In this document: in pieces, positions 1 through 64,000 of the stretch
Numbering within the stretch: position 1 is the stretch's first letter
Layout: each line of letters starts with the position of its first letter
Assembly (NCBI RefSeq): GCF_032884065.1
Contig: NC_088873.1
Location: 1,054,001 to 1,118,000, forward strand
Source: Artemia franciscana
Taxonomy: Eukaryota; Arthropoda; Branchiopoda; Anostraca; Artemiidae
Length of the DNA: 64,000 bases
Direction of reading: 5' to 3'
The notes under the pieces: model-generated
What the model saw: the letters and a program-made list of their open reading frames with translations, nothing else
The model's database searches: none
Told to the model about the DNA's origin: nothing
Made by a program: the position numbers and the translations under genes

Positions 1-1995
1 AAAAATATGTATATTATTTCTGTGATAGTTAGCACATAATTAGTGAAACTTTGCTGATTATTTGTTAGCAATAATAAAAGTCACCAGCAATAGTTGATCG
101 AAAGCAATAGCTCATCTTTTGTAAACAAGTTGCGATTTTTCAGGATCATGCTATGAAAAATCATAGCATGATGATATCCATGCTATGCTATTTTGTGCGA
201 TTTCCTCCCAGAAATTATATACATAGTTTGGACATGTCTTTCTGTTAATCAATTTAGGACCGGATAAGGGAAAGCCTGTTTGCCTGGATTGGACATTAAT
301 GATATTCCTTGGAATGAGGGCCAATTCACTTTAGAAAGTAGACATCAAAGAATACGTAGTTTCAAGGTGGCTGGTTCATAACCAGTTGAAATCATTGCAA
401 AAGTGTAAAGTATACATCAAGGAGTATACATGTGGACAGTTGTTGGTAAAGTTTTGGTAAATTGTCACTTCTAGCATAGCAATGAGAATTTATTTTAGGG
501 TAGGGATAGCAATTGCTTTTTGTTTATATTACTGTTTATAATATTCTAGGAAATTTCTCAACCTTACTATATTGCCCAAAAAGGAAGTTTTGGTATTCAC
601 ATTTAGGCATATCATAATATCTGATAGAATACTAGAATTATAAATAGTACTTATGGAAGTAGAAGGATAAAATTAGGATTTAACCAATTCATCTAATTAA
701 TTCCAAGGAGTGAATAATATTTTGGTAACTCTCTACTCATTGTTAATATTGAAACGAAGTTAAGTTGGAGTCAGTTAACCTCTTTTTTAGTATTCTAAAC
801 CTATTATCATAAATTTCAATTTTATACTTCAATGCCTCTGTGATTTTTACAAACTTTCAAATTTTAGCGTTTTCCAGCTTTCTTTTGTGTTTGAAAAAAT
901 TGTATAGAAAGATTGAAGAAGTCAAACTTTTAATTGATTCTCCTTTCACAGCTATGATTAATTCTAGTTTCCAGTTGATTTCAGTTTGTTCTTCTAATCC
1001 AGAAGATAATAGAAAACTTCTTACAATTTCTGTAAGAAAAAGGGCAAATGTCTGAGCCATTAATTTTTCTTTTGTTTTATCATCGGAAATGAGACCAGAC
1101 TTTTTCTATCCCTTTGGAATATATCTTTTCAGACATAATTTTGTTTAAGTCTTAATATTTAGACAGAAAATTTAAATTACGCATGAGCTATTGATGTCAA
1201 AAGGGGGGGGGGATCCGGCTCTATTTTGAATTTCAAGTAAAATACTGTACATGGAAAGTTTTTCCAAATGTTTTCTAAAAGGATATAATATAGAAACAAA
1301 ATGTGTAAAATACTATAAGAAAAAAAACAATAAACAAAAGAGCTTGTTGTGGATGATTTACTCATCCACAACAGCAAAAGGTCAAGTAAACAGTAAACAG
1401 CAAAAGGTCAAGTAAGCCCTTTAGAGCTGTAATTTCTTTAGGGAGAATACTTTCGGACAGGTAGATTAATACCACCCTCTGCGGAGTTTCCAGGATTAGT
1501 TTCATCCACTGCGTTTTCATAATAAGTCTATTTACTACCAAAAGTAAATAGCCTTTTAAGTTTCGAAGGCCATTTTGTTCTCTTCTTTGCCCCCCCCCCT
1601 GTTTTCTGTTTGATATAGATATTATGTTTTGTATTTCCAGTATATCCATGCTAGGTTTTGACTATAGAAACCAATAAAATATGTTTTACCTCCCGTGAAC
1701 AGGACCGGATTTAAATCTTTGGTGCCCCTAGGCCTAAATGTTTGGCGCCAATAGACCCAAGCATTTTTTTTTCGGGGAGACACAGAGATTTACGGGAAAC
1801 CCGTGAAAATTCGAGGATAGTAGAAGCCCTGCACAAAATACAGGTGACGAGTGATGAGTCCAATGTAATGCAAGAGAGGTAATGCTGAACTCTCAGATGC
1901 CGTTCTTGGGAGACATCTGACAGTTTATAAGCGGCTACGGAATTCTTGTGTTGTTCTGAAATCAGGTGGCCTGTGTTTACCCCCCCCCCCTCAGA
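1..1995. other. AT-rich non-coding stretch, presumed intron or intergenic
   Basis: No exon with matching splice sites was recognised on either strand. Visible features are a short perfect hairpin (CATGCTATG...CATAGCATG) near 148-172, a 17-base duplication (AGCAAAAGGTCAAGTAA) near 1373-1414, and G or C homopolymers near 1201 and 1591. If the lipase-like gene at 6578 has more exons on this side, this would be its intron. The segment from about 1705 (GGACCGGATTTAAAT...GGTGCCCCTAGGCC) looks like the edge of a dispersed repeat, but no partner end was found. Confidence 0.4.
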
Positions 1996-2176
1996 AAATG
2001 CCACCTCGGAAAATGTTTCCCGGACAACACCCCTTCCTGCGTAAAATACCCTCGGGAAAATACCCCCCGCAGAAAATACCTCCTCGTAGAAAATATCCCC
2101 CGGAAAATACCCCCGAGGAAAATACTCCCTGAAAATACTTCCACCGGAAAATGCCCCCCAGGAAAATACCCCGGCG
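1996..2176. repeat. degenerate short tandem repeat, unit about GGAAAATACCCCC
   Basis: About a dozen imperfect copies of a 12-16 base unit (GGAAAATRCCYCC with variants) run from 1996 to 2176, directly against the start of the TT-element at 2192. Both strands happen to be open here, so the apparent proline/arginine/lysine-rich peptides are repeat artefacts. Unit length varies, so this is slippage-type minisatellite DNA. Confidence 0.8.
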
Positions 2177-2191
2177 CTATGCGGAGCATAT

Positions 2192-5100
2192 CAAACAGTT
2201 CGTTGTAACGAACTGTAGTAAGGAGCGAACCGGCTCAATAGAAACCAAAACTCTAAAAAATGTGGTTTTCATATCAATAGGTACATCAAAAGAATCGCAT
2301 TCTAATGCTGATTTTAAATATATAAGTTTAATCAAGTTTAGTCTTACCCATCAAAAGTTACGAGCCTGAGAAAATTTGCCTTATTTTAAAAAATAGGGGA
2401 AAACAACCCCTAAAAGTCATAGAATCTTAACGATTCTAAACGAATTAAATAAAAAAAAACTAATTTTTTTAGCTGAAAGTAAGGAGCGACATTAAAACTT
2501 AAAACGAACAGAAATTACTCCGTATATGAAATGAGTTGTCCCCTCCACAATCCCTCGCTCTTTACGCTAAAGCTTTTAATTGTTTTAAAAAGTAGAATTG
2601 TGGCAAAGAGTCAAAATTTAGCGTAAAGAGCGAGGGATTGTGGAGGGGACAACTCATTTCATATACGGAGTAATTTCTGTTCGTTTTAAGTTTTAATGTC
2701 GCTCCTTACTTTCAGCTAAAAAAATTAGTTTTTTTTTATTTAATTTCTGAACGTTTTTGAATTAATGCATGTTTGGTTTTGGCTCTCCGCACATAAATTA
2801 TTAAAATGAAATTTGTGTATTAATTCTTTTTTTGGCTAAATGGCTTTCTATTAGTTTTGATCAGACGATTTTGAGAAATAAGGGGTGGAGAAGGAGGCCT
2901 AGTTGCCCTCCAATTTTTCGGTTACGTAAAAAGGCAACTAGAACTTTTAATTTTTAATGAACGTTTTTATTGGTAAAAAATATACGTAACTTAAGAATTA
3001 ACTTATGTAACAAACTTTCATAACCTTATATTTTTATTATGTATACGAGGGGGTTTGTACCCTCGTTAATACCTCGCTCTTTACACTAAATCGTAAGTTT
3101 TGTCCCAATTCTTTAAGAATGACCCCTGAATCAGAAAGGCCGTAGAATAAATAGTTGAAATTACTAAAATTACTTTAGCATAAAGAGCAAGATATTTATC
3201 TCCTCCTAAATACCTCGCTCTTTATGCTAAAGTATTTTTAGAACCCCTCATATGCGTAATAATCTTTGTTCGTTTTAAGTTTCAATGCTACTTCTTCCTT
3301 TCATTTGAAAAAACGTTTTCATGTTCATTTTTCATTGTTTTCTTATAGTAATGCTAGAGAATCCTGCGCCCTTGTCATTGAATTTTTCTTCCCCCATGAC
3401 AGATTCCTCCAAGGAAAGATCCTCCAACATAGCCCACCCCCCTCAGCCCCACCCCCAAACAAAATAAAATCCCCCTAAAAACGTCTGTACACTTCCCAAC
3501 AACCATTACTATATGTAAACACTGGTCAAAGTTTGTAACTTGCAGCCCCTCCTCCAGGGACTGTGGGGGAGTAAGTCATCCCCAAAGACATAGTTATTAT
3601 GGTTTTCGACTATGCTGAACAAAATGGCTATCTCAAAATTTTGATCCGTTGACTTTGGGAAAAAAGGAACGTGGGAGGGGGCCTAGATGCCCTCCAATTT
3701 TTTTGGTCACTTAAAAAGGGCACTAGAACTTTTCATTTCCGTTAAAATGAGCTCTCTTGCGACATTCTAGGACCACTTGGTCGATACGATGACCCCTGGG
3801 GAAAAGAAAAAAAAAAAAACAAAAAAAAAAAACAAACAAATAAACACGCACCCGTGATTTGTCTTCTGGCAAAAAATACAAAATTCCACATTTTTGTAGG
3901 TAGGAGCTTGAAACTTCTACAGTAGGGTTCTCTGATACGCTGAATCTGATGGTGTCATTTTCGTTAAGATCCTACCACTTTTAGGGGGTGTTTCCCCCTA
4001 TTTTCCTAAATAAGGCAAATTTTCTCAGGCTCGCAACTTTTGATAGGTAAGACTAAACTTGATGAAACTTATATATTTAAAATCAGCATTAAAATGCGAT
4101 TCTTTTGATGTAGCTATTGATATCAAAGTTCAATTTTTTAGAGTTTTGGTTACTATTGAGCCGGGTCGCTCCTTACTACAGTTCGTTACCACGAACTGTT
4201 TGATTTTAAATCACACCATCAGATTCAGCGTATCAGAGAACCCTACTGTAGAAGTTTCAAGCTCCTATCTACAAAAATGTGGAATTTCGTATTTTTCACC
4301 ATAAGACAAATCACGGGTGCGTGTTTATTTGTTTTTTTTCCCCAGGGGTCATCGTATCGACATTCAAGGGTCATCGACATTCTAGTGGTCCTAGAATGTC
4401 GCAAGAGGGCTCATTCTAACGGAAATGAAAAGTTCTAGTGCCCTTTTTAAGTGACCAAAAAATTGGAGGGCACCTAGGCCCCCTCCCACGCTCATTTTTT
4501 CTCCAAAGTCAACGGATCAAAATTTTAAGATAGCCATTTTGTTCCGCATAGTCAAAAACCATAATAACTATGTCTTTGAGAATGACTTACTCCCCCACAG
4601 TCTCTGAAGGAGGGGTTGCAAGTTACAAACTTCGGCCAGTGTTTACATACAATAATGGTTATTGGGAAGTGTACAGCGTTTTCAGGGGATTTTTTTGTTT
4701 TGTTTTGGGGGTGGGGTTGAGGGGAAGAGGCTATGTGGGAGGATCTTTCTTTGGAGAAATATGTCATGGGGGAACAGAAATTCAATGAAAAGGGCGCAGG
4801 ATTTTCTAAAATTACTATAAAAAAAAAACAATGAAAAAATAAACATGGAAAAGTTTTTTTCAGTTGAAAGTAAGGAGTAGCATTGAAACTTAAAACGAAC
4901 AGAGATTATTACGCATATGAGGGGTTCTAAAAATACTTTAGCATAAAGAGCGAGGTATTTAGGAGGAGATAAATACCTCGCTCTTTATGCTATAGTATTT
5001 TTAGTAATTTCAACTATTTATTCTACGGCCTTTCGGATTCAGGGGTCATTCTTAAAGAATTGGGACATAACTTACGATTTAGTGTAAAGAGCGAGGTATT

Positions 5101-5720
5101 AACGAGGGTACAAACCCCCTCATATACATAACACAAATTTAAGAATATAAAAGTTTGTTACGCAAGCTAATTCTTAAGTTACGTATATTTTTTTACTAAT
5201 AAAAACATTCGTTAAAAATTAAAATTTATAGTTGCCTTTTTATGTAACCGAAAAATTGCAGGGCAACTAGGCTTTCCCCACCCCTTATTTCTCAGAATCG
5301 TCTGATCAAAACTAAGAGAAAGCCATTTAGCTAAAAAAGGAATTAATATGCAAATTTCATTTTAATAACTTATATGTGGAGAGCCAAAATCAAACATGAA
5401 TTAATTCAAAAACGTTCAGAAATTACATAAAAAAAAACTAGTTTTTTTTAACTGAAAGTAAGGAGCGACATTAAAACTTAAAACGAACAGAAATTACTCC
5501 GTATATGAAATGGGTTGTCCCCTCCGCAATCCCTCACTCTTTACGCTAAAGTTTGACTCTTTGCCACAATTCTGCTTTTTAAAACAATTAAAAACTTTAG
5601 CGTAAAGAGCAAGGGATTGCGGAGGGGACAACCCATTTCATATACGAAGTAATTTCTGTTCGTTTTAAGTTTTAATGTCGCTCCTTACTTTCAGTTAAAA
5701 AAACTGTTTTTTTTATGCAA
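2192..5720 (+). mobile_element. TT-element, + copy interrupted by a second copy
   Basis: The outer element begins at 2192 with CAAACAGTTCG, is interrupted at about 2443, and resumes at 4203 with the sequence that normally follows (AATCACACCATCAGATTCAGC). It runs to about 5720, ending in a palindrome whose arms are about 5437-5565 and 5595-5720. Without the insertion it would be about 1.77 kb, the usual length for the family. Its 3' tip is degraded (TTTATGCAAT instead of TTTATTTAAT). It has no coding capacity. A T precedes the first base, as in the other copies. Confidence 0.85.
2444..4202 (-). mobile_element. TT-element, complete copy nested in the 2192-5720 copy
   Basis: This is a full-length copy in reverse orientation. 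Read on the + strand it opens with ATTAAATAAAA at 2444 and closes with CGAACTGTTTG at 4202. The palindrome arms are about 2444-2571 and 2617-2744 with a ~45-base spacer. Next come the inner direct and inverted modules, the A-rich tract near 3790-3840 and the terminal hairpin CAGTTCG/CGAACTG at 4179-4198. It must be younger than its host copy. A few extra bases at each junction prevent a clean target-site reconstruction here. Confidence 0.88.
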
Positions 5721-6577
5721 TAAAAAATAGCAATTGACAAGAGTATAATAGAAAAAAATGTAAGAAAAACATTTAGTTTTCCACTCAGAAGTAAAGAAGT
5801 CGATTAAGCCAAAAATGAGTTAAAATAAATTCGAATAGTTTTCCAAGCTTAAAACTACCCCAAATCACCATCAATAAATAAATTTAACCTAAAACAAACA
5901 TAAATTACAATAAATAACCGAGTCAAACTCGAAACGAGCAAAAATTAACATGGGTATCATTCAAGTGCTGATCTATATTAATCACTAATGTAGGAAAACA
6001 GTCTTTCTTTTCTCCTTCTGTCTTTTTTTTATGTGTTTGTTCTGTTGCATTGGTGATTTCTCTTTTCATTATAAGTATGACTGACAACCCTTACGCCTTT
6101 TAATGACCAGAATATAATTTGCACTTTACTGAAAACTAGATATATTTTAATTTTATTAACTTTTTTTGACTTTGATAAATAAAGAAGTATTAAGACTATA
6201 AGGAATAAATATCTGAACATATATAGTAAACCGACAATCCACGATTATTATTTTTTTTTTTTTGTAAAGTGCAAATTATGTTCTGGTCATGAGAAGACAT
6301 GGGGGTTCCCAGCCCTATCGTTTTCGATTAAAAATGTATTGAACAGTCCTTATTTATTTCAAATATATCATATTTTAATACCTGACGTCAACTGTACCTT
6401 AATGATTGGCTTACCACAGTCTACACAAATTTGTGTTAATACTTACCAATATTTTGTGACAAAACTGTATTTGCTAATACCCATCTCTATTATTTTTATC
6501 TAAAGCAGAAAAATCTAATGTTTAATAAAGTATTCATAGGAAACAACTATTAGAACTAAATCCTTCCTTTTTTCTAG
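5721..6577. other. intron sequence upstream of the 6578 exon
   Basis: AT-rich sequence with no gene or recognised repeat. It ends in a pyrimidine-rich tract (TCCTTCCTTTTTTCTAG) at 6561-6577, a good 3' splice site. Confidence 0.5.
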
Positions 6578-6769
6578 GAAAATAAAGTTTGAGCCAGGAG
6601 CTTCTTATTCCTTTATGACCGACTTACCACAGCCAAGTAAAATAACAGTGGCGATTTTGGAGTGGAGACACTGGAGGAATTTATTCAATCCTTTTACATG
6701 GAGAATACTCTCTCAGCCTGGATTATTCGTAAATAGGATAGATATTGAATCTTTGGAAACTGGAGAAAG
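6578..6769 (+). CDS. lipase-like PLAT-domain protein, penultimate coding exon
   Basis: A 192-nt exon between a strong acceptor (TTTTTTCTAG at 6577) and a donor (AAAG|GTAGAT at 6770). One base plus 63 codons plus two bases are open in a single frame. Readable landmarks are a YSF stretch, a beta-strand-like ITVAILEW, the tryptophan-rich WRHWRNLFNPFTWRI, and a segment ending SLETGE. This is the strand pattern seen in the C-terminal PLAT/C2-like domain of pancreatic and lipoprotein lipases (YSF...LxxLxW...I.V...ETG..xFC), where the domain binds colipase or lipid. The split codon (AG|G, Arg) is completed by the exon at 11651, so the two exons confirm each other. The catalytic lipase domain is not in the window. 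The lipase assignment rests on recalled family pattern, so other PLAT proteins remain possible. Confidence 0.72.
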
Positions 6770-9700
6770 GTAGATAAATAAGTAAAATTAATTTGATCAG
6801 ATCTTAATTAGAAAAGCTAATATTATTAGCTGATTTCCCAGTAGTTTTGAAAGATAAATTGCCTGATTTTTTCTTTAAATATCATATTGGGAAAATATTT
6901 CATTAACATGGTAATTTTAACATCATAACTTTACTTATATGGTAATTTTATTCACATGAAAATTTTAATTTGAAAAGCTGATATTAATAGCTCATTTTCT
7001 AAGAGTTTTGATAGGTAAATTTCCTAATTTTTATTATCATAATTAGCAAAATATTCTATTAACATTTTAATTTTCATCATTTTCTAGAAGAATGATGAGA
7101 ATAGTGATAATTATTAACGAATAAAAAACGAAACGAAACAAAATAATAACAAGAGCAAATAGGAGGAATGGGATGAATTTGTAGAAATGATTCATTTCTA
7201 ATGTCTGTTAGCTATATTAATAAAATATTACAAATACAAAAATAATAAATAAAACAACATTAATACCACATGAGCGACTGGGACTTGGGTAAAATTAAAT
7301 AAAAACAAACAAGTTTTTTTTAACTGAAAGTAAGGAGCGACATTAAAACTTAAAACGAACAGAAATTACTTCGTCTATGAAAGGGGCTGCTCCCTCCTCA
7401 ACGCCCCACTCTTTACACTGAAGTTTTACACTTTCTCTTAACTCTACCTTTTAAAACAGTAAAAAATTTTAGCGTAAAGAGCGGGACGTTGAGGAGGGAG
7501 TAGCCCCTTTCATATACGAAGTAATGTCGCTCCTTACTTTCAGTTAAAAAAACTTTTTTTTCTAAGTTAATTTCTGAACGTTTTTGAATTAATGCATGCT
7601 ATGATTTTGGCTCTCCACAGATGAATAATTAAAACGAAATTTGCATTTCTATTTTTTTGGCTAAATTTCTTTCTCATAGTTTTCATCGAATGATTTTGGG
7701 AAAAAGTAGAACGGAGAGTCGAATGATTTTGGGAAAAAGTAAAAAAGGCAACTAGAACTTTTAAATTTTTACAAAACGATTTTATTAGTAAAAGATATAC
7801 GTAACTTACGAATTAGCTTACGTAACGAACTTTTGTATTCGTATGCTTTTATTACGTGTATAAGGGAGTTTACCCCCTCAGCAGTACCTCGCTCTTTACA
7901 ATAAATTGTCCCAATTCCTTGAGAATAACCCCTGAATCACAACGGCCGTAGAATAAATAGTTGAAATTACTAAAAATACTTTAGCGTAAAGAGCGAGGTA
8001 TTAAGAGGAGGTCAACCTCTCACATGAGTAATAATTTCTGTTCTTTTTAAGTTTTAATACTACTCCTTACTTTCAGTTGAAAAAACTTTTTCATATTTAT
8101 TTTTTATTGCTTTTTTTAATAATGCTTGAAAACCCTCACTTCCTTCCTGGAAATTTTCTTCCCCCATGACAAATTCCTCCATGGAAAGTTCCCCCAATAT
8201 ATCACCCTCTTTTCAACCCCTCCCCCAACCAGAAAATCCCCCTGAAAACGTCTGTACATTTCCGAATAACCATCACTATATGTAAGCACTGGTCAAAGTT
8301 TGTAACTTGTAGCCCCTCCCATGGGGACTTTGGGGGAGTAATTCGTCCTCAAAGACATAGTTATAAGGTTTTTAGACGATACTGAATAAAATGGCTATCT
8401 CAGAATTTTGATCCGGTGACTTTGGGAAAATAATTAGTGTGGAAGGGGCCTAGGTGCCCTCCAATTTTTTGGTCAGTTAAAAAGGACACTAGAACTTTCA
8501 TTTCCGTTAGAATGAGTCCTCTCGCAATATTCTAGGACCACTGGGTCGATACGACCACCCCTGGGAAAAAACAAAAAACAAACAAACAAATAAACACGCA
8601 TCCGTGATCTGCCTTCTGGCAAAAAATACAAAATTCCACATTTTTGTAGATAGGAGCTTGAAACTTCTACAGTATTGTTCTCTAATATGCTGAATCTGAT
8701 AGTGTGATTGAAGTTAAGATTCTATGACTTTTAGGGGTGTTTCCATCTATTTCCTAAAATAAGGCAAATTTTCTCTGGCTCGTAACTTTTGATGGGTAAG
8801 ACTAAACTTGATTAAACTTATGTATTCAAAATCAGCAATAAAATGCGATTCTTTTGATGTAGCTATTGGTATCAAAATTATGTTTTTAGAGCTTTGGTTA
8901 CTATTGAGCCGAGTCGCTCCTTACTACAGTTCGTTACCACGAACTGATTTATCCTATTTACCAGAAAAGACTTTATGTCCAACTAGGAAAAGCATATGTC
9001 TGTAAAGTATTGAGACAGAAGAATGTATTTCGGTTTTTCGAAATATTTTCAGATACAAAAAAACGGAGTAGCTTTTATGGCATAATGCTTACGACTTTGA
9101 AATGTTTAAACAGATAGGTCGGGTTTCGTCATAGATATCAACGAAAAAGTGTTTTTCGTCTATTTATTTTACTTTTAGTGAAGATAACAGATATTATTTG
9201 CCCTGTTCCTCCACCATAGGCCCGATAGAAAAGTTGATAAGACAGAACCACGCATTGTTGATGCTATATTTAAACTGCTCCATAACGAAAATAGTAAATT
9301 ACTCTGAATCCTCCTTATGTTTTATATCTTTACCCATTATTCAGCATTTTTTTTAACTCATGTTCTTTTGCAAAGGGTGACATACTTGTGTAATTTTAGT
9401 TTGTGATTTCAGTCTCTTACCGCTAAGTACAATGCATTTGTCTCATGACTAAAATTTGAAACTTAATTTTTTGAAAGTTACCCAAAAGGGTTAAAATATA
9501 TTTGTGATTGCAGTTTCCTTTCAAAGAAAACCAATAAACTCTAGCTAAAGTTTCTCTATTCAAAAAACAATCTTTCTCTTTAGCAAAAGAGTAGAACGAA
9601 GTTTTTACTTAAATTCAAGATTCAATCGATGTATTATGGCTTACCAAAAATCATATCATAGATTCTTAGACTGTAAATTTTGTTTTTCATAGATTTATTT

Positions 9701-11650
9701 CACACCGAAGATTTATTGTAAAGAGTAGTGACTTGTATGACTTTAAATTTACAATATATATTGAGTCTGAACCAGCCTTAAGGCTATTTAGGCCCAAACA
9801 GACATGTAAGGCAGTTGTGTTTGTTACGCCCTTTTTTAAAGGACAGAAAGAGATCGACATCAGACAAGTACATATTACTGAATTTATTGCACCACAAATC
9901 AACGATTAAAAAATCTATAGGGTTAAAATACAATCAAGCGAAAATTATGTGAGAGCCATGGTTACAGGCCTCCGTTCTGAGGTCAAATTGACTAAGTCCG
10001 CCGAAAATGGAGCATCGTTACTAACCAGTTCCTTATCTACCCGTTAGGCCAGCCAGATGGTATTACTTAAATGTTTCAAGAATTTAGTGATACTACAGAT
10101 AATGATATTGCTTAGACATTTTAATAAATAATTATTTAAAATATTTTTTTCAAAAATATACCCATGCTTGAATCAATATAAAGAATTAAATTTAAGGAAT
10201 AAATATTTAGAAACTCAGATTTTTAGCACAGGTTTTTGTGTGTTTTGTAATTTATTAGTATTATTTTTTTATTAGGCTTCTTGTTGTAGAGAGTGAAACA
10301 TCTATTAGGATTAATTAATAAATCTATTATTCATTAATTCAAGTCCAAAACAAGCAAGACATCAAAATTGGGCTGTATTTTTAATTGAAGTCTCTGTTCC
10401 AGGGTTGTGAGATGTGCTGAATTGTAGAATGAAATTTCCGTTATTCACATTTTTTGACGGTGCTTTTCACATTTTCTAAAATCATACAAATATACTCGTG
10501 GCAACAAGTTTTGATTGCTGACTTTAAAGCTTGCACCTAAAACTGAACATGTCAATATGTATATGCAAATTTATAATTGAATATGGTGAAGTTTTTTTGC
10601 TATTTTGCGTACCTGATTTCAGTTTTATTATAGAATTTGTGAATTACCGACTAAGGTTTATGCACTTTTGTTATTCTTTTTAATGTAGTAAACAAATATA
10701 TTTCTAACGAAACATTTATGTTTTCTATTACGTAAAGGTAATTTTGTGCCTTTTTCCTTCTCATAACTAATGGAAAATTTTAATAAGTAAATACAAAAGC
10801 AGGTATTGTTATAAAATTATTTGCTTTATTTATACTTGTTTCCTATGTTATCAGAGTTACCAAAAGGAATTTCTAGAGGATCCAGGGTACACCCTTAAAC
10901 CAATTTTTTCATTAGTTTTTGTAATTTCATTTTCTTAAACCTGAAGAAAATTCATTTTAAAGGAAGTAAACATGAAAGGGTGGATTGTCATGCAATTTCT
11001 TATTTTGTTTCCATTTTTTTCTCCTTTGTCAACAAAGCAGACAGAAGAGAGTCCTGGGGTCTACAAAACCCCTTCCTTCACAATTCCATATTACCTCTAA
11101 ATATCAATTTTTTATGTCGACGCTATTAAGGACAAACCTCGTATCTGGACATTTTTTTGCAATTTTAGGGTTTTAAAACAATTTTAAATTTAAAAAATTG
11201 GCGTCATATCTTCAGTTATTCTGAAGCATGTTTAATAGACTTACAGATGGTGCAAACACATTTTATTTAATCAGGTCAAAAGAATAGAGCCTTTCTTAGA
11301 CTTTTTCACTTTCCTTTAGCTATTATCTTAGATTTTTAATGTTTTACTGATCAAATAATGGTTTGGGATTGGCACTTGTCCGTCTGTAGACCTGTCTAAA
11401 ATCAAAAAAACTCTGCTAATCATAACCATATACATAAAATTAAGTGTGCATGTTTGAGCGTGCGCGTGCAGATTTTCTTTTGCAAAGAGAAACAAGCCAA
11501 AATAATTAAGCTAAAAACGTGACAATAAATGCAGGGCCATTATATGTAAACTAAAAGAAAAAGAGTGTGTTACGAATAATAAGCTCTTGAGGACTGATCT
11601 GAGCTGCGGTTTGTCTACACTTATTTACTTATCATTGGTTTTTTTTTCAG
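6770..11650 (+). other. intron of the lipase-like gene (4.9 kb)
   Basis: The intron is bounded by GTAGAT at 6770 and TTTTTTTCAG at 11650. It contains a reverse TT-element (7294-8946). The rest, 8947-11640, is AT-rich with no recognised gene. A possible tRNA-derived relic near 9950-10060 was considered and not accepted. Confidence 0.6.
7294..8946 (-). mobile_element. TT-element, nearly complete reverse copy
   Basis: Opens at 7294 (ATTAAATAAAA) and ends at 8946 (CGAACTG); the last four bases CAAA of the family consensus are missing. The terminal palindrome is about 7294-7560, but its right arm is shortened: ATATACGAAGTAATG runs directly into TCGCTCCTTAC, skipping about 25 bases present in other copies. 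The flanking A (complement T) at 7293 and T-equivalent at the other end fit insertion between two T residues. No coding capacity. Confidence 0.85.
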
Positions 11651-11807
11651 GTTTACTCTTTGTGGGAACGATATTATGCTAACGTCAGGTGTTCGTACCG
11701 TTTTAACCGAAGACTCAGAATGTCGAATCCAGACTCAGTACACACAAGGAAGTCTTGGGTATCGCAAGCTGAAAAATAGACTAAGCATTTTTTCAAGGTT
11801 TTCTTGA
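11651..11807 (+). CDS. lipase-like PLAT-domain protein, terminal coding exon
   Basis: The exon begins after TTTTTTTCAG (11641-11650). Its first G completes the Arg codon split at 6769, and 51 codons then run to a TGA at 11805-11807. It opens with FTLCGND, followed by SGVRTVLTEDSEC. A final beta-strand with a Cys and a second Cys after LT is how lipase PLAT domains usually close. A basic tail of about 27 residues (containing GYRKLKNRLS) follows and extends beyond the usual domain end. No clear AATAAA was seen close downstream. Frame continuity across a 4.9-kb intron is the main evidence that the gene is real. Confidence 0.72.
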
Positions 11808-13485
11808 TCTAACTGTGATATTAGTTTTTGTTCAAACAAATATATTTTTTTATTTTTCTTGATTATTATTTTATGAGAAAGATTATGCAGTGTGTTGATT
11901 ATTTAATTAGAAAACAAGTTTACATTTGGAACTAAAGAACAACATTAAACTGAAAACGAACAGAAACTGTCCTGCATATGAAGGGAGCTTTCTTCTCCAA
12001 CCTCTCACCTTTAATGTTAAATTTAAATTATTATTCTACCCAAGGAATTTTATAGTGTCAAAATGTTTCCGGTTGGTAAGTATAGATATTCTATTTTCTG
12101 ACTACCCCTCGAAACACTCGAAATAAAAAGATTTATTTTTCAAATCAAGTGCGAATGTATAAACTCACTAACTCTCGTGGTTCTGTCAAATAGTTTCTTA
12201 TTATTTTTTTTATCACAACACATTTTTATTAGAACATTCGTCCTTGTGATACTAGTAGGAAAACTCATACTTTATCATAAAAGGCGTAGGGGGGGGGGCA
12301 AAGGGATGGCAGCTTCCTCATTTATTTTTTTTCATTGCCTTTCGATCATTTACTGCTCTTACAAAGGGTACTCTTGAAAACGATTTTTTTTAACAAAACT
12401 CATTATATAGTCAAAGGAACCCATGCAAGGTTTGTCGGTGCTTCCGTCCTTACATTTCAGAATACTAGTGGCCCAGGTCGCTCTTTACTTACATCCCTTT
12501 ATGAGGAACTTTTTGATATACTACTACTCATAGTTATATAGCTTGAGAAAGATGAATAAACATCTTTTCTTACGCACATTTTTGAACTTGCCATTGCTAA
12601 CCTCCTTTGTCGAATAGAAGAGAGGGCCAACTTGTAATAATCCTGCTTACCGTGTAGTGGAATACATGCTCGGTACTAGTGTGATCTACATAGCATAAAA
12701 TTTACCATGCGTAAGGTAATGAAGTTTGACATGGCAGAATTGGAGGAACCAGTGGAACCGTCTATCGACAAATGAATTAAAATCAAGTTATTGGACTGTG
12801 AAGAAAAAGGTAAGAGCCATGGCTAATTGGAGAAAAAGCCAAGACAGAAAGCCTGAGTGACAGGCAAAGCTGGTATAAGCCTTTTTTTAGAATTTAAAAA
12901 AGAAGTGGTGGAACTTCACTTGTTGATAGGTTTTACCGAGATATACATCCATGGCCGAAAGTTTTTAGCCCCTTGGTTAAAACTTACAAACAATTGGAAT
13001 ATAAACAGCCTTTAAGAATATAATTATGTTTGGACAATTTTATATTAAACGAAGCGCCTAAGAAATATTATTCACAACAGCCGAGCATGATCAACTTTGT
13101 GATATCATTGACCCTGCCTTTGAGATATGCCTAGTTTGTTTCTTGCCATGAAAGCTTAATTTCCCATTTAATAGCGGAACTAATATCAAATTTACGCGTG
13201 ATGAACTTTCTTTCAAGAAATGGGTTTTTAATTAAGATCACTTTTGTCAGCGAAGGAAAAATTCTCTTTTTTGTGATAAATTTTAATGGTATATTTTTGC
13301 TGATAAAGCACGGAATGCTTCAATAATTTTGTCCCAAGACATTCCAAGAATAATCAGGTCTTTTTTCACAAAAAAATCATGTAATACTATATTAACCAGA
13401 AGAGGTAAAAGGCTTCAATGTCCATAACAATTGAGAGTTCATAGGTGCTTTATAATAGACTTAGTCTGTGTTACAGTAGGCTAAT
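11808..13485. other. 3' flank of the lipase-like gene with old repeat fragments
   Basis: Probably 3' UTR and intergenic DNA. A decayed left arm of the TT-element palindrome lies at about 11930-12030 (AACATTAAACTGAAAACGAACAG and on). From about 12815 to 12890 lies a copy of the dispersed repeat that also makes up the intronic part of the 47.5-49.3 kb array. A G-run is at 12289-12298. No gene seen. Confidence 0.5.
12815..12890 (+). repeat. dispersed repeat also present in the exon-derived tandem array
   Basis: CATGGCTAATTGGAGAAAAA, followed by AAGACAG...CTGAGTGA.AGGC and AAGCTGG.ATAAGC, matches the intronic portion of each 47.7-49.2 kb repeat unit (for example 47700-47765) with few differences. 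The shared block therefore exists outside the array and was probably a mobile or dispersed sequence before it was captured there. Confidence 0.65.
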
Positions 13486-13740
13486 AATCGTGGAAATCCT
13501 CAACCCCCACTCTTTATGCTAAAGTATAACTTCTGCCCCTATTCTTTAAGAACGACTTCTCAAACACAAAGGTGTTTGAATTGGAAAGACATTTATTTCT
13601 AAGTACTATGAAATTTTAACGTAAAAGAGTAGGAGTTGAGAAGGTAGGAGCCCCCTCATACACCAGTTAATTTATGTTGGTTTTTAGTCATAATTTGACT
13701 CTTTACTTTCATTCGAAAACCTTGTTTCTTAGTTAATTTC
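13486..13740 (+). repeat. degraded TT-element palindrome module
   Basis: Contains CCCCCACTCTTTATGCTAAAG, then about 110 bases later AACGTAAAAGAGTAGGAGTTG, and finally a decayed CTCTTTACTTTCA tail. The order and spacing match the terminal palindrome of the TT-elements, but both arms are strongly diverged, so this is an old copy. Confidence 0.6.
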
Positions 13741-14148
13741 ACGGACCATAGATCCACATAAAGATGCAATGACCTTTTTCTATATTGCCGTATAGCATGT
13801 GCTGTTTAATTGGTGTTGCTGATCAACACTATTGCTTTCATAGCTGTTTTTTGGTGATCAAAATAGCTGTAGCTTTTTAGTGGTAAGAGATGTAAACATT
13901 AAACGTTTTCGCTGGGCTTGGTAATCCTAAAACGGGGCAGAAAAAGTTCCAGTTAACTTTGTAAAATTTCAACTAGTTGAAATTTTTCACATAATTGGGT
14001 GTTTATAACACCCAATAAACTATCTTAAATAAATAACTTCCATAAATCAGTTTAAAAGTTAAGTTGGGAAGTGTTACAGAAACTTTTCCGGGGGAGGGGG
14101 ACTGAGATAAAACACCCAATGAACAGTCGTCGATGTGTGTGGACCATC

Positions 14149-14256
14149 ATTGCTTAACATCCCACGCGTGTCATTACGTAACACTCACGTTTGTGCCGCC
14201 AATACTTAACACTCACTCGTGCGCCGTCACTACGCAACACTCACGTGTTTGCCGTC
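14149..14256 (+). repeat. 28-bp tandem repeat, about four copies
   Basis: Units start at about 14149, 14173, 14201 and 14229; the last three are exactly 28 bases with core TACGYAACACTCACG..TGYGCCGTC. The array is more GC-rich than its surroundings. Irregular echoes (TATTACGTAACAATCAGGT) continue to about 14580. There are no unique spacers, so it is a minisatellite. Confidence 0.75.
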
Positions 14257-17200
14257 CTAAGTTAAAAGCGAGACTTCCCCGTTTGGCTAGTGCATCCTGA
14301 ACTCTAACAAGTACTATCACGTAACAACCAAAGAAAACATTTGTATAAGTAGACAATCCTCTATTAAGTAAAAATCAGGTGTATTATAGCATTACGGGAC
14401 ATACACCTGCATCTTGAAGAAAATTAATAACACCTGCTGGTTGCTAGGGCCCGCTTGAACTTGTTTCTAGGACCTTAGCGTCTTGAAGGTTCTCTTATTA
14501 CGTAACAATCAGGTTTACTATACCATTACATAACAAACAATTGCACTATAATATTGCGTAAGACCCCGGTGTGCGTAATAGTATCTCGAGGGGGTAGTAG
14601 CTCCAGCAGTACACTCCTATGGTCCTCATAGGACCTGGAACCACATCACGTCTTGAAGAAGGTAATCTGAGATCTTCTTATTTTTATTAATTTTTATACA
14701 AATGGTCAAATACCCAGAAAGTGATTTTGGAATATGCATTGGTTCGGGTACAAAGACACTCAGACTGCTCGGAAAACCTCAAAAATAGTTCATTAAGGGT
14801 GCCTTACTCTATAAAGAGGACCCAACTATGGCTAAAAAAAAAAATTCTTCAATTACATTGAGTTTAGTTTTGGATCAAAGGTATCAATCATTTCCTCTTA
14901 ACCAAGGGATAGTTTGTTTTCCAGCAGCTTTTAAGGGAAAAATAGCACCTCCAAACAACATACATATCCAACAGAAACCGTAGAATATTGACTATAAGTT
15001 TTAACAAAAAACTCGTCATTAATTCCTCCTGGAATTGTACTAACCAAAAAAGACCACTGTCTCAGTTATTATTTGAAAACCAAGCGGTCTCAGTTCAGTT
15101 ATGTTTTACGTTTTCTTTTAATTTTTAAATTTAAAAACAGTGTGGTCTAAGAAACTCTTTAAACTTAAGAATATTTAAGTACGGAGTCAAACTTCTTCCA
15201 AGTTTTCTTCGCAGTGACTTGCTAGAGGTGTTCCACAGTCAACTAATCGGATTTTCTTTCAACTCCTCCTTGTACTCATTTTTGGAACCCTCTTGTGAAG
15301 GAATTAGCAAAAACCTGCTCCTTGCATTTATGTTTAAGTAATAAAAAAAACTCAAGATTACAGAGATGACAACTGAGTGTTAAGATATGACAGTAACAGA
15401 CTTCAGTATCCACAGTAAAGCATTGCTGCAAATCGTACTGAAATTCGAATACTTCGCAGCACTTCCATTACTGTAAACCGTTGTGTGGCTGAAGGGGGTA
15501 TGATGTCCACTGCTTCGAAGGAGTTGATAACTCTATAAGGGATTATCAACAGTATATCTCCAAATTTCATTCACACATACAAGAATCCTGGGTAAGCTAA
15601 ATATTAGAGTCTGAAATTTAGACTCTAATTTCTGTCTTAGTATTTTAGAACCTCTTTTCACAACATAAGTAACTATGCTTTAATTTATATTTTCTCGGCA
15701 ATACTCATACTAAGAGGCCTAGAAAAATATATGCGGTAGGCTTACATAAATATAGCTTTATTTTTAACAATCATTATTACAAGTTAACTGACAAATTTTT
15801 CGTTTATGAGTATAATAACAAACATGAAAAAAACAATAAAAACGGAATAAATCTAGTAATTTTTAGATGCCCACAGAACACAATAACCTTCTCAGCGGGG
15901 TTTTGTGTTTCCTTGATAGCAACTTAAATTTAACAAATGACCTAAGAACGTGTCTTTTTCACTGCTGACATTCTGATTCCAGAAGGCAAACACTCTGATA
16001 CATCAGCAAGTTGAGTTCTGTGGGCATTCAGCTTTAGTCACAGGAGTTGCAGATTCTTTTTTCAGCAAAAAATTTTTGTGACTAAAAACAGTTTTTTTTT
16101 GTGACTAAAAATAGAGCAACTAAACTGGTACAGCGCAAAAAAAAAACAGTAGCACAATCAAATTGTAGAAGAAAAATAAACAAAAAGGCAACGGTATACA
16201 TATAACTATTTTGAGATGGCCTTAGAATTAGTTTATCTTCTACTCAGATTTTTTTCATTGATAGTAACTTTCTAATAAGTAAATTAACCTAAGCTAATAA
16301 CCTAAGAACATGCATTGTGGCAGTTGAAAATTTAATGAGTAGGCGGGTTTTACTTTAAGAGTTATTCAGGTTCTGTGGATGTTATGAAGGACATGTGTTA
16401 AAAAAAAGTTTACATTTTGAAAAATGTTTCGTAATAATATATTCATAACTTTTGAAGTCATTTCTGAGAGCGTTTATGCCAAGATTCTCAATTTTAAATA
16501 TTTTTCTGAAATTTTTAAGTTTTTATTGAGTATATGCTAATTTTCAAATTTTTCCTTATTCATACGCAACTATTAAACTTTGTCCCACGGTGTGGCTCAA
16601 GTCTTCATGGTCTGAATATATGTATATTTAACTATTTAATGGTAAAAAAAAAACGTGGAAGACTTTGTATTGTTGAGTCCGAGGGGAAATAAAATACATT
16701 TACTGTCATTATTTGTCATGCCTTTAAGGGAAGGAGACATAAGACCGATTAAGGGGGGTGATTTTTTCAAGGATTAACTAATCTAACTGTCGATGACATC
16801 TTTTACAGTATATACACTAAGAATCGTTTTGAAACATCTTTTGTAGTTTTTAAAAATTTATTGAATCAGCACTGGTGTTTGAGTTTTACTCTGTTCATTT
16901 ATAGTATTTAAGGTTCTTCCATTGAGTGAGACCATTTTACAATTCTACAAATTTTATGTTATGGTCCAGAATATTTATTTTTTGAATTACTTCAACCCAA
17001 TTGAAGCGATTATAAAGTTATAAAAGTTTTTAGAACGCCTCCGGGAAAGAATATATTATTCCAGTCGTAAATTTAACCGTTCAGTCCTAAGGATAACAGC
17101 CAAGTGTAGAACCTACAACGATTAATTGAACGTTAACAAAATACAAGACTATTCATAAATACAGGATAGTATTGTTCTTTACAAAGACTAGGAGATGTAA

Positions 17201-17950
17201 ACAGAAAAATAAATCCTAGTTTTAGAACACTGTATTTAACACTATTAAATTTTCATTCAAAATGGGACCTAAATACAAATTCATGTTTAACATACCTAAA
17301 CGATACTCGATACGAAAGCATAGATAAAACCAAAAGCAAAGAACATTCTAAATGAAAACCAAACTAGTCCATTTGAAAAATGCTTTGATGCGAAGCCTCT
17401 TATTTAGCTCAACAAATCGAGTAGAACATAAAATTTCTTAGAAAAAAAAAGAAAATTTATCAAAAAAGACAAATTTGAATAAATGCTTGAATATATAGCT
17501 GAAAATATAGTTTTGGCACCGTAATTTTACAAAAGAACCTTTTATACATTAAAATTTACCCGCAGGTGGCACAAAAGAAATTTTTAACCTTAGTCTAAAA
17601 CAGTAGGAAAACAAATATTGACCCAGACAAATATCAGCCCAAATACATGCCACATTTTGGCCCAGAGGCCTTTTTTTTATTGTGTGCCAACTGAGGCTGA
17701 CGAAGCAAAATTTTACTCCTCTGAGAACCAAGTTTCAATATCGGTATTAATAATAGGTCCTCAGGGGAACTAAAATATAGAAAGCCAGAGATATCTACAA
17801 GAATTAACCTTCAAGTAAAACCTCCTGGTTTAGTAAATACAATTGTAGTTACCTCATGATTTTTTGTCATTGAAGAGTTTCCCGGTGAAAAAAAAATTCT
17901 TGGTTTTATCCATGCCTTTGTAGATATCTCCAGAGGACTAACGATTTTTA
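14257..17950. other. intergenic or 3' UTR sequence, no gene seen
   Basis: AT-rich DNA between two convergent genes. Apart from the decayed repeats to about 14580, nothing with splice sites and coding character was recognised. The part nearest 17950 should contain the 3' UTR of the - strand gene; I did not find a convincing polyadenylation signal. Confidence 0.4.
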
Positions 17951-18170
17951 TCATATTTTTATTAGGAGATAAGCCAAAAGTATTAGCACTAATAATGACG
18001 GAAGGGGATAAGTTGAAGTACAAGTGGCTTCAGTTATGTTAACACAGGAGTCTGAATGCACTTGGAAGTTTGCCAATGTTTGTGCCACTTTCATAACAAA
18101 TAAATTTGAATCAGTCCGACAAAGGAATCTCACCTTATCATAGACACAGTTTAGGAAGCCCATTTTTGCA
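17951..18170 (-). CDS. secreted cysteine-rich protein, terminal coding exon (GPI-anchor-like tail)
   Basis: On the - strand the exon follows TTTCTTTTTTAG (acceptor at 18171-18172) and runs one base plus 72 codons to a TGA at 17953-17951. The first T completes a Cys codon split after 21721. It carries cysteines in FLNCVYDKVRFLC, then HSDSCVNITEATC, which includes an N-glycosylation sequon (NIT). It ends in a hydrophobic tail (LPSLLVLILLAYLL) followed only by IKI. A short polar segment followed by a terminal hydrophobic stretch suggests a GPI-anchor signal or C-terminal membrane anchor. I recall a widespread uncharacterised arthropod family with this cysteine spacing, but cannot name it. Confidence 0.82.
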
Positions 18171-18503
18171 CTAAAAAAGAAAGACAATTAACTTTTCACA
18201 TCAAAATTCCGCTAAAAGTTTTTTGCATCATTTTTACTTTTGTCTTGGATTTATGTAAAGTGAACCTAGTAAATTAAAAAGAAAATTAAAAGTCAACCAA
18301 TGTTTATGATTAAGATAGCTTATGATCATAGCTTATGATTAAGAATTAAAATAACTAAAATTATTGATTAAAGTGATGAAAAATTAAATGATAAATTTTT
18401 CAGTGATAAGAAATACTAAATGATAAAATGCTAAATGAAAAATGATTACAGTAAAAAAAAAAGAGACAATGGGATTAATAATAATTGTTATTCGGGAAAC
18501 TTG

Positions 18504-18740
18504 CATGCTGAACAAAATGGCTGTCTCAAAATTTTGATCCAGTGACTTTGGGAAAAAAAATGAGCGTTAGAGTGACCTTTTTAAGGGACCAACATTTTTT
18601 GGTGACTTAAAAGGGCACTAGACCTTTTAATTTCCGCTCGAATGATCCCTCTCGCAGCATAGTAAAACCACTGGATCAATACGATCAGCCCTGGGGGAAA
18701 AAAATAAACCCACATCCGTGATCTATCTTCAGTCAAATTA
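18504..18740 (-). repeat. TT-element internal fragment
   Basis: Matches the reverse TT-element segment that begins ATGCTGAACAAAATGG (compare 3611 onward), through the GGTGACTTAAAAGGGCACTAGA block, to CACATCCGTGATCT. Ends are ragged. Confidence 0.75.
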
Positions 18741-19051
18741 TTCGTTTGATTTGTGCACAACTCCCTATGGTTTTTAATCAACGACGAAGACCATATTTCC
18801 TTTTTACCATAGAAACAACAAAAGGTAAAACAATGGGGAAACAATATAAAACAGTGGATTTTTTTTTATCAATAAATGGATATTTCGGCTCTATATCCAA
18901 GGGCCATCCTCTGCAAAGAACACATAAGATAAGACTTACAATAAAATACCTTATCATTGAAACTAAAATTAAAACTGTCATAGAACCATTAATTGAAGGA
19001 AAATCAACCAGGACTGAAGAAAAGGCAATTCATTCAGGTAATAAAATTTAA

Positions 19052-19275
19052 AAAAAATTTAACTTAAAGTAAGGAGTGACATTAAAACTTAAAATGAACA
19101 GAAATTATCCCGCATATGAAAGGGGCTGTCCCCTCCTGAACGCCTTGCTCTTTATGCTAAAATTTTTATTGTTTTAAAAAGAAGAGTTGTGAAAAAGAGT
19201 CAAACTTTAGCGTAAAGAGCGAGCCGTTGAGGAGAGCCCCTTCCATATATGGAATGATTTTTATTCCTTAACTTT
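19052..19275 (+). repeat. TT-element palindrome, solitary
   Basis: Left arm GTAAGGAGTGACATTAAAAC through CTTTATGCTAAA, spacer of about 45 bases, right arm CTTTAGCGTAAAGAGCGAGC through to a decayed outer end. Only the terminal palindrome is present. Confidence 0.75.
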
Positions 19276-20780
19276 AGTCAAGGAAAACAGTTCAAGTATT
19301 ACCAAATAATGATATCTAACAATGAATCAGTGGAAATTCCAGAGCTTCATCATAAAATATTATTTTTTCTTTGCAGCTAAGTAAATTTAAACATTAGACT
19401 GAAAAATTGATTAAAAATGAACCAATTAAACGCTTCAATTTATCAATTTAACATCAATTCAAACACTGCTGGAACTAACAACATACTGCAGCACAGAGTT
19501 GCTTGAGACCATCGCAGCTGAAAACGCTGCTCCTCCATCTAAACCTTTTCAAAATTTCAATTTTCACCCCCTCCCGTAAAATTTCGGCTTAAGACTTCAT
19601 AAGCGCCCTCTTAAGTCCAAATTACGTCTTAAGCTAATGCATAAATTAAGCCCGAAGTCCGATTATTCTGTATAAAAAAAAAAAGTTTATCTTATTATGA
19701 CAGAAATGCGCTGAAATTTAGGCTTATGGATACAACTAGACTTCACCAGTACGCCAGTAAGTTCCCAAAAATAACATCAAATAAACTTGAGCCCCGATCT
19801 TGAAAAAAAAATTAATAAGTTTTTGGTCTAATTGAAACAATAATGTAAATACTACAAAAAATCATGGATTATGCCAATTTTGAAAATCTACTTTTTAAAG
19901 TGTGTGATCTCTTCAGCCTGATTCATTAAGGATTTACTTTTATTGATTTTTGTAGAGTTCTGTATAGACTTTTATTCGAGTTTTATAGAGTTAAAGAGTT
20001 CTATAGAGTATTGAATTCTTTTCTTTTGTTGTCTTCTAGAAAAATGTGCTCATGTTGAAAAAATGTATCTATTTGAAAACTGAAGTCTGAATACGATCAG
20101 TACATTTACTAGTACACGTAGTAAATTCATTAGCACATTACAATCAGTAATATATCAGTACTTTTATTAACAAGTCATTGTAACACATGGCTATCCATGG
20201 CTAACACAGCTTAAGGTCACGTAAGTCTCTTTTGGTATAGAAATAAAGAATTGATACAACCATTTCTTGATTTAACAGTGAAAATGATTCTAAATACTGC
20301 AGAAAATAGATCGTATTTTCACTAATTTTAGAAGAGTATTAATTGAAAACTGCAGTTACTTTATAGATTGGTTTCTATAGATCAACAAGTTTTCTCTTAT
20401 TGTAGAAGTTAATTATTCTTTTAGACCATAGACAAAAAAAAATCAAATTTTTCCTCTAAAATTCGTGTTTGCCTAGATTTAGCGACTCTTTTTGTTAAAA
20501 ATAATCATACTAAAGGAAAAAAAGACAACACGAAAACCCCATTTCCCCCGTCAAAATAGGTCAGATCCCAGAAGAAAAAATTGAGAACACCCAGTACCTG
20601 ATGAAAATCTTGATTTAAGCCTAATTAAGACAAAGTAGGCTAAAATCTTGGCTCTTAGCGAGTCAAGCTCACTACTGAGTTGCGACAACTATAAATGATT
20701 GAAACGACATTTCTAAAATCTCAAGGCGTAGATTTATTTATTTCACTGTCGCAAGGTTAACACTGCGGCAGCACAACGCT

Positions 20781-21150
20781 TTGATATTCTTCTGGGCAGT
20801 ATTGGCCCAAGGTTTGATTCTTGCCTCCAGAAGTTTGGGCAACATGCTTGCTACCTGTCCCTGTAAAAAAGACCCGAGTGACTGAGACGTCGATTCATTA
20901 CACCCCTCTTTTTTCTCAGATCAAAGGGGGGGGTGTCAAAATTGGCACCTATGTAGGAAGAGAGGGGAGATTGATATTCTTGTAGGCAGTATTGGGCCCA
21001 AGGTTCGATTCTTGCCTCCACAAGTTTGGGCAACAGGCTTGCTACCTGTCCCCGGAAAAAAAGACCCGAGTGACTGAGATGTCGATTCATTACAACCCTC
21101 TTTTTTCTCAGACCAAAGGGAGGGTGTCAAAATTTGCACCTTTGTAGTTT
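20781..21150 (+). repeat. 190-bp direct duplication with a tRNA B-box-like sequence
   Basis: Two copies start at 20781 and 20971 with TTGATATTCTT and stay similar through GACCCGAGTGACTGAGA.GTCGATTCATTACA. Each holds AAGGTTYGATTCTTGCC, close to a tRNA B box (GGTTCGANTCC), so a SINE origin is possible. A clear A box was not found and the ends are undefined. Confidence 0.7.
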
Positions 21151-21720
21151 GAAATTTTAGTTTCCTGTGCCCTCCTACTAAACTGAAGAAGAATGTTTTA
21201 AGCTCAGTCAGCCATTTGACGGAACAATCATTTTAAGCGAAATTTATAACTACAATAAATCTTATAATCTCATAATAAATTTTATAATCTATAATTACGA
21301 TAAATCTTATAATACGATAAATCTTATAATAGAGTACAAGGGAGGAGGAGTACAAGGCAGGCCCTAAATGTTTACAGCACCTGTGCTAAAGTCTATCTTG
21401 GATTTAGGGGAATTCAACGTTGCGCTGTATTAAAAAAAAAAGTAGTTTCGCAAGCATAAATGTTAGGAAATCGTCTTTTTATAGAAGAATACAAGGGAAG
21501 AGAGGGGAGAAAAGAGAATTCCAATAGAAGATTAAAAGGCCAAAACTATATGATGACTTAGCTTGAGCCTCTGACGTGTGGCTAAGTAAAAATCTAAATG
21601 GATCACTTTTGTTCCATTCATGTGTGTTGATACTTGTTTGACCGAGAATAGTTGGCAAACTTATTATTGCAGTAGGGCTGCACCAATACTTTTAGACCTA
21701 GGAAGAAGAATTTGGCTTAC

Positions 21721-21859
21721 CAGCACTGTCCAATTTCATGCTCCTCCGCTGTCAACTCCATATGCTCCTGATCTTCAGTAATGAAATCCTGAAATCGATT
21801 GGCACACTTTTGCCAGTAATTTGAAATAGCTCGATAGCATGACTGATGTTGAAGAAAAT
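21721..21859 (-). CDS. secreted cysteine-rich protein, third visible exon
   Basis: A 139-nt exon between CGTCCTTCTTTAG (acceptor, complement of 21860-21861) and TGCTG|GTAAGCC (donor). Two bases complete the Asp codon begun in the previous exon, 45 codons are open, and TG is left to be finished as Cys by the next exon. Landmarks are FLQHQSCYRAISNYWQKCAN, an acidic glutamine/glutamate-rich segment, and GQC plus the split Cys. Two cysteines spaced by ten residues followed by an acidic linker and an adjacent CC pair fit the recalled arthropod family. This exon is too short for simple ORF detection; splice phase is what identifies it. Confidence 0.82.
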
Positions 21860-22189
21860 CTAAAGAAGGACGAAATCAAATAGCATTTGATTTAGAGTAA
21901 TTTTCTGAGATTAAAACCGAAGACTAAAGTAATTATGAATTATATATGAGCGTGGTTGTTGTATTTCTTGAAAGCACCCAAGTCTCTATGTCTCTTAGCC
22001 ACCCAAAGACTGGGTTGTACATTTAGAGAATTTTTGTTAAATTGTTGTTTGATTTAAAGGCATGCAATATAGGTGGGTCAGAAGGAACTATCTTTTCATT
22101 TTCAGTTGTAATTTTTATGCGAATTTTGCTCTACACTTACAGTTTAAAATTTTGTTGTTTTTTTTTACTTAATTTATGATCATTTTTTA

Positions 22190-22890
22190 AATACTGCTGG
22201 GAAATCCAGGGCACCCTTCACAAAAAATTCTCTTCCGCCATTAAAAATTACTCCACGAAAAGATCCTTCCACGTAACCCTCTCCACCTGACCCCCCTTAA
22301 AAGAAAAAATCCCCCTGAAATCGTCTGTATGCTTCCCAATAACCAATACTATATGTAAACAATGGACAAAAATGAGCGTCGCAGTGACCTTTGTGACCAA
22401 AATTGTTTTGGTCTCTTAAATAGGGAGCTAGAACTTTTAATTTCCGTTCGAATGATCCTTCTCTCAGCATATTAAGACCACTGCGTCGATACAATCTCCC
22501 CTGGGGAACAAAAAAAACAAAAAAATAAATAAAAACACATCCGTGGTCTTTCTTCTGGCAAAAATTTAAAATTGCACATTTTGGCAGAGGGGAGCTGGAA
22601 ACCTCTGCAATAGGTTTCTCTGATGCGCTGACTCTGATGGTGTGATTTTCTTTAAGATATTATGACTTTGGAGGGGTTTTCCTCCTTTTTTTCGAAAATG
22701 AGGCGAATTTTCTTAGGCTTGTAACTTTTAATGAATAGGACTAAACTTGATGAAACCTATATATAGAAAATCAGCATCAAAATCCAATTCTTTTGATGAA
22801 ATATTGGTATCAAAATTCAGTTTTTTAGGGTTTCGGTAACTACTGAGCCGGGTCGGTCCTTACTTGCAGTTTGTTATTACGAACTGTTTG
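22190..22890 (-). mobile_element. TT-element, truncated reverse copy
   Basis: Covers the hairpin-proximal 700 bases of the element in reverse orientation, ending at 22890 with CGAACTGTTTG and preceded by GTGTGATTTT.TTTAAGAT and the rest of that block. The palindrome end is absent. It is more diverged than the full-length copies. Confidence 0.78.
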
Positions 22891-23236
22891 ATGTATGGGT
22901 AATGAAGGAACGTTTAATGTTTATATCCATATTTTTGTATTTTTTTTTTAGAAAATGTGGGTTCTCTGATACGCTGAATCTGATAGTGTGATTTTCATTA
23001 AGATTACATGACTTTTGAAGGGATTTTCCTACTTTTTTTCGAAAATGAGAGAAATTTTCTTAGGCTTGTAACTTTTGATGAATTGGACTAACTTAATGAA
23101 ACTTATATATAGAAAATCAGCATAAAAATCAAATTCTTTTGATGAACTATTGGTATCAAAATTCTGTTCTTTAGAGTTTGGGTTACTATTAAGCCGGGTC
23201 ACTCCTTACTTACGGTTCGTTACCATGAACTGTTTG
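22612..23236 (-). repeat. tandem duplication of a TT-element end plus its flank (~346 bp)
   Basis: The segment GGTTTCTCTGATGCGCTGA... (22612-22890) recurs at about 22959-23236. The unique-looking flank after the element tip (ATGTATGGGTAATGAAGGAACGTTTA) also recurs after 23236 as ATGCATGGGTAAAGAAGGAACATTTA. Because flank and element are copied together, this is a segmental duplication rather than a second insertion. Confidence 0.7.
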
Positions 23237-23284
23237 ATGCATGGGTAAAGAAGGAACATTTAGTATAATTTATATTTTTGTGTG

Positions 23285-23690
23285 TTTCTTAGAAACGTCA
23301 AAAGAATTGGATTTTAATATTAATTTCCAATATATAGGTTTCATCGAGTTTAGTCTTACCCATAAAAGTTACGAGCACAAGAATATTTGCTTTATTTTGG
23401 AAAAGATGGGGAAAACACACCCAAAAAGTCATATAATCTTAATGAAAATCACACCATCAAATTCAGCGCATTAAAGAACACTACTGTAAAGATTTCAAGC
23501 TCCTGTCTGCGAATTAAATAAAAAAAAAGCAAGTTATTTTAACGGAAAGTAAGGAGCGACATTAAAACTTAAAACGAACAGAAATTACTTCGCATATGAA
23601 AGGAGATGCTTCTCATCAACGCCCCGCTCTTTACGCTAAAGTATGACTCTTTCTCTTAACTCTACTTTTTAAAACAGTAAAAAACTGTCA
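23285..23690 (+). repeat. TT-element fragments: internal part plus left palindrome arm
   Basis: From 23285 to about 23510 the sequence follows the early part of the + element (ACGTCAAAAGAATTGGATTT... AAATCACACCATCAAATTCAGC). At 23511 it jumps to the palindrome (AATTAAATAAAA...GTAAGGAGCGACATTAAAAC) and stops after the left arm and spacer. The middle of the element and the right arm are missing. Confidence 0.75.
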
Positions 23691-26600
23691 AACATTAGTT
23701 TGACCTTTTAACGTTTTATTTGACTTTTTACTTTTTATTTGACGTTTTTTGGATTTAGTCAGCATTGCCAGTCAACTTTTTTCAATTTAATACAAGGTTT
23801 GATGATGTCAGGCTAGCTAGCTTTTTAACCCACTTCTGATATTTATAACCAAATTTAGCCTAAGCTAATCTAAACTAACCTAAACTAGGATAATTTAAAT
23901 ATATTTTATTTAGTTATTTATAATTTATAATAATCGTAATGAATTTATAATTTTTAGTTATTTATAAATTATAATTTATTCATATAAACATAATTTGTAT
24001 CTTTGGGCTAGTAATAATTGTTCGTCTTCTTTATATGGAGTTGTTAGTCTTGTGATAACTTTACAAAAAGAAGTGAGAGGCACCGGAAAACGGTTACTGG
24101 TGAATAGCACTTTCAAAACTGTTCTCTACGGATTGAATTTTTATTTTTAATTATTGTGCTCGTTTCCGTTTTTTTCTCTTTGTTCGGATCTTTGCCCGTT
24201 TTTATCAGAAAAATGTCCTTTTTTGGAAATTTAACTTATTTTATCTTCAAGCGTAATGTTTAAACCCTGGAACAGTCTGTTACTACTAGACTTCCTGAAA
24301 GAATTTGTTACGTTATTTCAAACCATAAAGTGTGGAAGGCATACATTTTCAAAGTATGCTGGGTAATTTAAATTTTGACATGGCCATTCATAGCCAGAGG
24401 TTAAATTTGAAGCAAAATTTTTGTATTCTTGAACAACCATCTTTGACTTTCTTTAAGGACACTCTTCGGTATCCCTTGTATCCCTATTTTTTTACAATTC
24501 TATGTACCATCCCCATCTAAACTTATGTTAAAACAAGAAGAAAACAATCGAGATGAACGCCACTTTTGAAGTTAATCACAAATAAAAATAAAATAATTAA
24601 AATAAAAACAAAAACATAAATAAATAAAATAATTGTAAATTATAATAGTTATAAAGTAGTTATAAATAAAATAGCTATATTATATTACAGTTAATAGTTT
24701 TATATTATAAAATAGTTATAAATAAAATAAACGTTAATCATAAATAAACTTTTATATAATGTAGTAATTCTATAAAAAGATAAAACACATGAAGAAATTA
24801 ACCTCTTGATTATTATACTTCATATTTTCAGGTTTCACATTCTTCATACGACTTAGCAGAAAAGAGAGAGACAAAAAAAAATATTCTGAATCAGCTGAAA
24901 TTAGAACGAATAAACTCAGATTGCTTGGAACCGGATTCTAGAACTGTTTTTTTGTTTTATGTTGGCTTCTTCAAAATAGCTTTAAATCAATCAACCATCT
25001 GAATCCTTTTATTCATTTCGAAAGCCAATTCCACCACGGTGAGCTAATCCGAGCAACAAGTAACTAGGGAGAATTTTTTCTATTATATTTCAGACCAATA
25101 ATACTAGCCATGAAGCTAGGAAACATCTTGTTGCAACAAGAATTGCTTTTTCCGTGGACATACTAAGGACCTGACGACATTTAAAAATAGTGCTCTGTAA
25201 ACATTTTAAATTGGTTTTTCATTAGAACATGTCACCCGCTGATTTTGTTTATGTTCCATGATTATTCGACTTTTTCATGCTTTCACAACCTTAGTCAAAA
25301 TAAATTAATTTATATTTAGATTTTCGTCGATTTCGGTAGACATCATATAACACTTGTTTTAATTAAAGGTCTTGGCATATCAAATTTCTAATTCTAGAGA
25401 AAATACAATTTCTTTTATTTCCAGATTTTCACTAAAATCAGGCCCTAAGGTGCAGGGGCAGATCTAGTGCAAAATTTTGGAAGGGAGCCAATGGGACAAG
25501 GGCAATAAGTAAATTCTCAAGAGGGAAGGTGTATTATGACAAGGGCGCCAATAATGACCAAATTGACAAATTTATTTAAAAAGAAAGAGTCAAAAACCAA
25601 AAGAAAACAAAGAATTAGGACTCCAGAAAAATCTCAGGTGGTGGGCCCCCTTCGTCCCTATAGATACACCAGTGCTTCAGTATCTTGGCCTTAGTACATT
25701 GGAATCTAAAATCATAGTAGAATTCGCTGATTTAGGAAACCAAATAAACAGTGGCCCTTATAAGTAGTATCGCTATAATAGATGCAGGGGATAAACCCTT
25801 ATATGGGCATTAAATCTTGCCAATACTCCGATGACCACAGCTTATTTAGACATTATAGGTTGCCTATAGTCCAGGAGTTACGCCTGAGACTTGTCCTGGT
25901 TAAATGTTAGCATACAGAACTTGAAAAACAACAATTTTGGAGGTGGTTCAGTTACATAATTTTTGAATATATACTGGTTGTTTATAATTTATTCGTATCA
26001 GTTTTGAAATATCCTTCAAACAGCAGATTTTCAAATTTAAGATATATTAAGAATTTATGGCTTACCTATTTTTCCTTTAAGTAATATAAAAATTCAAATT
26101 TCTCATAGATCATATTTAAATGAAAAAAAAATTCGTTTATCCAATGTGGCTCCAATAAATGCACAAATTGAACTGGAAAAACGGTAATACACGCAAAGTG
26201 GGGTTAAAGGGGTCGAAACTTTATATTCTATTCTGTCAGCCTGGATACCTTAGGTGTATTCCAACGTTAAACAGGGATAATTTGCTCGGCAATTGAAGAC
26301 AGCTAATTGGGTTTAAACATTCAAATGGAAAGATATTTTGATGAAAGTAAAAAGGAAGATAATAAAAATAATACCAAAAGGAAAATACAAATATATTAAT
26401 TAACAGTGAAATATGCTTATTCAAAGAGGGTTGAATTAAAGCGATCGTATATATAAGTTAACATTAAAAAATAGATTGGGAGAGGGGGAAGGAGCTTATG
26501 TGGTGCTGTCAACGGACCGAATACTTTTTTTTATCCATTAGGTATATTTTGAATAAACTCTTATGCATCACTTACTAGGATAAGATTTCGAGAGTTTACC

Positions 26601-26985
26601 AATAGCATACTCGACTTTTCTGTGTCTTTCATAGTACTTTTTTGAATAAAAACAAAAGCGGGTTACGCACTGTGATTTTATTTATTTATCTGGACTTCAT
26701 TTAAATATTTATTGTCTTGCACCTATATATCTTAAATTTTAATCTATTGAACTTGATGGCACGGGTATGGTTTTCAAGGGTTATAGGTGGTGAAAGGAGA
26801 ACTGAAAAATATGAGTTTAGGTTAACTTCCAAAAATCATATCAACCATGTGACACACACCATTCGTGATAAAATCGTTATACCAGCATCATGAATACCGT
26901 GTGCAGGGTTGCCACTCAATGAAAAAATCTCTATATTCTTGAAAAAATCACTAGATTACCACATGAATCACTAAATTATTGAATA
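23691..26985. other. AT-rich intron sequence
   Basis: No coding exon recognised. Low-complexity AT tracts lie at about 23870-24000 and 24580-24760 (repeated ATAAATAAAATA and TAGTTATAAA words). A possible MITE at 25457-25677 is listed separately. Confidence 0.5.
25457..25677. mobile_element. possible hAT-like MITE
   Basis: The left end CAGGGGCAGATCTAG and the reverse complement of the right end (CACTGGTGTATCTATAG) make an imperfect inverted repeat about 220 bp apart, with GGGAGCC and GGGCCCCC just inside. No matching target duplication is visible, so this is weak. Confidence 0.3.
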
Positions 26986-26989
26986 GAAC

Positions 26990-27062
26990 ACATACACACA
27001 TAGACACAAACACGAAAACACACACACATACGCACACACACACACACGGACACACGCACACA

Positions 27063-27102
<40 letters not shown>

Positions 27103-27140
27103 TGTCTGTCACGTGTGTCTGTGTGTCTGTGTGTGTTAAT
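26990..27140. repeat. (CA)n microsatellite with TG tail
   Basis: Long runs of CACACA interrupted by CATA, CGCA and GACA words from 26990 to about 27100, then GTCTGTCTGTC and GTGTGTCTGTGTGT to about 27137. The opposite-direction tail can fold back on the CA tract. The frame across it is not a gene. Confidence 0.9.
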
Positions 27141-27322
27141 AACTATTTTTTTTAACATGCACGTGTTTTAAATGATACGAAAATATGGCTCGTTAATACT
27201 CCGTTTTTCGACTATATAAAACATTACTAATTTCATAATGAAAATAAATTCTATTATTATTCTAGGTTAGTCTAGCAGAGTTGTCACCACCAACTCAGGG
27301 GGCATGCAACCTTTTTGTGGGT

Positions 27323-30300
27323 ATGGAGAATCCACCACTAAAATTTCAGGATGATTACCATGTGGACTCATCCTCCATTAACAACTAGCTAGAATTTTAT
27401 GACAAACTATTGAAAGATTTTTTTGGAGGGGTGAGTTGAGATAATGTATTTTATAATAATCACCTTAATGACATATCCTCTGATAACAACGACTAAGACC
27501 CAGAGTGAATTAACAAATTTTTGAAAGAATGTTTAGGAGATGCAAATTTGACTTCCTTCACTATATGAATGGACATTCCCCCAGCTCAACCAATTACCGT
27601 TGAAGAATAGGGTATAACAGGGGATGATGATGCTTGGCTTGACCAACTCAGTCCCAATACTAATAAAATATTGGAAGCTGTATATGGAGAGGCAAATGAA
27701 ACTCCCCTCAATGTTTCAACGGAGAGGTCAGATAATAGTCTTACTCAGCCAAGTGCATTTCCACGGGGTTTTGGATGTCGATTTTGTTCAACCAGATGCC
27801 TGCGAAGAGCAGGGTTTGTCAGAGGATGATTTTGGATCGACTGGCCAGCTCGGCCGAATAAACATAACATTTGGGAGATTACTCTAGAGAGGTGATTGCA
27901 ACTCCTTCAGTATATCAATGGATATTACCTAATCTCAGACAAGTACCTTGAAGAGGGATGTGTACCAGAGAATAATTTTTCTTTGGCAGACCGTCTCAGT
28001 CCAGATAATGTCTAAGATATGCTGAGTGAACTTGGAGATTTCACCCGAGAGTTGAACCTACTTATAGACATTGACATTGAAACAGGACAGAGTGGTATTG
28101 GTGTAATAGGGGAAAGCTCTGCAACGTCCACTGTATTATAAGAATTTTATTTGTCAAACTCTGCCTTGCAAAATATAATGTTTGTACGGCTGCGTTTCAG
28201 GATCTGTTTAATACACTGATGTCGGGGGATATTATCACAGATCCCATGGGCAGAGTACACTCCTGTATAGGCATGATTCAATCCCTTCTTGAATGACATA
28301 TTTGAGAATGGGGAGAGAGAGACATTATAAAAGTATCCATTGTAAAAATTGTTATATTTAAATGAAAATTCGGGTGATTTATATTCTGACTATTTACAAA
28401 CTGAAATGATAACAATTCACTCACACTTGGAAAATTTTGAAGGTGTGCTTATGGAGTGGGAAGATAGTATTTTCACAAAACTGAATAACTATAATGAGAG
28501 GGGAGTGGTTTTATTTATTGGAAATTTAAATGTAAAAATTTGTATATTTAAGAACATTTTGTTTGAAGATACGGGATTTGGAGAGTGCTATAGTTTTAAA
28601 TTATAATTCAGGATCAGAGGGATGTAAAGGTCTACAACGAATTTATTTCCGTACATGGCTTCAGTGTTTCAAGTATACATTTCTTATAGCTGCCCACAAA
28701 CCCCGGAAAGAGAATGCTACTAAGACAAAGTTGGGCAAATTTACACTTAATGGAGATAGGAAGGGGCAGAGTTTCCTAAAGTAGATTTCAGTTGTCTAAA
28801 TGGTCAATATCCAGTAACACTTATGGAGACAAATACTTTTTAGTGGGATAATGAACATTTAAAAATTGTACTGTTTTACAATATAGTACAAAATTTTAGA
28901 AGAGTGAGCACAGTAATAAAAAGGGGATGCTATATCCAGTGAGAGCCCCGTACATTGAATCAGTGAAGCACTGGTTATTGCTTCTTTATGCGACTACTCA
29001 GAACCAGTTTCAGTTAGTCATTTTAATCCAATAGCAGATATTAGTCAGGTTTTGGGAGAGAGAAAAATTTTTGGGGTGTATGCTATTATGATCCAACAAG
29101 TCTTCCTCAATTTCTTAGTGAATTAAAGCTAAAGCATCATATGAGACACTGTTAACGTCATGGGTATGTGGAAAAGTTTTGTAGTGACAAGGCAATGTTA
29201 CGTTTCAAGAACCTTCAAAATTAACTCTTAAAGAGTGACAAGATCATCTTAGACTGCGGAGCCAAACTCACCGATGTGTGTGATCCATCAATCTTAAATC
29301 GTGCTCAAGAACGTAAACCTATTGCGGTCTCTTACACCCATGCCCACAGAGACTTGTATAATACTATGCTATTGGTAGAGGTATTTGAGACACTGGGTGG
29401 GGAAAATTGTATGCGCACAACCATGATTTCACTTATTAAAACAGCAAATAAGGCGAATTCACGGTTGTGCAACGTTAATCACCCAATAACTCTGTCACCC
29501 GAGGACAGTTTCGCCATTAAAATTAACATATGTGTTGGGTTTGTAAGAAGAACATTGTTGAGGGTAGTGAGGGAATATCAGTCTGCGACCATGACCATTT
29601 AAGCAATCCAATTTAATCCAGAAGGAGTAACTTTCGTGGACTGGCTCATACATCATGTAATTTAAAAGGTAGACAATAATGATTAAAGCCTGTTCAAATT
29701 CACAATTTCAATTATGATTCAAAATTCATTTTAACAGCGACGGCACGTTTTCAGAAAGGTGAAGTTTGCAGATGGTGCATGGGTAGTTGGTTCTTGTAAT
29801 ATAATACCAAAATCATCTGAAAAGCTGCTAGTATTAGATCTTCTATGGAGAACGATAGATAATGGTAATATGTGCTTTAATAAAGTCCTTTTTTAGGTTC
29901 CTATAGTTTTTTCCCCTAAATCACTGAGTCAGTTGATTCAAGTACTGAAAGTGACAACTTTAATACTTTCCCCCTCCTTAATCAGTGTTATTCCAGATGA
30001 TGAAATATATGACATATAACGTGTAAAGGCATATACCCGTATGAATAATAAAGCTCCATCCCGAGGCTACGTGAGGAAAAATTGCCGCCCATCGAAGCGT
30101 TTTATGATTATCTTCACGATCGTCAATGCACCACTGCCGACTACAAATCTGCTATAACGTTTTGGGCAAAGTGAGGGTGTAAAAAGTGGAGGATAATTCG
30201 AAAATGCACTTGTCAAGTGATGTATTGACGTTATTGGATATTTTGTATATGAACACGGACAAAATCTATCAGGAATTTGGGTTGGATCAACTCCTCATTT

Positions 30301-31833
30301 GCTGATGGATTTAATTCTACAAATCAGTTGTAAAAAATAGGTCTATTGACCCGCGTAAATCAGCATCTATTTGTAGAGATATTAATGAGGGTAGGGTATT
30401 CTTTCCGTGGGGATCGTACCTTAGAAACTGATCCAGCTGGACATAGCACCGGTGAAAAGTCAGGTGCAGTTTTTCTAGGTGTGAATTCCCTTTATCCGTC
30501 GACAATATCTCACTACTATTTTTCATGTACTAATTAACAATGGCTTGACAATCCTTGTTCTCGAGATTTCCCCGACGTTACTACCGTTTAGGGGAATGGA
30601 AGGCAGGGATGGTTGTTTGAAATTGATGGTGAAATACTGTTGGAACTTCATGACTTGGTAAACTATTTTGTTTTTCAATGCATAAACAGACTATTGATGG
30701 CGGAATTTTTGAGTCCATTTTATTTATCATTGGTAGATGATGGGGTTGTGCACTGGACAATTTCAAAAAAAAATATCGCTGACCTTGATCCAAAACAATA
30801 TATCGTTGGTCTTCATGTTCCTTTGCGATGGATTGTAGCCAACGGCTTCATGGTAACAAGAATTCATAGAGCCGTCGAATTTGATCAAAAGCCATACCAT
30901 TTATGTGCCATAACTTATTTGATCATAAACCATAAAACCTTTATTGAGACTTTTGTCAGTAAATGTTCAGAAGTGAAAACAAAGGATGAAAAAGAAATCT
31001 ACAAACTCATTTTAAATTCAGCCTTCGGTAAAATGTGTAAGATTGTCCGCGATAGGAATTCGATGTAACGCTGTAACCAGCCCAAAAGAATGGGCTCTAA
31101 TCATAGCCGATCCCAGCTTCACATCATTCAGTATCGCAGACTCCAATATGTTTCTCTCACATTGGAAGCAAAATGTAATTTAAGTACAAATATTTCTGGT
31201 GGTAACCCAATTACAGAAATCTAAGAATCTCATGTTGTCATTTTTACAATGTTTGTAAGCTCCAATGGCCGAGGGAGGGGGAAGGTCAAATATGTTATGG
31301 AGACACTGATTCACCCCTGTTAAAAATTAAAGCTGATAATTTATTTTATTATTTGTAAAATGGTAAGTACATTACTTCTCGAATGGACTTACCAAATGGG
31401 ATGATTCCATTTATCCGGAGCTAGTGATGCACCAAGCCCCAAATCAATTATTATTGCTAAAACCTGAGACAGGAAGCAACTTGACATCCTGTGGTGTAAT
31501 TTCAGGTCCGAAAGTGTACTGTGCATAAACGCACAATAAATATATAAATCAAGTCTGCAAGGGGTGTGTACACACTATTATTTCGATATGAGTGTTTAAA
31601 GAAACTGTTTGGAAAGTAGTTTAGTTCCAAGAACTAAAGTCATGGCAATTCATTCTTTAAAATTTAAAAATTACACAGTCAGGGTAGAAAAAACTGCCGT
31701 ATCAGCCATATCGGACAAATTCTATGTACGTGAGGGTAGTGTGAAGGTACTACCCCATGGGCATTACCGTAGTTCAGATCGAAAAAAATGTGTAGAGTTT
31801 ATAAAACATCTCGGTTTGGAGAAACTAACTTAA
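27323..31833 (+). pseudogene. polB: protein-primed DNA polymerase B of the Polinton, broken
   Basis: This enzyme would copy the element from a protein primer. Motifs appear in the right order but in different frames. A CxxC starts at 29533 with DHDHLS and later FRGLAHTSCN (29575-29660), a nuclease-like zinc module typical of these polymerases. KLPPIEAFYDYLHD lies near 30085, and motif A (NSLYPS) at 30484-30501 with Gly (30478-30480) where the catalytic Asp is expected. Motif B NSAFGK is at 31015-31032, motif C YGDTDS at 31296-31313, and the C-terminal PHGHYR near 31755. At least four frameshifts and several in-frame stops separate them. The start at 27323 (first ATG of an acidic N-terminal region) is uncertain; the part before about 29270 is poorly recognisable. 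The motif A substitution alone would abolish activity. Confidence 0.82.
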
Positions 31834-31839
31834 AATCAT

Positions 31840-32399
31840 TAGTAATAGGTTGGTGGTGGGAAGATTTTTTATCAATATGTTCCATGTGTATGCATCGCAT
31901 AATTATTTTATTTTCAATGTATTTTTATATATCTTTAAAATAAAAGAAAACATTCTTTAAGATTGTTTTCGCCACCACGCCCACTTCCATCCCAGGATGG
32001 GGGGGATTCAGCCTTTGTCCGGCCACCGGCAGCGGTCACCTCACCCTACCGGGGGAAAGACTTTTTTCTTAGTGTATTTGTGATATTTTTCTGTTGATTA
32101 AAAATGTTTTATAAATGAAAATAAGTGTTTTTTAAAATGTGATTTTATTGTACCGATGAAAGATGTTGTATATTTATTGTGAAATAAAACAAGTGTTTTT
32201 AAACTGTGATACTTATGTGTTGATTAAAATATATTGCGTATTTATTGTAAAAATAGAAGAGAATATTTATTTTTCTAAATTCTTGTTGTTGTTCTTGAAC
32301 ATGGTACTAGGACTGATAGGGAAGTTGTTTATTCATTTTACAACTACAGTTTACAGCTAGTTATACGGCAACGGCAACAATATGTATCTATTTAAAACA
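31840..32399 (+). other. Polinton inter-gene spacer with a GC-rich patch
   Basis: AT-rich except for 31970-32065, which is conspicuously GC-rich (CCCAGGATGGGGGG, GTCCGGCCACCGGCAGCGG). No gene recognised; missing capsid or protease genes were not found here. Confidence 0.4.
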
Positions 32400-33016
32400 C
32401 CCTTCAGACTTTTCTTTGTGGTCCACCAATGTCGGGCAAAACAACACTTTTAACAAAATTAATTGAAAATTGCAATAAAATATTTTTAGAAAAACAGAAG
32501 GAACCTACTGGTGCAACAGTGTTTGGCAAAAGTCATAAGATAAAATAAAAGCTATTGCACCAGCCACAAAATTCATGCTGGGACTTGATCTGTCCAAAAT
32601 TATGGGACCAAATCCATGATTGATTATTGATGATTATTGATTATTGATCACAGAAAATGCTACAATTTTTTACTGCCCGCTCACGTAATGAACAGATTCC
32701 CATAACACTAGTTCTATACAATCTTTTTTTTTTCAAGCCAATGTATGAGAACATCTGACTTGCATTCTACCTACTATATCACTTACAGGGTTTTTCGTGA
32801 TTCTAGTTCTCCGAAAACTCTCAATAAACAATTAATTTATCTCGATGCTCCAAAATTTCTACTTTCAGCATATAGTCAGGCAACATATAAACCCTATAGT
32901 TACATTCTATTGGATCTCAACCAGAAAACACCCAAGAATCTGCGTCGCAGAAATTTTTGACAACGAAATTAGCGTATACCTTCCAGCGAACATAAAAAAG
33001 GTCATTAGTTCTCATT
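32400..33016 (+). pseudogene. FtsK/HerA-type packaging ATPase of the Polinton, broken
   Basis: A Walker A motif GPPMSGKTT is encoded at 32420-32446 in a frame that continues for about 30 codons and then stops. Homologous sequence resumes in other frames: SRNEQIPITLVLYNLFFF near 32675-32730 (the strand after Walker B, ending in the QNLF-like sensor region), then a segment at 32745-32960 holding the conserved ILLDLNQKTPKNLR near its end. In capsid-forming relatives this protein pumps DNA into the particle. Two or more frameshifts and an internal deletion before 32600 make it non-functional. A short C-terminal piece may continue to about 33016. Confidence 0.72.
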
Positions 33017-33331
33017 TTGACACTGAAGAAGCTACATGAAAATAGACATTTATTCTCCGTTCTAAGCAGCTCAAAACCGGCACTTAGGAAAACCATACTC
33101 AAATTTAGTATTGACCAAGAATTCTTCAATAACGTACCTGGACTTTGTTTAAACTTGACCGAAGGGAATATTCAATTGCCAGAAATAGCTAAGCAACAGA
33201 CAAAGCAACATTGTTCCATTTTATTTGCCCTGGCTTGCAAAAAGAAAGGAAAAGATTTTAAAAGGAAACGTCTTCTCCAAACATGTGGTAGCTTTTTTCC
33301 ACTTTTACTACCAATAATTTCAGGACTTTAA
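33017..33331 (+). CDS. small Polinton protein, basic with hydrophobic C-terminus
   Basis: About 104 codons are open. The layout is an N-terminal segment with KALRK-like basic residues (PALRKTILKFS), a middle containing LCLNLTEGNIQLP, a lysine-rich stretch (KKKGKDFKRKRLLQ) and a C-terminus of prolines and leucines (FFPLLLPIISGL). Small proteins of this shape commonly sit next to the ATPase in Polintons and adenovirus-like elements, where a DNA-condensing or minor virion role has been suggested; I infer the same class here. The stop codon coincides with the LINE junction near 33322-33331, so the true end may have been altered by that insertion. Confidence 0.55.
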   Translation: MTLKKLHENRHLFSVLSSSKPALRKTILKFSIDQEFFNNVPGLCLNLTEGNIQLPEIAKQQTKQHCSILFALACKKKGKDFKRKRLLQTCGSFFPLLLPIISGL

Positions 33332-33912
33332 ATTGTAGGGGTTTTTTAGTTCCCAGGATGATCCTATCGATGTAGTTCATAAACTATCTTGTCATGTCGT
33401 TGGATTCTGTGAGACTTTTCTTACAGACCTGACTCCTCAGGTTGTTTTTCCTGGATATCAATTTATTTTTAAAAACCGATTGACTAGGCACCAAGGTGGT
33501 TTAGCAGTATTAGTTAAAGAAGGAATCTCTTTTCGACGCATTGCAAAGCTGGAAGGTTCTCATGAGGAAATGCTTCTTGAAGTAATGGTGAATGAAATTA
33601 GTCTTTAAAAAAGAGATGTTTTTTGCGTAGTATACCAACCGCCTTCTTTTCCATTCAAGTTTTTCCTCTCTAAGCCCCATGATTTTTCGCATCAGCCCCA
33701 TTTGCAAAGTAAAGATGTTATCCTTTCCGGAGATTTCAATATTCCGGACCTTCTAGAAGCTTCAAATGAATCTTCTGTTGAGTTATTGTCTTCTTGCTTT
33801 TCTGCGTATCTGCTTCCTACTTGCCTGATACCTACAAGAATTTCACCTAGTTCTGCTTTTCTCATTGATAATATTTTTACATCTTTACCAATTCAAGCAA
33901 ATTTTGCTGTTT
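33322..33912 (+). pseudogene. LINE, endonuclease domain (first part)
   Basis: An apurinic-type endonuclease of a non-LTR retrotransposon begins with TLNCRG at about 33325, followed by VVGFCETFL (catalytic Glu) near 33395, GGLAVLVKEG near 33500, SGDFNI at 33726-33743 and FLIDNIF near 33857. One stop (33606) interrupts it. The final strand is split by the TT-element at 33913 and continues at 35616 with SDISDHF. The upstream side of the junction is Polinton sequence, so the LINE inserted there, probably 5'-truncated. Clade is likely within the jockey/CR1 assemblage, not resolved. Confidence 0.8.
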
Positions 33913-35615
33913 CAAACAGTTCGTGGTAACGAACTGTAGTAAGGAGCGACCCGGCTCAATAGTAACCAAAACTCTAAAAAATGGAATTTTGATACCAATA
34001 CCTACATCAAAAGAATTGCACTTTAATGCTGATTTTAAATATATAAGTTTCATCAAGTTTAATCTTACTCATCAAAAGTTACGAGCCTGAGAAAATTTGC
34101 GTTATTTTAGAAAATAGGGGGAAACGCCCCCTAGAAGTCATAGAATCTTAACGAAAATCACACCATCAGATTCAACGTATCAGAGAACCCTACTGTAGAG
34201 GTTTCCAGCTCCTATCTACAAAAATGTGGAATTTTGTATTTTTTGCCAGAAGGCAGATCACGGGTGCGTGTTTATTTGTTTTTTTTTTTGTTGTTTTTTT
34301 CCCCCAGGTGTGATCGTATCGACCCAGTTGTCCTAGAATGTTGCAAGAGGGCTCATTCTAACGGAAATGAAAAGTTCTAGTGCCCTTTTTAAGTGACCAA
34401 AAAATTGGAGGGCGCCTAGGCCCCCTCCCATGCTAATTATTTTACCAAAGTCAACGGATCAAAATTCTGAGATAGCCATTTTATTCAACGTAGTCAAACA
34501 AACCTTATAACTATGTCTTTGGGGACGACTTACTCCCCCACAGTCCCCGTGGGAGGGGCAACAAGTTACAAACTTTGACCAGTGCTTACATATAGTAATG
34601 GCTATTGGGAAGTGTAGAGACGTTTTCAGGAGGACTTTTTTGGTTGGGGGGAGGGGTTGAGAAGAGGGGGATATGCTGGGGGAACTTTCCATCGATAATT
34701 TGTCATGGGGGAAGAAAATCTCCATGAAGGGAGCGCAGGATTTACTAGCATTATTTAAAAAAACAATGAAAAAATAAATATGAAAAAGTTCTTTCAGCTG
34801 GAAGTAAGGAACAGCATTAAAACTTAAAACAAACAGAAATTATTACCCATATGAGGGGCTCACCTCCTCCTAATACCTTGCTCTTTACGCTAAAGTATTT
34901 TTAGTAATTTCAACTATTTATTCTACGGCTTTTGTGATTCAGGGGTCATTCTTAATGAACTGGGACAAAATTTAAGCTTTAGTGTAAAGAGCGAGGTACT
35001 GACGAGGGGGCGAACCCCCTCATATATGTAATAAAAATATAAGAATACAAAAGTTCTTTACGTAAGCTAATTTATAAGTTACGTAAATCTTTTACTAATA
35101 AAAAGATTCGTAAAAAATTAAAAGTTCTAGTTGAATTTTTAATTAAGCAAAAAATCGGAGGGCAACTAGGCTTCCTCCCCCGCTCTTTTTTTCTCAAAAT
35201 CATTCAATCAAAATTATGAGAAAGCCATTTAGCAAAAAAAAATGCAAATTTCGTTTTAATTATTCCTCTGCGGAGAGCCAAAATCAAAACATGCATTGAT
35301 TCAAAAATGTTCAGAAATTAAATAAAAAAACTAGTTTTTTTAACTGAAAGTAAGGAGCGAAATTAAAACTTAAAACGAACAGAAATTACTTCGTATATGA
35401 AAGAGGCTGCTTCCTCATCAACGCCCCGCTCTTTACGCTAAAGTTTTTTACTGTTTTAAAAAGACGAATTGAGAGGAAGAGTCAAACTTTAGCGTAAAGA
35501 GCGGGGCGTTGATGAGGAAGCAGCCTATTTCATATACGAAGTAATTTCTGTTCGTTTTGAGTTTTAATGTCGCTCCTTACTTTCAGTTAAAAAAAACTTG
35601 TTTTTTTTATTTAAT
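33913..35615 (+). mobile_element. TT-element, complete copy inside the LINE endonuclease
   Basis: A 1703-bp copy, CAAACAGTTCG... to ...TTTATTTAAT. The host reading frame is GCT GTT T before it and TA AGT GAT after it, which together give an uninterrupted frame (A-V-L-S-D), so the insertion went between two T bases with no target duplication or loss. Palindrome arms are about 35317-35445 and 35484-35615. The inner module (GAAAGT/GGAAGTAAGGA...CTCTTTACGCTAAAGT) lies near 34800-34890. No protein-coding capacity. Confidence 0.9.
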
Positions 35616-37950
35616 TAAGTGATATATCGGATCATTTCCTGCTGGTTTCAGATTTAGCTTTTACTTATAAATACCACCTGTAAGTAAGGAACGTCAAGGA
35701 CGGTTAATAAATAAAATAACATTAAAGCACCTGAATAAAAGCCTTGGACTATTGAATTGGCAGGAGGTAATAATCCACGGAGGATACAGATATGGCAACT
35801 GATAATTTTCTAAGAAATTTCAATTGCTGCCATGATTCTAGTTGCACATTTGTTACGATTAAAATTTGCAGAGAAAAATTTCCTATAATGCCATGGATAA
35901 CGTCTGGAATTATCAGTTAAGAAAAAAAAATCAGTTATTTAAAAAGCAGTTAAAGAATCCAACTTATTATAATATTAAAAATTTTAGAATTTTCAAAAAT
36001 AAATTAACCACACTGATACGTTTGTCGAAACAATTGTATTATAAAAAGTCTTTCGAAGAAGCTCAAAATTCTCCTCACAAAACGTGGTCTTTAATTAATT
36101 CTTTTATAAAAAAAAGAAAGTAAGTCTAATTTTCCTGAAGCTATTATTTTAGAGTATGGTTCGACTACTAATAAATCGGAGAAAGTGGCTGATATTTTGA
36201 ATACTTATTTTGCTAAAATAGGAGAGAAAATTGTTTCATCAGTCATAGAACCAGTTTGATTCACGTAGTAATAAACATTTTTCTTCATACCTTCCATCTC
36301 CTCAAAGTAATTCAATTTTTCTCGGGCCTAAATCTCGGTCTGAAATAACAAAAATAGTGTGTGATCTAAACCAAGGTAATTCAGCGGGAATTGACGGGAC
36401 TAGTTCTAAAATTTTCAGTTAAAACTGGAGTTTTCCCATCTGCTTTAAAAGAAGCGCGGATAGTTCCGCTTCACAAAGGTGACTCTCCTGAAAATCCATC
36501 AAATTACCGCCCTATTTCTATTTTGTCAGCATTTTCTAAAATACTTGAGAAGGCAATTTATAAGAGGTTTTATGACTTTCTTAAATCGTCTAATTTCTTC
36601 ACAAATTCCCAGTTTGGTTTCCGGTCTGGACACAACACTGAACATGCTATCGTTGCTCTCATCCAATATATTCATGAATTCTTAGATAGAGGTGAAATTC
36701 CAGCAACAATATATTTAGATTTTAAAAAGCATTCGATACAATAACTGTCCTAGGTCCTCTGCTTTTTTTAATTTATATAAATGATTTTCACCGCGCTTTT
36801 ACATCCCCGTGTCTCAACACACATTTTGCTGATGATACGGCAGTTTCAATTTCTGAAAAGAATGACGAGAAGTTGGAGGCAAAACTGAATACTGCATTTT
36901 CTAATGTTCTTGATTGGTGTTCTTCAAATTTTATTGCTTTGAATGTATCAAAAACTAATTTCATAATTCATAAAGTCAAATAAAGTCAAATATCTGCCCT
37001 CGTATTACCCGAGTTACTTCTTCAAAGTATCTATTATAAATATTTCGGGTGAAAATGATAAAGTACCTTGGACTTGTGATTGACGAAAGCTTATCTTTTA
37101 AAACACACATTCAAAATCTACGCTTAAAGATTAATGCGAAGGTTGAAGCTTTGTTTGCCCTACTCTGCTTTACGAAGTATTTATTTTGCTCTGATTCAGA
37201 CTAGTATTAATTATTTTTCTCTAGTATATTTATCTACATCTAAAGCCATATTAAACCAATACAGATTTTACAAAATAAAGCCCTAAGAATCCTTAAACTT
37301 TCTATTCCATCACCTATTAAGCTTCCAAATAAGTCTTCTACAGCATCTTTATATACTTATCTAGATATGCTTCCAGCTTCTCAACAATTTGCTTTTGGAG
37401 CAATTCTTTTCAAAATCAATTATAACATTAAGAAATTACCGCCATATTACCTCCACCAAAGTTTGTTCTCCCAATCACAAGATTTACATAATTATAACAC
37501 TCGACAAAAAAAGAGTATCTACATTGACAAGCACAATACTGAGAGATCTAAATTCGCTCCGTTTGTGTCAATAGATCGGTGCTGGGATGCTCACAATGCT
37601 CTTATTGATAAATTTTCCTCTACCCATTTAATAAAAAGGAAACTTAAATTTCATTTAGTTCAGGATTGTTTTTAATTAAGTATCTTTTTAGTAAGGCAAA
37701 GTTATTTGTATGATTCGTTGCTCTGGGTGATTATGGGCCTCTCAGCTATCTTCCAGTATTAATTTATATTTAATAATATTGAAATTTTTAATTTCTTCAA
37801 TAGCATTGAAAGATCCTGGGCTAGCTGCTACTTTCATATTATTGTTGTGTTATTGTATTTTTGCCGTCATGTTTATCTTTGTATTGTAGTGTATGTTGTT
37901 ATTGTATCTTTGTTTAGGCCTAGTTTTTCGAGCTTGTCTCCCAATGGGCC

Positions 37951-38044
<94 letters not shown>

Positions 38045-38071
38045 ATTAATAAATAAATGAACTTGAACTTG
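35616..38071 (+). pseudogene. LINE, endonuclease end, reverse transcriptase and 3' tail
   Basis: Resumes with SDISDHF at 35618. A lysine-rich linker (35866-36123) follows, then RT segments: NYRPISILSAFSKILEKAIY (36505 onward), SQFGFRSGHNTEHA (about 36610) and IYLDFKKAF ending near 36737. There the sequence jumps to VLGPLLFLIYINDF (36747), so about 200 bases of palm are missing. The catalytic FADD is at 36835-36846. Frameshifts near 36985, 37030 and 37190 precede a C-terminal segment (37367-37675). The 3' UTR holds a TA microsatellite, and the element ends AATAAATGAACTTGAACTTGA at 38071, a typical LINE tail. Confidence 0.82.
37951..38040. repeat. (TA)n microsatellite in the LINE 3' region
   Basis: An almost pure TA tract of about 80 bases preceded by TATG and followed by GTATGTGTG. 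The tyrosine/isoleucine frame across it is meaningless. Confidence 0.95.
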
Positions 38072-38640
38072 AGGGCAATCTTAGTAAATGTATTAATTGC
38101 AAGAATATTCTCGATGATAAGAAACTAATTTGCTTCAAGATGCACTTCGACGAGTGGACAAACGTAAACCCTATCATGTGAGACTGGTCAAATGAAGTGT
38201 CATTGAAAAAAAGGAAACATCCGTTCAAGGTTAACAACAGCACAATCAAAGGAGGAAGATTCAATACTTTCGAGTGTTGGAGACCTACTGCAACACTCAT
38301 ATTATAAACAAAGTAAAATAGTTTTAAAATTTCTCATGGAAAGTGAACGCATTCAAGTTAATAGTAAAGGAAAAGGAATTATAATTCAAGGGTTAAGTTA
38401 TAATCTAGTTGATTTAATATATGATACGGTCACAAATCGTAAAGTACTTTTATCATTTGACAATTATCTATACAACTTTTTAAACACAATTAACTTTCCT
38501 AAAAGTCTTATCACCAAGAAGTAAATTGTAAGAAAATTAAAGGATTTTAGCACGTTAAAAGCAGAAGAAGAAGATTTTAAATCAATCTTGGAATATACTA
38601 GCACACCCACCGTTAATACTAGTAGTAGAAAAAAAATGAT
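38072..38640 (+). pseudogene. conserved small Polinton gene of unknown function
   Basis: Polinton sequence resumes after the LINE. The best part is at 38250-38640. It has a helical segment (DLLQHSYYKQSKIVLKFLME), a short beta-like stretch with KGKGIIIQG, then SYNLVDLIYDTVTNRK and LNTINFPKSLITKK, followed by a stop at 38522 and an acidic continuation in the same frame to about 38640. This order (helices, a glycine turn, a DL-L-D helix, then an IP-LI motif) is a recurring uncharacterised Polinton/adintovirus gene that I recognise by pattern only. The frame upstream of 38250 is broken. Confidence 0.5.
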
Positions 38641-38829
38641 TTGATGGCACTAGTGGTGGTGAGACCAAAGCAAAGACGTGTTGATATCACAATCAGCACC
38701 CACCGCTAGTACGCAAAAGGGTAGAGGACATCCCAATACGTGTTTGTGTTCAAAATAGTTAAAGTTTTGGAACGTTTTTGTGAAAATATGGGAATTTGTG
38801 AAGTCTAAGTTCTCCCATCATACTTTCTA

Positions 38830-39640
38830 AAGTCACGGGAGAAAAAGTATTTCCAAGAGGGTATCTACAAAATGAACCAAGTTATACTCTACAATGAAAT
38901 CATTGGGTTCATAGTAATCATTACCGAAAAACTAAAGCCCTTTCCCCATTGTATATAGTGCAAGAAGATTTTTAAACTCCAGAGGAGATTCAAAGGCGTC
39001 ACAATACACCCTACAAACATATGCTACTTGCAATCAATGTCTTTAGTCGCTATGTATATGCTGCTCCATTGCGGACAAAGAGAGGTGTTGAAGTTACTAA
39101 GGCTGTAGAAAGTTTTCTTGAGCAAGATTGGTATAGAAAAATTAGCGGATTTGTTATTCCACATGTAGAGAACGTATTGTTGAATTATAATACAATACTG
39201 TATCATAGTCATAATCCTATAAAGGTTGCATTGGCGGAATGGTTGATAAGAACTATTCTATTTGAAGATATTGTACATTGAAAAGTTCTGCTGCTTTTAT
39301 TCTATATTAAGATGAAATTGCGCAAATTTAGAATCATTACCCCCATCGATGTCAGTGCAATGTTAGCCCTCATGAAATTCATTGAGGAGATCATGATAAA
39401 CTTGACACTTTTCTTAAACAATAATCCTGTTAAAAGTTATGACGAAAAAGTTCAATGTTGGTAATACTGTTTGAATTAATACAAATACTAAAATTTTTGA
39501 AAAGGGGAATTACTTCCCCTTTGGACTTTGGGGTCCTCTGGACTTTTTAAAGCGTCAAAAATCCCAGACATCGTCTACGAGACACCAAAGATAATAAAAA
39601 TAATAAAATAAACATAAAATGCATAACAAAAAGACACTTT
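38830..39640 (+). pseudogene. int: retroviral-type (rve) integrase of the Polinton, broken
   Basis: Integrase core signatures are readable: LLAINVFSRYVYAAPLRTK (39024 onward), HVENVLLNYN, then HSHNPIKVALAEWLIRT, which includes the third catalytic acidic residue (Glu). The usual second-Asp segment between them is not recognisable (FVIP precedes HVEN). A C-terminal SH3/chromo-like tail follows in other frames: FNVGNTV...FEKGNY near 39447-39510 and RLRDTKDN near 39575. At least two frameshifts and several stops are present. In an intact element this enzyme inserts the linear DNA into the genome. Its place at the opposite end from polB is normal for Polintons. Confidence 0.75.
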
Positions 39641-40797
39641 TAAAACAATGAAATAACAAGCCAGACTTGTCTCAAAATTGCATCAAAGTTATATTAGTGG
39701 AGGAAAGACGCAGGAAAAAATGGTGAAATACCGGGGAAAGTGGAACAGAATTTTTATTTTAAACCAAAATGTTAAAAATAATCAGAATAATTAAGCAAAA
39801 AATCCCAGTGGTCCAGAGATACAAATTAAGTGAATAGTGAAAAAATTCCTTTTCGATACCACATTTGGTAATACGTATTTTATTTGAGACAAAATGATCC
39901 TTTAGCCACAAGAATCCGTCAAAAGATTTCTGCACTTCCCCACCCCCTGTTCCATGAATTAGAAAATTTATACCGGGTTAAAGAAAACTGGATTTATAAC
40001 GCCAGATGCGGAATCTTCATACTTGATTTGATAGAAAACGACCACATAAACCCAAAAATACGTCCAATAGAAATTCTAATTTTCCGCCTCATTTTTTCCC
40101 TTCAAGTGGTGTTTCAAGTAGTTTTACAAAGAGGATTCGGGGGAATATTTTTGTGTGATTGCGCTGCTTTTTTCTGAATATTTTTGTATAAAAGAGTAAA
40201 TCCTGTTATAATTTCCCCGAAGTCAAACCGTAATTTTCCTTCACTACGTCCTCTCTTACAATACAAATGTCACTGGAATACTGAAAAGTTTGGTAATATG
40301 TTTGTCAAGTACAGATTTTTCTTGCTCAGGACAGTCGATCTGTAGTATCACATTTTTCCAGAACCGTATTTCAATTATGTAATGATAGTCACAGAGGAAA
40401 TTTTCAAAATCCAGAACAGATTTTAAGTTAATACCTCATTACTAGTAACAATCGGTAAGGTAACTCCTTAGTCCAGTCTGGCGAAAATTTACTTGTGAAA
40501 ATTAAAATTGACTACAGCTAATTTTGCCTACTTGGATCTGATACCGGCCAAAACTTGGTCGATGATGAGTGATAACAAGCTTCTAAAGTCAGTATTGTAT
40601 GATATTAATTAAAAAAATTATTCCAAAAAAAAAGTTTTCAAGGAAAAGTAAATAGCTGTATTGACCAAAGACAAGCAGAATTAAATTAAAACAATAACTG
40701 AAACTTAAAATGAACCAAACTCAATGAGAAAATAAGACCCACAACTAATGTAGATTAGAATGAATTATCAAGTCAAAGGTAAATGAGCAGAAATATC
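39641..40797. other. sequence after the Polinton, no recognised gene
   Basis: AT-rich. A 97-codon open frame at 39884-40177 has no recognisable motif and may be a residual Polinton reading frame or chance. The Polinton's right terminal repeat should lie here if it survives, but no match to the 27.2-27.4 kb region was seen. Confidence 0.35.
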
Positions 40798-41866
40798 TGC
40801 GAACAGGAGTAGGGTTAGTACCCCCATAGATTTTTAAAGAAAAGAGCGTCGTTTGCAATTTGCTGAAAAAAGTTTTCATTTTGAGCTATGTGTTTTTATT
40901 TGTCATAACATCAAGAAAAAAGAAACAAAATAACCATAATACCCAAGATTACTGAAAAAATTTATCTGTGTTTTTTTTTTTAACTGAATACTGAACCATT
41001 TGGATTCATATCTTTAATTGACGAAAAGCCTAGATATACTAAACAGATCTATGAAATTGCAACTGAAGTCAGTTTTTTGGTGTTCCAAAGTCGACTTTTA
41101 AAATTATAGCTTTTTGGTTAGAAAAAAAAAACTTTAAAAAATTGTGAATCCTTGTATTTTTTTTTGTCATTAGTTGTTTATTAGTAGTCTGTATCCACTC
41201 ACTCACTGAGAGAGAGACAAAGAGAGAAAGAGTGCTTGTCTTTGGTCTGCGAACAGGAGTAGGGTTAGTACCCCCATAGATTTTTAAAGAAAAGAGCGTC
41301 GTTTGCAATTTGCTGAAAACAGTTTTCATTTTGAGCTATGTGTTTTTATTTGTCATAACATCAAGAAAAAAGAAACAAAATAACCATAATACCCAAGATT
41401 ACTGAAAAAATTTATCTGTGTTTTTTTTTTTAACTGAATACTGAACCATTTGGATTCATATCTTTAATTGACGAAAAGCCTAGATATACTAAACAGATCT
41501 ATGAAATTGCAACTGAAGTCAGTTTTTTGGTGTTCCAAAGTCGACTTTTAAAATTATAGCTTTTTGGTTAGAAAAAAAAAACTTTAAAAAATTGTGAATC
41601 CTTGTATTTTTTTTTGTCATTAGTTGTTTATTAGTAGTCTGTATCCACTCACTCACTGAGAGAGAGACAAAGAGAGAAAGAGTGCTTGTCTTTGGTCTGC
41701 GAACAGGAGTAGGGTTAGTACCCCCATAGATTTTTAAAGAAAAGAGCGTCGTTTGCAATTTGCTGAAAACAGTTTTCATTTTGAGCTATGTGTTTTTATT
41801 TGTCATAACATCAAGAAAAAAGAAACAAAATAACCATAATACCCAAGATTACTGAAAAAATTTATT
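40798..41866. repeat. 450-bp tandem repeat, 2.4 nearly identical copies
   Basis: Units start at 40798, 41248 and 41698 (GCGAACAGGAGTAGGGTTAG), and the third stops at about 41866. The copies are almost identical over 450 bases; the one difference I saw is GAAAAAAG at 40864 versus GAAAACAG in later copies. Such identity means very recent duplication or active homogenisation. The two equal 86-codon frames on the - strand (41069-41329 and 41519-41779) are by-products, with no start context or motif. Confidence 0.95.
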
Positions 41867-42004
41867 AAAGTAGATTAACTGTTTAATATAAAATCTCATC
41901 CATTCATGGAAGTCTGAGCGATTTTGTTGCTATAAAAGAGACAAACTTTTAAATAGATTCTAAATATTAGTACTCGACCCGTCTTATGTTTAGTGCAGCT
42001 TTTT

Positions 42005-43276
42005 ACTTTTCTTTGAAAAGCTTCTTTTTTTGGAAAATATTTTTTGTAATTTATTTCTGTTCATTACATTTTTCATTGCTTAATAAAAGAAATATTTGCG
42101 AAGTTGTTTTTCGGTTTTACTGCTTGAGACGTAAATATTTGGGGTTGCTATTTACATGTTGGAAAAAAAATGCAGTAAACTTTAATAACAGTTCTACTAT
42201 TGAGCTTTAGATGTATAGGTAGGGGAAACTTTACAAAAAAGAATGAATGGAAAATGGCATGAATGGCTTAAAATTCTCGAAAAGTGAAACGCGAATACAT
42301 GGGCGGATAATAGATAGACTTATCTATTAACAAATTAACTATAATGAGCTCAAAATTTGTTTTGGAAAACATTTTTTGTAATTAATTTCTGTTCATTTTT
42401 CATTGACATTTTTTTATTCCTTAATAAAAGGAATATTTGTGAAGTTATTTTTCGGTTTTACTGCTCGAGACTTAAATATTTGGGGTTGCTATTTACATGT
42501 TGGAAAAAAATACAGTAAACTTTAATGACAGTTGTACTATTGAGCTTTAGATGTATAGGTAGGGGAAACTTTACAAAAAAGAATGAATGGAAAATGGCAT
42601 GAATGGCTTAAAATTCTCGAAAAGTGAAACGCGAATACATGGGCAGATAATAGATAGACTTATCTATTAACAAATTAACTATAATGAGCTCAAAATTTGT
42701 TTTGGAAAACATTTTTTGTAATTAATTTCTGTTCATTTTTCATTGACATTTTTTTATTCCTTAATAAAAGGAATATTTGTGAAGTTGTTTTTCGGTTTTA
42801 CTGCTCGAGACTTAAATATTTGGGGTTGATATTTACATGTTGGAAAAAAATACAGTAAACTTTAATGACAGTTGTACTATTGAGCTTTAGATGTATAGGT
42901 AGGGGAAACTTTACAAAAAAGAATGAATGGAAAATGGCATGAATGGCTTAAAATTCTCGAAAAGTGAAACGCGAATACATGGGCGGATAATAGATAGACT
43001 TATCTATTAACAAATTAACTATAATGAGCTCAAAATTTGTTTTGGAAAACATTTTTTGTAATTAATTTCTGTTCACTTTTCATTGACATTTTTTTATTCC
43101 TTAATAAAAGGAATATTTGTGAAGTTGTTTTTCGGTTTTACTGCTCGAGACTTAAATATTTGGGGTTGCTATTTACATGTTGGAAAAAAATACAGTAAAC
43201 TTTAATGACAGTTGTACTATTGAGCTTTAGATGTACGGGTTGGGGATACATTACTAAAAAGAATGAATGGAAAATC
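42005..43276. repeat. 340-bp tandem repeat, about 3.7 copies
   Basis: The landmark GAATGAATGGAAAATGGCAT occurs at 42241, 42581 and 42921, with GAATGAATGGAAAATC at 43261: an exact 340-base period. The first (partial) and last units are the most diverged, as expected if central units homogenise by unequal exchange. Each unit contains the near-palindromic TTAACAAATTAACT. It starts only about 140 bases after the 450-bp array, but the two units share no sequence that I can see. Confidence 0.93.
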
Positions 43277-44219
43277 TTTGCAATTGTTTCCCCTTTTTTA
43301 GGGCTGAAGCACTACTAACCCCAATAACCTTGAATATTGGCAAATTGTCATTGACCATTTAGTTATAAGCATCTGATTGTGTTTTATCTTGTTTTAACTA
43401 CTTGTTAATTTAAATAAATATATTTTGAGCTCATTTATTAAAAAGATTTCTGATTTATTTTGCTTTTTTATATAATTAAAAATAGAACATAAAGGATCAA
43501 TGCAACCGAATTTTGTTTTCGATTAAGGTTTCTTTGGTTCTGAAGCTGTAATTTAGGTGTATTCTTTGCCTATTTGCCAGTCGTCTTCTTTAAACAAAAA
43601 TATGTCTCATTAGGGATCAATACAAGTACATAAGGTCACCTTGAACCCCCGTCCCGCCACTTAAAAATTTCGCTTTTAACGAGGGAAAACAAACACCAAA
43701 TTTTTACACCAACGCCACATTATAGTTTTATGGGTAAGTAGATCAATATTTATTGTGCGTGTCAGTAAATTTTCTCCTTTCCTTATTGGAATCTCGCCTT
43801 TCAATATTGAACTCCTGAAATAAATTCAAGAGCCCTTTAAGTTAAGTGAAAAGCAATTTTCAGGAAAGAAGGGGGATCATGTTAGTAGTTTAATGCACTA
43901 CGAGCTGTAGTTACTGAGATAAGGACTTCGAAAATACTTTGAAAATAACAGCGCAAATTAACAAAAGTGATTAAGTTTGAAAGCTTTGAGAGTAAAAGGT
44001 CTGTTTGTAGTTGATTCAATAGCGGGCTCTATTAGAGGAATTACTGGCTGGCTTAGTATTTACGGCGACGATGGAAATATTTTGGTTTGATATTGAGTTT
44101 ATATGTTATTCAAATGAAAAACTCAAATATCATGCTGCATGTCAAACACGTCAAATGACACACCATTGCAAAATCTATAATTCAGTTTGTATGATTTAAT
44201 GATCAGAAATGCTCAGAAA
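43277..44219. other. AT-rich intron sequence, nothing recognised
   Basis: No exon, repeat boundary or palindrome stood out between the 340-bp array and the next TT-element fragment. Confidence 0.4.
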
Positions 44220-45300
44220 TTTGTACGTATATGAGGGGGGTTCGTCCCCTCATTGCGCTAAAGTTCAAATTTTGTTCCAATTTTTCAAATATGACCCCTG
44301 AATACAAAGGATTTAATTAGAGTATATAGCTCTTATGAAAGCACTAAAAAGACTTTAGCGTAAAGAGCGAGGTATTGACGAGGGGGCAAAACCCCTCAGA
44401 TACGTAATAATTTCTGTTCGTCTTAAGTTTTAATGTTGTTCCTTACTTTCAGTCGAAAAAACTTGTTTTTCTTATTTAACCTCTGGTCTTTTTTCAAATA
44501 ATATTAGGAAATCCCGCGCCCCCCTCATGGAAAATTACCTTCCCACATGAAAAATTCCTCAATGGAAAGATCCTCCCACGTAGCTATCTTTCCCCCGCCC
44601 CCATCTGAAAAAATCCCACCTAAAAAGTCTGTATAGTTCCCAATAGCCAATACTATATGCAAACAATGGGCAAAGTTCACACCTCGAAGCCCTTCCCTCG
44701 AGGATTGTGGAGGATGAAGTCATCCTCAAAGACATAGTCATTGAATTTTCTGACTATGCTGAACAAAGTCTCAAAATGTTGGATCAGGTGACATTGGGAA
44801 AAAAGAGCATGGGAGGAACCTAGTTGACCTCTTATTTTTTGGTCACATAAGAACGGCACAGAACTTTGAATTTCCGTTCGAATGAACCCTCTTACGATAT
44901 TTTAGGAAAACTAGGTCGATACGGACACCCCTGGGAAGAAAAAACAAATAATCACACATCCGTGATCTTTCTTCTTGCAAAAAATAAATTCTACATTTTG
45001 CAGATTGAAACCTCTACAGTAGGGTTCTCTGATAAGCTGAATGTGACGATGTGATTTTCATTAAGATTCTATGATTTTTTTTGTTTTGTTTCCCCCTTTT
45101 TTCGAAAACAAGGCAAATATTCTCAGGTTTGTAACTTTTAATGGGTAAGACTAAACTTGATGGTACTTAATATATTTGAAATCACCATTAAAATTCATTC
45201 TTTTTGTGTATCTATTGGTACCAAAATTCCGATTTTAGAGTTTCAGTTACTATTGAGCCGGGTCGCTCCTTACTTGCAGTTCTTTACCTTGAACTGTTTG
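44220..45300 (-). mobile_element. TT-element, reverse copy lacking the terminal palindrome
   Basis: Runs from GTACGTATATGAGGGGG near 44223 through the inner module pair (GCGCTAAAG at 44267; CTTTAGCGTAAAGAGCGAGG near 44353) to the terminal GAACTGTTTG at 45300. The palindrome half and about 600 bases are missing. The adjacent base at the hairpin end (A; T on the element strand) fits the family. Confidence 0.85.
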
Positions 45301-47487
45301 AAACCTTGGAATCGAAGCTTGCTAATTTCGAGGTCCAAAGGCATTTAAAGTCGGGAGAGCAGATTGCTCACTTTGACGCCCTTTAAAACAAATAAATAAA
45401 ATAAAACGCATGATTTTATATCGCTGTGTATAAGATATAGTAGCCATTCATACTTTATATCAAAAAATAATGTTCAATTCTTTGACTTTGTTTCTTAAGG
45501 AAGCTGGGGTGTGGAGATATTACACTAAAAGTGGTTTGTCCCCTTTTCCTTCTATGTATACCAATTACTTTTGTTTTACTAGAATAACGGCTTAGTAATT
45601 AATGATTGTTTATATAAAGTCACTATCATGTCATCTTCATGACTTCATCTATTTCCTTTAGTACCAAAATCAGTCATCGTCATCCCCGCTTTTAGATACC
45701 TCTTAGGCGCCAAAGTTAATAAACTGCTGCGCCAACTTAGGTTCGAAGAAGCCTAACCCTTTTACCAAACAACCAAATTTAGCTTTTACCGACAAAAGTT
45801 TTTACACAAACAGAAATGAACCTGTATTTGTGGAGGTGTCCTCCCTTGACCTTTATCTTAAATTTTATCTTTATCTTATTTATCTTTATCCCAAATTCTC
45901 CAAGCGTAACTACTTTAACACAAGGACAATGGGTTCTGGGTATGAGTTATTTTTCACAATAATTAATGAATGAAAGGGTTTAATTATGCACCATTGCTAC
46001 AAATAATAAAATTTTCAGTTCAAAAAATTTTGAAAAGCAATCAGTAAAAAAAACTCTTGTTATTACCCACTAACTATAACTGCTAAGACTTTAGCGAAAA
46101 CAGGGGATTTCTCCCCTGTTACAGGGGAGATATCCCTCCCCTGTAATATAGGGGAGGGATATATCTGTAATATATCCCTCCATACATACAGGGCCATTTC
46201 GGTTCATCTTAAAGTTTAATGTTGCCGCTTATTTTCGATTGACAAAAAAGAAATTTATTTATGTAAAGGAACTTGAAACATCTGATATAGTCTTCCTGGA
46301 AAGTTTAAATTAGACTGTAAAATTTGCATCACTAGCTCTTCCCTTTAATATTTCACCTTATTTCTAAATTATGAAAATTTTTATACGATATAAGCTTTTA
46401 AGGAGCAATTTTAAATTAACTAATTATACATGTCAAATAATTAGTATTAAAAGATATCGTTAGTGCATGTTTTTGCAATGAAAACTTTGTTTTTTAGAGT
46501 TTCGATTTCTTCTGGCAATGATTGTTCTTTATTGACAAATTGTTATTACAGACTATTTGGCCCAGGGATCTCTTAAATTTCACAAATCACCCCTTCAGCC
46601 CCCATTTTCCAAATTCAAGCTGTATAACAATGTTTCAACAATGAAAATCAAGTTAAAAATTCACAGGAAATTTTGAAAACTAAATATTTTTTTCAAACAG
46701 GTGATCGGTACTATTAAATATCAATCTCTAGTTTGTTATTTTTTAAACTGATATCCCCACCCTCCGTTTCTTTATGTCTTGGTCAAAATAGCATCTGATA
46801 AGGTGAATTTTGAGAAATGACAAATAAGCACCGATTGGATCTCTTCTTCACATTCTTCCACGAATTTATGTTCAAGCTGTATCAAGATTATAAAAAAAAC
46901 TTATGCTGTATCAATGCATTTTCGAAAAAAAGAAACTCATTTTGAAACCCAAATAAGAATAGGAGCAGGGAAGGAATGAGACCAATTGAACTAGTATGCT
47001 TCATTTTAAAAGGGGGAGGCCTATAACTGCCTCTTTAATATAATTTATCACAAAAGAATTCTTTGAATTGATTCCCAGAACCTGAACTACTTTAGTAAAT
47101 AAATTAACAATACAAAAGAAATTAACATACCTATTTGGAAGTCAGGATCGCCACAAGGGACAGGGAATAGGCCTATGTACAATGAATATAATAAAAGAAA
47201 TAAACATAATTATTTGGGAGTCAGGATCGTCACGAGAGAAAGAAAATTCGTTTAAACTCATTTAAATTCTTATGTGTGTCAACTTGACAAAAAGTGTCAC
47301 ATAGTACCTTTTAAATATCTATTGTTACCAGAATCTAATTTAGCTCCCTGACAACCAGGATTATCCCAGTGAAAAGCAAATGTGATTTTATCCCCTTTAG
47401 CTTGTTATAAATATTCCTATAATAAAAATACGTCACGTGACAGCTTTTGGATTACAGTAGACCCTTTGGATATGAGGAACCACTTAC
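45301..47487. other. intron sequence with a decayed repeat tail
   Basis: Mostly AT-rich with no exon. A set of short inverted repeats of CCCCTGTTACAGGGGAGATATCCCTCCCC and its complement lies at 46105-46165. At 46205-46265 the words TTCGGTTCATCTTAAAGTTTAATG and GCCGCTTATTTTCG resemble a worn TT-element arm. A block near 45690-45765 loosely resembles 63085-63160 in reverse complement. Confidence 0.4.
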
Positions 47488-47627
47488 CTCTTTGAAAATC
47501 AGCATCGTCACAAAGGAACGCAAACGTATTTCTAGCTCCCTCCACTTGCTTTTGTAAGCTTTGACGCTGTCGCTTGGTCATGCATTCTGTTGCAGCATCC
47601 ACACATGTCATTCCTTTTTTAAAGGCA
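47488..47627 (-). CDS. secreted cysteine-rich protein, second visible exon
   Basis: A 140-nt exon between an acceptor (AAGTTTTTTTTAG, complement of 47628-47629) and a donor (AAAGAG|GTAAGTGG at 47487). The first base completes a Thr codon begun at 59901; 46 codons follow and a single G remains, completed as Asp by the next exon. Landmarks are AFKKGMTCVDAATECMTKRQ, then a predicted helix (QSLQKQVEG) and TFAFLCDDADFQ. Three cysteines fall at positions expected for the family I recall (F..G..CV....C.T..QR...........LC). This is the only complete copy: five upstream partial duplicates lack the 3' part and donor. Confidence 0.85.
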
Positions 47628-47883
47628 CTAAAAAAAACTTCTCTTTAGGTCTAAAATAACAAAAAAAACTTATTAGATAGGATTAAAGTTGCCATCAATC
47701 CATGGCTAATTGGAGAAAAAGCAAAGACAGTCTGAGTGAGAGGCGAAGCTGGCATAAGCTTTTTTCAGAATTGTATAGGAATGATGTCATTTAAATTGTT
47801 GATATAAAGTCTATCATCAATCCATCCTAGGGCAGAACTAAGGTAGATAGTCATAGAATTAAGGGATGATCAAGATTTTTGGG

Positions 47884-47981
47884 TTTCTAGCCCCTCCACT
47901 TGCTTTTGTAAGCTTTGACGCTGTCGCTTGGTCATGCAGTCTGCTGCAGCATCCACACATGTCATTCCTTTTTTAAAGGCA
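47884..47981 (-). pseudogene. truncated exon duplicate 1 (of five)
   Basis: Acceptor and 5' exon part are intact, but a one-base deletion (GCCCC for GCTCCC) and loss of the 3' half and donor follow. The codons Thr-Glu read Ala-Asp (GCAGCAGAC) in this copy. Confidence 0.85.
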
Positions 47982-48241
47982 CTAAAAAAAAAAACTTCTC
48001 TTTAGGTCTAAAATAACAAAAAAAAACTTATTAGATAGGATTAAAGTTGCCATCAATCCATGGCTAATTGGAGAAAAAGCAAAGACAGTCTGAGTGAGAG
48101 GCGAAGCTGGCATAAGCTTTTTTCAGAATTATATAGGAATGATGTCATTTAAATTGTTGATATAAAGTCTATCATCAATCCATCCTAGGGCAGAACTAAG
48201 GTAGATAGTCATAGAATTAAGGGATGATCAAGATTTTTGGG

Positions 48242-48339
48242 TTTCTAGCCCCTCCACTTGCTTTTGTAAGCTTTAACGCTGTCGCTTGGTCATGCATTCT
48301 GTTGCAGCATCCACACATGTCATTCCTTTTTTAAAGGCA
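48242..48339 (-). pseudogene. truncated exon duplicate 2, with a stop codon
   Basis: Same truncation as its neighbours. In addition CAA is changed to TAA (CAGCGTTAAAGC on the - strand), a premature stop right after MTKRQR. Confidence 0.85.
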
Positions 48340-48598
48340 CTAAAAAAAAACTTCTCTTTAGGTCTAAAATAACAAAAAAAAAACTTATTAGATAGGATTA
48401 AAGTTGCCATCAATCCATGGCTAATTGGAGAAAAAGCAAAGACAGTCTGAGTGAGAGGCGAAGCTGGCATAAGCTTTTTTCAGAATTGTATAGGAATGAT
48501 GTCATTTAAATTGTTGATATGAAGTCTATCATCGATCCATCCTAGGGCAGAACTAAGGTAGATAGTCATAGAATTAAGGGATGATCAAGATTTTTGGG

Positions 48599-48696
48599 TT
48601 TCTAGCCCCTCCACTTGCTTTTGTAAGCTTTGACGCTGTCGCTTGGTCATGCATTCTGCTGCAGCATCCACACATGTCATTCCTTTTTTAAAGGCA
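48599..48696 (-). pseudogene. truncated exon duplicate 3
   Basis: Same truncation; the Thr before Glu-Cys is Ala here. The acceptor lies directly beside a T-run because the ~30-base block seen in other units is missing. Confidence 0.85.
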
Positions 48697-48923
48697 CTAA
48701 AAAAAAAAACTTATTAGATAGGATTAAAGTGCCATCAATCCATGGCTAATTGGAGAAAAAGCAAAGACAGTCTGAGTGAGAGGCGAAGCTGGCATAAGCT
48801 TTTTTCAGAATTGTATAGGAATGATGTCATTTAAATTGTTTATATAAAGTCTATCATCAATCCATCCTAGGGCAGAACTAAGGTAGATAGTCATAGAATT
48901 AAGGGATGATCAAGATTTTTGGG

Positions 48924-49021
48924 TTTCTAGCCCCTCCACTTGCTTTTGTAAGCTTTGACGCTGTCGCTTGGTCATGCATTCTGCTGCAGCATCCACACAT
49001 GTCATTCCTTTTTTAAAGGCA
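48924..49021 (-). pseudogene. truncated exon duplicate 4
   Basis: Almost identical to duplicate 3, including the shortened acceptor region and the Thr-to-Ala change, so it probably arose from the same unit. Confidence 0.85.
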
Positions 49022-49246
49022 CTAAAAAAAAAATTATTAGATAGGATTAAAGTGCCATCAATCCATGGCTAATTGGAGAAAAAGCAAAGACAGTCTGAGT
49101 GAGAGGCGAAGCTGGCATAAGCTTTTTTCAGAATTGTATAGGAATGATGTCATTTAAATTGTTGATATGAAGTCTATCATCGATCCATCCTAGGGCAGAA
49201 CTAAGGTAGATAGTCATAGAATTAAGGGATGATCAAGATTTTTGGG

Positions 49247-49344
49247 TTTCTAGCCCCTCCACTTGCTTTTGTAAGCTTTGACGCTGTCGCTTGGTCATGC
49301 ATTCTGTTGCAGCATCCACACATGTCATTCCTTTTTTAAAGGCA
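49247..49344 (-). pseudogene. truncated exon duplicate 5, first in transcript order
   Basis: Keeps the Thr-Glu-Cys of the functional exon. The flank beyond the acceptor (GGAAAAAAAAACTTCTCTTGGAG) diverges from the other units, marking the array edge. Confidence 0.85.
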
Positions 49345-50489
49345 CTAAAAAAAGGAAAAAAAAACTTCTCTTGGAGTTTAAAATGAGTAAGCTTGCTATA
49401 TAGGAGGGAAAAACATCTCAAAAATCTAAAAATAAAATTTGAGGATGAACTGATATGGTAAAAATTTTAAATGTGTTTTGTTTTCATGATAAAACCTATA
49501 TATCCTTATTTGTTTAAAATTTTAAGATATTAGTACCACTGAGATGAGGGGAAGGAAAATTAAAAAAATGAAGAGGAAGTCAAATGCCAAACAAACACTG
49601 AGTAATAACAGTGACAGACAGCGAGGCCGATGATTCCAGGGCTTATTTAGAAGATTATGTAACGGAAATATTATGCCTAGAGGAAACCCTAGACGTTTAA
49701 AGCAATGTTTTCATTTGACCTTTTACTTGTATTAAAGTTGGAAAACAAATATTTTCAAATGAACATAAGGAACCTCATTCAATTGTAAAACGAGCAAAGT
49801 TATTCCGTATATGAGGGGGCTGCACAATCCTCAACCCTCCGCTTTTTACGCTAATATGCATTTTATTGAAAACTATACACATCTTGAACAGTGTCGTTCT
49901 GTTTTTCAAAGCAACAACGACAAGTAAAAAATTAATCACTATAATAATCAAGATGACTGGAAAGAACTAACGAACAAGAACTGAATATTTGATACATTAA
50001 GATACTAGAATCTTAGAAATTTAAGGTTTTGTAATACTTCATATTTTTTAATACTGCATATCGAAAAAAAGAAAATATATGTAACATGACTCGTTTTCAG
50101 TAAAGCGCAAATGACGCAATAGGCTTCAGATTTTTATGGTTAGGGGAGGGGGAAGCCGAAAATAGCCAAACTTCTGTTTGCAGTAAGTTTTGTTGGTTTT
50201 AAACTTGATTTGAATATACTTTCACTAGTTTTAAATTTATTGAATCATCTATATTTGTATCTATTATCCTGATTTTTATTTTAATCGTTCATTTTAATTT
50301 ATGTTTGTTTTGGTTTTCATTTATTCTTTAATAGTAAATTTTGGTTATTTTGAACTTGAATTGCCGTAGAACTTCATTTCCTCTGGTATTAAGTTTATGT
50401 CAGATTATACTTAGTACAACTTAATTTTAAGGGATGAGCAAATCATGGTTTCTGTCTAATCGTTCTTGCTGAGATCTGATATTTAGCTT
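49345..50489. other. intron sequence with a worn TT-element arm
   Basis: At 49770-49860 a decayed arm is visible (AAGGAACCTCATTCAATTG ... ACGAGCAAAGTTATTCCGTATATGAGGGGGCTG ... CGCTTTTTACGCTAA). The segment 50040-50160 recurs loosely at 51690-51785, on the other side of the LINE fragment. No exon seen. Confidence 0.45.
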
Positions 50490-51615
50490 ACGTGTTCTAC
50501 TGGAGGAATAAAAAGAATAGCAAGTGTAGTTTTTTTTGTGTTTATTGACTTTTTGAAATCATTTGATTCTGTACACCGAGAGGCTATGTGGAAAATTCTC
50601 CTGGTGTATGGAACACCTCCGAAAATTGTGAATATGATTAAAGCCCTGTATGCTGCACAGGTTTGTGCAGTCCAGACGGAGAATAGGCTGTCAAAGGGGT
50701 TCCCTGTCAAGTCCGGTTAACGTCAAGGATGTTTACTATCTCCAATATTATTCGCAATATTTATAGATTTTGCGCTTCAAGCTTGCCGTAGAGGAGGCAT
50801 TCAACTAAGCACCGAGCGTCAAATACACGACAGTGATTTTGCCGACGATAATGGTCTCGATGCTCACTGCCAAAAGGACATTCAACATAATCTCAATGAA
50901 CTACCACTGAAAGCTGCCTCTATGGACCTGAAGATTAATTTTGATAAAACGAAAAGTATGAAAAACGGAGTCGTCACGACCTTTGCAGCTAACATTCGAT
51001 ACGGAGACGCTGATATAGATGAGCTGAAAGAATTTAAGTACCTCGGCAGTACAATGACCCAAGATAGGGATTGTGATAGAGAAGGATGCTACGTTTAGCG
51101 TCTGAAGGTGGAGCATTTTCACAGCTGAAGAATATTTGGAGATGTAAAAACTACTCTCAGAAGTTGAAGTTGCGATTGTTTAGGAGTAGTGTACTCTCTG
51201 TACTTTTATACGGTTGTGATTATTGGAGTCTTTCAAAGAATGCTGAGAAAAGACTACTTGGCTTCGGGAATAGTTGCCTGCGTAGAGTCTTTGCGGTACA
51301 TTGGATTGATAAAGTAACGAATGCCTACATAAGGGCTGACACCGAATAACCACTGGTGACCGACGAAATCAGAATGAGAAGATGGAAGTACTGGAGACAT
51401 ATAACCCGCATGAGTGAAGGTCACCTCCCACACGACACATGGTGTTGAACCCTACCCGGCATTCAAAGGATTGGAAGACAACGCAGCACACTTGATCAAT
51501 CCCTGGAGAAAGAGGTGATGATTCTCCAAACCATTCTGAACGAACTCGGGGCTTTGACACAAAATCGGTCAAGTTGGATGTCAACTGTGCCCCCAGGCAT
51601 AGGAGGGTCTAAGTA
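50490..51615 (+). pseudogene. LINE fragment: reverse transcriptase palm and C-terminal region
   Basis: Starts within the RT (YRVLLEE near 50490), then VFIDFLKSFDSVHREAMWKI (50535 onward) and KSG, a stop (TAA, 50718) in place of the usual residue, and RQGCLLSPILFAIFIDF. FADD is encoded at 50838-50849, and FKYLGSTMTQD lies near 51033. After a frameshift near 51085 the C-terminal region is readable: LLYGCDYWSLSKNAEKRL, the RVTNA-like KVTNAYIRADT, then RMRRWKYWRHITRMSEG and a terminal helical part. It ends at GTCTAAGTAAGTAAGTTAAG near 51625, a repeat-type LINE tail. The endonuclease is absent (5' truncation). Clade not resolved; CR1/RTE-like C-terminus. Confidence 0.8.
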
Positions 51616-51789
51616 AGTAAGTTAAGTTTAACATGGCTCTTTACTTTTCTTTGAAAACCTTCAGAAGATTGAAGATCTTATATCACTTGATTTTTTTTAA
51701 TGCTGTAAATATATAAAAAAAAATTCGTCGCGCAATTCGTTTTCAGTAAATTGCAAATGGTGCAATAGGCTTTAGAATTTTATGGTAAA

Positions 51790-53298
51790 GGATTTACTAC
51801 TACTAATAACTCACTATAGCACCAAGCCGTCTGAAGCCAGAACAGGTACGCACGCTCCTCCTCCATCCCAGTCCATTCAAAGCCTCCCTCTTTACACTCT
51901 CTAAAGAAGTTCCCATTTCCTTGAAATCTTTATTTATGAGATTCTCCCACCCCAACCACGGATGACCTGCTTTCCATTTAGCCCTAGATGGTTGGCCGAA
52001 AAGCACAATTTTTAGCAATCTGTCATCAGATTGCGTCATCAGGGCAATCTTATTCCGCAGAACTTGCCCTAGCCATTTCAATTTTTCTCTCATTATAGCC
52101 TTAGAAAGTAGGATTGAACCACACTTTCCGTGCAACCTACTTTTTGAAATATGGTCAGTCAGCCAATCCGTAGGACAACCGAACAATCCGTACAGAACGA
52201 TCCGTAGGCAATTTCTCTGGAAAACATCTAGCAAATCTTCATCTGCTTTTCGGAGCGCCCATGCTTCAGAGCTATATTTGACCACTGTCATTACTATAGT
52301 TTCCAATGTTCTAATCTTAGTTTGCAGACTTATTTTCCTATTCTTCCAAACTTTTTTTAACTTTGAAAATATAAAGAGGGATAGAACACAGCCCTGCTTA
52401 ACTCCTGAGTTGAAACGAAACCAGCAGATAAACTCACTTCCTACCTTAAATGCGGCAGTGTTATTCTCGTACATAGCACTAATTAATTACTTTAATGTCT
52501 TTGTCTGGTATACCATACAAGGATAAAAACCTTTGCTAAAGTTCTTCTATCAACATAATCGAACGCCTACTGATAATCTATAAAACTGAGGATCAAAGGT
52601 TTGATAACTCAGGTACTTCTCCATTATTAACCTAAGAGTGAAAATTTGGTCGACGTATCCTCTACCTTTTCTAAAACCGTACTGTTCTTCTCTAAAAACT
52701 TTGTCTACAGCATCTCTCAGTCTAAAAAGTATCATATTGCTAAGTAATATGCTACCTACAGAGACCAGAATAATGCCTCGATAATTACTACACTCACTCT
52801 TATTCTTTTCTAATGCAGGGGTTTAATTAGGTTTTTTTCTAAAATCGCTAGGTACTTCCCATTTTTCAAAAATCATATTCATAACCCTCAGTAGCTTATT
52901 TCTAACCTCAGAGCCACCATATTTAAGAAACTCATTTACCACACTATCAGCATCTGGAGCCTTATTTTTAAATTATTTTATAATATTTCGCTAATTCCTT
53001 CTCACAAAACAAATCTTCCTTCCCATCTAAGGTAGCACAAACTTTTCCGTTTTCCTCTATATCTTTTCATGCAACTCTATCTCGGTTTAGCACATTCTCA
53101 AAATGTCCTGCCCCTCTCTGTTTAAACCTTTTCTTATCACTAATTGTGGCCTTGTTTCTATCTTTAACAGGGACATGTCCAGATTGACTGATCCCTCTCA
53201 ATTTATTAACATGCCAGTACAATCTGTTATGCAGTCTAGCTACATCTTCCAGATCCTTGAAAATTTTATCCATTGCCTCGACTTTATACCGCCTTAGT
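51790..53298 (-). pseudogene. LINE on - strand: RT remnant and C-terminal region
   Basis: In transcript order (right to left): a linker at 53273-53067 (MDKIFKDLEDVARLHNRLYW), the RT fingers with EEQYGFRKGRGYVDQIFTLR (about 52700-52630), an AFDYVDRRTLAKV-like segment (about 52570-52530), and SGVKQGCVLSLFIF (about 52410). There the frame jumps straight to KLKKVWKNRKISLQTKIRT, so the block with the catalytic FADD is deleted. The C-terminal part (VKYSSEAWALRKADEDLLD through KLKWLGQVLR and GWRRSVRTCSGFRRLG) runs to a stop at 51803. The 3' end is a TAGTAGTAGTAAA-type tail near 51790. The enzyme cannot be active. Confidence 0.82.
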
Positions 53299-55047
53299 CA
53301 AACAGTTCGTGGTAACGAACTGTAGTAAGGAGCGATCCGGCTCAATAGTAACCAAAACTCTAAAAAATTGAATTTTGATATAAATAGCTACATCAAAAGA
53401 ATCGCATTTTAATGCTGATTTTAAATATATAAGTTTCATCAAGTTTAGTCTTAGCCATCAAAAGTTACGAGTCTGAGAAAACTTACCTTATTTAGGAAAA
53501 TAGGGGGAAACACCCCCTAAAAGTCGTAGGATCTTAACAAAAATGACACCATCAGATTCAGCGTATCAGAGAACCCTACTGTAGAAGTTTCAAGCTCCTA
53601 TCTACAAAAATGTGGAATTTTGCATTTTTTGCCAGAAGACAAATCACGGGTGCGTGTTTATTTGTTTGTTTTTTTTTGCTTTTTTTTTGTTTTTTCCCAG
53701 GGGTCATCGTATTGAACAAGTGGTCCTAGAATGTCGCAAGAGGGCTCATTCTAACGGAAATGAAAAGTTCTAGTGCCCTTTTTAAGTGACCAAAAAAATT
53801 GGAGGGCATCTAGGCCCCCTCCCACGCTCATTTTTTCCCAAAGTCAACGGATCAAAATTTTGAGATAGCCATTTTGTTTGGCATAGTCGAAAATCTTAAT
53901 AACTATGTTTTTGGGGATGACTTACTCCCCCACAGTCCCTGGGGGAGGGGTTGCAAGTTACAAACTTCAACCAGTGTTTACATATAATAATGGTTATTGG
54001 GAAGTGTACAGACGTTTTCAGGGTTTTTTTTGGTTTTGGGGGTAGGGTTGAGGGAGGGGACTATGTGGGAGGATCTTTCCTTGGAGAAATATGCCATGGG
54101 GGAAAAAATTCAATGAAAAGGGCGCAGGATTTTCTAGCATTACTATAAAAAAAAAACAATGAAAAAATAAACATGAAAACGTTTTTTCAAATGAAAGTAA
54201 GGAATAGCATTGAAATTTAAAACAAACAGAGATTATTACGCATATGAAGGGTTTTAAAAATACTTTAGCATAAAGAGCGGGGTATTTAGGAGGAGATAAA
54301 TACCTCACTCTTTATGCTAAAATATTTTTAGTGATTTCAACTATTTATTCTACGGCCTATTTAATTCAGGGGTCATTTTTAAGAATTGGAACAAAACTTA
54401 CGGTTTAGTGTAAAGAGCGAGGTATTAACGAGGGTACAAACCCCCTCGTACACATAATAAAAATATAAGAATATAAAAGTTTGTTACGTAAGTTAATTCT
54501 TAAGTTACGTATATTTTTTACTAATAAAAACGTTCGTTGAATATTAAAAGTTCTAGTAGCCTTTTTAAGTAACCGAAAAATTGGAGGGTAGCTAGGCCTC
54601 CTTCCCCACCCCTTATTTCTCAAAATCGTCTGATCAAAACTAAGAGAAAGCCATTTAGCCAAAAAAAAATTAATATACTAATTTCATTTCAATAATTTAT
54701 GTGCGGAGAGCCAAAATCAAACATGCATTAATTCAAAAACGTTCAGAAATTAAATAAAAAAAACTAGTTTTTTTAATTGAATGTAAGGAGCGACATTAAA
54801 ACTTAAAACGAACAGAAATTACTCCGTATATGAAATGGGTTGTCCCCTCCGCAGTCCCACGCTCTTTACGCTAAAGTTTTTAGTTGTTTTAAAAAGTAGA
54901 ATTGTGGCAAAGAGTCAAACTTTAGCGTAAAGAGCGTGGGACTGCGGAGGGGACAACCCATTTCATATACGGAGTAATTTCTGTTCGTTTTAAGTTTTAA
55001 TGTCGCTCCTTACTTTCAGTTAAAAAAACTAGTTTTTTTTATTTAAT
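53299..55047 (+). mobile_element. TT-element, complete copy inside the - strand LINE
   Basis: A 1749-bp copy, CAAACAGTTCG to TTTATTTAAT. Flanks are CCTTAGT before and TCATATTT after. Read on the - strand the host frame is AAA TAT GAA | CTA AGG CGG, which closes up without a change of frame if the element went between the two T bases. Palindrome arms are 54749-54877 and 54919-55047, with a ~41-base spacer. A second, inner hairpin lies at about 54257-54330 (TACTTTAGCATAAAGAGCGG / CTCTTTATGCTAAAATA). No coding capacity. Confidence 0.9.
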
Positions 55048-55900
55048 TCATATTTTAAAGCTCTCTCCACTTCCTTTACGTCCTTTTTGTTTTCAATGAT
55101 CTATCACTCAGATAATTCTTGTACAAGCCCCTTCTCCCCTGTAATAAACATAAAGCTTTTTCACTAAAATTCCTAGCTGTCGTCCTAGTATTTTCTCTAA
55201 GACACCACCAGCAACCTGAAAAAGTGTTTTCCTAAAGTTATTCCATCCATATGTTCTATTGTCAAATTTTAAACTTTCTGGTCTAGTATTCAACTGTTCC
55301 AGAAAAGTTTCTCTCAAATTCTCATCTTAGAGTCTACCAGAATCATAACTTCTCGGGATGTAGTTTTCTTCCGAAATTCCAGCTAATAAATTAACCCTAG
55401 ACACTACCAGACGGTGATCTTTACTTTTAACATCAATAACAGCACTCCTATATACTCTAGTATCTTCTACTGATCCTATTATCTTCGGTTTACAATAATA
55501 TAATCAATAAGGTTTGCTGTCGTACCACCACGCGAATACCAGGTTAACTTATGGGTTCATTATATGACCAATGCAAAGTTTTGGTTATAACTAAAATTTT
55601 AAACCTACAAAATGGCAACAGTCTATAGCCATTTCTGTTTTCTTTTCCTGGACCAAATTTACCAAGGCTAGGATACCATCAATCCCTATTTCTACCGACC
55701 TGGGCGTTAAAATCTCCAAATGGAAACACCATACTTCTACCTGAGACCCTGTCTATTTGCTCCTGCAACTGTAAGTATAATTCATCTGAGTCACTAGTAT
55801 CTCCGTCAGTAGGTTCTACAGGATACTACTATAGCTGATACCCTGAAATTTCTAGTAATAAATTGAGGTATTCAGGTTAGTAGATACAAATAATTCCCGC
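55048..55900 (-). pseudogene. LINE on - strand: endonuclease domain
   Basis: Upstream (5') part of the LINE continued at 51790-53298. GDFNAQ, the endonuclease catalytic motif, is at 55717-55700. KFGPGKENRNG follows near 55660, then VEDTRVYRSAVIDVKSKDHRLVV (about 55470-55400; the last Asp-His is the catalytic pair). The linker MRETFLEQLN...AGGVLEKILGRQLG (55317-55108) leads into the TT-element junction. Stops occur after GRNRD (near 55680) and near 55330. The 5' end is lost in the AAGTAGTCACAGT repeat beyond 55900. Confidence 0.8.
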
Positions 55901-55914
55901 CGCAGTCAAAATTA

Positions 55915-56170
55915 GTAGCATTTGCAAGTAGTCCCAAGTAGTTTTAGTCACAGTTGCACATTCACAGTCACAAGTAACTAGTAGTCACAGTTTCAGTTAT
56001 AGTATTTTTAGCAATAGTGGTGCATATATACCCTCTTGATAACCTGGATGTACATAGTGGACACAGTCCTAGTCTTAAGTAGAGGTAATTGAAGCAGCAA
56101 GTTGTCACACTTGCAAGTAGTGTCAAATAGTCATAGCCACTGTCACAAGTAGCCACAGTGCAACCATAGT
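55915..56170. repeat. irregular AAGTAGTCACAGT-type tandem repeat
   Basis: Words AAGTAGT, GTCACAGT, CACAAGTA and GCAAGTAGT recur irregularly across about 250 bases, with a small unique island at 56020-56090. A degenerate microsatellite; the frames within it are not genes. Confidence 0.7.
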
Positions 56171-56509
56171 AGTAGTGGCAACTTTGGTCCTGAAAGTAAA
56201 TGCTGTATCGAGGATTTTTATTTGGGGGGTATTTTTTGGAAGAGAAACAAAAAAAAACTCTAAAAACGCATCAAACTTTGATTATATGCTTTTTATTACC
56301 CCCCCCCCCACGCAGCATACAGCCTTGCAGAAAATGTAAAATTAATACCCTTAGCCGCTCCTAAGATGTTTTGTTAACCTTGATGCATTTAGTGTCTTTT
56401 TATTCAGTCTAACTTTCCCCTCAGGTTTAATTGAAGTTTCGTCTTAATATCCTTAGCTGACACTCTGGACCAAACTTTCCTTTCTTTACCGATGATAAAT
56501 TCTGTACGT

Positions 56510-56720
56510 AATCGTGTATCCTAATGGGCAAATTACATAACTTACAACCTTTTTCCAGGGGCATTGGGGGGCACGACATTCCCAGGGGCATAGTTATGAA
56601 ACCTTTAGACTAATTCGAACAAAGTGGCTATTTCACAATTTTGACCAGGGTTAAGGGGGTCTAAGAAGGAAAGAAGGTCCTTTCCCCTCTAAGCAGTGAT
56701 CAACATGCCCTGAAAGTTTT
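56510..56720 (-). repeat. TT-element fragment, strongly diverged
   Basis: Block order matches 3530-3650 of the nested reverse copy, with many substitutions; an old insertion. Confidence 0.6.
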
Positions 56721-57764
56721 AATTTCGTCAGTTGTTCCTGAGATGTTGCTGATGCACCCTTTTGACAATCAGCATGCACATGATATGTTTTGATTTTATT
56801 CAACATCTCCCTGAGCATTCTCTGGAAATAGTAACAAGTAGATGCAGTAACAGTTACAAAACAAAATATTTGGGAGGGGCGGGGGTCAAACTGGAAGTAC
56901 ATGATAAATTTGATGACAATGATATAAAGGAATTCATTTCTAACACCAAAAACTGCGTCTTTTACATACTTCGGAAACAAAAACAGCCGTAGAACTGACC
57001 CTGGAAGGATGACCCTGGTCAATATTTAACGGGAAATTGGAAAGTGGATTAACAGTGTATTATTCCGCCAAAAAGATAAGAATTAAAAATAGAGAAACAT
57101 ACTACCCCCTATGCAACAATTAAAATCTTTAGACTGTCAAGTATTGTGTTCACGAATCAAAGGCTTCATACGTGAACTGAAGAACTGAGCTAAAGAATTG
57201 AAGAATTTTAGTGAACTGAAGAATTCTGGAAAAGTAAGGTTATAAGTTTAGCTTGAGCATTGGGTTTGAGGGCGAAAGCCCTCCTAACTTCTCTTAAGTT
57301 TGAATGCCGTTCTTTACTTTCCATCGAAAAAAAATTATTTTCATTTCAAAAATATGTTTCAGGCTTCATTGTTCTCTCCCTCTCTGATACGTTCTCTTTT
57401 CCTAATTGAAAGATCTTACAAGATCAATTTACAGGATCTTAATGCCGAAAATGACCCTGGTAAAACAGCCAAATACTACATAAATAGTTTCGTTAATCCC
57501 ACACTTTTTATTTTTACCACGTACTCAAAGCTTTTTTTTTTTAATGTTGTAGGACCTCAAAACGTTTTAAATAGTATGTGTCACAAAAAAGGAAACATAT
57601 CCTTTCATAGGCGCATCAAGTGCTGTGACTCAGTGCTGAAACAGAACTTCATGTCTCTTGTTTTAACTTTGTTTTCGTGTCGGGGAAACAATTCTATAAA
57701 ATTCCATAAACAAGGATTAGGCCTAAACTTCAATATGTTTAGCATAGCTACAATCCCGTAGGAA

Positions 57765-57990
57765 AAGGGCTGTAAGTTACGAAATGTGTTTATTGTTTAC
57801 GTGCAGAGTTTAATATTGGGAAATATACAGACATTATGTTTTTTTGGGGGGGGGGGATTTTCGATTGGGGAAAACTTTTTCGGTGTGAACTTTCAACGGG
57901 GAGGGATATTTCAAAGGGTGAACTTTCTAGGGGAAATTTTACACTAGGGGAATTTGCCTGAATTCTAGTAATTATTTTTGTGCGTCTTGC
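57765..57990 (+). repeat. TT-element fragment, strongly diverged
   Basis: Resembles the forward segment around 4610-4800 (GCAAGTTACAAA...GGGAAGTGTACAG...GGGGGTGGGG), then drifts into G-rich low complexity. Confidence 0.5.
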
Positions 57991-58712
57991 TTTGTCTTTG
58001 CCGATTCAATTTTGCATGTGAGGATTCTCCAGGTCAGCGGGGTCGGAATTGTCTGAAGGATTTTTATTTAATTTTTATCCCGATTCTTTATTAAGACTCC
58101 TCAAGGGTTTGTGTTCTTTATGCGCACTCTTAGTCGCTTAATCAAAATAAGAAATTTGTCTTTTAAAGTTCTATCAGCTTAGCATTGTCTAAAGGTTCCA
58201 TTGAAAAACTTACGTTTTGTCATGTTTGGATGAAACGTGGCTTTTATTAGCGCAGACCAACTTCTGCAAGCTACCATTTAGGGTAACGGAAAACCCATGA
58301 GATATTCCGTAATCAGATCATCGAACCTCCAAAAAATTTCTTTTGGAGACGTTCAAATGCCTTCAGAAAAATGTCTCTGTTGGCTCAAAGTTAATTTTCT
58401 TGCCCCGTGTCAACTTTTTAATATCACTGTTAAGAAACGAGCAGAGGTTAAGCTTCAATTTCCTTAGCAACTTAAGAACTACAATATATTAAAGGTAAAT
58501 GTGATATCACTTATTTGTCCCAGTTCCAAACAAAGAAAATTTAATGAAAAACTTGGAAGAAACACGAAGACCAATGGAAAACACCAGGAGATGACAGCAT
58601 TACAAGGTCCGTGAGAAATTTGTTTTAGATCCGTTAAGTTTTTTATTTATTATTTTACGAAAATATATGTCGGCGACTAAGCCACGGAACCATCATGGAT
58701 CTGAAGCGTATT

Positions 58713-58960
58713 AAATTAAAAAACAAAACAAGTTTTTCGTCTGAAAGTGAGGATCAAAATTAAAACATAAAACGAACAGAAATTATTACGTGTATGAAGG
58801 GGATTGCCGCCTCCTCAACACCTCGCTCTTTACGCTATATATACTTAGTACTTTTAAAAATGCTTCCTATTGTTCTAATTAAACGACCCTTTGTGTTTCA
58901 GGAGTTGTTCTTAGTATTCTTAGTAATTGTTCTTAGAGTTAGGAAAGTATTCAAACTTTA
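58713..58960 (+). repeat. TT-element left palindrome arm
   Basis: AAATTAAAAAACAAAACAAG, then GAAAGTGAGGATCAAAATTA and ACGAACAGAAATTATTACG to CTCGCTCTTTACGCTA, followed by a decayed inner part (TTTGTGTTTCAGGAGTTGTTC). The right arm is missing. Confidence 0.7.
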
Positions 58961-59900
58961 GTATTCAAACTCAGTCTACACGGCAACCATACTACATATG
59001 CTCCACACTTGACCTTGGTTACATCCTATTAAGCATTTACACTCTTCAGTGTCCTTGATCATTGGGCAAGGATTTGCTAGACCCCTCAGTTATTCAATAA
59101 TACATAGAAAAAAAGGTAAGGGAACTTGGAGCTCATCTGTTAAGGGCGTCTAATCGTCCAGTAATGTTCTCCGGGAATACTTTCCAGTAATCTTCAGTTA
59201 ATGTTTCCCAGTAAATTCTAGTGGTCATGTTTAAACTTACAGATAAAAAAAAATGTAACAGAAAGTGGAAACATAGAATCTTCTGCAGAGGACATTAATT
59301 ACCCAATTAATGTTAAGGAGCCAATAACATTATGGCTTATTTGCCATGATATATGTTAATTATGCCATAATGTTAGTTTGATGTTAAACCATCTTTCTAA
59401 GGAGAAAGCCAATGCAAGCTTTCGTTTTTTGAAGCCCACGCTATTCAATTTTTCCAGAGTTGTCTCGGAGACCAAGCTTTTATTAAGACAATCAGTAAAA
59501 ACTATTTTTTTTTTTTGGTCAATTCTAGTTCCAATTTTGTTTTTGTATTGAACAAACAAAAAGTGCAAATGGCAAAAGTAAAGGTGGCAAAATTTATACT
59601 TGGGCTAAGCATCTTGTTCTTCAATTCCCGAGAGCAAACATTAGGGGAGCTAATTTCAAGTTAATAAGCTTCTTATCCATCCGGTTCAAAACCTCATATG
59701 TTCCTTTCAACATGCGAACCATATTTTTATACAATTCCTTACGAAACCTCTTGTGTCCCCTCCTCTAAGAAAAACAAACATGATCCCTACTTTAAAAACA
59801 GAAAATGAAATATGAGACTACATAACAAAAAAAAATCCCAAACAAGCCTTGTCTATTTTCATTATGGCAGGTGTAGCGATAACTAATTCCTGATACTTAC

Positions 59901-60024
59901 GTACAAGACTTTTCAACAGCAATTTTGCTTTGTGGGATTCCTTTGACCAATGGATCTTCCATCAAGGGATACAATGGGGATAAGCAGTCGTCAAGGGATG
60001 TCTTGGAGCACTTCACCAATTGTA
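59901..60024 (-). CDS. secreted cysteine-rich protein, first visible exon
   Basis: A 124-nt exon between CATTCATCCAG (acceptor, complement of 60025-60026) and TCTTGTAC|GTAAGTATC (donor at 59900). Two bases, 40 codons, then AC, completed to Thr by the exon at 47627. Landmarks are QLVKCSKTSLDDCLSPLYPL, then DPLVKGIPQSKIAVEKSC just before the donor. Three cysteines are present. The acceptor phase requires at least one more upstream exon, which should carry the signal peptide; I found no convincing candidate between 60025 and 64000. Its excellent donor and the frame match with an exon 12.3 kb away make it secure despite its size. Confidence 0.82.
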
Positions 60025-60497
60025 CTGGATGAATGAACAATGCTATGTAGAAGTAAATTAATTATAGAGCAGCATAAGGAAAATCAAAACATTTGTGTAT
60101 GTCTTATTTCTGCTTAATCGTCGTAGTATCAGTCTGTGTTTTACATACTGATAAGAATATTATTTGAAAATATTGAAAATCTACTAAGGGATCTGAGTGA
60201 AAGAACAGAAATTTGAAATGAATAGCTAGGGTAAGACCTAACTAGAGTATATTTTTAGCATCCCTACCCCTTACAAAAATGTTGAAGGTATTGTATGTAT
60301 ATATAGTTCTGGGACAAAGGAAACACTATAGTGGCAAAAAACCTTTGCTTCTTATTAGACCAACCCTCTCCCAGACCAATCAGCTTGGCGCATCCAATAA
60401 ATTATGTCCATGACCATAGTTTCTCCATTTTCGACCATTTTAACTTCAGCACCGTTCAAAAGTCAAGGTGTGATTCAGATACAGCTGATGACATTAT

Positions 60498-62206
60498 CAA
60501 ACAGTTCGTGGTAACGAACTGTAGTAAGGAGCGACCCGGCTCAATAGTAACCAAAACCCTAAAAAATGGAATTTTGATACCAATACCTACATCAAAAGAA
60601 TCGTATTTTAATGCTGATTTTAAATATATAAGTTTCATCAAGTTTAGTCTTACCTATCAAAAGTTACGAGCCTGAGAAAATTTGCGTTATTTTAGAATAT
60701 AGGGGGAAACGCCCCCTAGAAGTGATAGAATCTTAACGAAAATCACACCATCAGATTCAGCGTATCAGAGAACCCTACTGTAGAAGTTTCAAGCTCCTAT
60801 CTACAAAAATGTGGAATTTTGTATTTTTTGCCAGAAGGCAGATCACGGGTGCGTGTTAATTTGTTTTTTTTTGTTTTTTTTTTGTTTTTTTTCCCTAGGG
60901 GTGATCGTATCGACCCAGTTGTCCTAAAATGTTGCAAGAGGGCTCATTCTAACGGAAATGAAAAGTTCTAGTGCCCTCTTTAAGTGACCAAAAAAATTGG
61001 AGGGCACCTAGGCCCCCTCCCACGCTGATTATTTTACCAAAGTCAACGGATCAAAATTCTGAGATAGCCATTTTATTCAGCGTAGTCGAAAAACCTTATA
61101 ACTATGTCTTTGGGGACGACTTACTCCCCCACAGTCCCCGTGGGAGGGTCAACAAGTTACAAACTTTGACCAGTGCTTACATATAGTAATGGTTATTGGG
61201 AAGTGTACAGGCGTTTTCAGGGGGATTTTTTGGTTGGGGAGGGGTTGAGAAGAGGGAGATATGCTGGGGAACTTTCCATCGAGAATTTGTCATGTGGGAA
61301 GAAAATTTCTATGAAGGGAGCGCAGGATTTACTAGCATTATTAAAAAAAAAAAAATGAAAAAATAAATATGAAAAAGTTCTTTCAGCTGGAAGTAAGGAG
61401 CAGCATTAAAACTTAAAACAAACAGAAATTATTACCCATTTGAGGGGATCACCTCCTCCTAATACCTCGCTCTTTACGCTAAAGTATTTTTAGTAATTTC
61501 AACTATTTATTCTACGGCTTTTGTGATTCTGGGGTCATTCTTAATGAATTGGGACAAAATTTAAGCTTTAGTGTAAAGAGCGAGGATCTGACAAGGGGGC
61601 GAACCCCCTCATATATGTAATAAAAATATGAGAACACAATAGTTCTTTACGTAAGCTAATTTATAAGTTACGTAAATCTTTTACTAATAAAAGTATTCGT
61701 AAAAAATTAAAAGTTCTAGTTACCTTTTTAATTAACCAAAAAATAGGAGGGCAACTAGGCTTCCTCCCCCGCTCTTTTTTTCTCAAAATCATTCGATCAA
61801 AATTATGAGAAAGCCATTTAGCCAAAAAAAAATACAAATTTCGTTTTAATTATTCCTCTGCGGAGAGCCAAAATCAAAACATGCATTGATTCAAAAACGT
61901 TCAGAAATTAAATAAAAAAAACAAATTTTTTTAACTTAAAGTAAGGAGCGACATTAAAACTTAAAACGACCAGAAATTACTTCGTATATGAAAGAGGCTG
62001 CTTCCTCATCAACGCCCCGCTCTTTACGCTAAAGTTTTTTACTGTTTTAAAAAGAAGAATTGAGAGAAAGAGTCAAACTTTAGCGTAAAGAGCGAGGCGT
62101 TGATGAGGAAGCAGCCTCTTTCATATACGAAGTAATTTCTGGTCGTTTTAAGTTTTAATGTCGCTCCTTACTTTCAGTTAAAAAAACTTGTTTTTTTTTA
62201 TTTAAT
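60498..62206 (+). mobile_element. TT-element, complete copy
   Basis: A 1709-bp copy, CAAACAGTTCG to TTTATTTAAT, with T on both flanks (GACATTAT|...|TCCATAAAG). Palindrome arms are about 61907-62036 and 62075-62206. It is very close to the 33913 copy, including the AACGCCCCGCTC arm sequence. Both arms carry the same private substitution (C at 61970, G at 62142) relative to the family. It lies just upstream (in transcript sense) of the 60024 exon, in the same gene's presumed intron. Confidence 0.9.
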
Positions 62207-62213
62207 TCCATAA

Positions 62214-62628
62214 AGGGCCGGACACACTTACAGTATTTTTTTTTCCGCACCGATTTCAGCAGCTCAGGGGGCAGATGATAGCAGAACAAAGTAATGCCCT
62301 TTGCGGAACATTTTTGAGATTAAACATCAAAGACACCAATTGTCAACTGCAGTTTAGCAATAGTTGCACTATTGATGTAGCTGGGTCTTTCATCGTTCGC
62401 ATTTAATTTACGCTTTGTTTTTTTTTTGTTTTTTTTTCATGTTGATCACAACGAAATTCAGTGTCGTAAATTAGGTTTGTAAATCGTAATTATGTTTGTA
62501 TGTCGTAATTAGGTTTGTAAATTAGAGGACTGGAAAGTTTTTCAAGCTCAAATCAACGCTGTTTTCTTTGTAATTCCGGTGCTTATTTGGCAAATCGGTG
62601 CCAGTAAAAGTTATGTGTGTCCAGCCCT
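62214..62628. mobile_element. MITE with ~45-bp imperfect terminal inverted repeats
   Basis: The left end AGGGCCGGACACACTTACAG...CACCGATTT matches the reverse complement of the right end (AAGGGCTGGACACACATAAC...GCACCGATTTG near 62590-62628). It is 415 bp long, with no coding capacity. AT-rich flanks hide any target duplication. The left end lies seven bases from the TT-element end at 62206. Confidence 0.7.
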
Positions 62629-64000
62629 TAAGAGAAGAAGTTGGTGCCACTAAAGTCAGCCCTTCGACACCCAGATAGGTTCTTCTTCGGATCCAATCTT
62701 CGGGCAGCAGTTTGTTGATTTTGGAAGGATATTAAGTTATTATTAGCAGCTCACTAGATTAGGTAAGCCTACTCCTTGAAACCAATGAATATAATTGATG
62801 AAATTATAATGTTTCTCTCTGCAAGATAAAGCAGCCACCGATACTTTAAGAAAAAAATAAATGTATAAATCTTACAACTTTATATTTTTTGAAGGAGGAT
62901 GTTGTGGTATTGCATCAACGGTTATTTGCTCTTTTTTCTATACACCATCGACTTCTGATTTTCTAGTGAACTGCTTTAGTAGTCAGTGAAGCCACCGGTA
63001 CCCTGGATATACAGAGGTACTATCTATTATCCACATTTCTCAATTGCACACCAAGATTAGCAATCGGCATCGCCTTTTTAAGACACCTTTAAATTCCAGG
63101 GTACCAAAATAAGAAAGCTGCTTCCGCAAATTTAGGTCCTAAGAGGCCCGATACAGGTACCAGAGAACCGACTATAATCCTATCGAGGAAAAGCGATTCC
63201 TGTTAGTGGAAGGCTTCATTGATAGCGATTAAACACTAAACAAAAGTACTAATACTTATGAAAACAAAACTTACTGTTGTTTTAACAATCAAACAGTAGA
63301 TGTATTGTATCAACGCTATGTTTAAATTTGATTAATCACCTATTTTCCATAAAATCTTAACAGCGCCTTGACAACCACTTTAATTATTTCAAGTTTTGGG
63401 ACTGCTATAGTTTGGTCTAAAGCTATTTTTCGTTTACCATTTTCTCTGAGAAAATATCTGAGTGAAAATGAAGAAGGTATTCTTTTATTGATTGTGAGAA
63501 AAATTGTCTCAGAGATTTGTGTTCCATTGAAGTTGATGAGTGAGCTGCTGAAAAGGTCAGACAGGACAAACCGTTGTTCCAAGGTAAAAAAAATGGGGAG
63601 GACTCTTGTATTTATAAAATCGAACACATATTTTTAAATAATAGAAGCATGTTGTGAACTTCTTCAAGCATTTTGTTTTTGTGACGTTTCAAGACTTCTC
63701 ACTATATTTGAAGAATATTTAACAGAAATGGATGTTCTACTTCTACCAAGCATTCCATGAGCTTGGACAATAAGTTAGATTTGAAATTTTTGCAAAACGT
63801 TTGCTACAAGAACACATAAGTAGATAAGGGGTTAGTTTCCATTATGGCCGAGCCACATTAGAGTCATACCTACCAACAAAAATTCGAGTTAAACGATAGA
63901 GTTGGATTTTTTTTTTCGGGATTTTAATACCACACTTGAATCTCAGAAAATGAAACAGCAAGATAATTAGTGTGAAAAACTAATACCAACAGTAATTTTC
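62629..64000. other. no recognised gene
   Basis: AT-rich. Opposing 89- and 95-codon frames at 63340-63637 overlap almost completely and show no motif or splice context. Should the - strand gene have its signal-peptide exon here, I could not identify it. Confidence 0.4.

Follow-up and report, generated by a model that had tools for sequence, protein, structure and literature searches.

The P-superfamily transposon Galileo moves by cut and paste and carries its interior between its repeats. In the portion of the Galileo and Foldback-like literature consulted (PMC3573991), these repeats resemble the ones reported here in being long and inverted, and are reported as 98-100% identical within a copy; a flip of the loop is not described there. 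Arm matching and spacer inversion are joined in yeast, where template switching at inverted repeats yields homogenized arms together with spacers that invert repeatedly and reversibly (PMC8604942). In RNA genes, template-switch mutations create and maintain hairpins (PMC8794818).

We describe a family of palindromes in the brine shrimp Artemia franciscana, starting from a 64-kb stretch of DNA (hereafter the window). Their arms pair by copy, differ between subfamilies by substitutions present on both arms, and flank a loop that has been inverted repeatedly, in one copy together with an arm marker. Very probably, occasional exchange between the palindrome arms of a noncoding transposon both homogenizes the arms and inverts the loop. 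Homogenized arms combined with an inverted spacer are the mark that the literature assigns to template switching between the arms of inverted repeats: as in the yeast cases (PMC8604942), the arms become identical and the spacer inverts, and as in RNA-gene hairpins (PMC8794818), inverted copies arise de novo, loops invert and compensatory changes occur. A first-pass annotation of the window had proposed that the two arms of each palindrome evolve together; that observation is real, and stronger than first stated.

Elements and palindromes in the window

Six 1.7-kb elements of a single family lie in the window (34% G+C; Table 1), each with a terminal palindrome of about 300 bp and a start that reads TCAAACAGTTCGTGGTAACGAACTG or close to it. 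By eye, GTAAGGAGCGAC is found near the 5' end and again, in inverted form, ~36 bp short of the 3' end, forming subterminal inverted repeats, and a short A/T stem-loop lies near the 3' end. That end reads TTTAATT or close to it and lacks the CTRR of canonical Helitron 3' ends; in 65% of 91 cases TTTAAT is followed by a further T. In the 5' flank, T accounts for 51-56% at two positions, followed by A at 59% and then a fixed T (n = 81). Thirty flank pairs inspected by eye are without a regular target-site duplication, with a near-repeat at one locus (L016). Another insertion (L024) sits between the halves of an inverted repeat, preceded by CACTTGGTA and followed by TACCAAGTG, as though its target had been a palindrome.

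Such ends resemble those of nonautonomous Helentrons (HINEs), and the palindrome is the 3' end of a high-copy, noncoding transposon of A. franciscana. On sequence grounds, it is plausible that the element is Helentron-like and uses a rolling-circle mode. The first-pass annotation had suggested that arm rewriting would suit such a mode; the mode is plausible from the element ends, and its link to arm rewriting is tentative. Helitron_like_N (PF14214) domains are very numerous in the genome (best 150 of 7435 candidates scored), in open frames of up to 2091 aa.

Table 1. Element copies and palindrome features in the window
Feature	Coordinates	Strand	Palindrome	Remarks
Full element copy	60497..62207	+	61906-62207	Palindrome forms the 3' end
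5' end of this copy	60497..60536	+		CAGTTCGT..ACGAACTG hairpin, then GTAAGGAGCGAC, which recurs inverted in the 3' arm (by eye)
Left arm, terminal palindrome	61906..62033	+		61906 copy
Loop (spacer)	62034..62078	+		61906 copy; forward orientation (F)
Right arm	62079..62207	+		Forms the 3' terminus; carries GTAAGGAGCGAC inverted (by eye) and an A/T stem-loop
Full element copy	33912..35616	+	35316-35616	Loop F; ~95% identity to copy 60497..62207
Full element copy	53298..55048	+	54748-55048	Subfamily I; loop F
Full element copy A	2442..4204	-	2443-2745	Subfamily I; loop inverted (R)
Element copy B, 5' part	2189..2434	+		Interrupted by copy A
Element copy B, remainder	4208..5721	+	5422-5721	Loop inverted (R)
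Older full element copy	7292..8952	-	7292-7573	Loop F; arms mismatched at 7/86 core sites
Older relative, 3'-truncated	44249..45301	-		Used as outgroup
Internal hairpin, subfamily I	54255..54330; also 3164-3241, 4927-5004			Inverted copy of neighboring sequence

Copy A lies reversed within copy B of the same family (2189-5721), which results in a giant imperfect inverted repeat. Element 60497-62207 contains a 118-bp direct repeat (80%) and the relic of an internal palindrome (76-78%); it seems to be a composite in which a single 3' module is present as two diverged copies. Tandem arrays occupy 40796-41995 (units of ~450 bp), 42164-43143 (~340 bp) and 47661-49323 (323-358 bp).

The arm sequences quoted in the first-pass annotation were located by eye where it had placed them, and its claim that arms are alike within a copy and unlike between copies held. 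Within the six copies, 18 of 631 core sites are mismatched, and the true left/right pairing is the best of all 720, the mean over pairings being 57.5 mismatches. Among 29 variable core columns, copies differ on both arms in 16 and show one-arm differences only in 13. A tree of the 12 arms, a window-scale form of the check that the annotation had set, pairs arms by copy in three of six cases (P2443, P54748 and P61906), the others grouping by subfamily; left arms clustering with left arms, the outcome that the annotation named as refuting, was not seen.

One double change, A to C at 61970 and T to G at 62142, had been singled out as private to its copy. It is present, but beyond the window it is common property: both arms have it in 28 of the 29 genomic copies closest to this one, and both have A in the remaining copy, L026. 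The 61906 palindrome also has unmatched arm differences that the first-pass annotation had left unmentioned (2/109 core sites, as well as differences in the outer A/T tract). A single double change is weak evidence; the strength lies in the many columns and copies.

A feature absent from the first-pass annotation is that the loop is inverted relative to the body in two of the six window copies, A and B. Over a 51-bp loop stretch, these two align to P54748 with scores of 45 and 47 when inverted and 6.5 when direct. Copy A (reversed) is sister to the copy at 53298 (forward) in the tree of window copies, at 91.

Arm matching and loop inversion across the genome

We searched the genome assembly (1.27 Gb, 6468 contigs) with palindrome queries. 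Each query had between 1195 and 4574 candidates, of which 40 were scored, and for three of the queries 30 were fetched (90 loci in total, 3.3 kb each); the unscored candidates are not confirmed copies. Eighty-nine of the fetched loci were parsed, L014 being dropped as it was without body flank, and with three window copies they form a set of 92. One locus, L005, corresponds to window copy 60497..62207, and L056 was reassigned by its body to the P54748-like group before consensuses were compared. Exact-pattern scans of viral contigs gave 0 loci, and a phage-record search, an Rfam search and a viral-contig protein search found nothing. Exact-pattern scans of genome contigs gave 0 and then four chance matches of no more than ~30 bp, which were left unused.

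Across the 92 copies there are 148 within-copy mismatches at 9292 sites, against a permuted mean of 777 (0/10000 permutations as low). Taken by group, pairing exceeds chance in P2443-like copies (82 within-copy mismatches vs 139.5 permuted) and in P61906-like copies (40 vs 50.1), with 0/10000 permutations as low in either. It is not beyond chance in the youngest subfamily, the P54748-like group (14 observed vs 14.0 permuted). Excess pairing is therefore present in the other groups and absent from the youngest, indicating that it accumulates with lineage depth.

Comparison of subfamily consensuses, with columns counted as both-arm/one-arm/other, gives 13/0/1 for P61906-like against P54748-like, 13/1/0 for P61906-like against P2443-like, and 3/0/0 for P2443-like against P54748-like. 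When a single window copy replaces a consensus, one-arm columns become more frequent (for example, 10/6/0 for 7292 against P54748-like), as expected from later mutation. Arms simulated as independent gave on average 0.29 both-arm and 23.3 one-arm columns, and reached 13 both-arm columns in 0/2000 runs. The consensuses are thus well beyond what independent mutation would give, with 13 both-arm columns observed and ~0.3 predicted. Changes private to one copy number 67 on one arm and 7 on both, of which the one in L026 probably represents the ancestral state; those on one arm fall 42 on the left and 25 on the right.

Between copies, divergence of the same arm attains the level of the body (13.7% at 13.3% body distance). 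Within copies, the two arms differ on average by 0.6-0.9% at body distances below 3% and by 1.6-2.2% in each of the bins beyond. Copies were chosen by their closeness to the palindrome queries, a choice that under-samples changed arms; under 11% body distance, arms diverge less than the body (4.4% at 9.3%, for example). In L098 (1-421), the inner arm halves are of different types, the right with 1-2/75 differences from the W35316/P61906 type and the left with 6-7/75. This locus may be an intermediate or a mosaic, perhaps reflecting palindrome transfer between elements.

Loop orientation was read in fetched copies relative to the body flank. Loops are forward in 28/29 P61906-like copies (reversed in 1/29) and in 28/30 P54748-like copies (reversed in 2/30), both of these being young subfamilies. 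Copies retrieved with the P2443 query are reversed in 27/30 and forward in 3/30, one of the forward copies, L056, falling in the P54748-like clade by body. A Fitch count on the body tree of the 92 copies gives eight orientation changes, a rough figure, as numerous nodes are weak and the branches to L093 and L053 are very long. Reversed copies L066 and L068 differ at 39/1337 body sites, have no minority alleles in common and both have forward copies as their closest neighbors, pointing to separate flips. For L051 and for L059 the closest bodies are those of reversed copies; the two have alleles in common, and their flips may not be separate events. In L034, a C-left/T-right arm marker is swapped along with the loop, so this is a true inversion that extends into the arms. 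Queries composed of flank, arm and reversed loop read through in 40/40 scored copies for L066; for L034 they read through in 24/40 and stop at the loop in 16/40, among them L025, independently scored as forward.

Proposed routes of exchange and rival explanations

The 13/0/1 consensus columns together with repeated loop inversion give good support to the earlier proposal of arms rewriting each other. In the enzymology that we infer, sequence would pass between the ~128-bp arms of a single DNA molecule or of sister molecules, through gene conversion or through polymerase template switching during replication or repair. A non-crossover event would copy one arm onto the other, so that a mutation is either spread to both or erased, and a crossover-like or two-switch event would invert the ~45-bp loop along with the inner arms. 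The pace would be occasional, slower than one event per transposition, and still fast enough for lineages with ~13% body divergence to differ almost only by both-arm changes.

Among the routes raised by the first-pass annotation was snap-back synthesis on a single-stranded intermediate. In the rival considered here, every transposition would pass through such a rolling-circle intermediate, with one arm serving as template for the other. The element has rolling-circle-like ends and the palindrome occupies its 3' end, which fits such copying, and matching seems to go with activity. Six old copies, fetched from 40 scored and 84-85% identical to the window 7292 copy, have 43/633 arm mismatches; with the 7292 copy itself (7/86), the seven amount to 50/719, against 1/303 in the three subfamily consensuses (p = 3.4e-7). 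Loops are forward in 6/6 of the fetched old copies; as to a possible accumulation of flips with age, reversed loops number 0/7 among all old copies vs 5/89 among the others (p = 1). Arm copying may be tied to active lineages rather than to dead copies, probably as a preference, and some homogenization may have followed insertion in the old copies. Against re-synthesis at each transposition, a C/T difference between arms, the marker swapped in L034, is inherited by 27/29 copies of the P61906-like subfamily and a right-arm-only change was passed to 6/30 copies of another; the arms are thus not remade every time an element moves. Private changes, moreover, are mostly on one arm, and snap-back copying alone gives no loop inversion. 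We regard re-synthesis at every transposition as unsupported and snap-back copying as an unlikely account of the arms, an occasional version of it being possible. A tentative alternative, improbable in our view, places both events in transposition: the 3' end of a rolling-circle transposon, when single-stranded, would fold up as its long palindrome, and processing of the hairpin would occasionally copy an arm or invert the loop, such that only active lineages would stay matched and dead copies would decay.

Mismatch repair in short single-stranded hairpins, another of the routes first suggested, would act on any stem-loop of the element, and subfamily I provides an internal control. Its 30-bp internal hairpin seems to have been born by inverted copying of neighboring sequence: by eye, inverted adjacent sequence replaces a short stretch and adds 34 alignment columns, which looks like a template-switch product. 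In the 57 copies with both structures, however, variant states are ever both-arm in 1/31 cases at the internal hairpin vs 13/71 at the terminal palindrome (Fisher p = 0.059), and 5.5% vs 1.5% of sites are mismatched. Among states found in at least two copies, none is mostly both-arm and 14 are mostly one-arm at the internal hairpin, with 5 and 11, respectively, at the terminal palindrome, and the internal loop has a single orientation in 44/44 readable copies. Because the internal hairpin is hardly homogenized, processes dependent on long arms, such as long-tract template switching or gene conversion, are favored over short-hairpin repair, though the comparison is only suggestive; hairpin repair is weakly disfavored by it and, as the general explanation, improbable. 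Selection for base pairing, with single-arm mutants inactive and compensating mutations restoring activity, would account for the near-perfect arms of the subfamily consensuses. It is a very improbable explanation, since sources with an arm difference yielded at least 27 and at least 6 sampled copies, and under selection one would expect no loop inversion, nor would both arms change as fast as the body. Assembly of palindromes is error-prone in general, and polishing errors could mimic conversion, though many one-arm differences have been kept. The retention of such differences in many copies, the consistency of the pattern across dispersed loci and the simulations described above leave ordinary independent mutation, chance or assembly artifact barely credible as the source of the pattern. 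Arm exchange is the reading that we carry into the comparison below; counting against it are the chance-level pairing in the youngest subfamily, the choice of copies by palindrome, the predominance of one-arm states (11 vs 5) at the terminal palindrome of subfamily I and the roughness of the Fitch count.

Comparison with described systems

In the portion of the Helentron and HINE report consulted (PMC4067079), the elements share with ours a noncoding body, a subterminal inverted motif and a short 3' stem-loop, and perhaps a T-rich target. The 3' palindromes of mite HINEs, as given there, are 5-10 bp, whereas the Artemia 3' end lies within a ~300-bp palindrome. Scale and setting also separate the Artemia family from the systems that it resembles in process. 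The yeast arms (PMC8604942) are 7-16 bp with inverted spacers of a few bases and lie in genes; ours are ~128 bp with a ~45-bp loop and belong to a multicopy transposon. Stems of the RNA-gene hairpins are short, mostly of a few base pairs (PMC8794818). Among titles and abstract openings of the Helentron and Helitron literature on palindromes, inverted repeats, gene conversion and template switching, we found no comparable case.

So large a family is a natural experiment in which rates of arm conversion and spacer flipping can be set against neutral body divergence, and it lends itself to testing what keeps mirror repeats matched. Should active lineages indeed be preferred, maintenance of the palindrome would be tied to the transposition of a rolling-circle-like element. 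The process is of a known kind; what appears to be new is its setting in a Helentron-like element, whose long 3' palindrome flip-flops.
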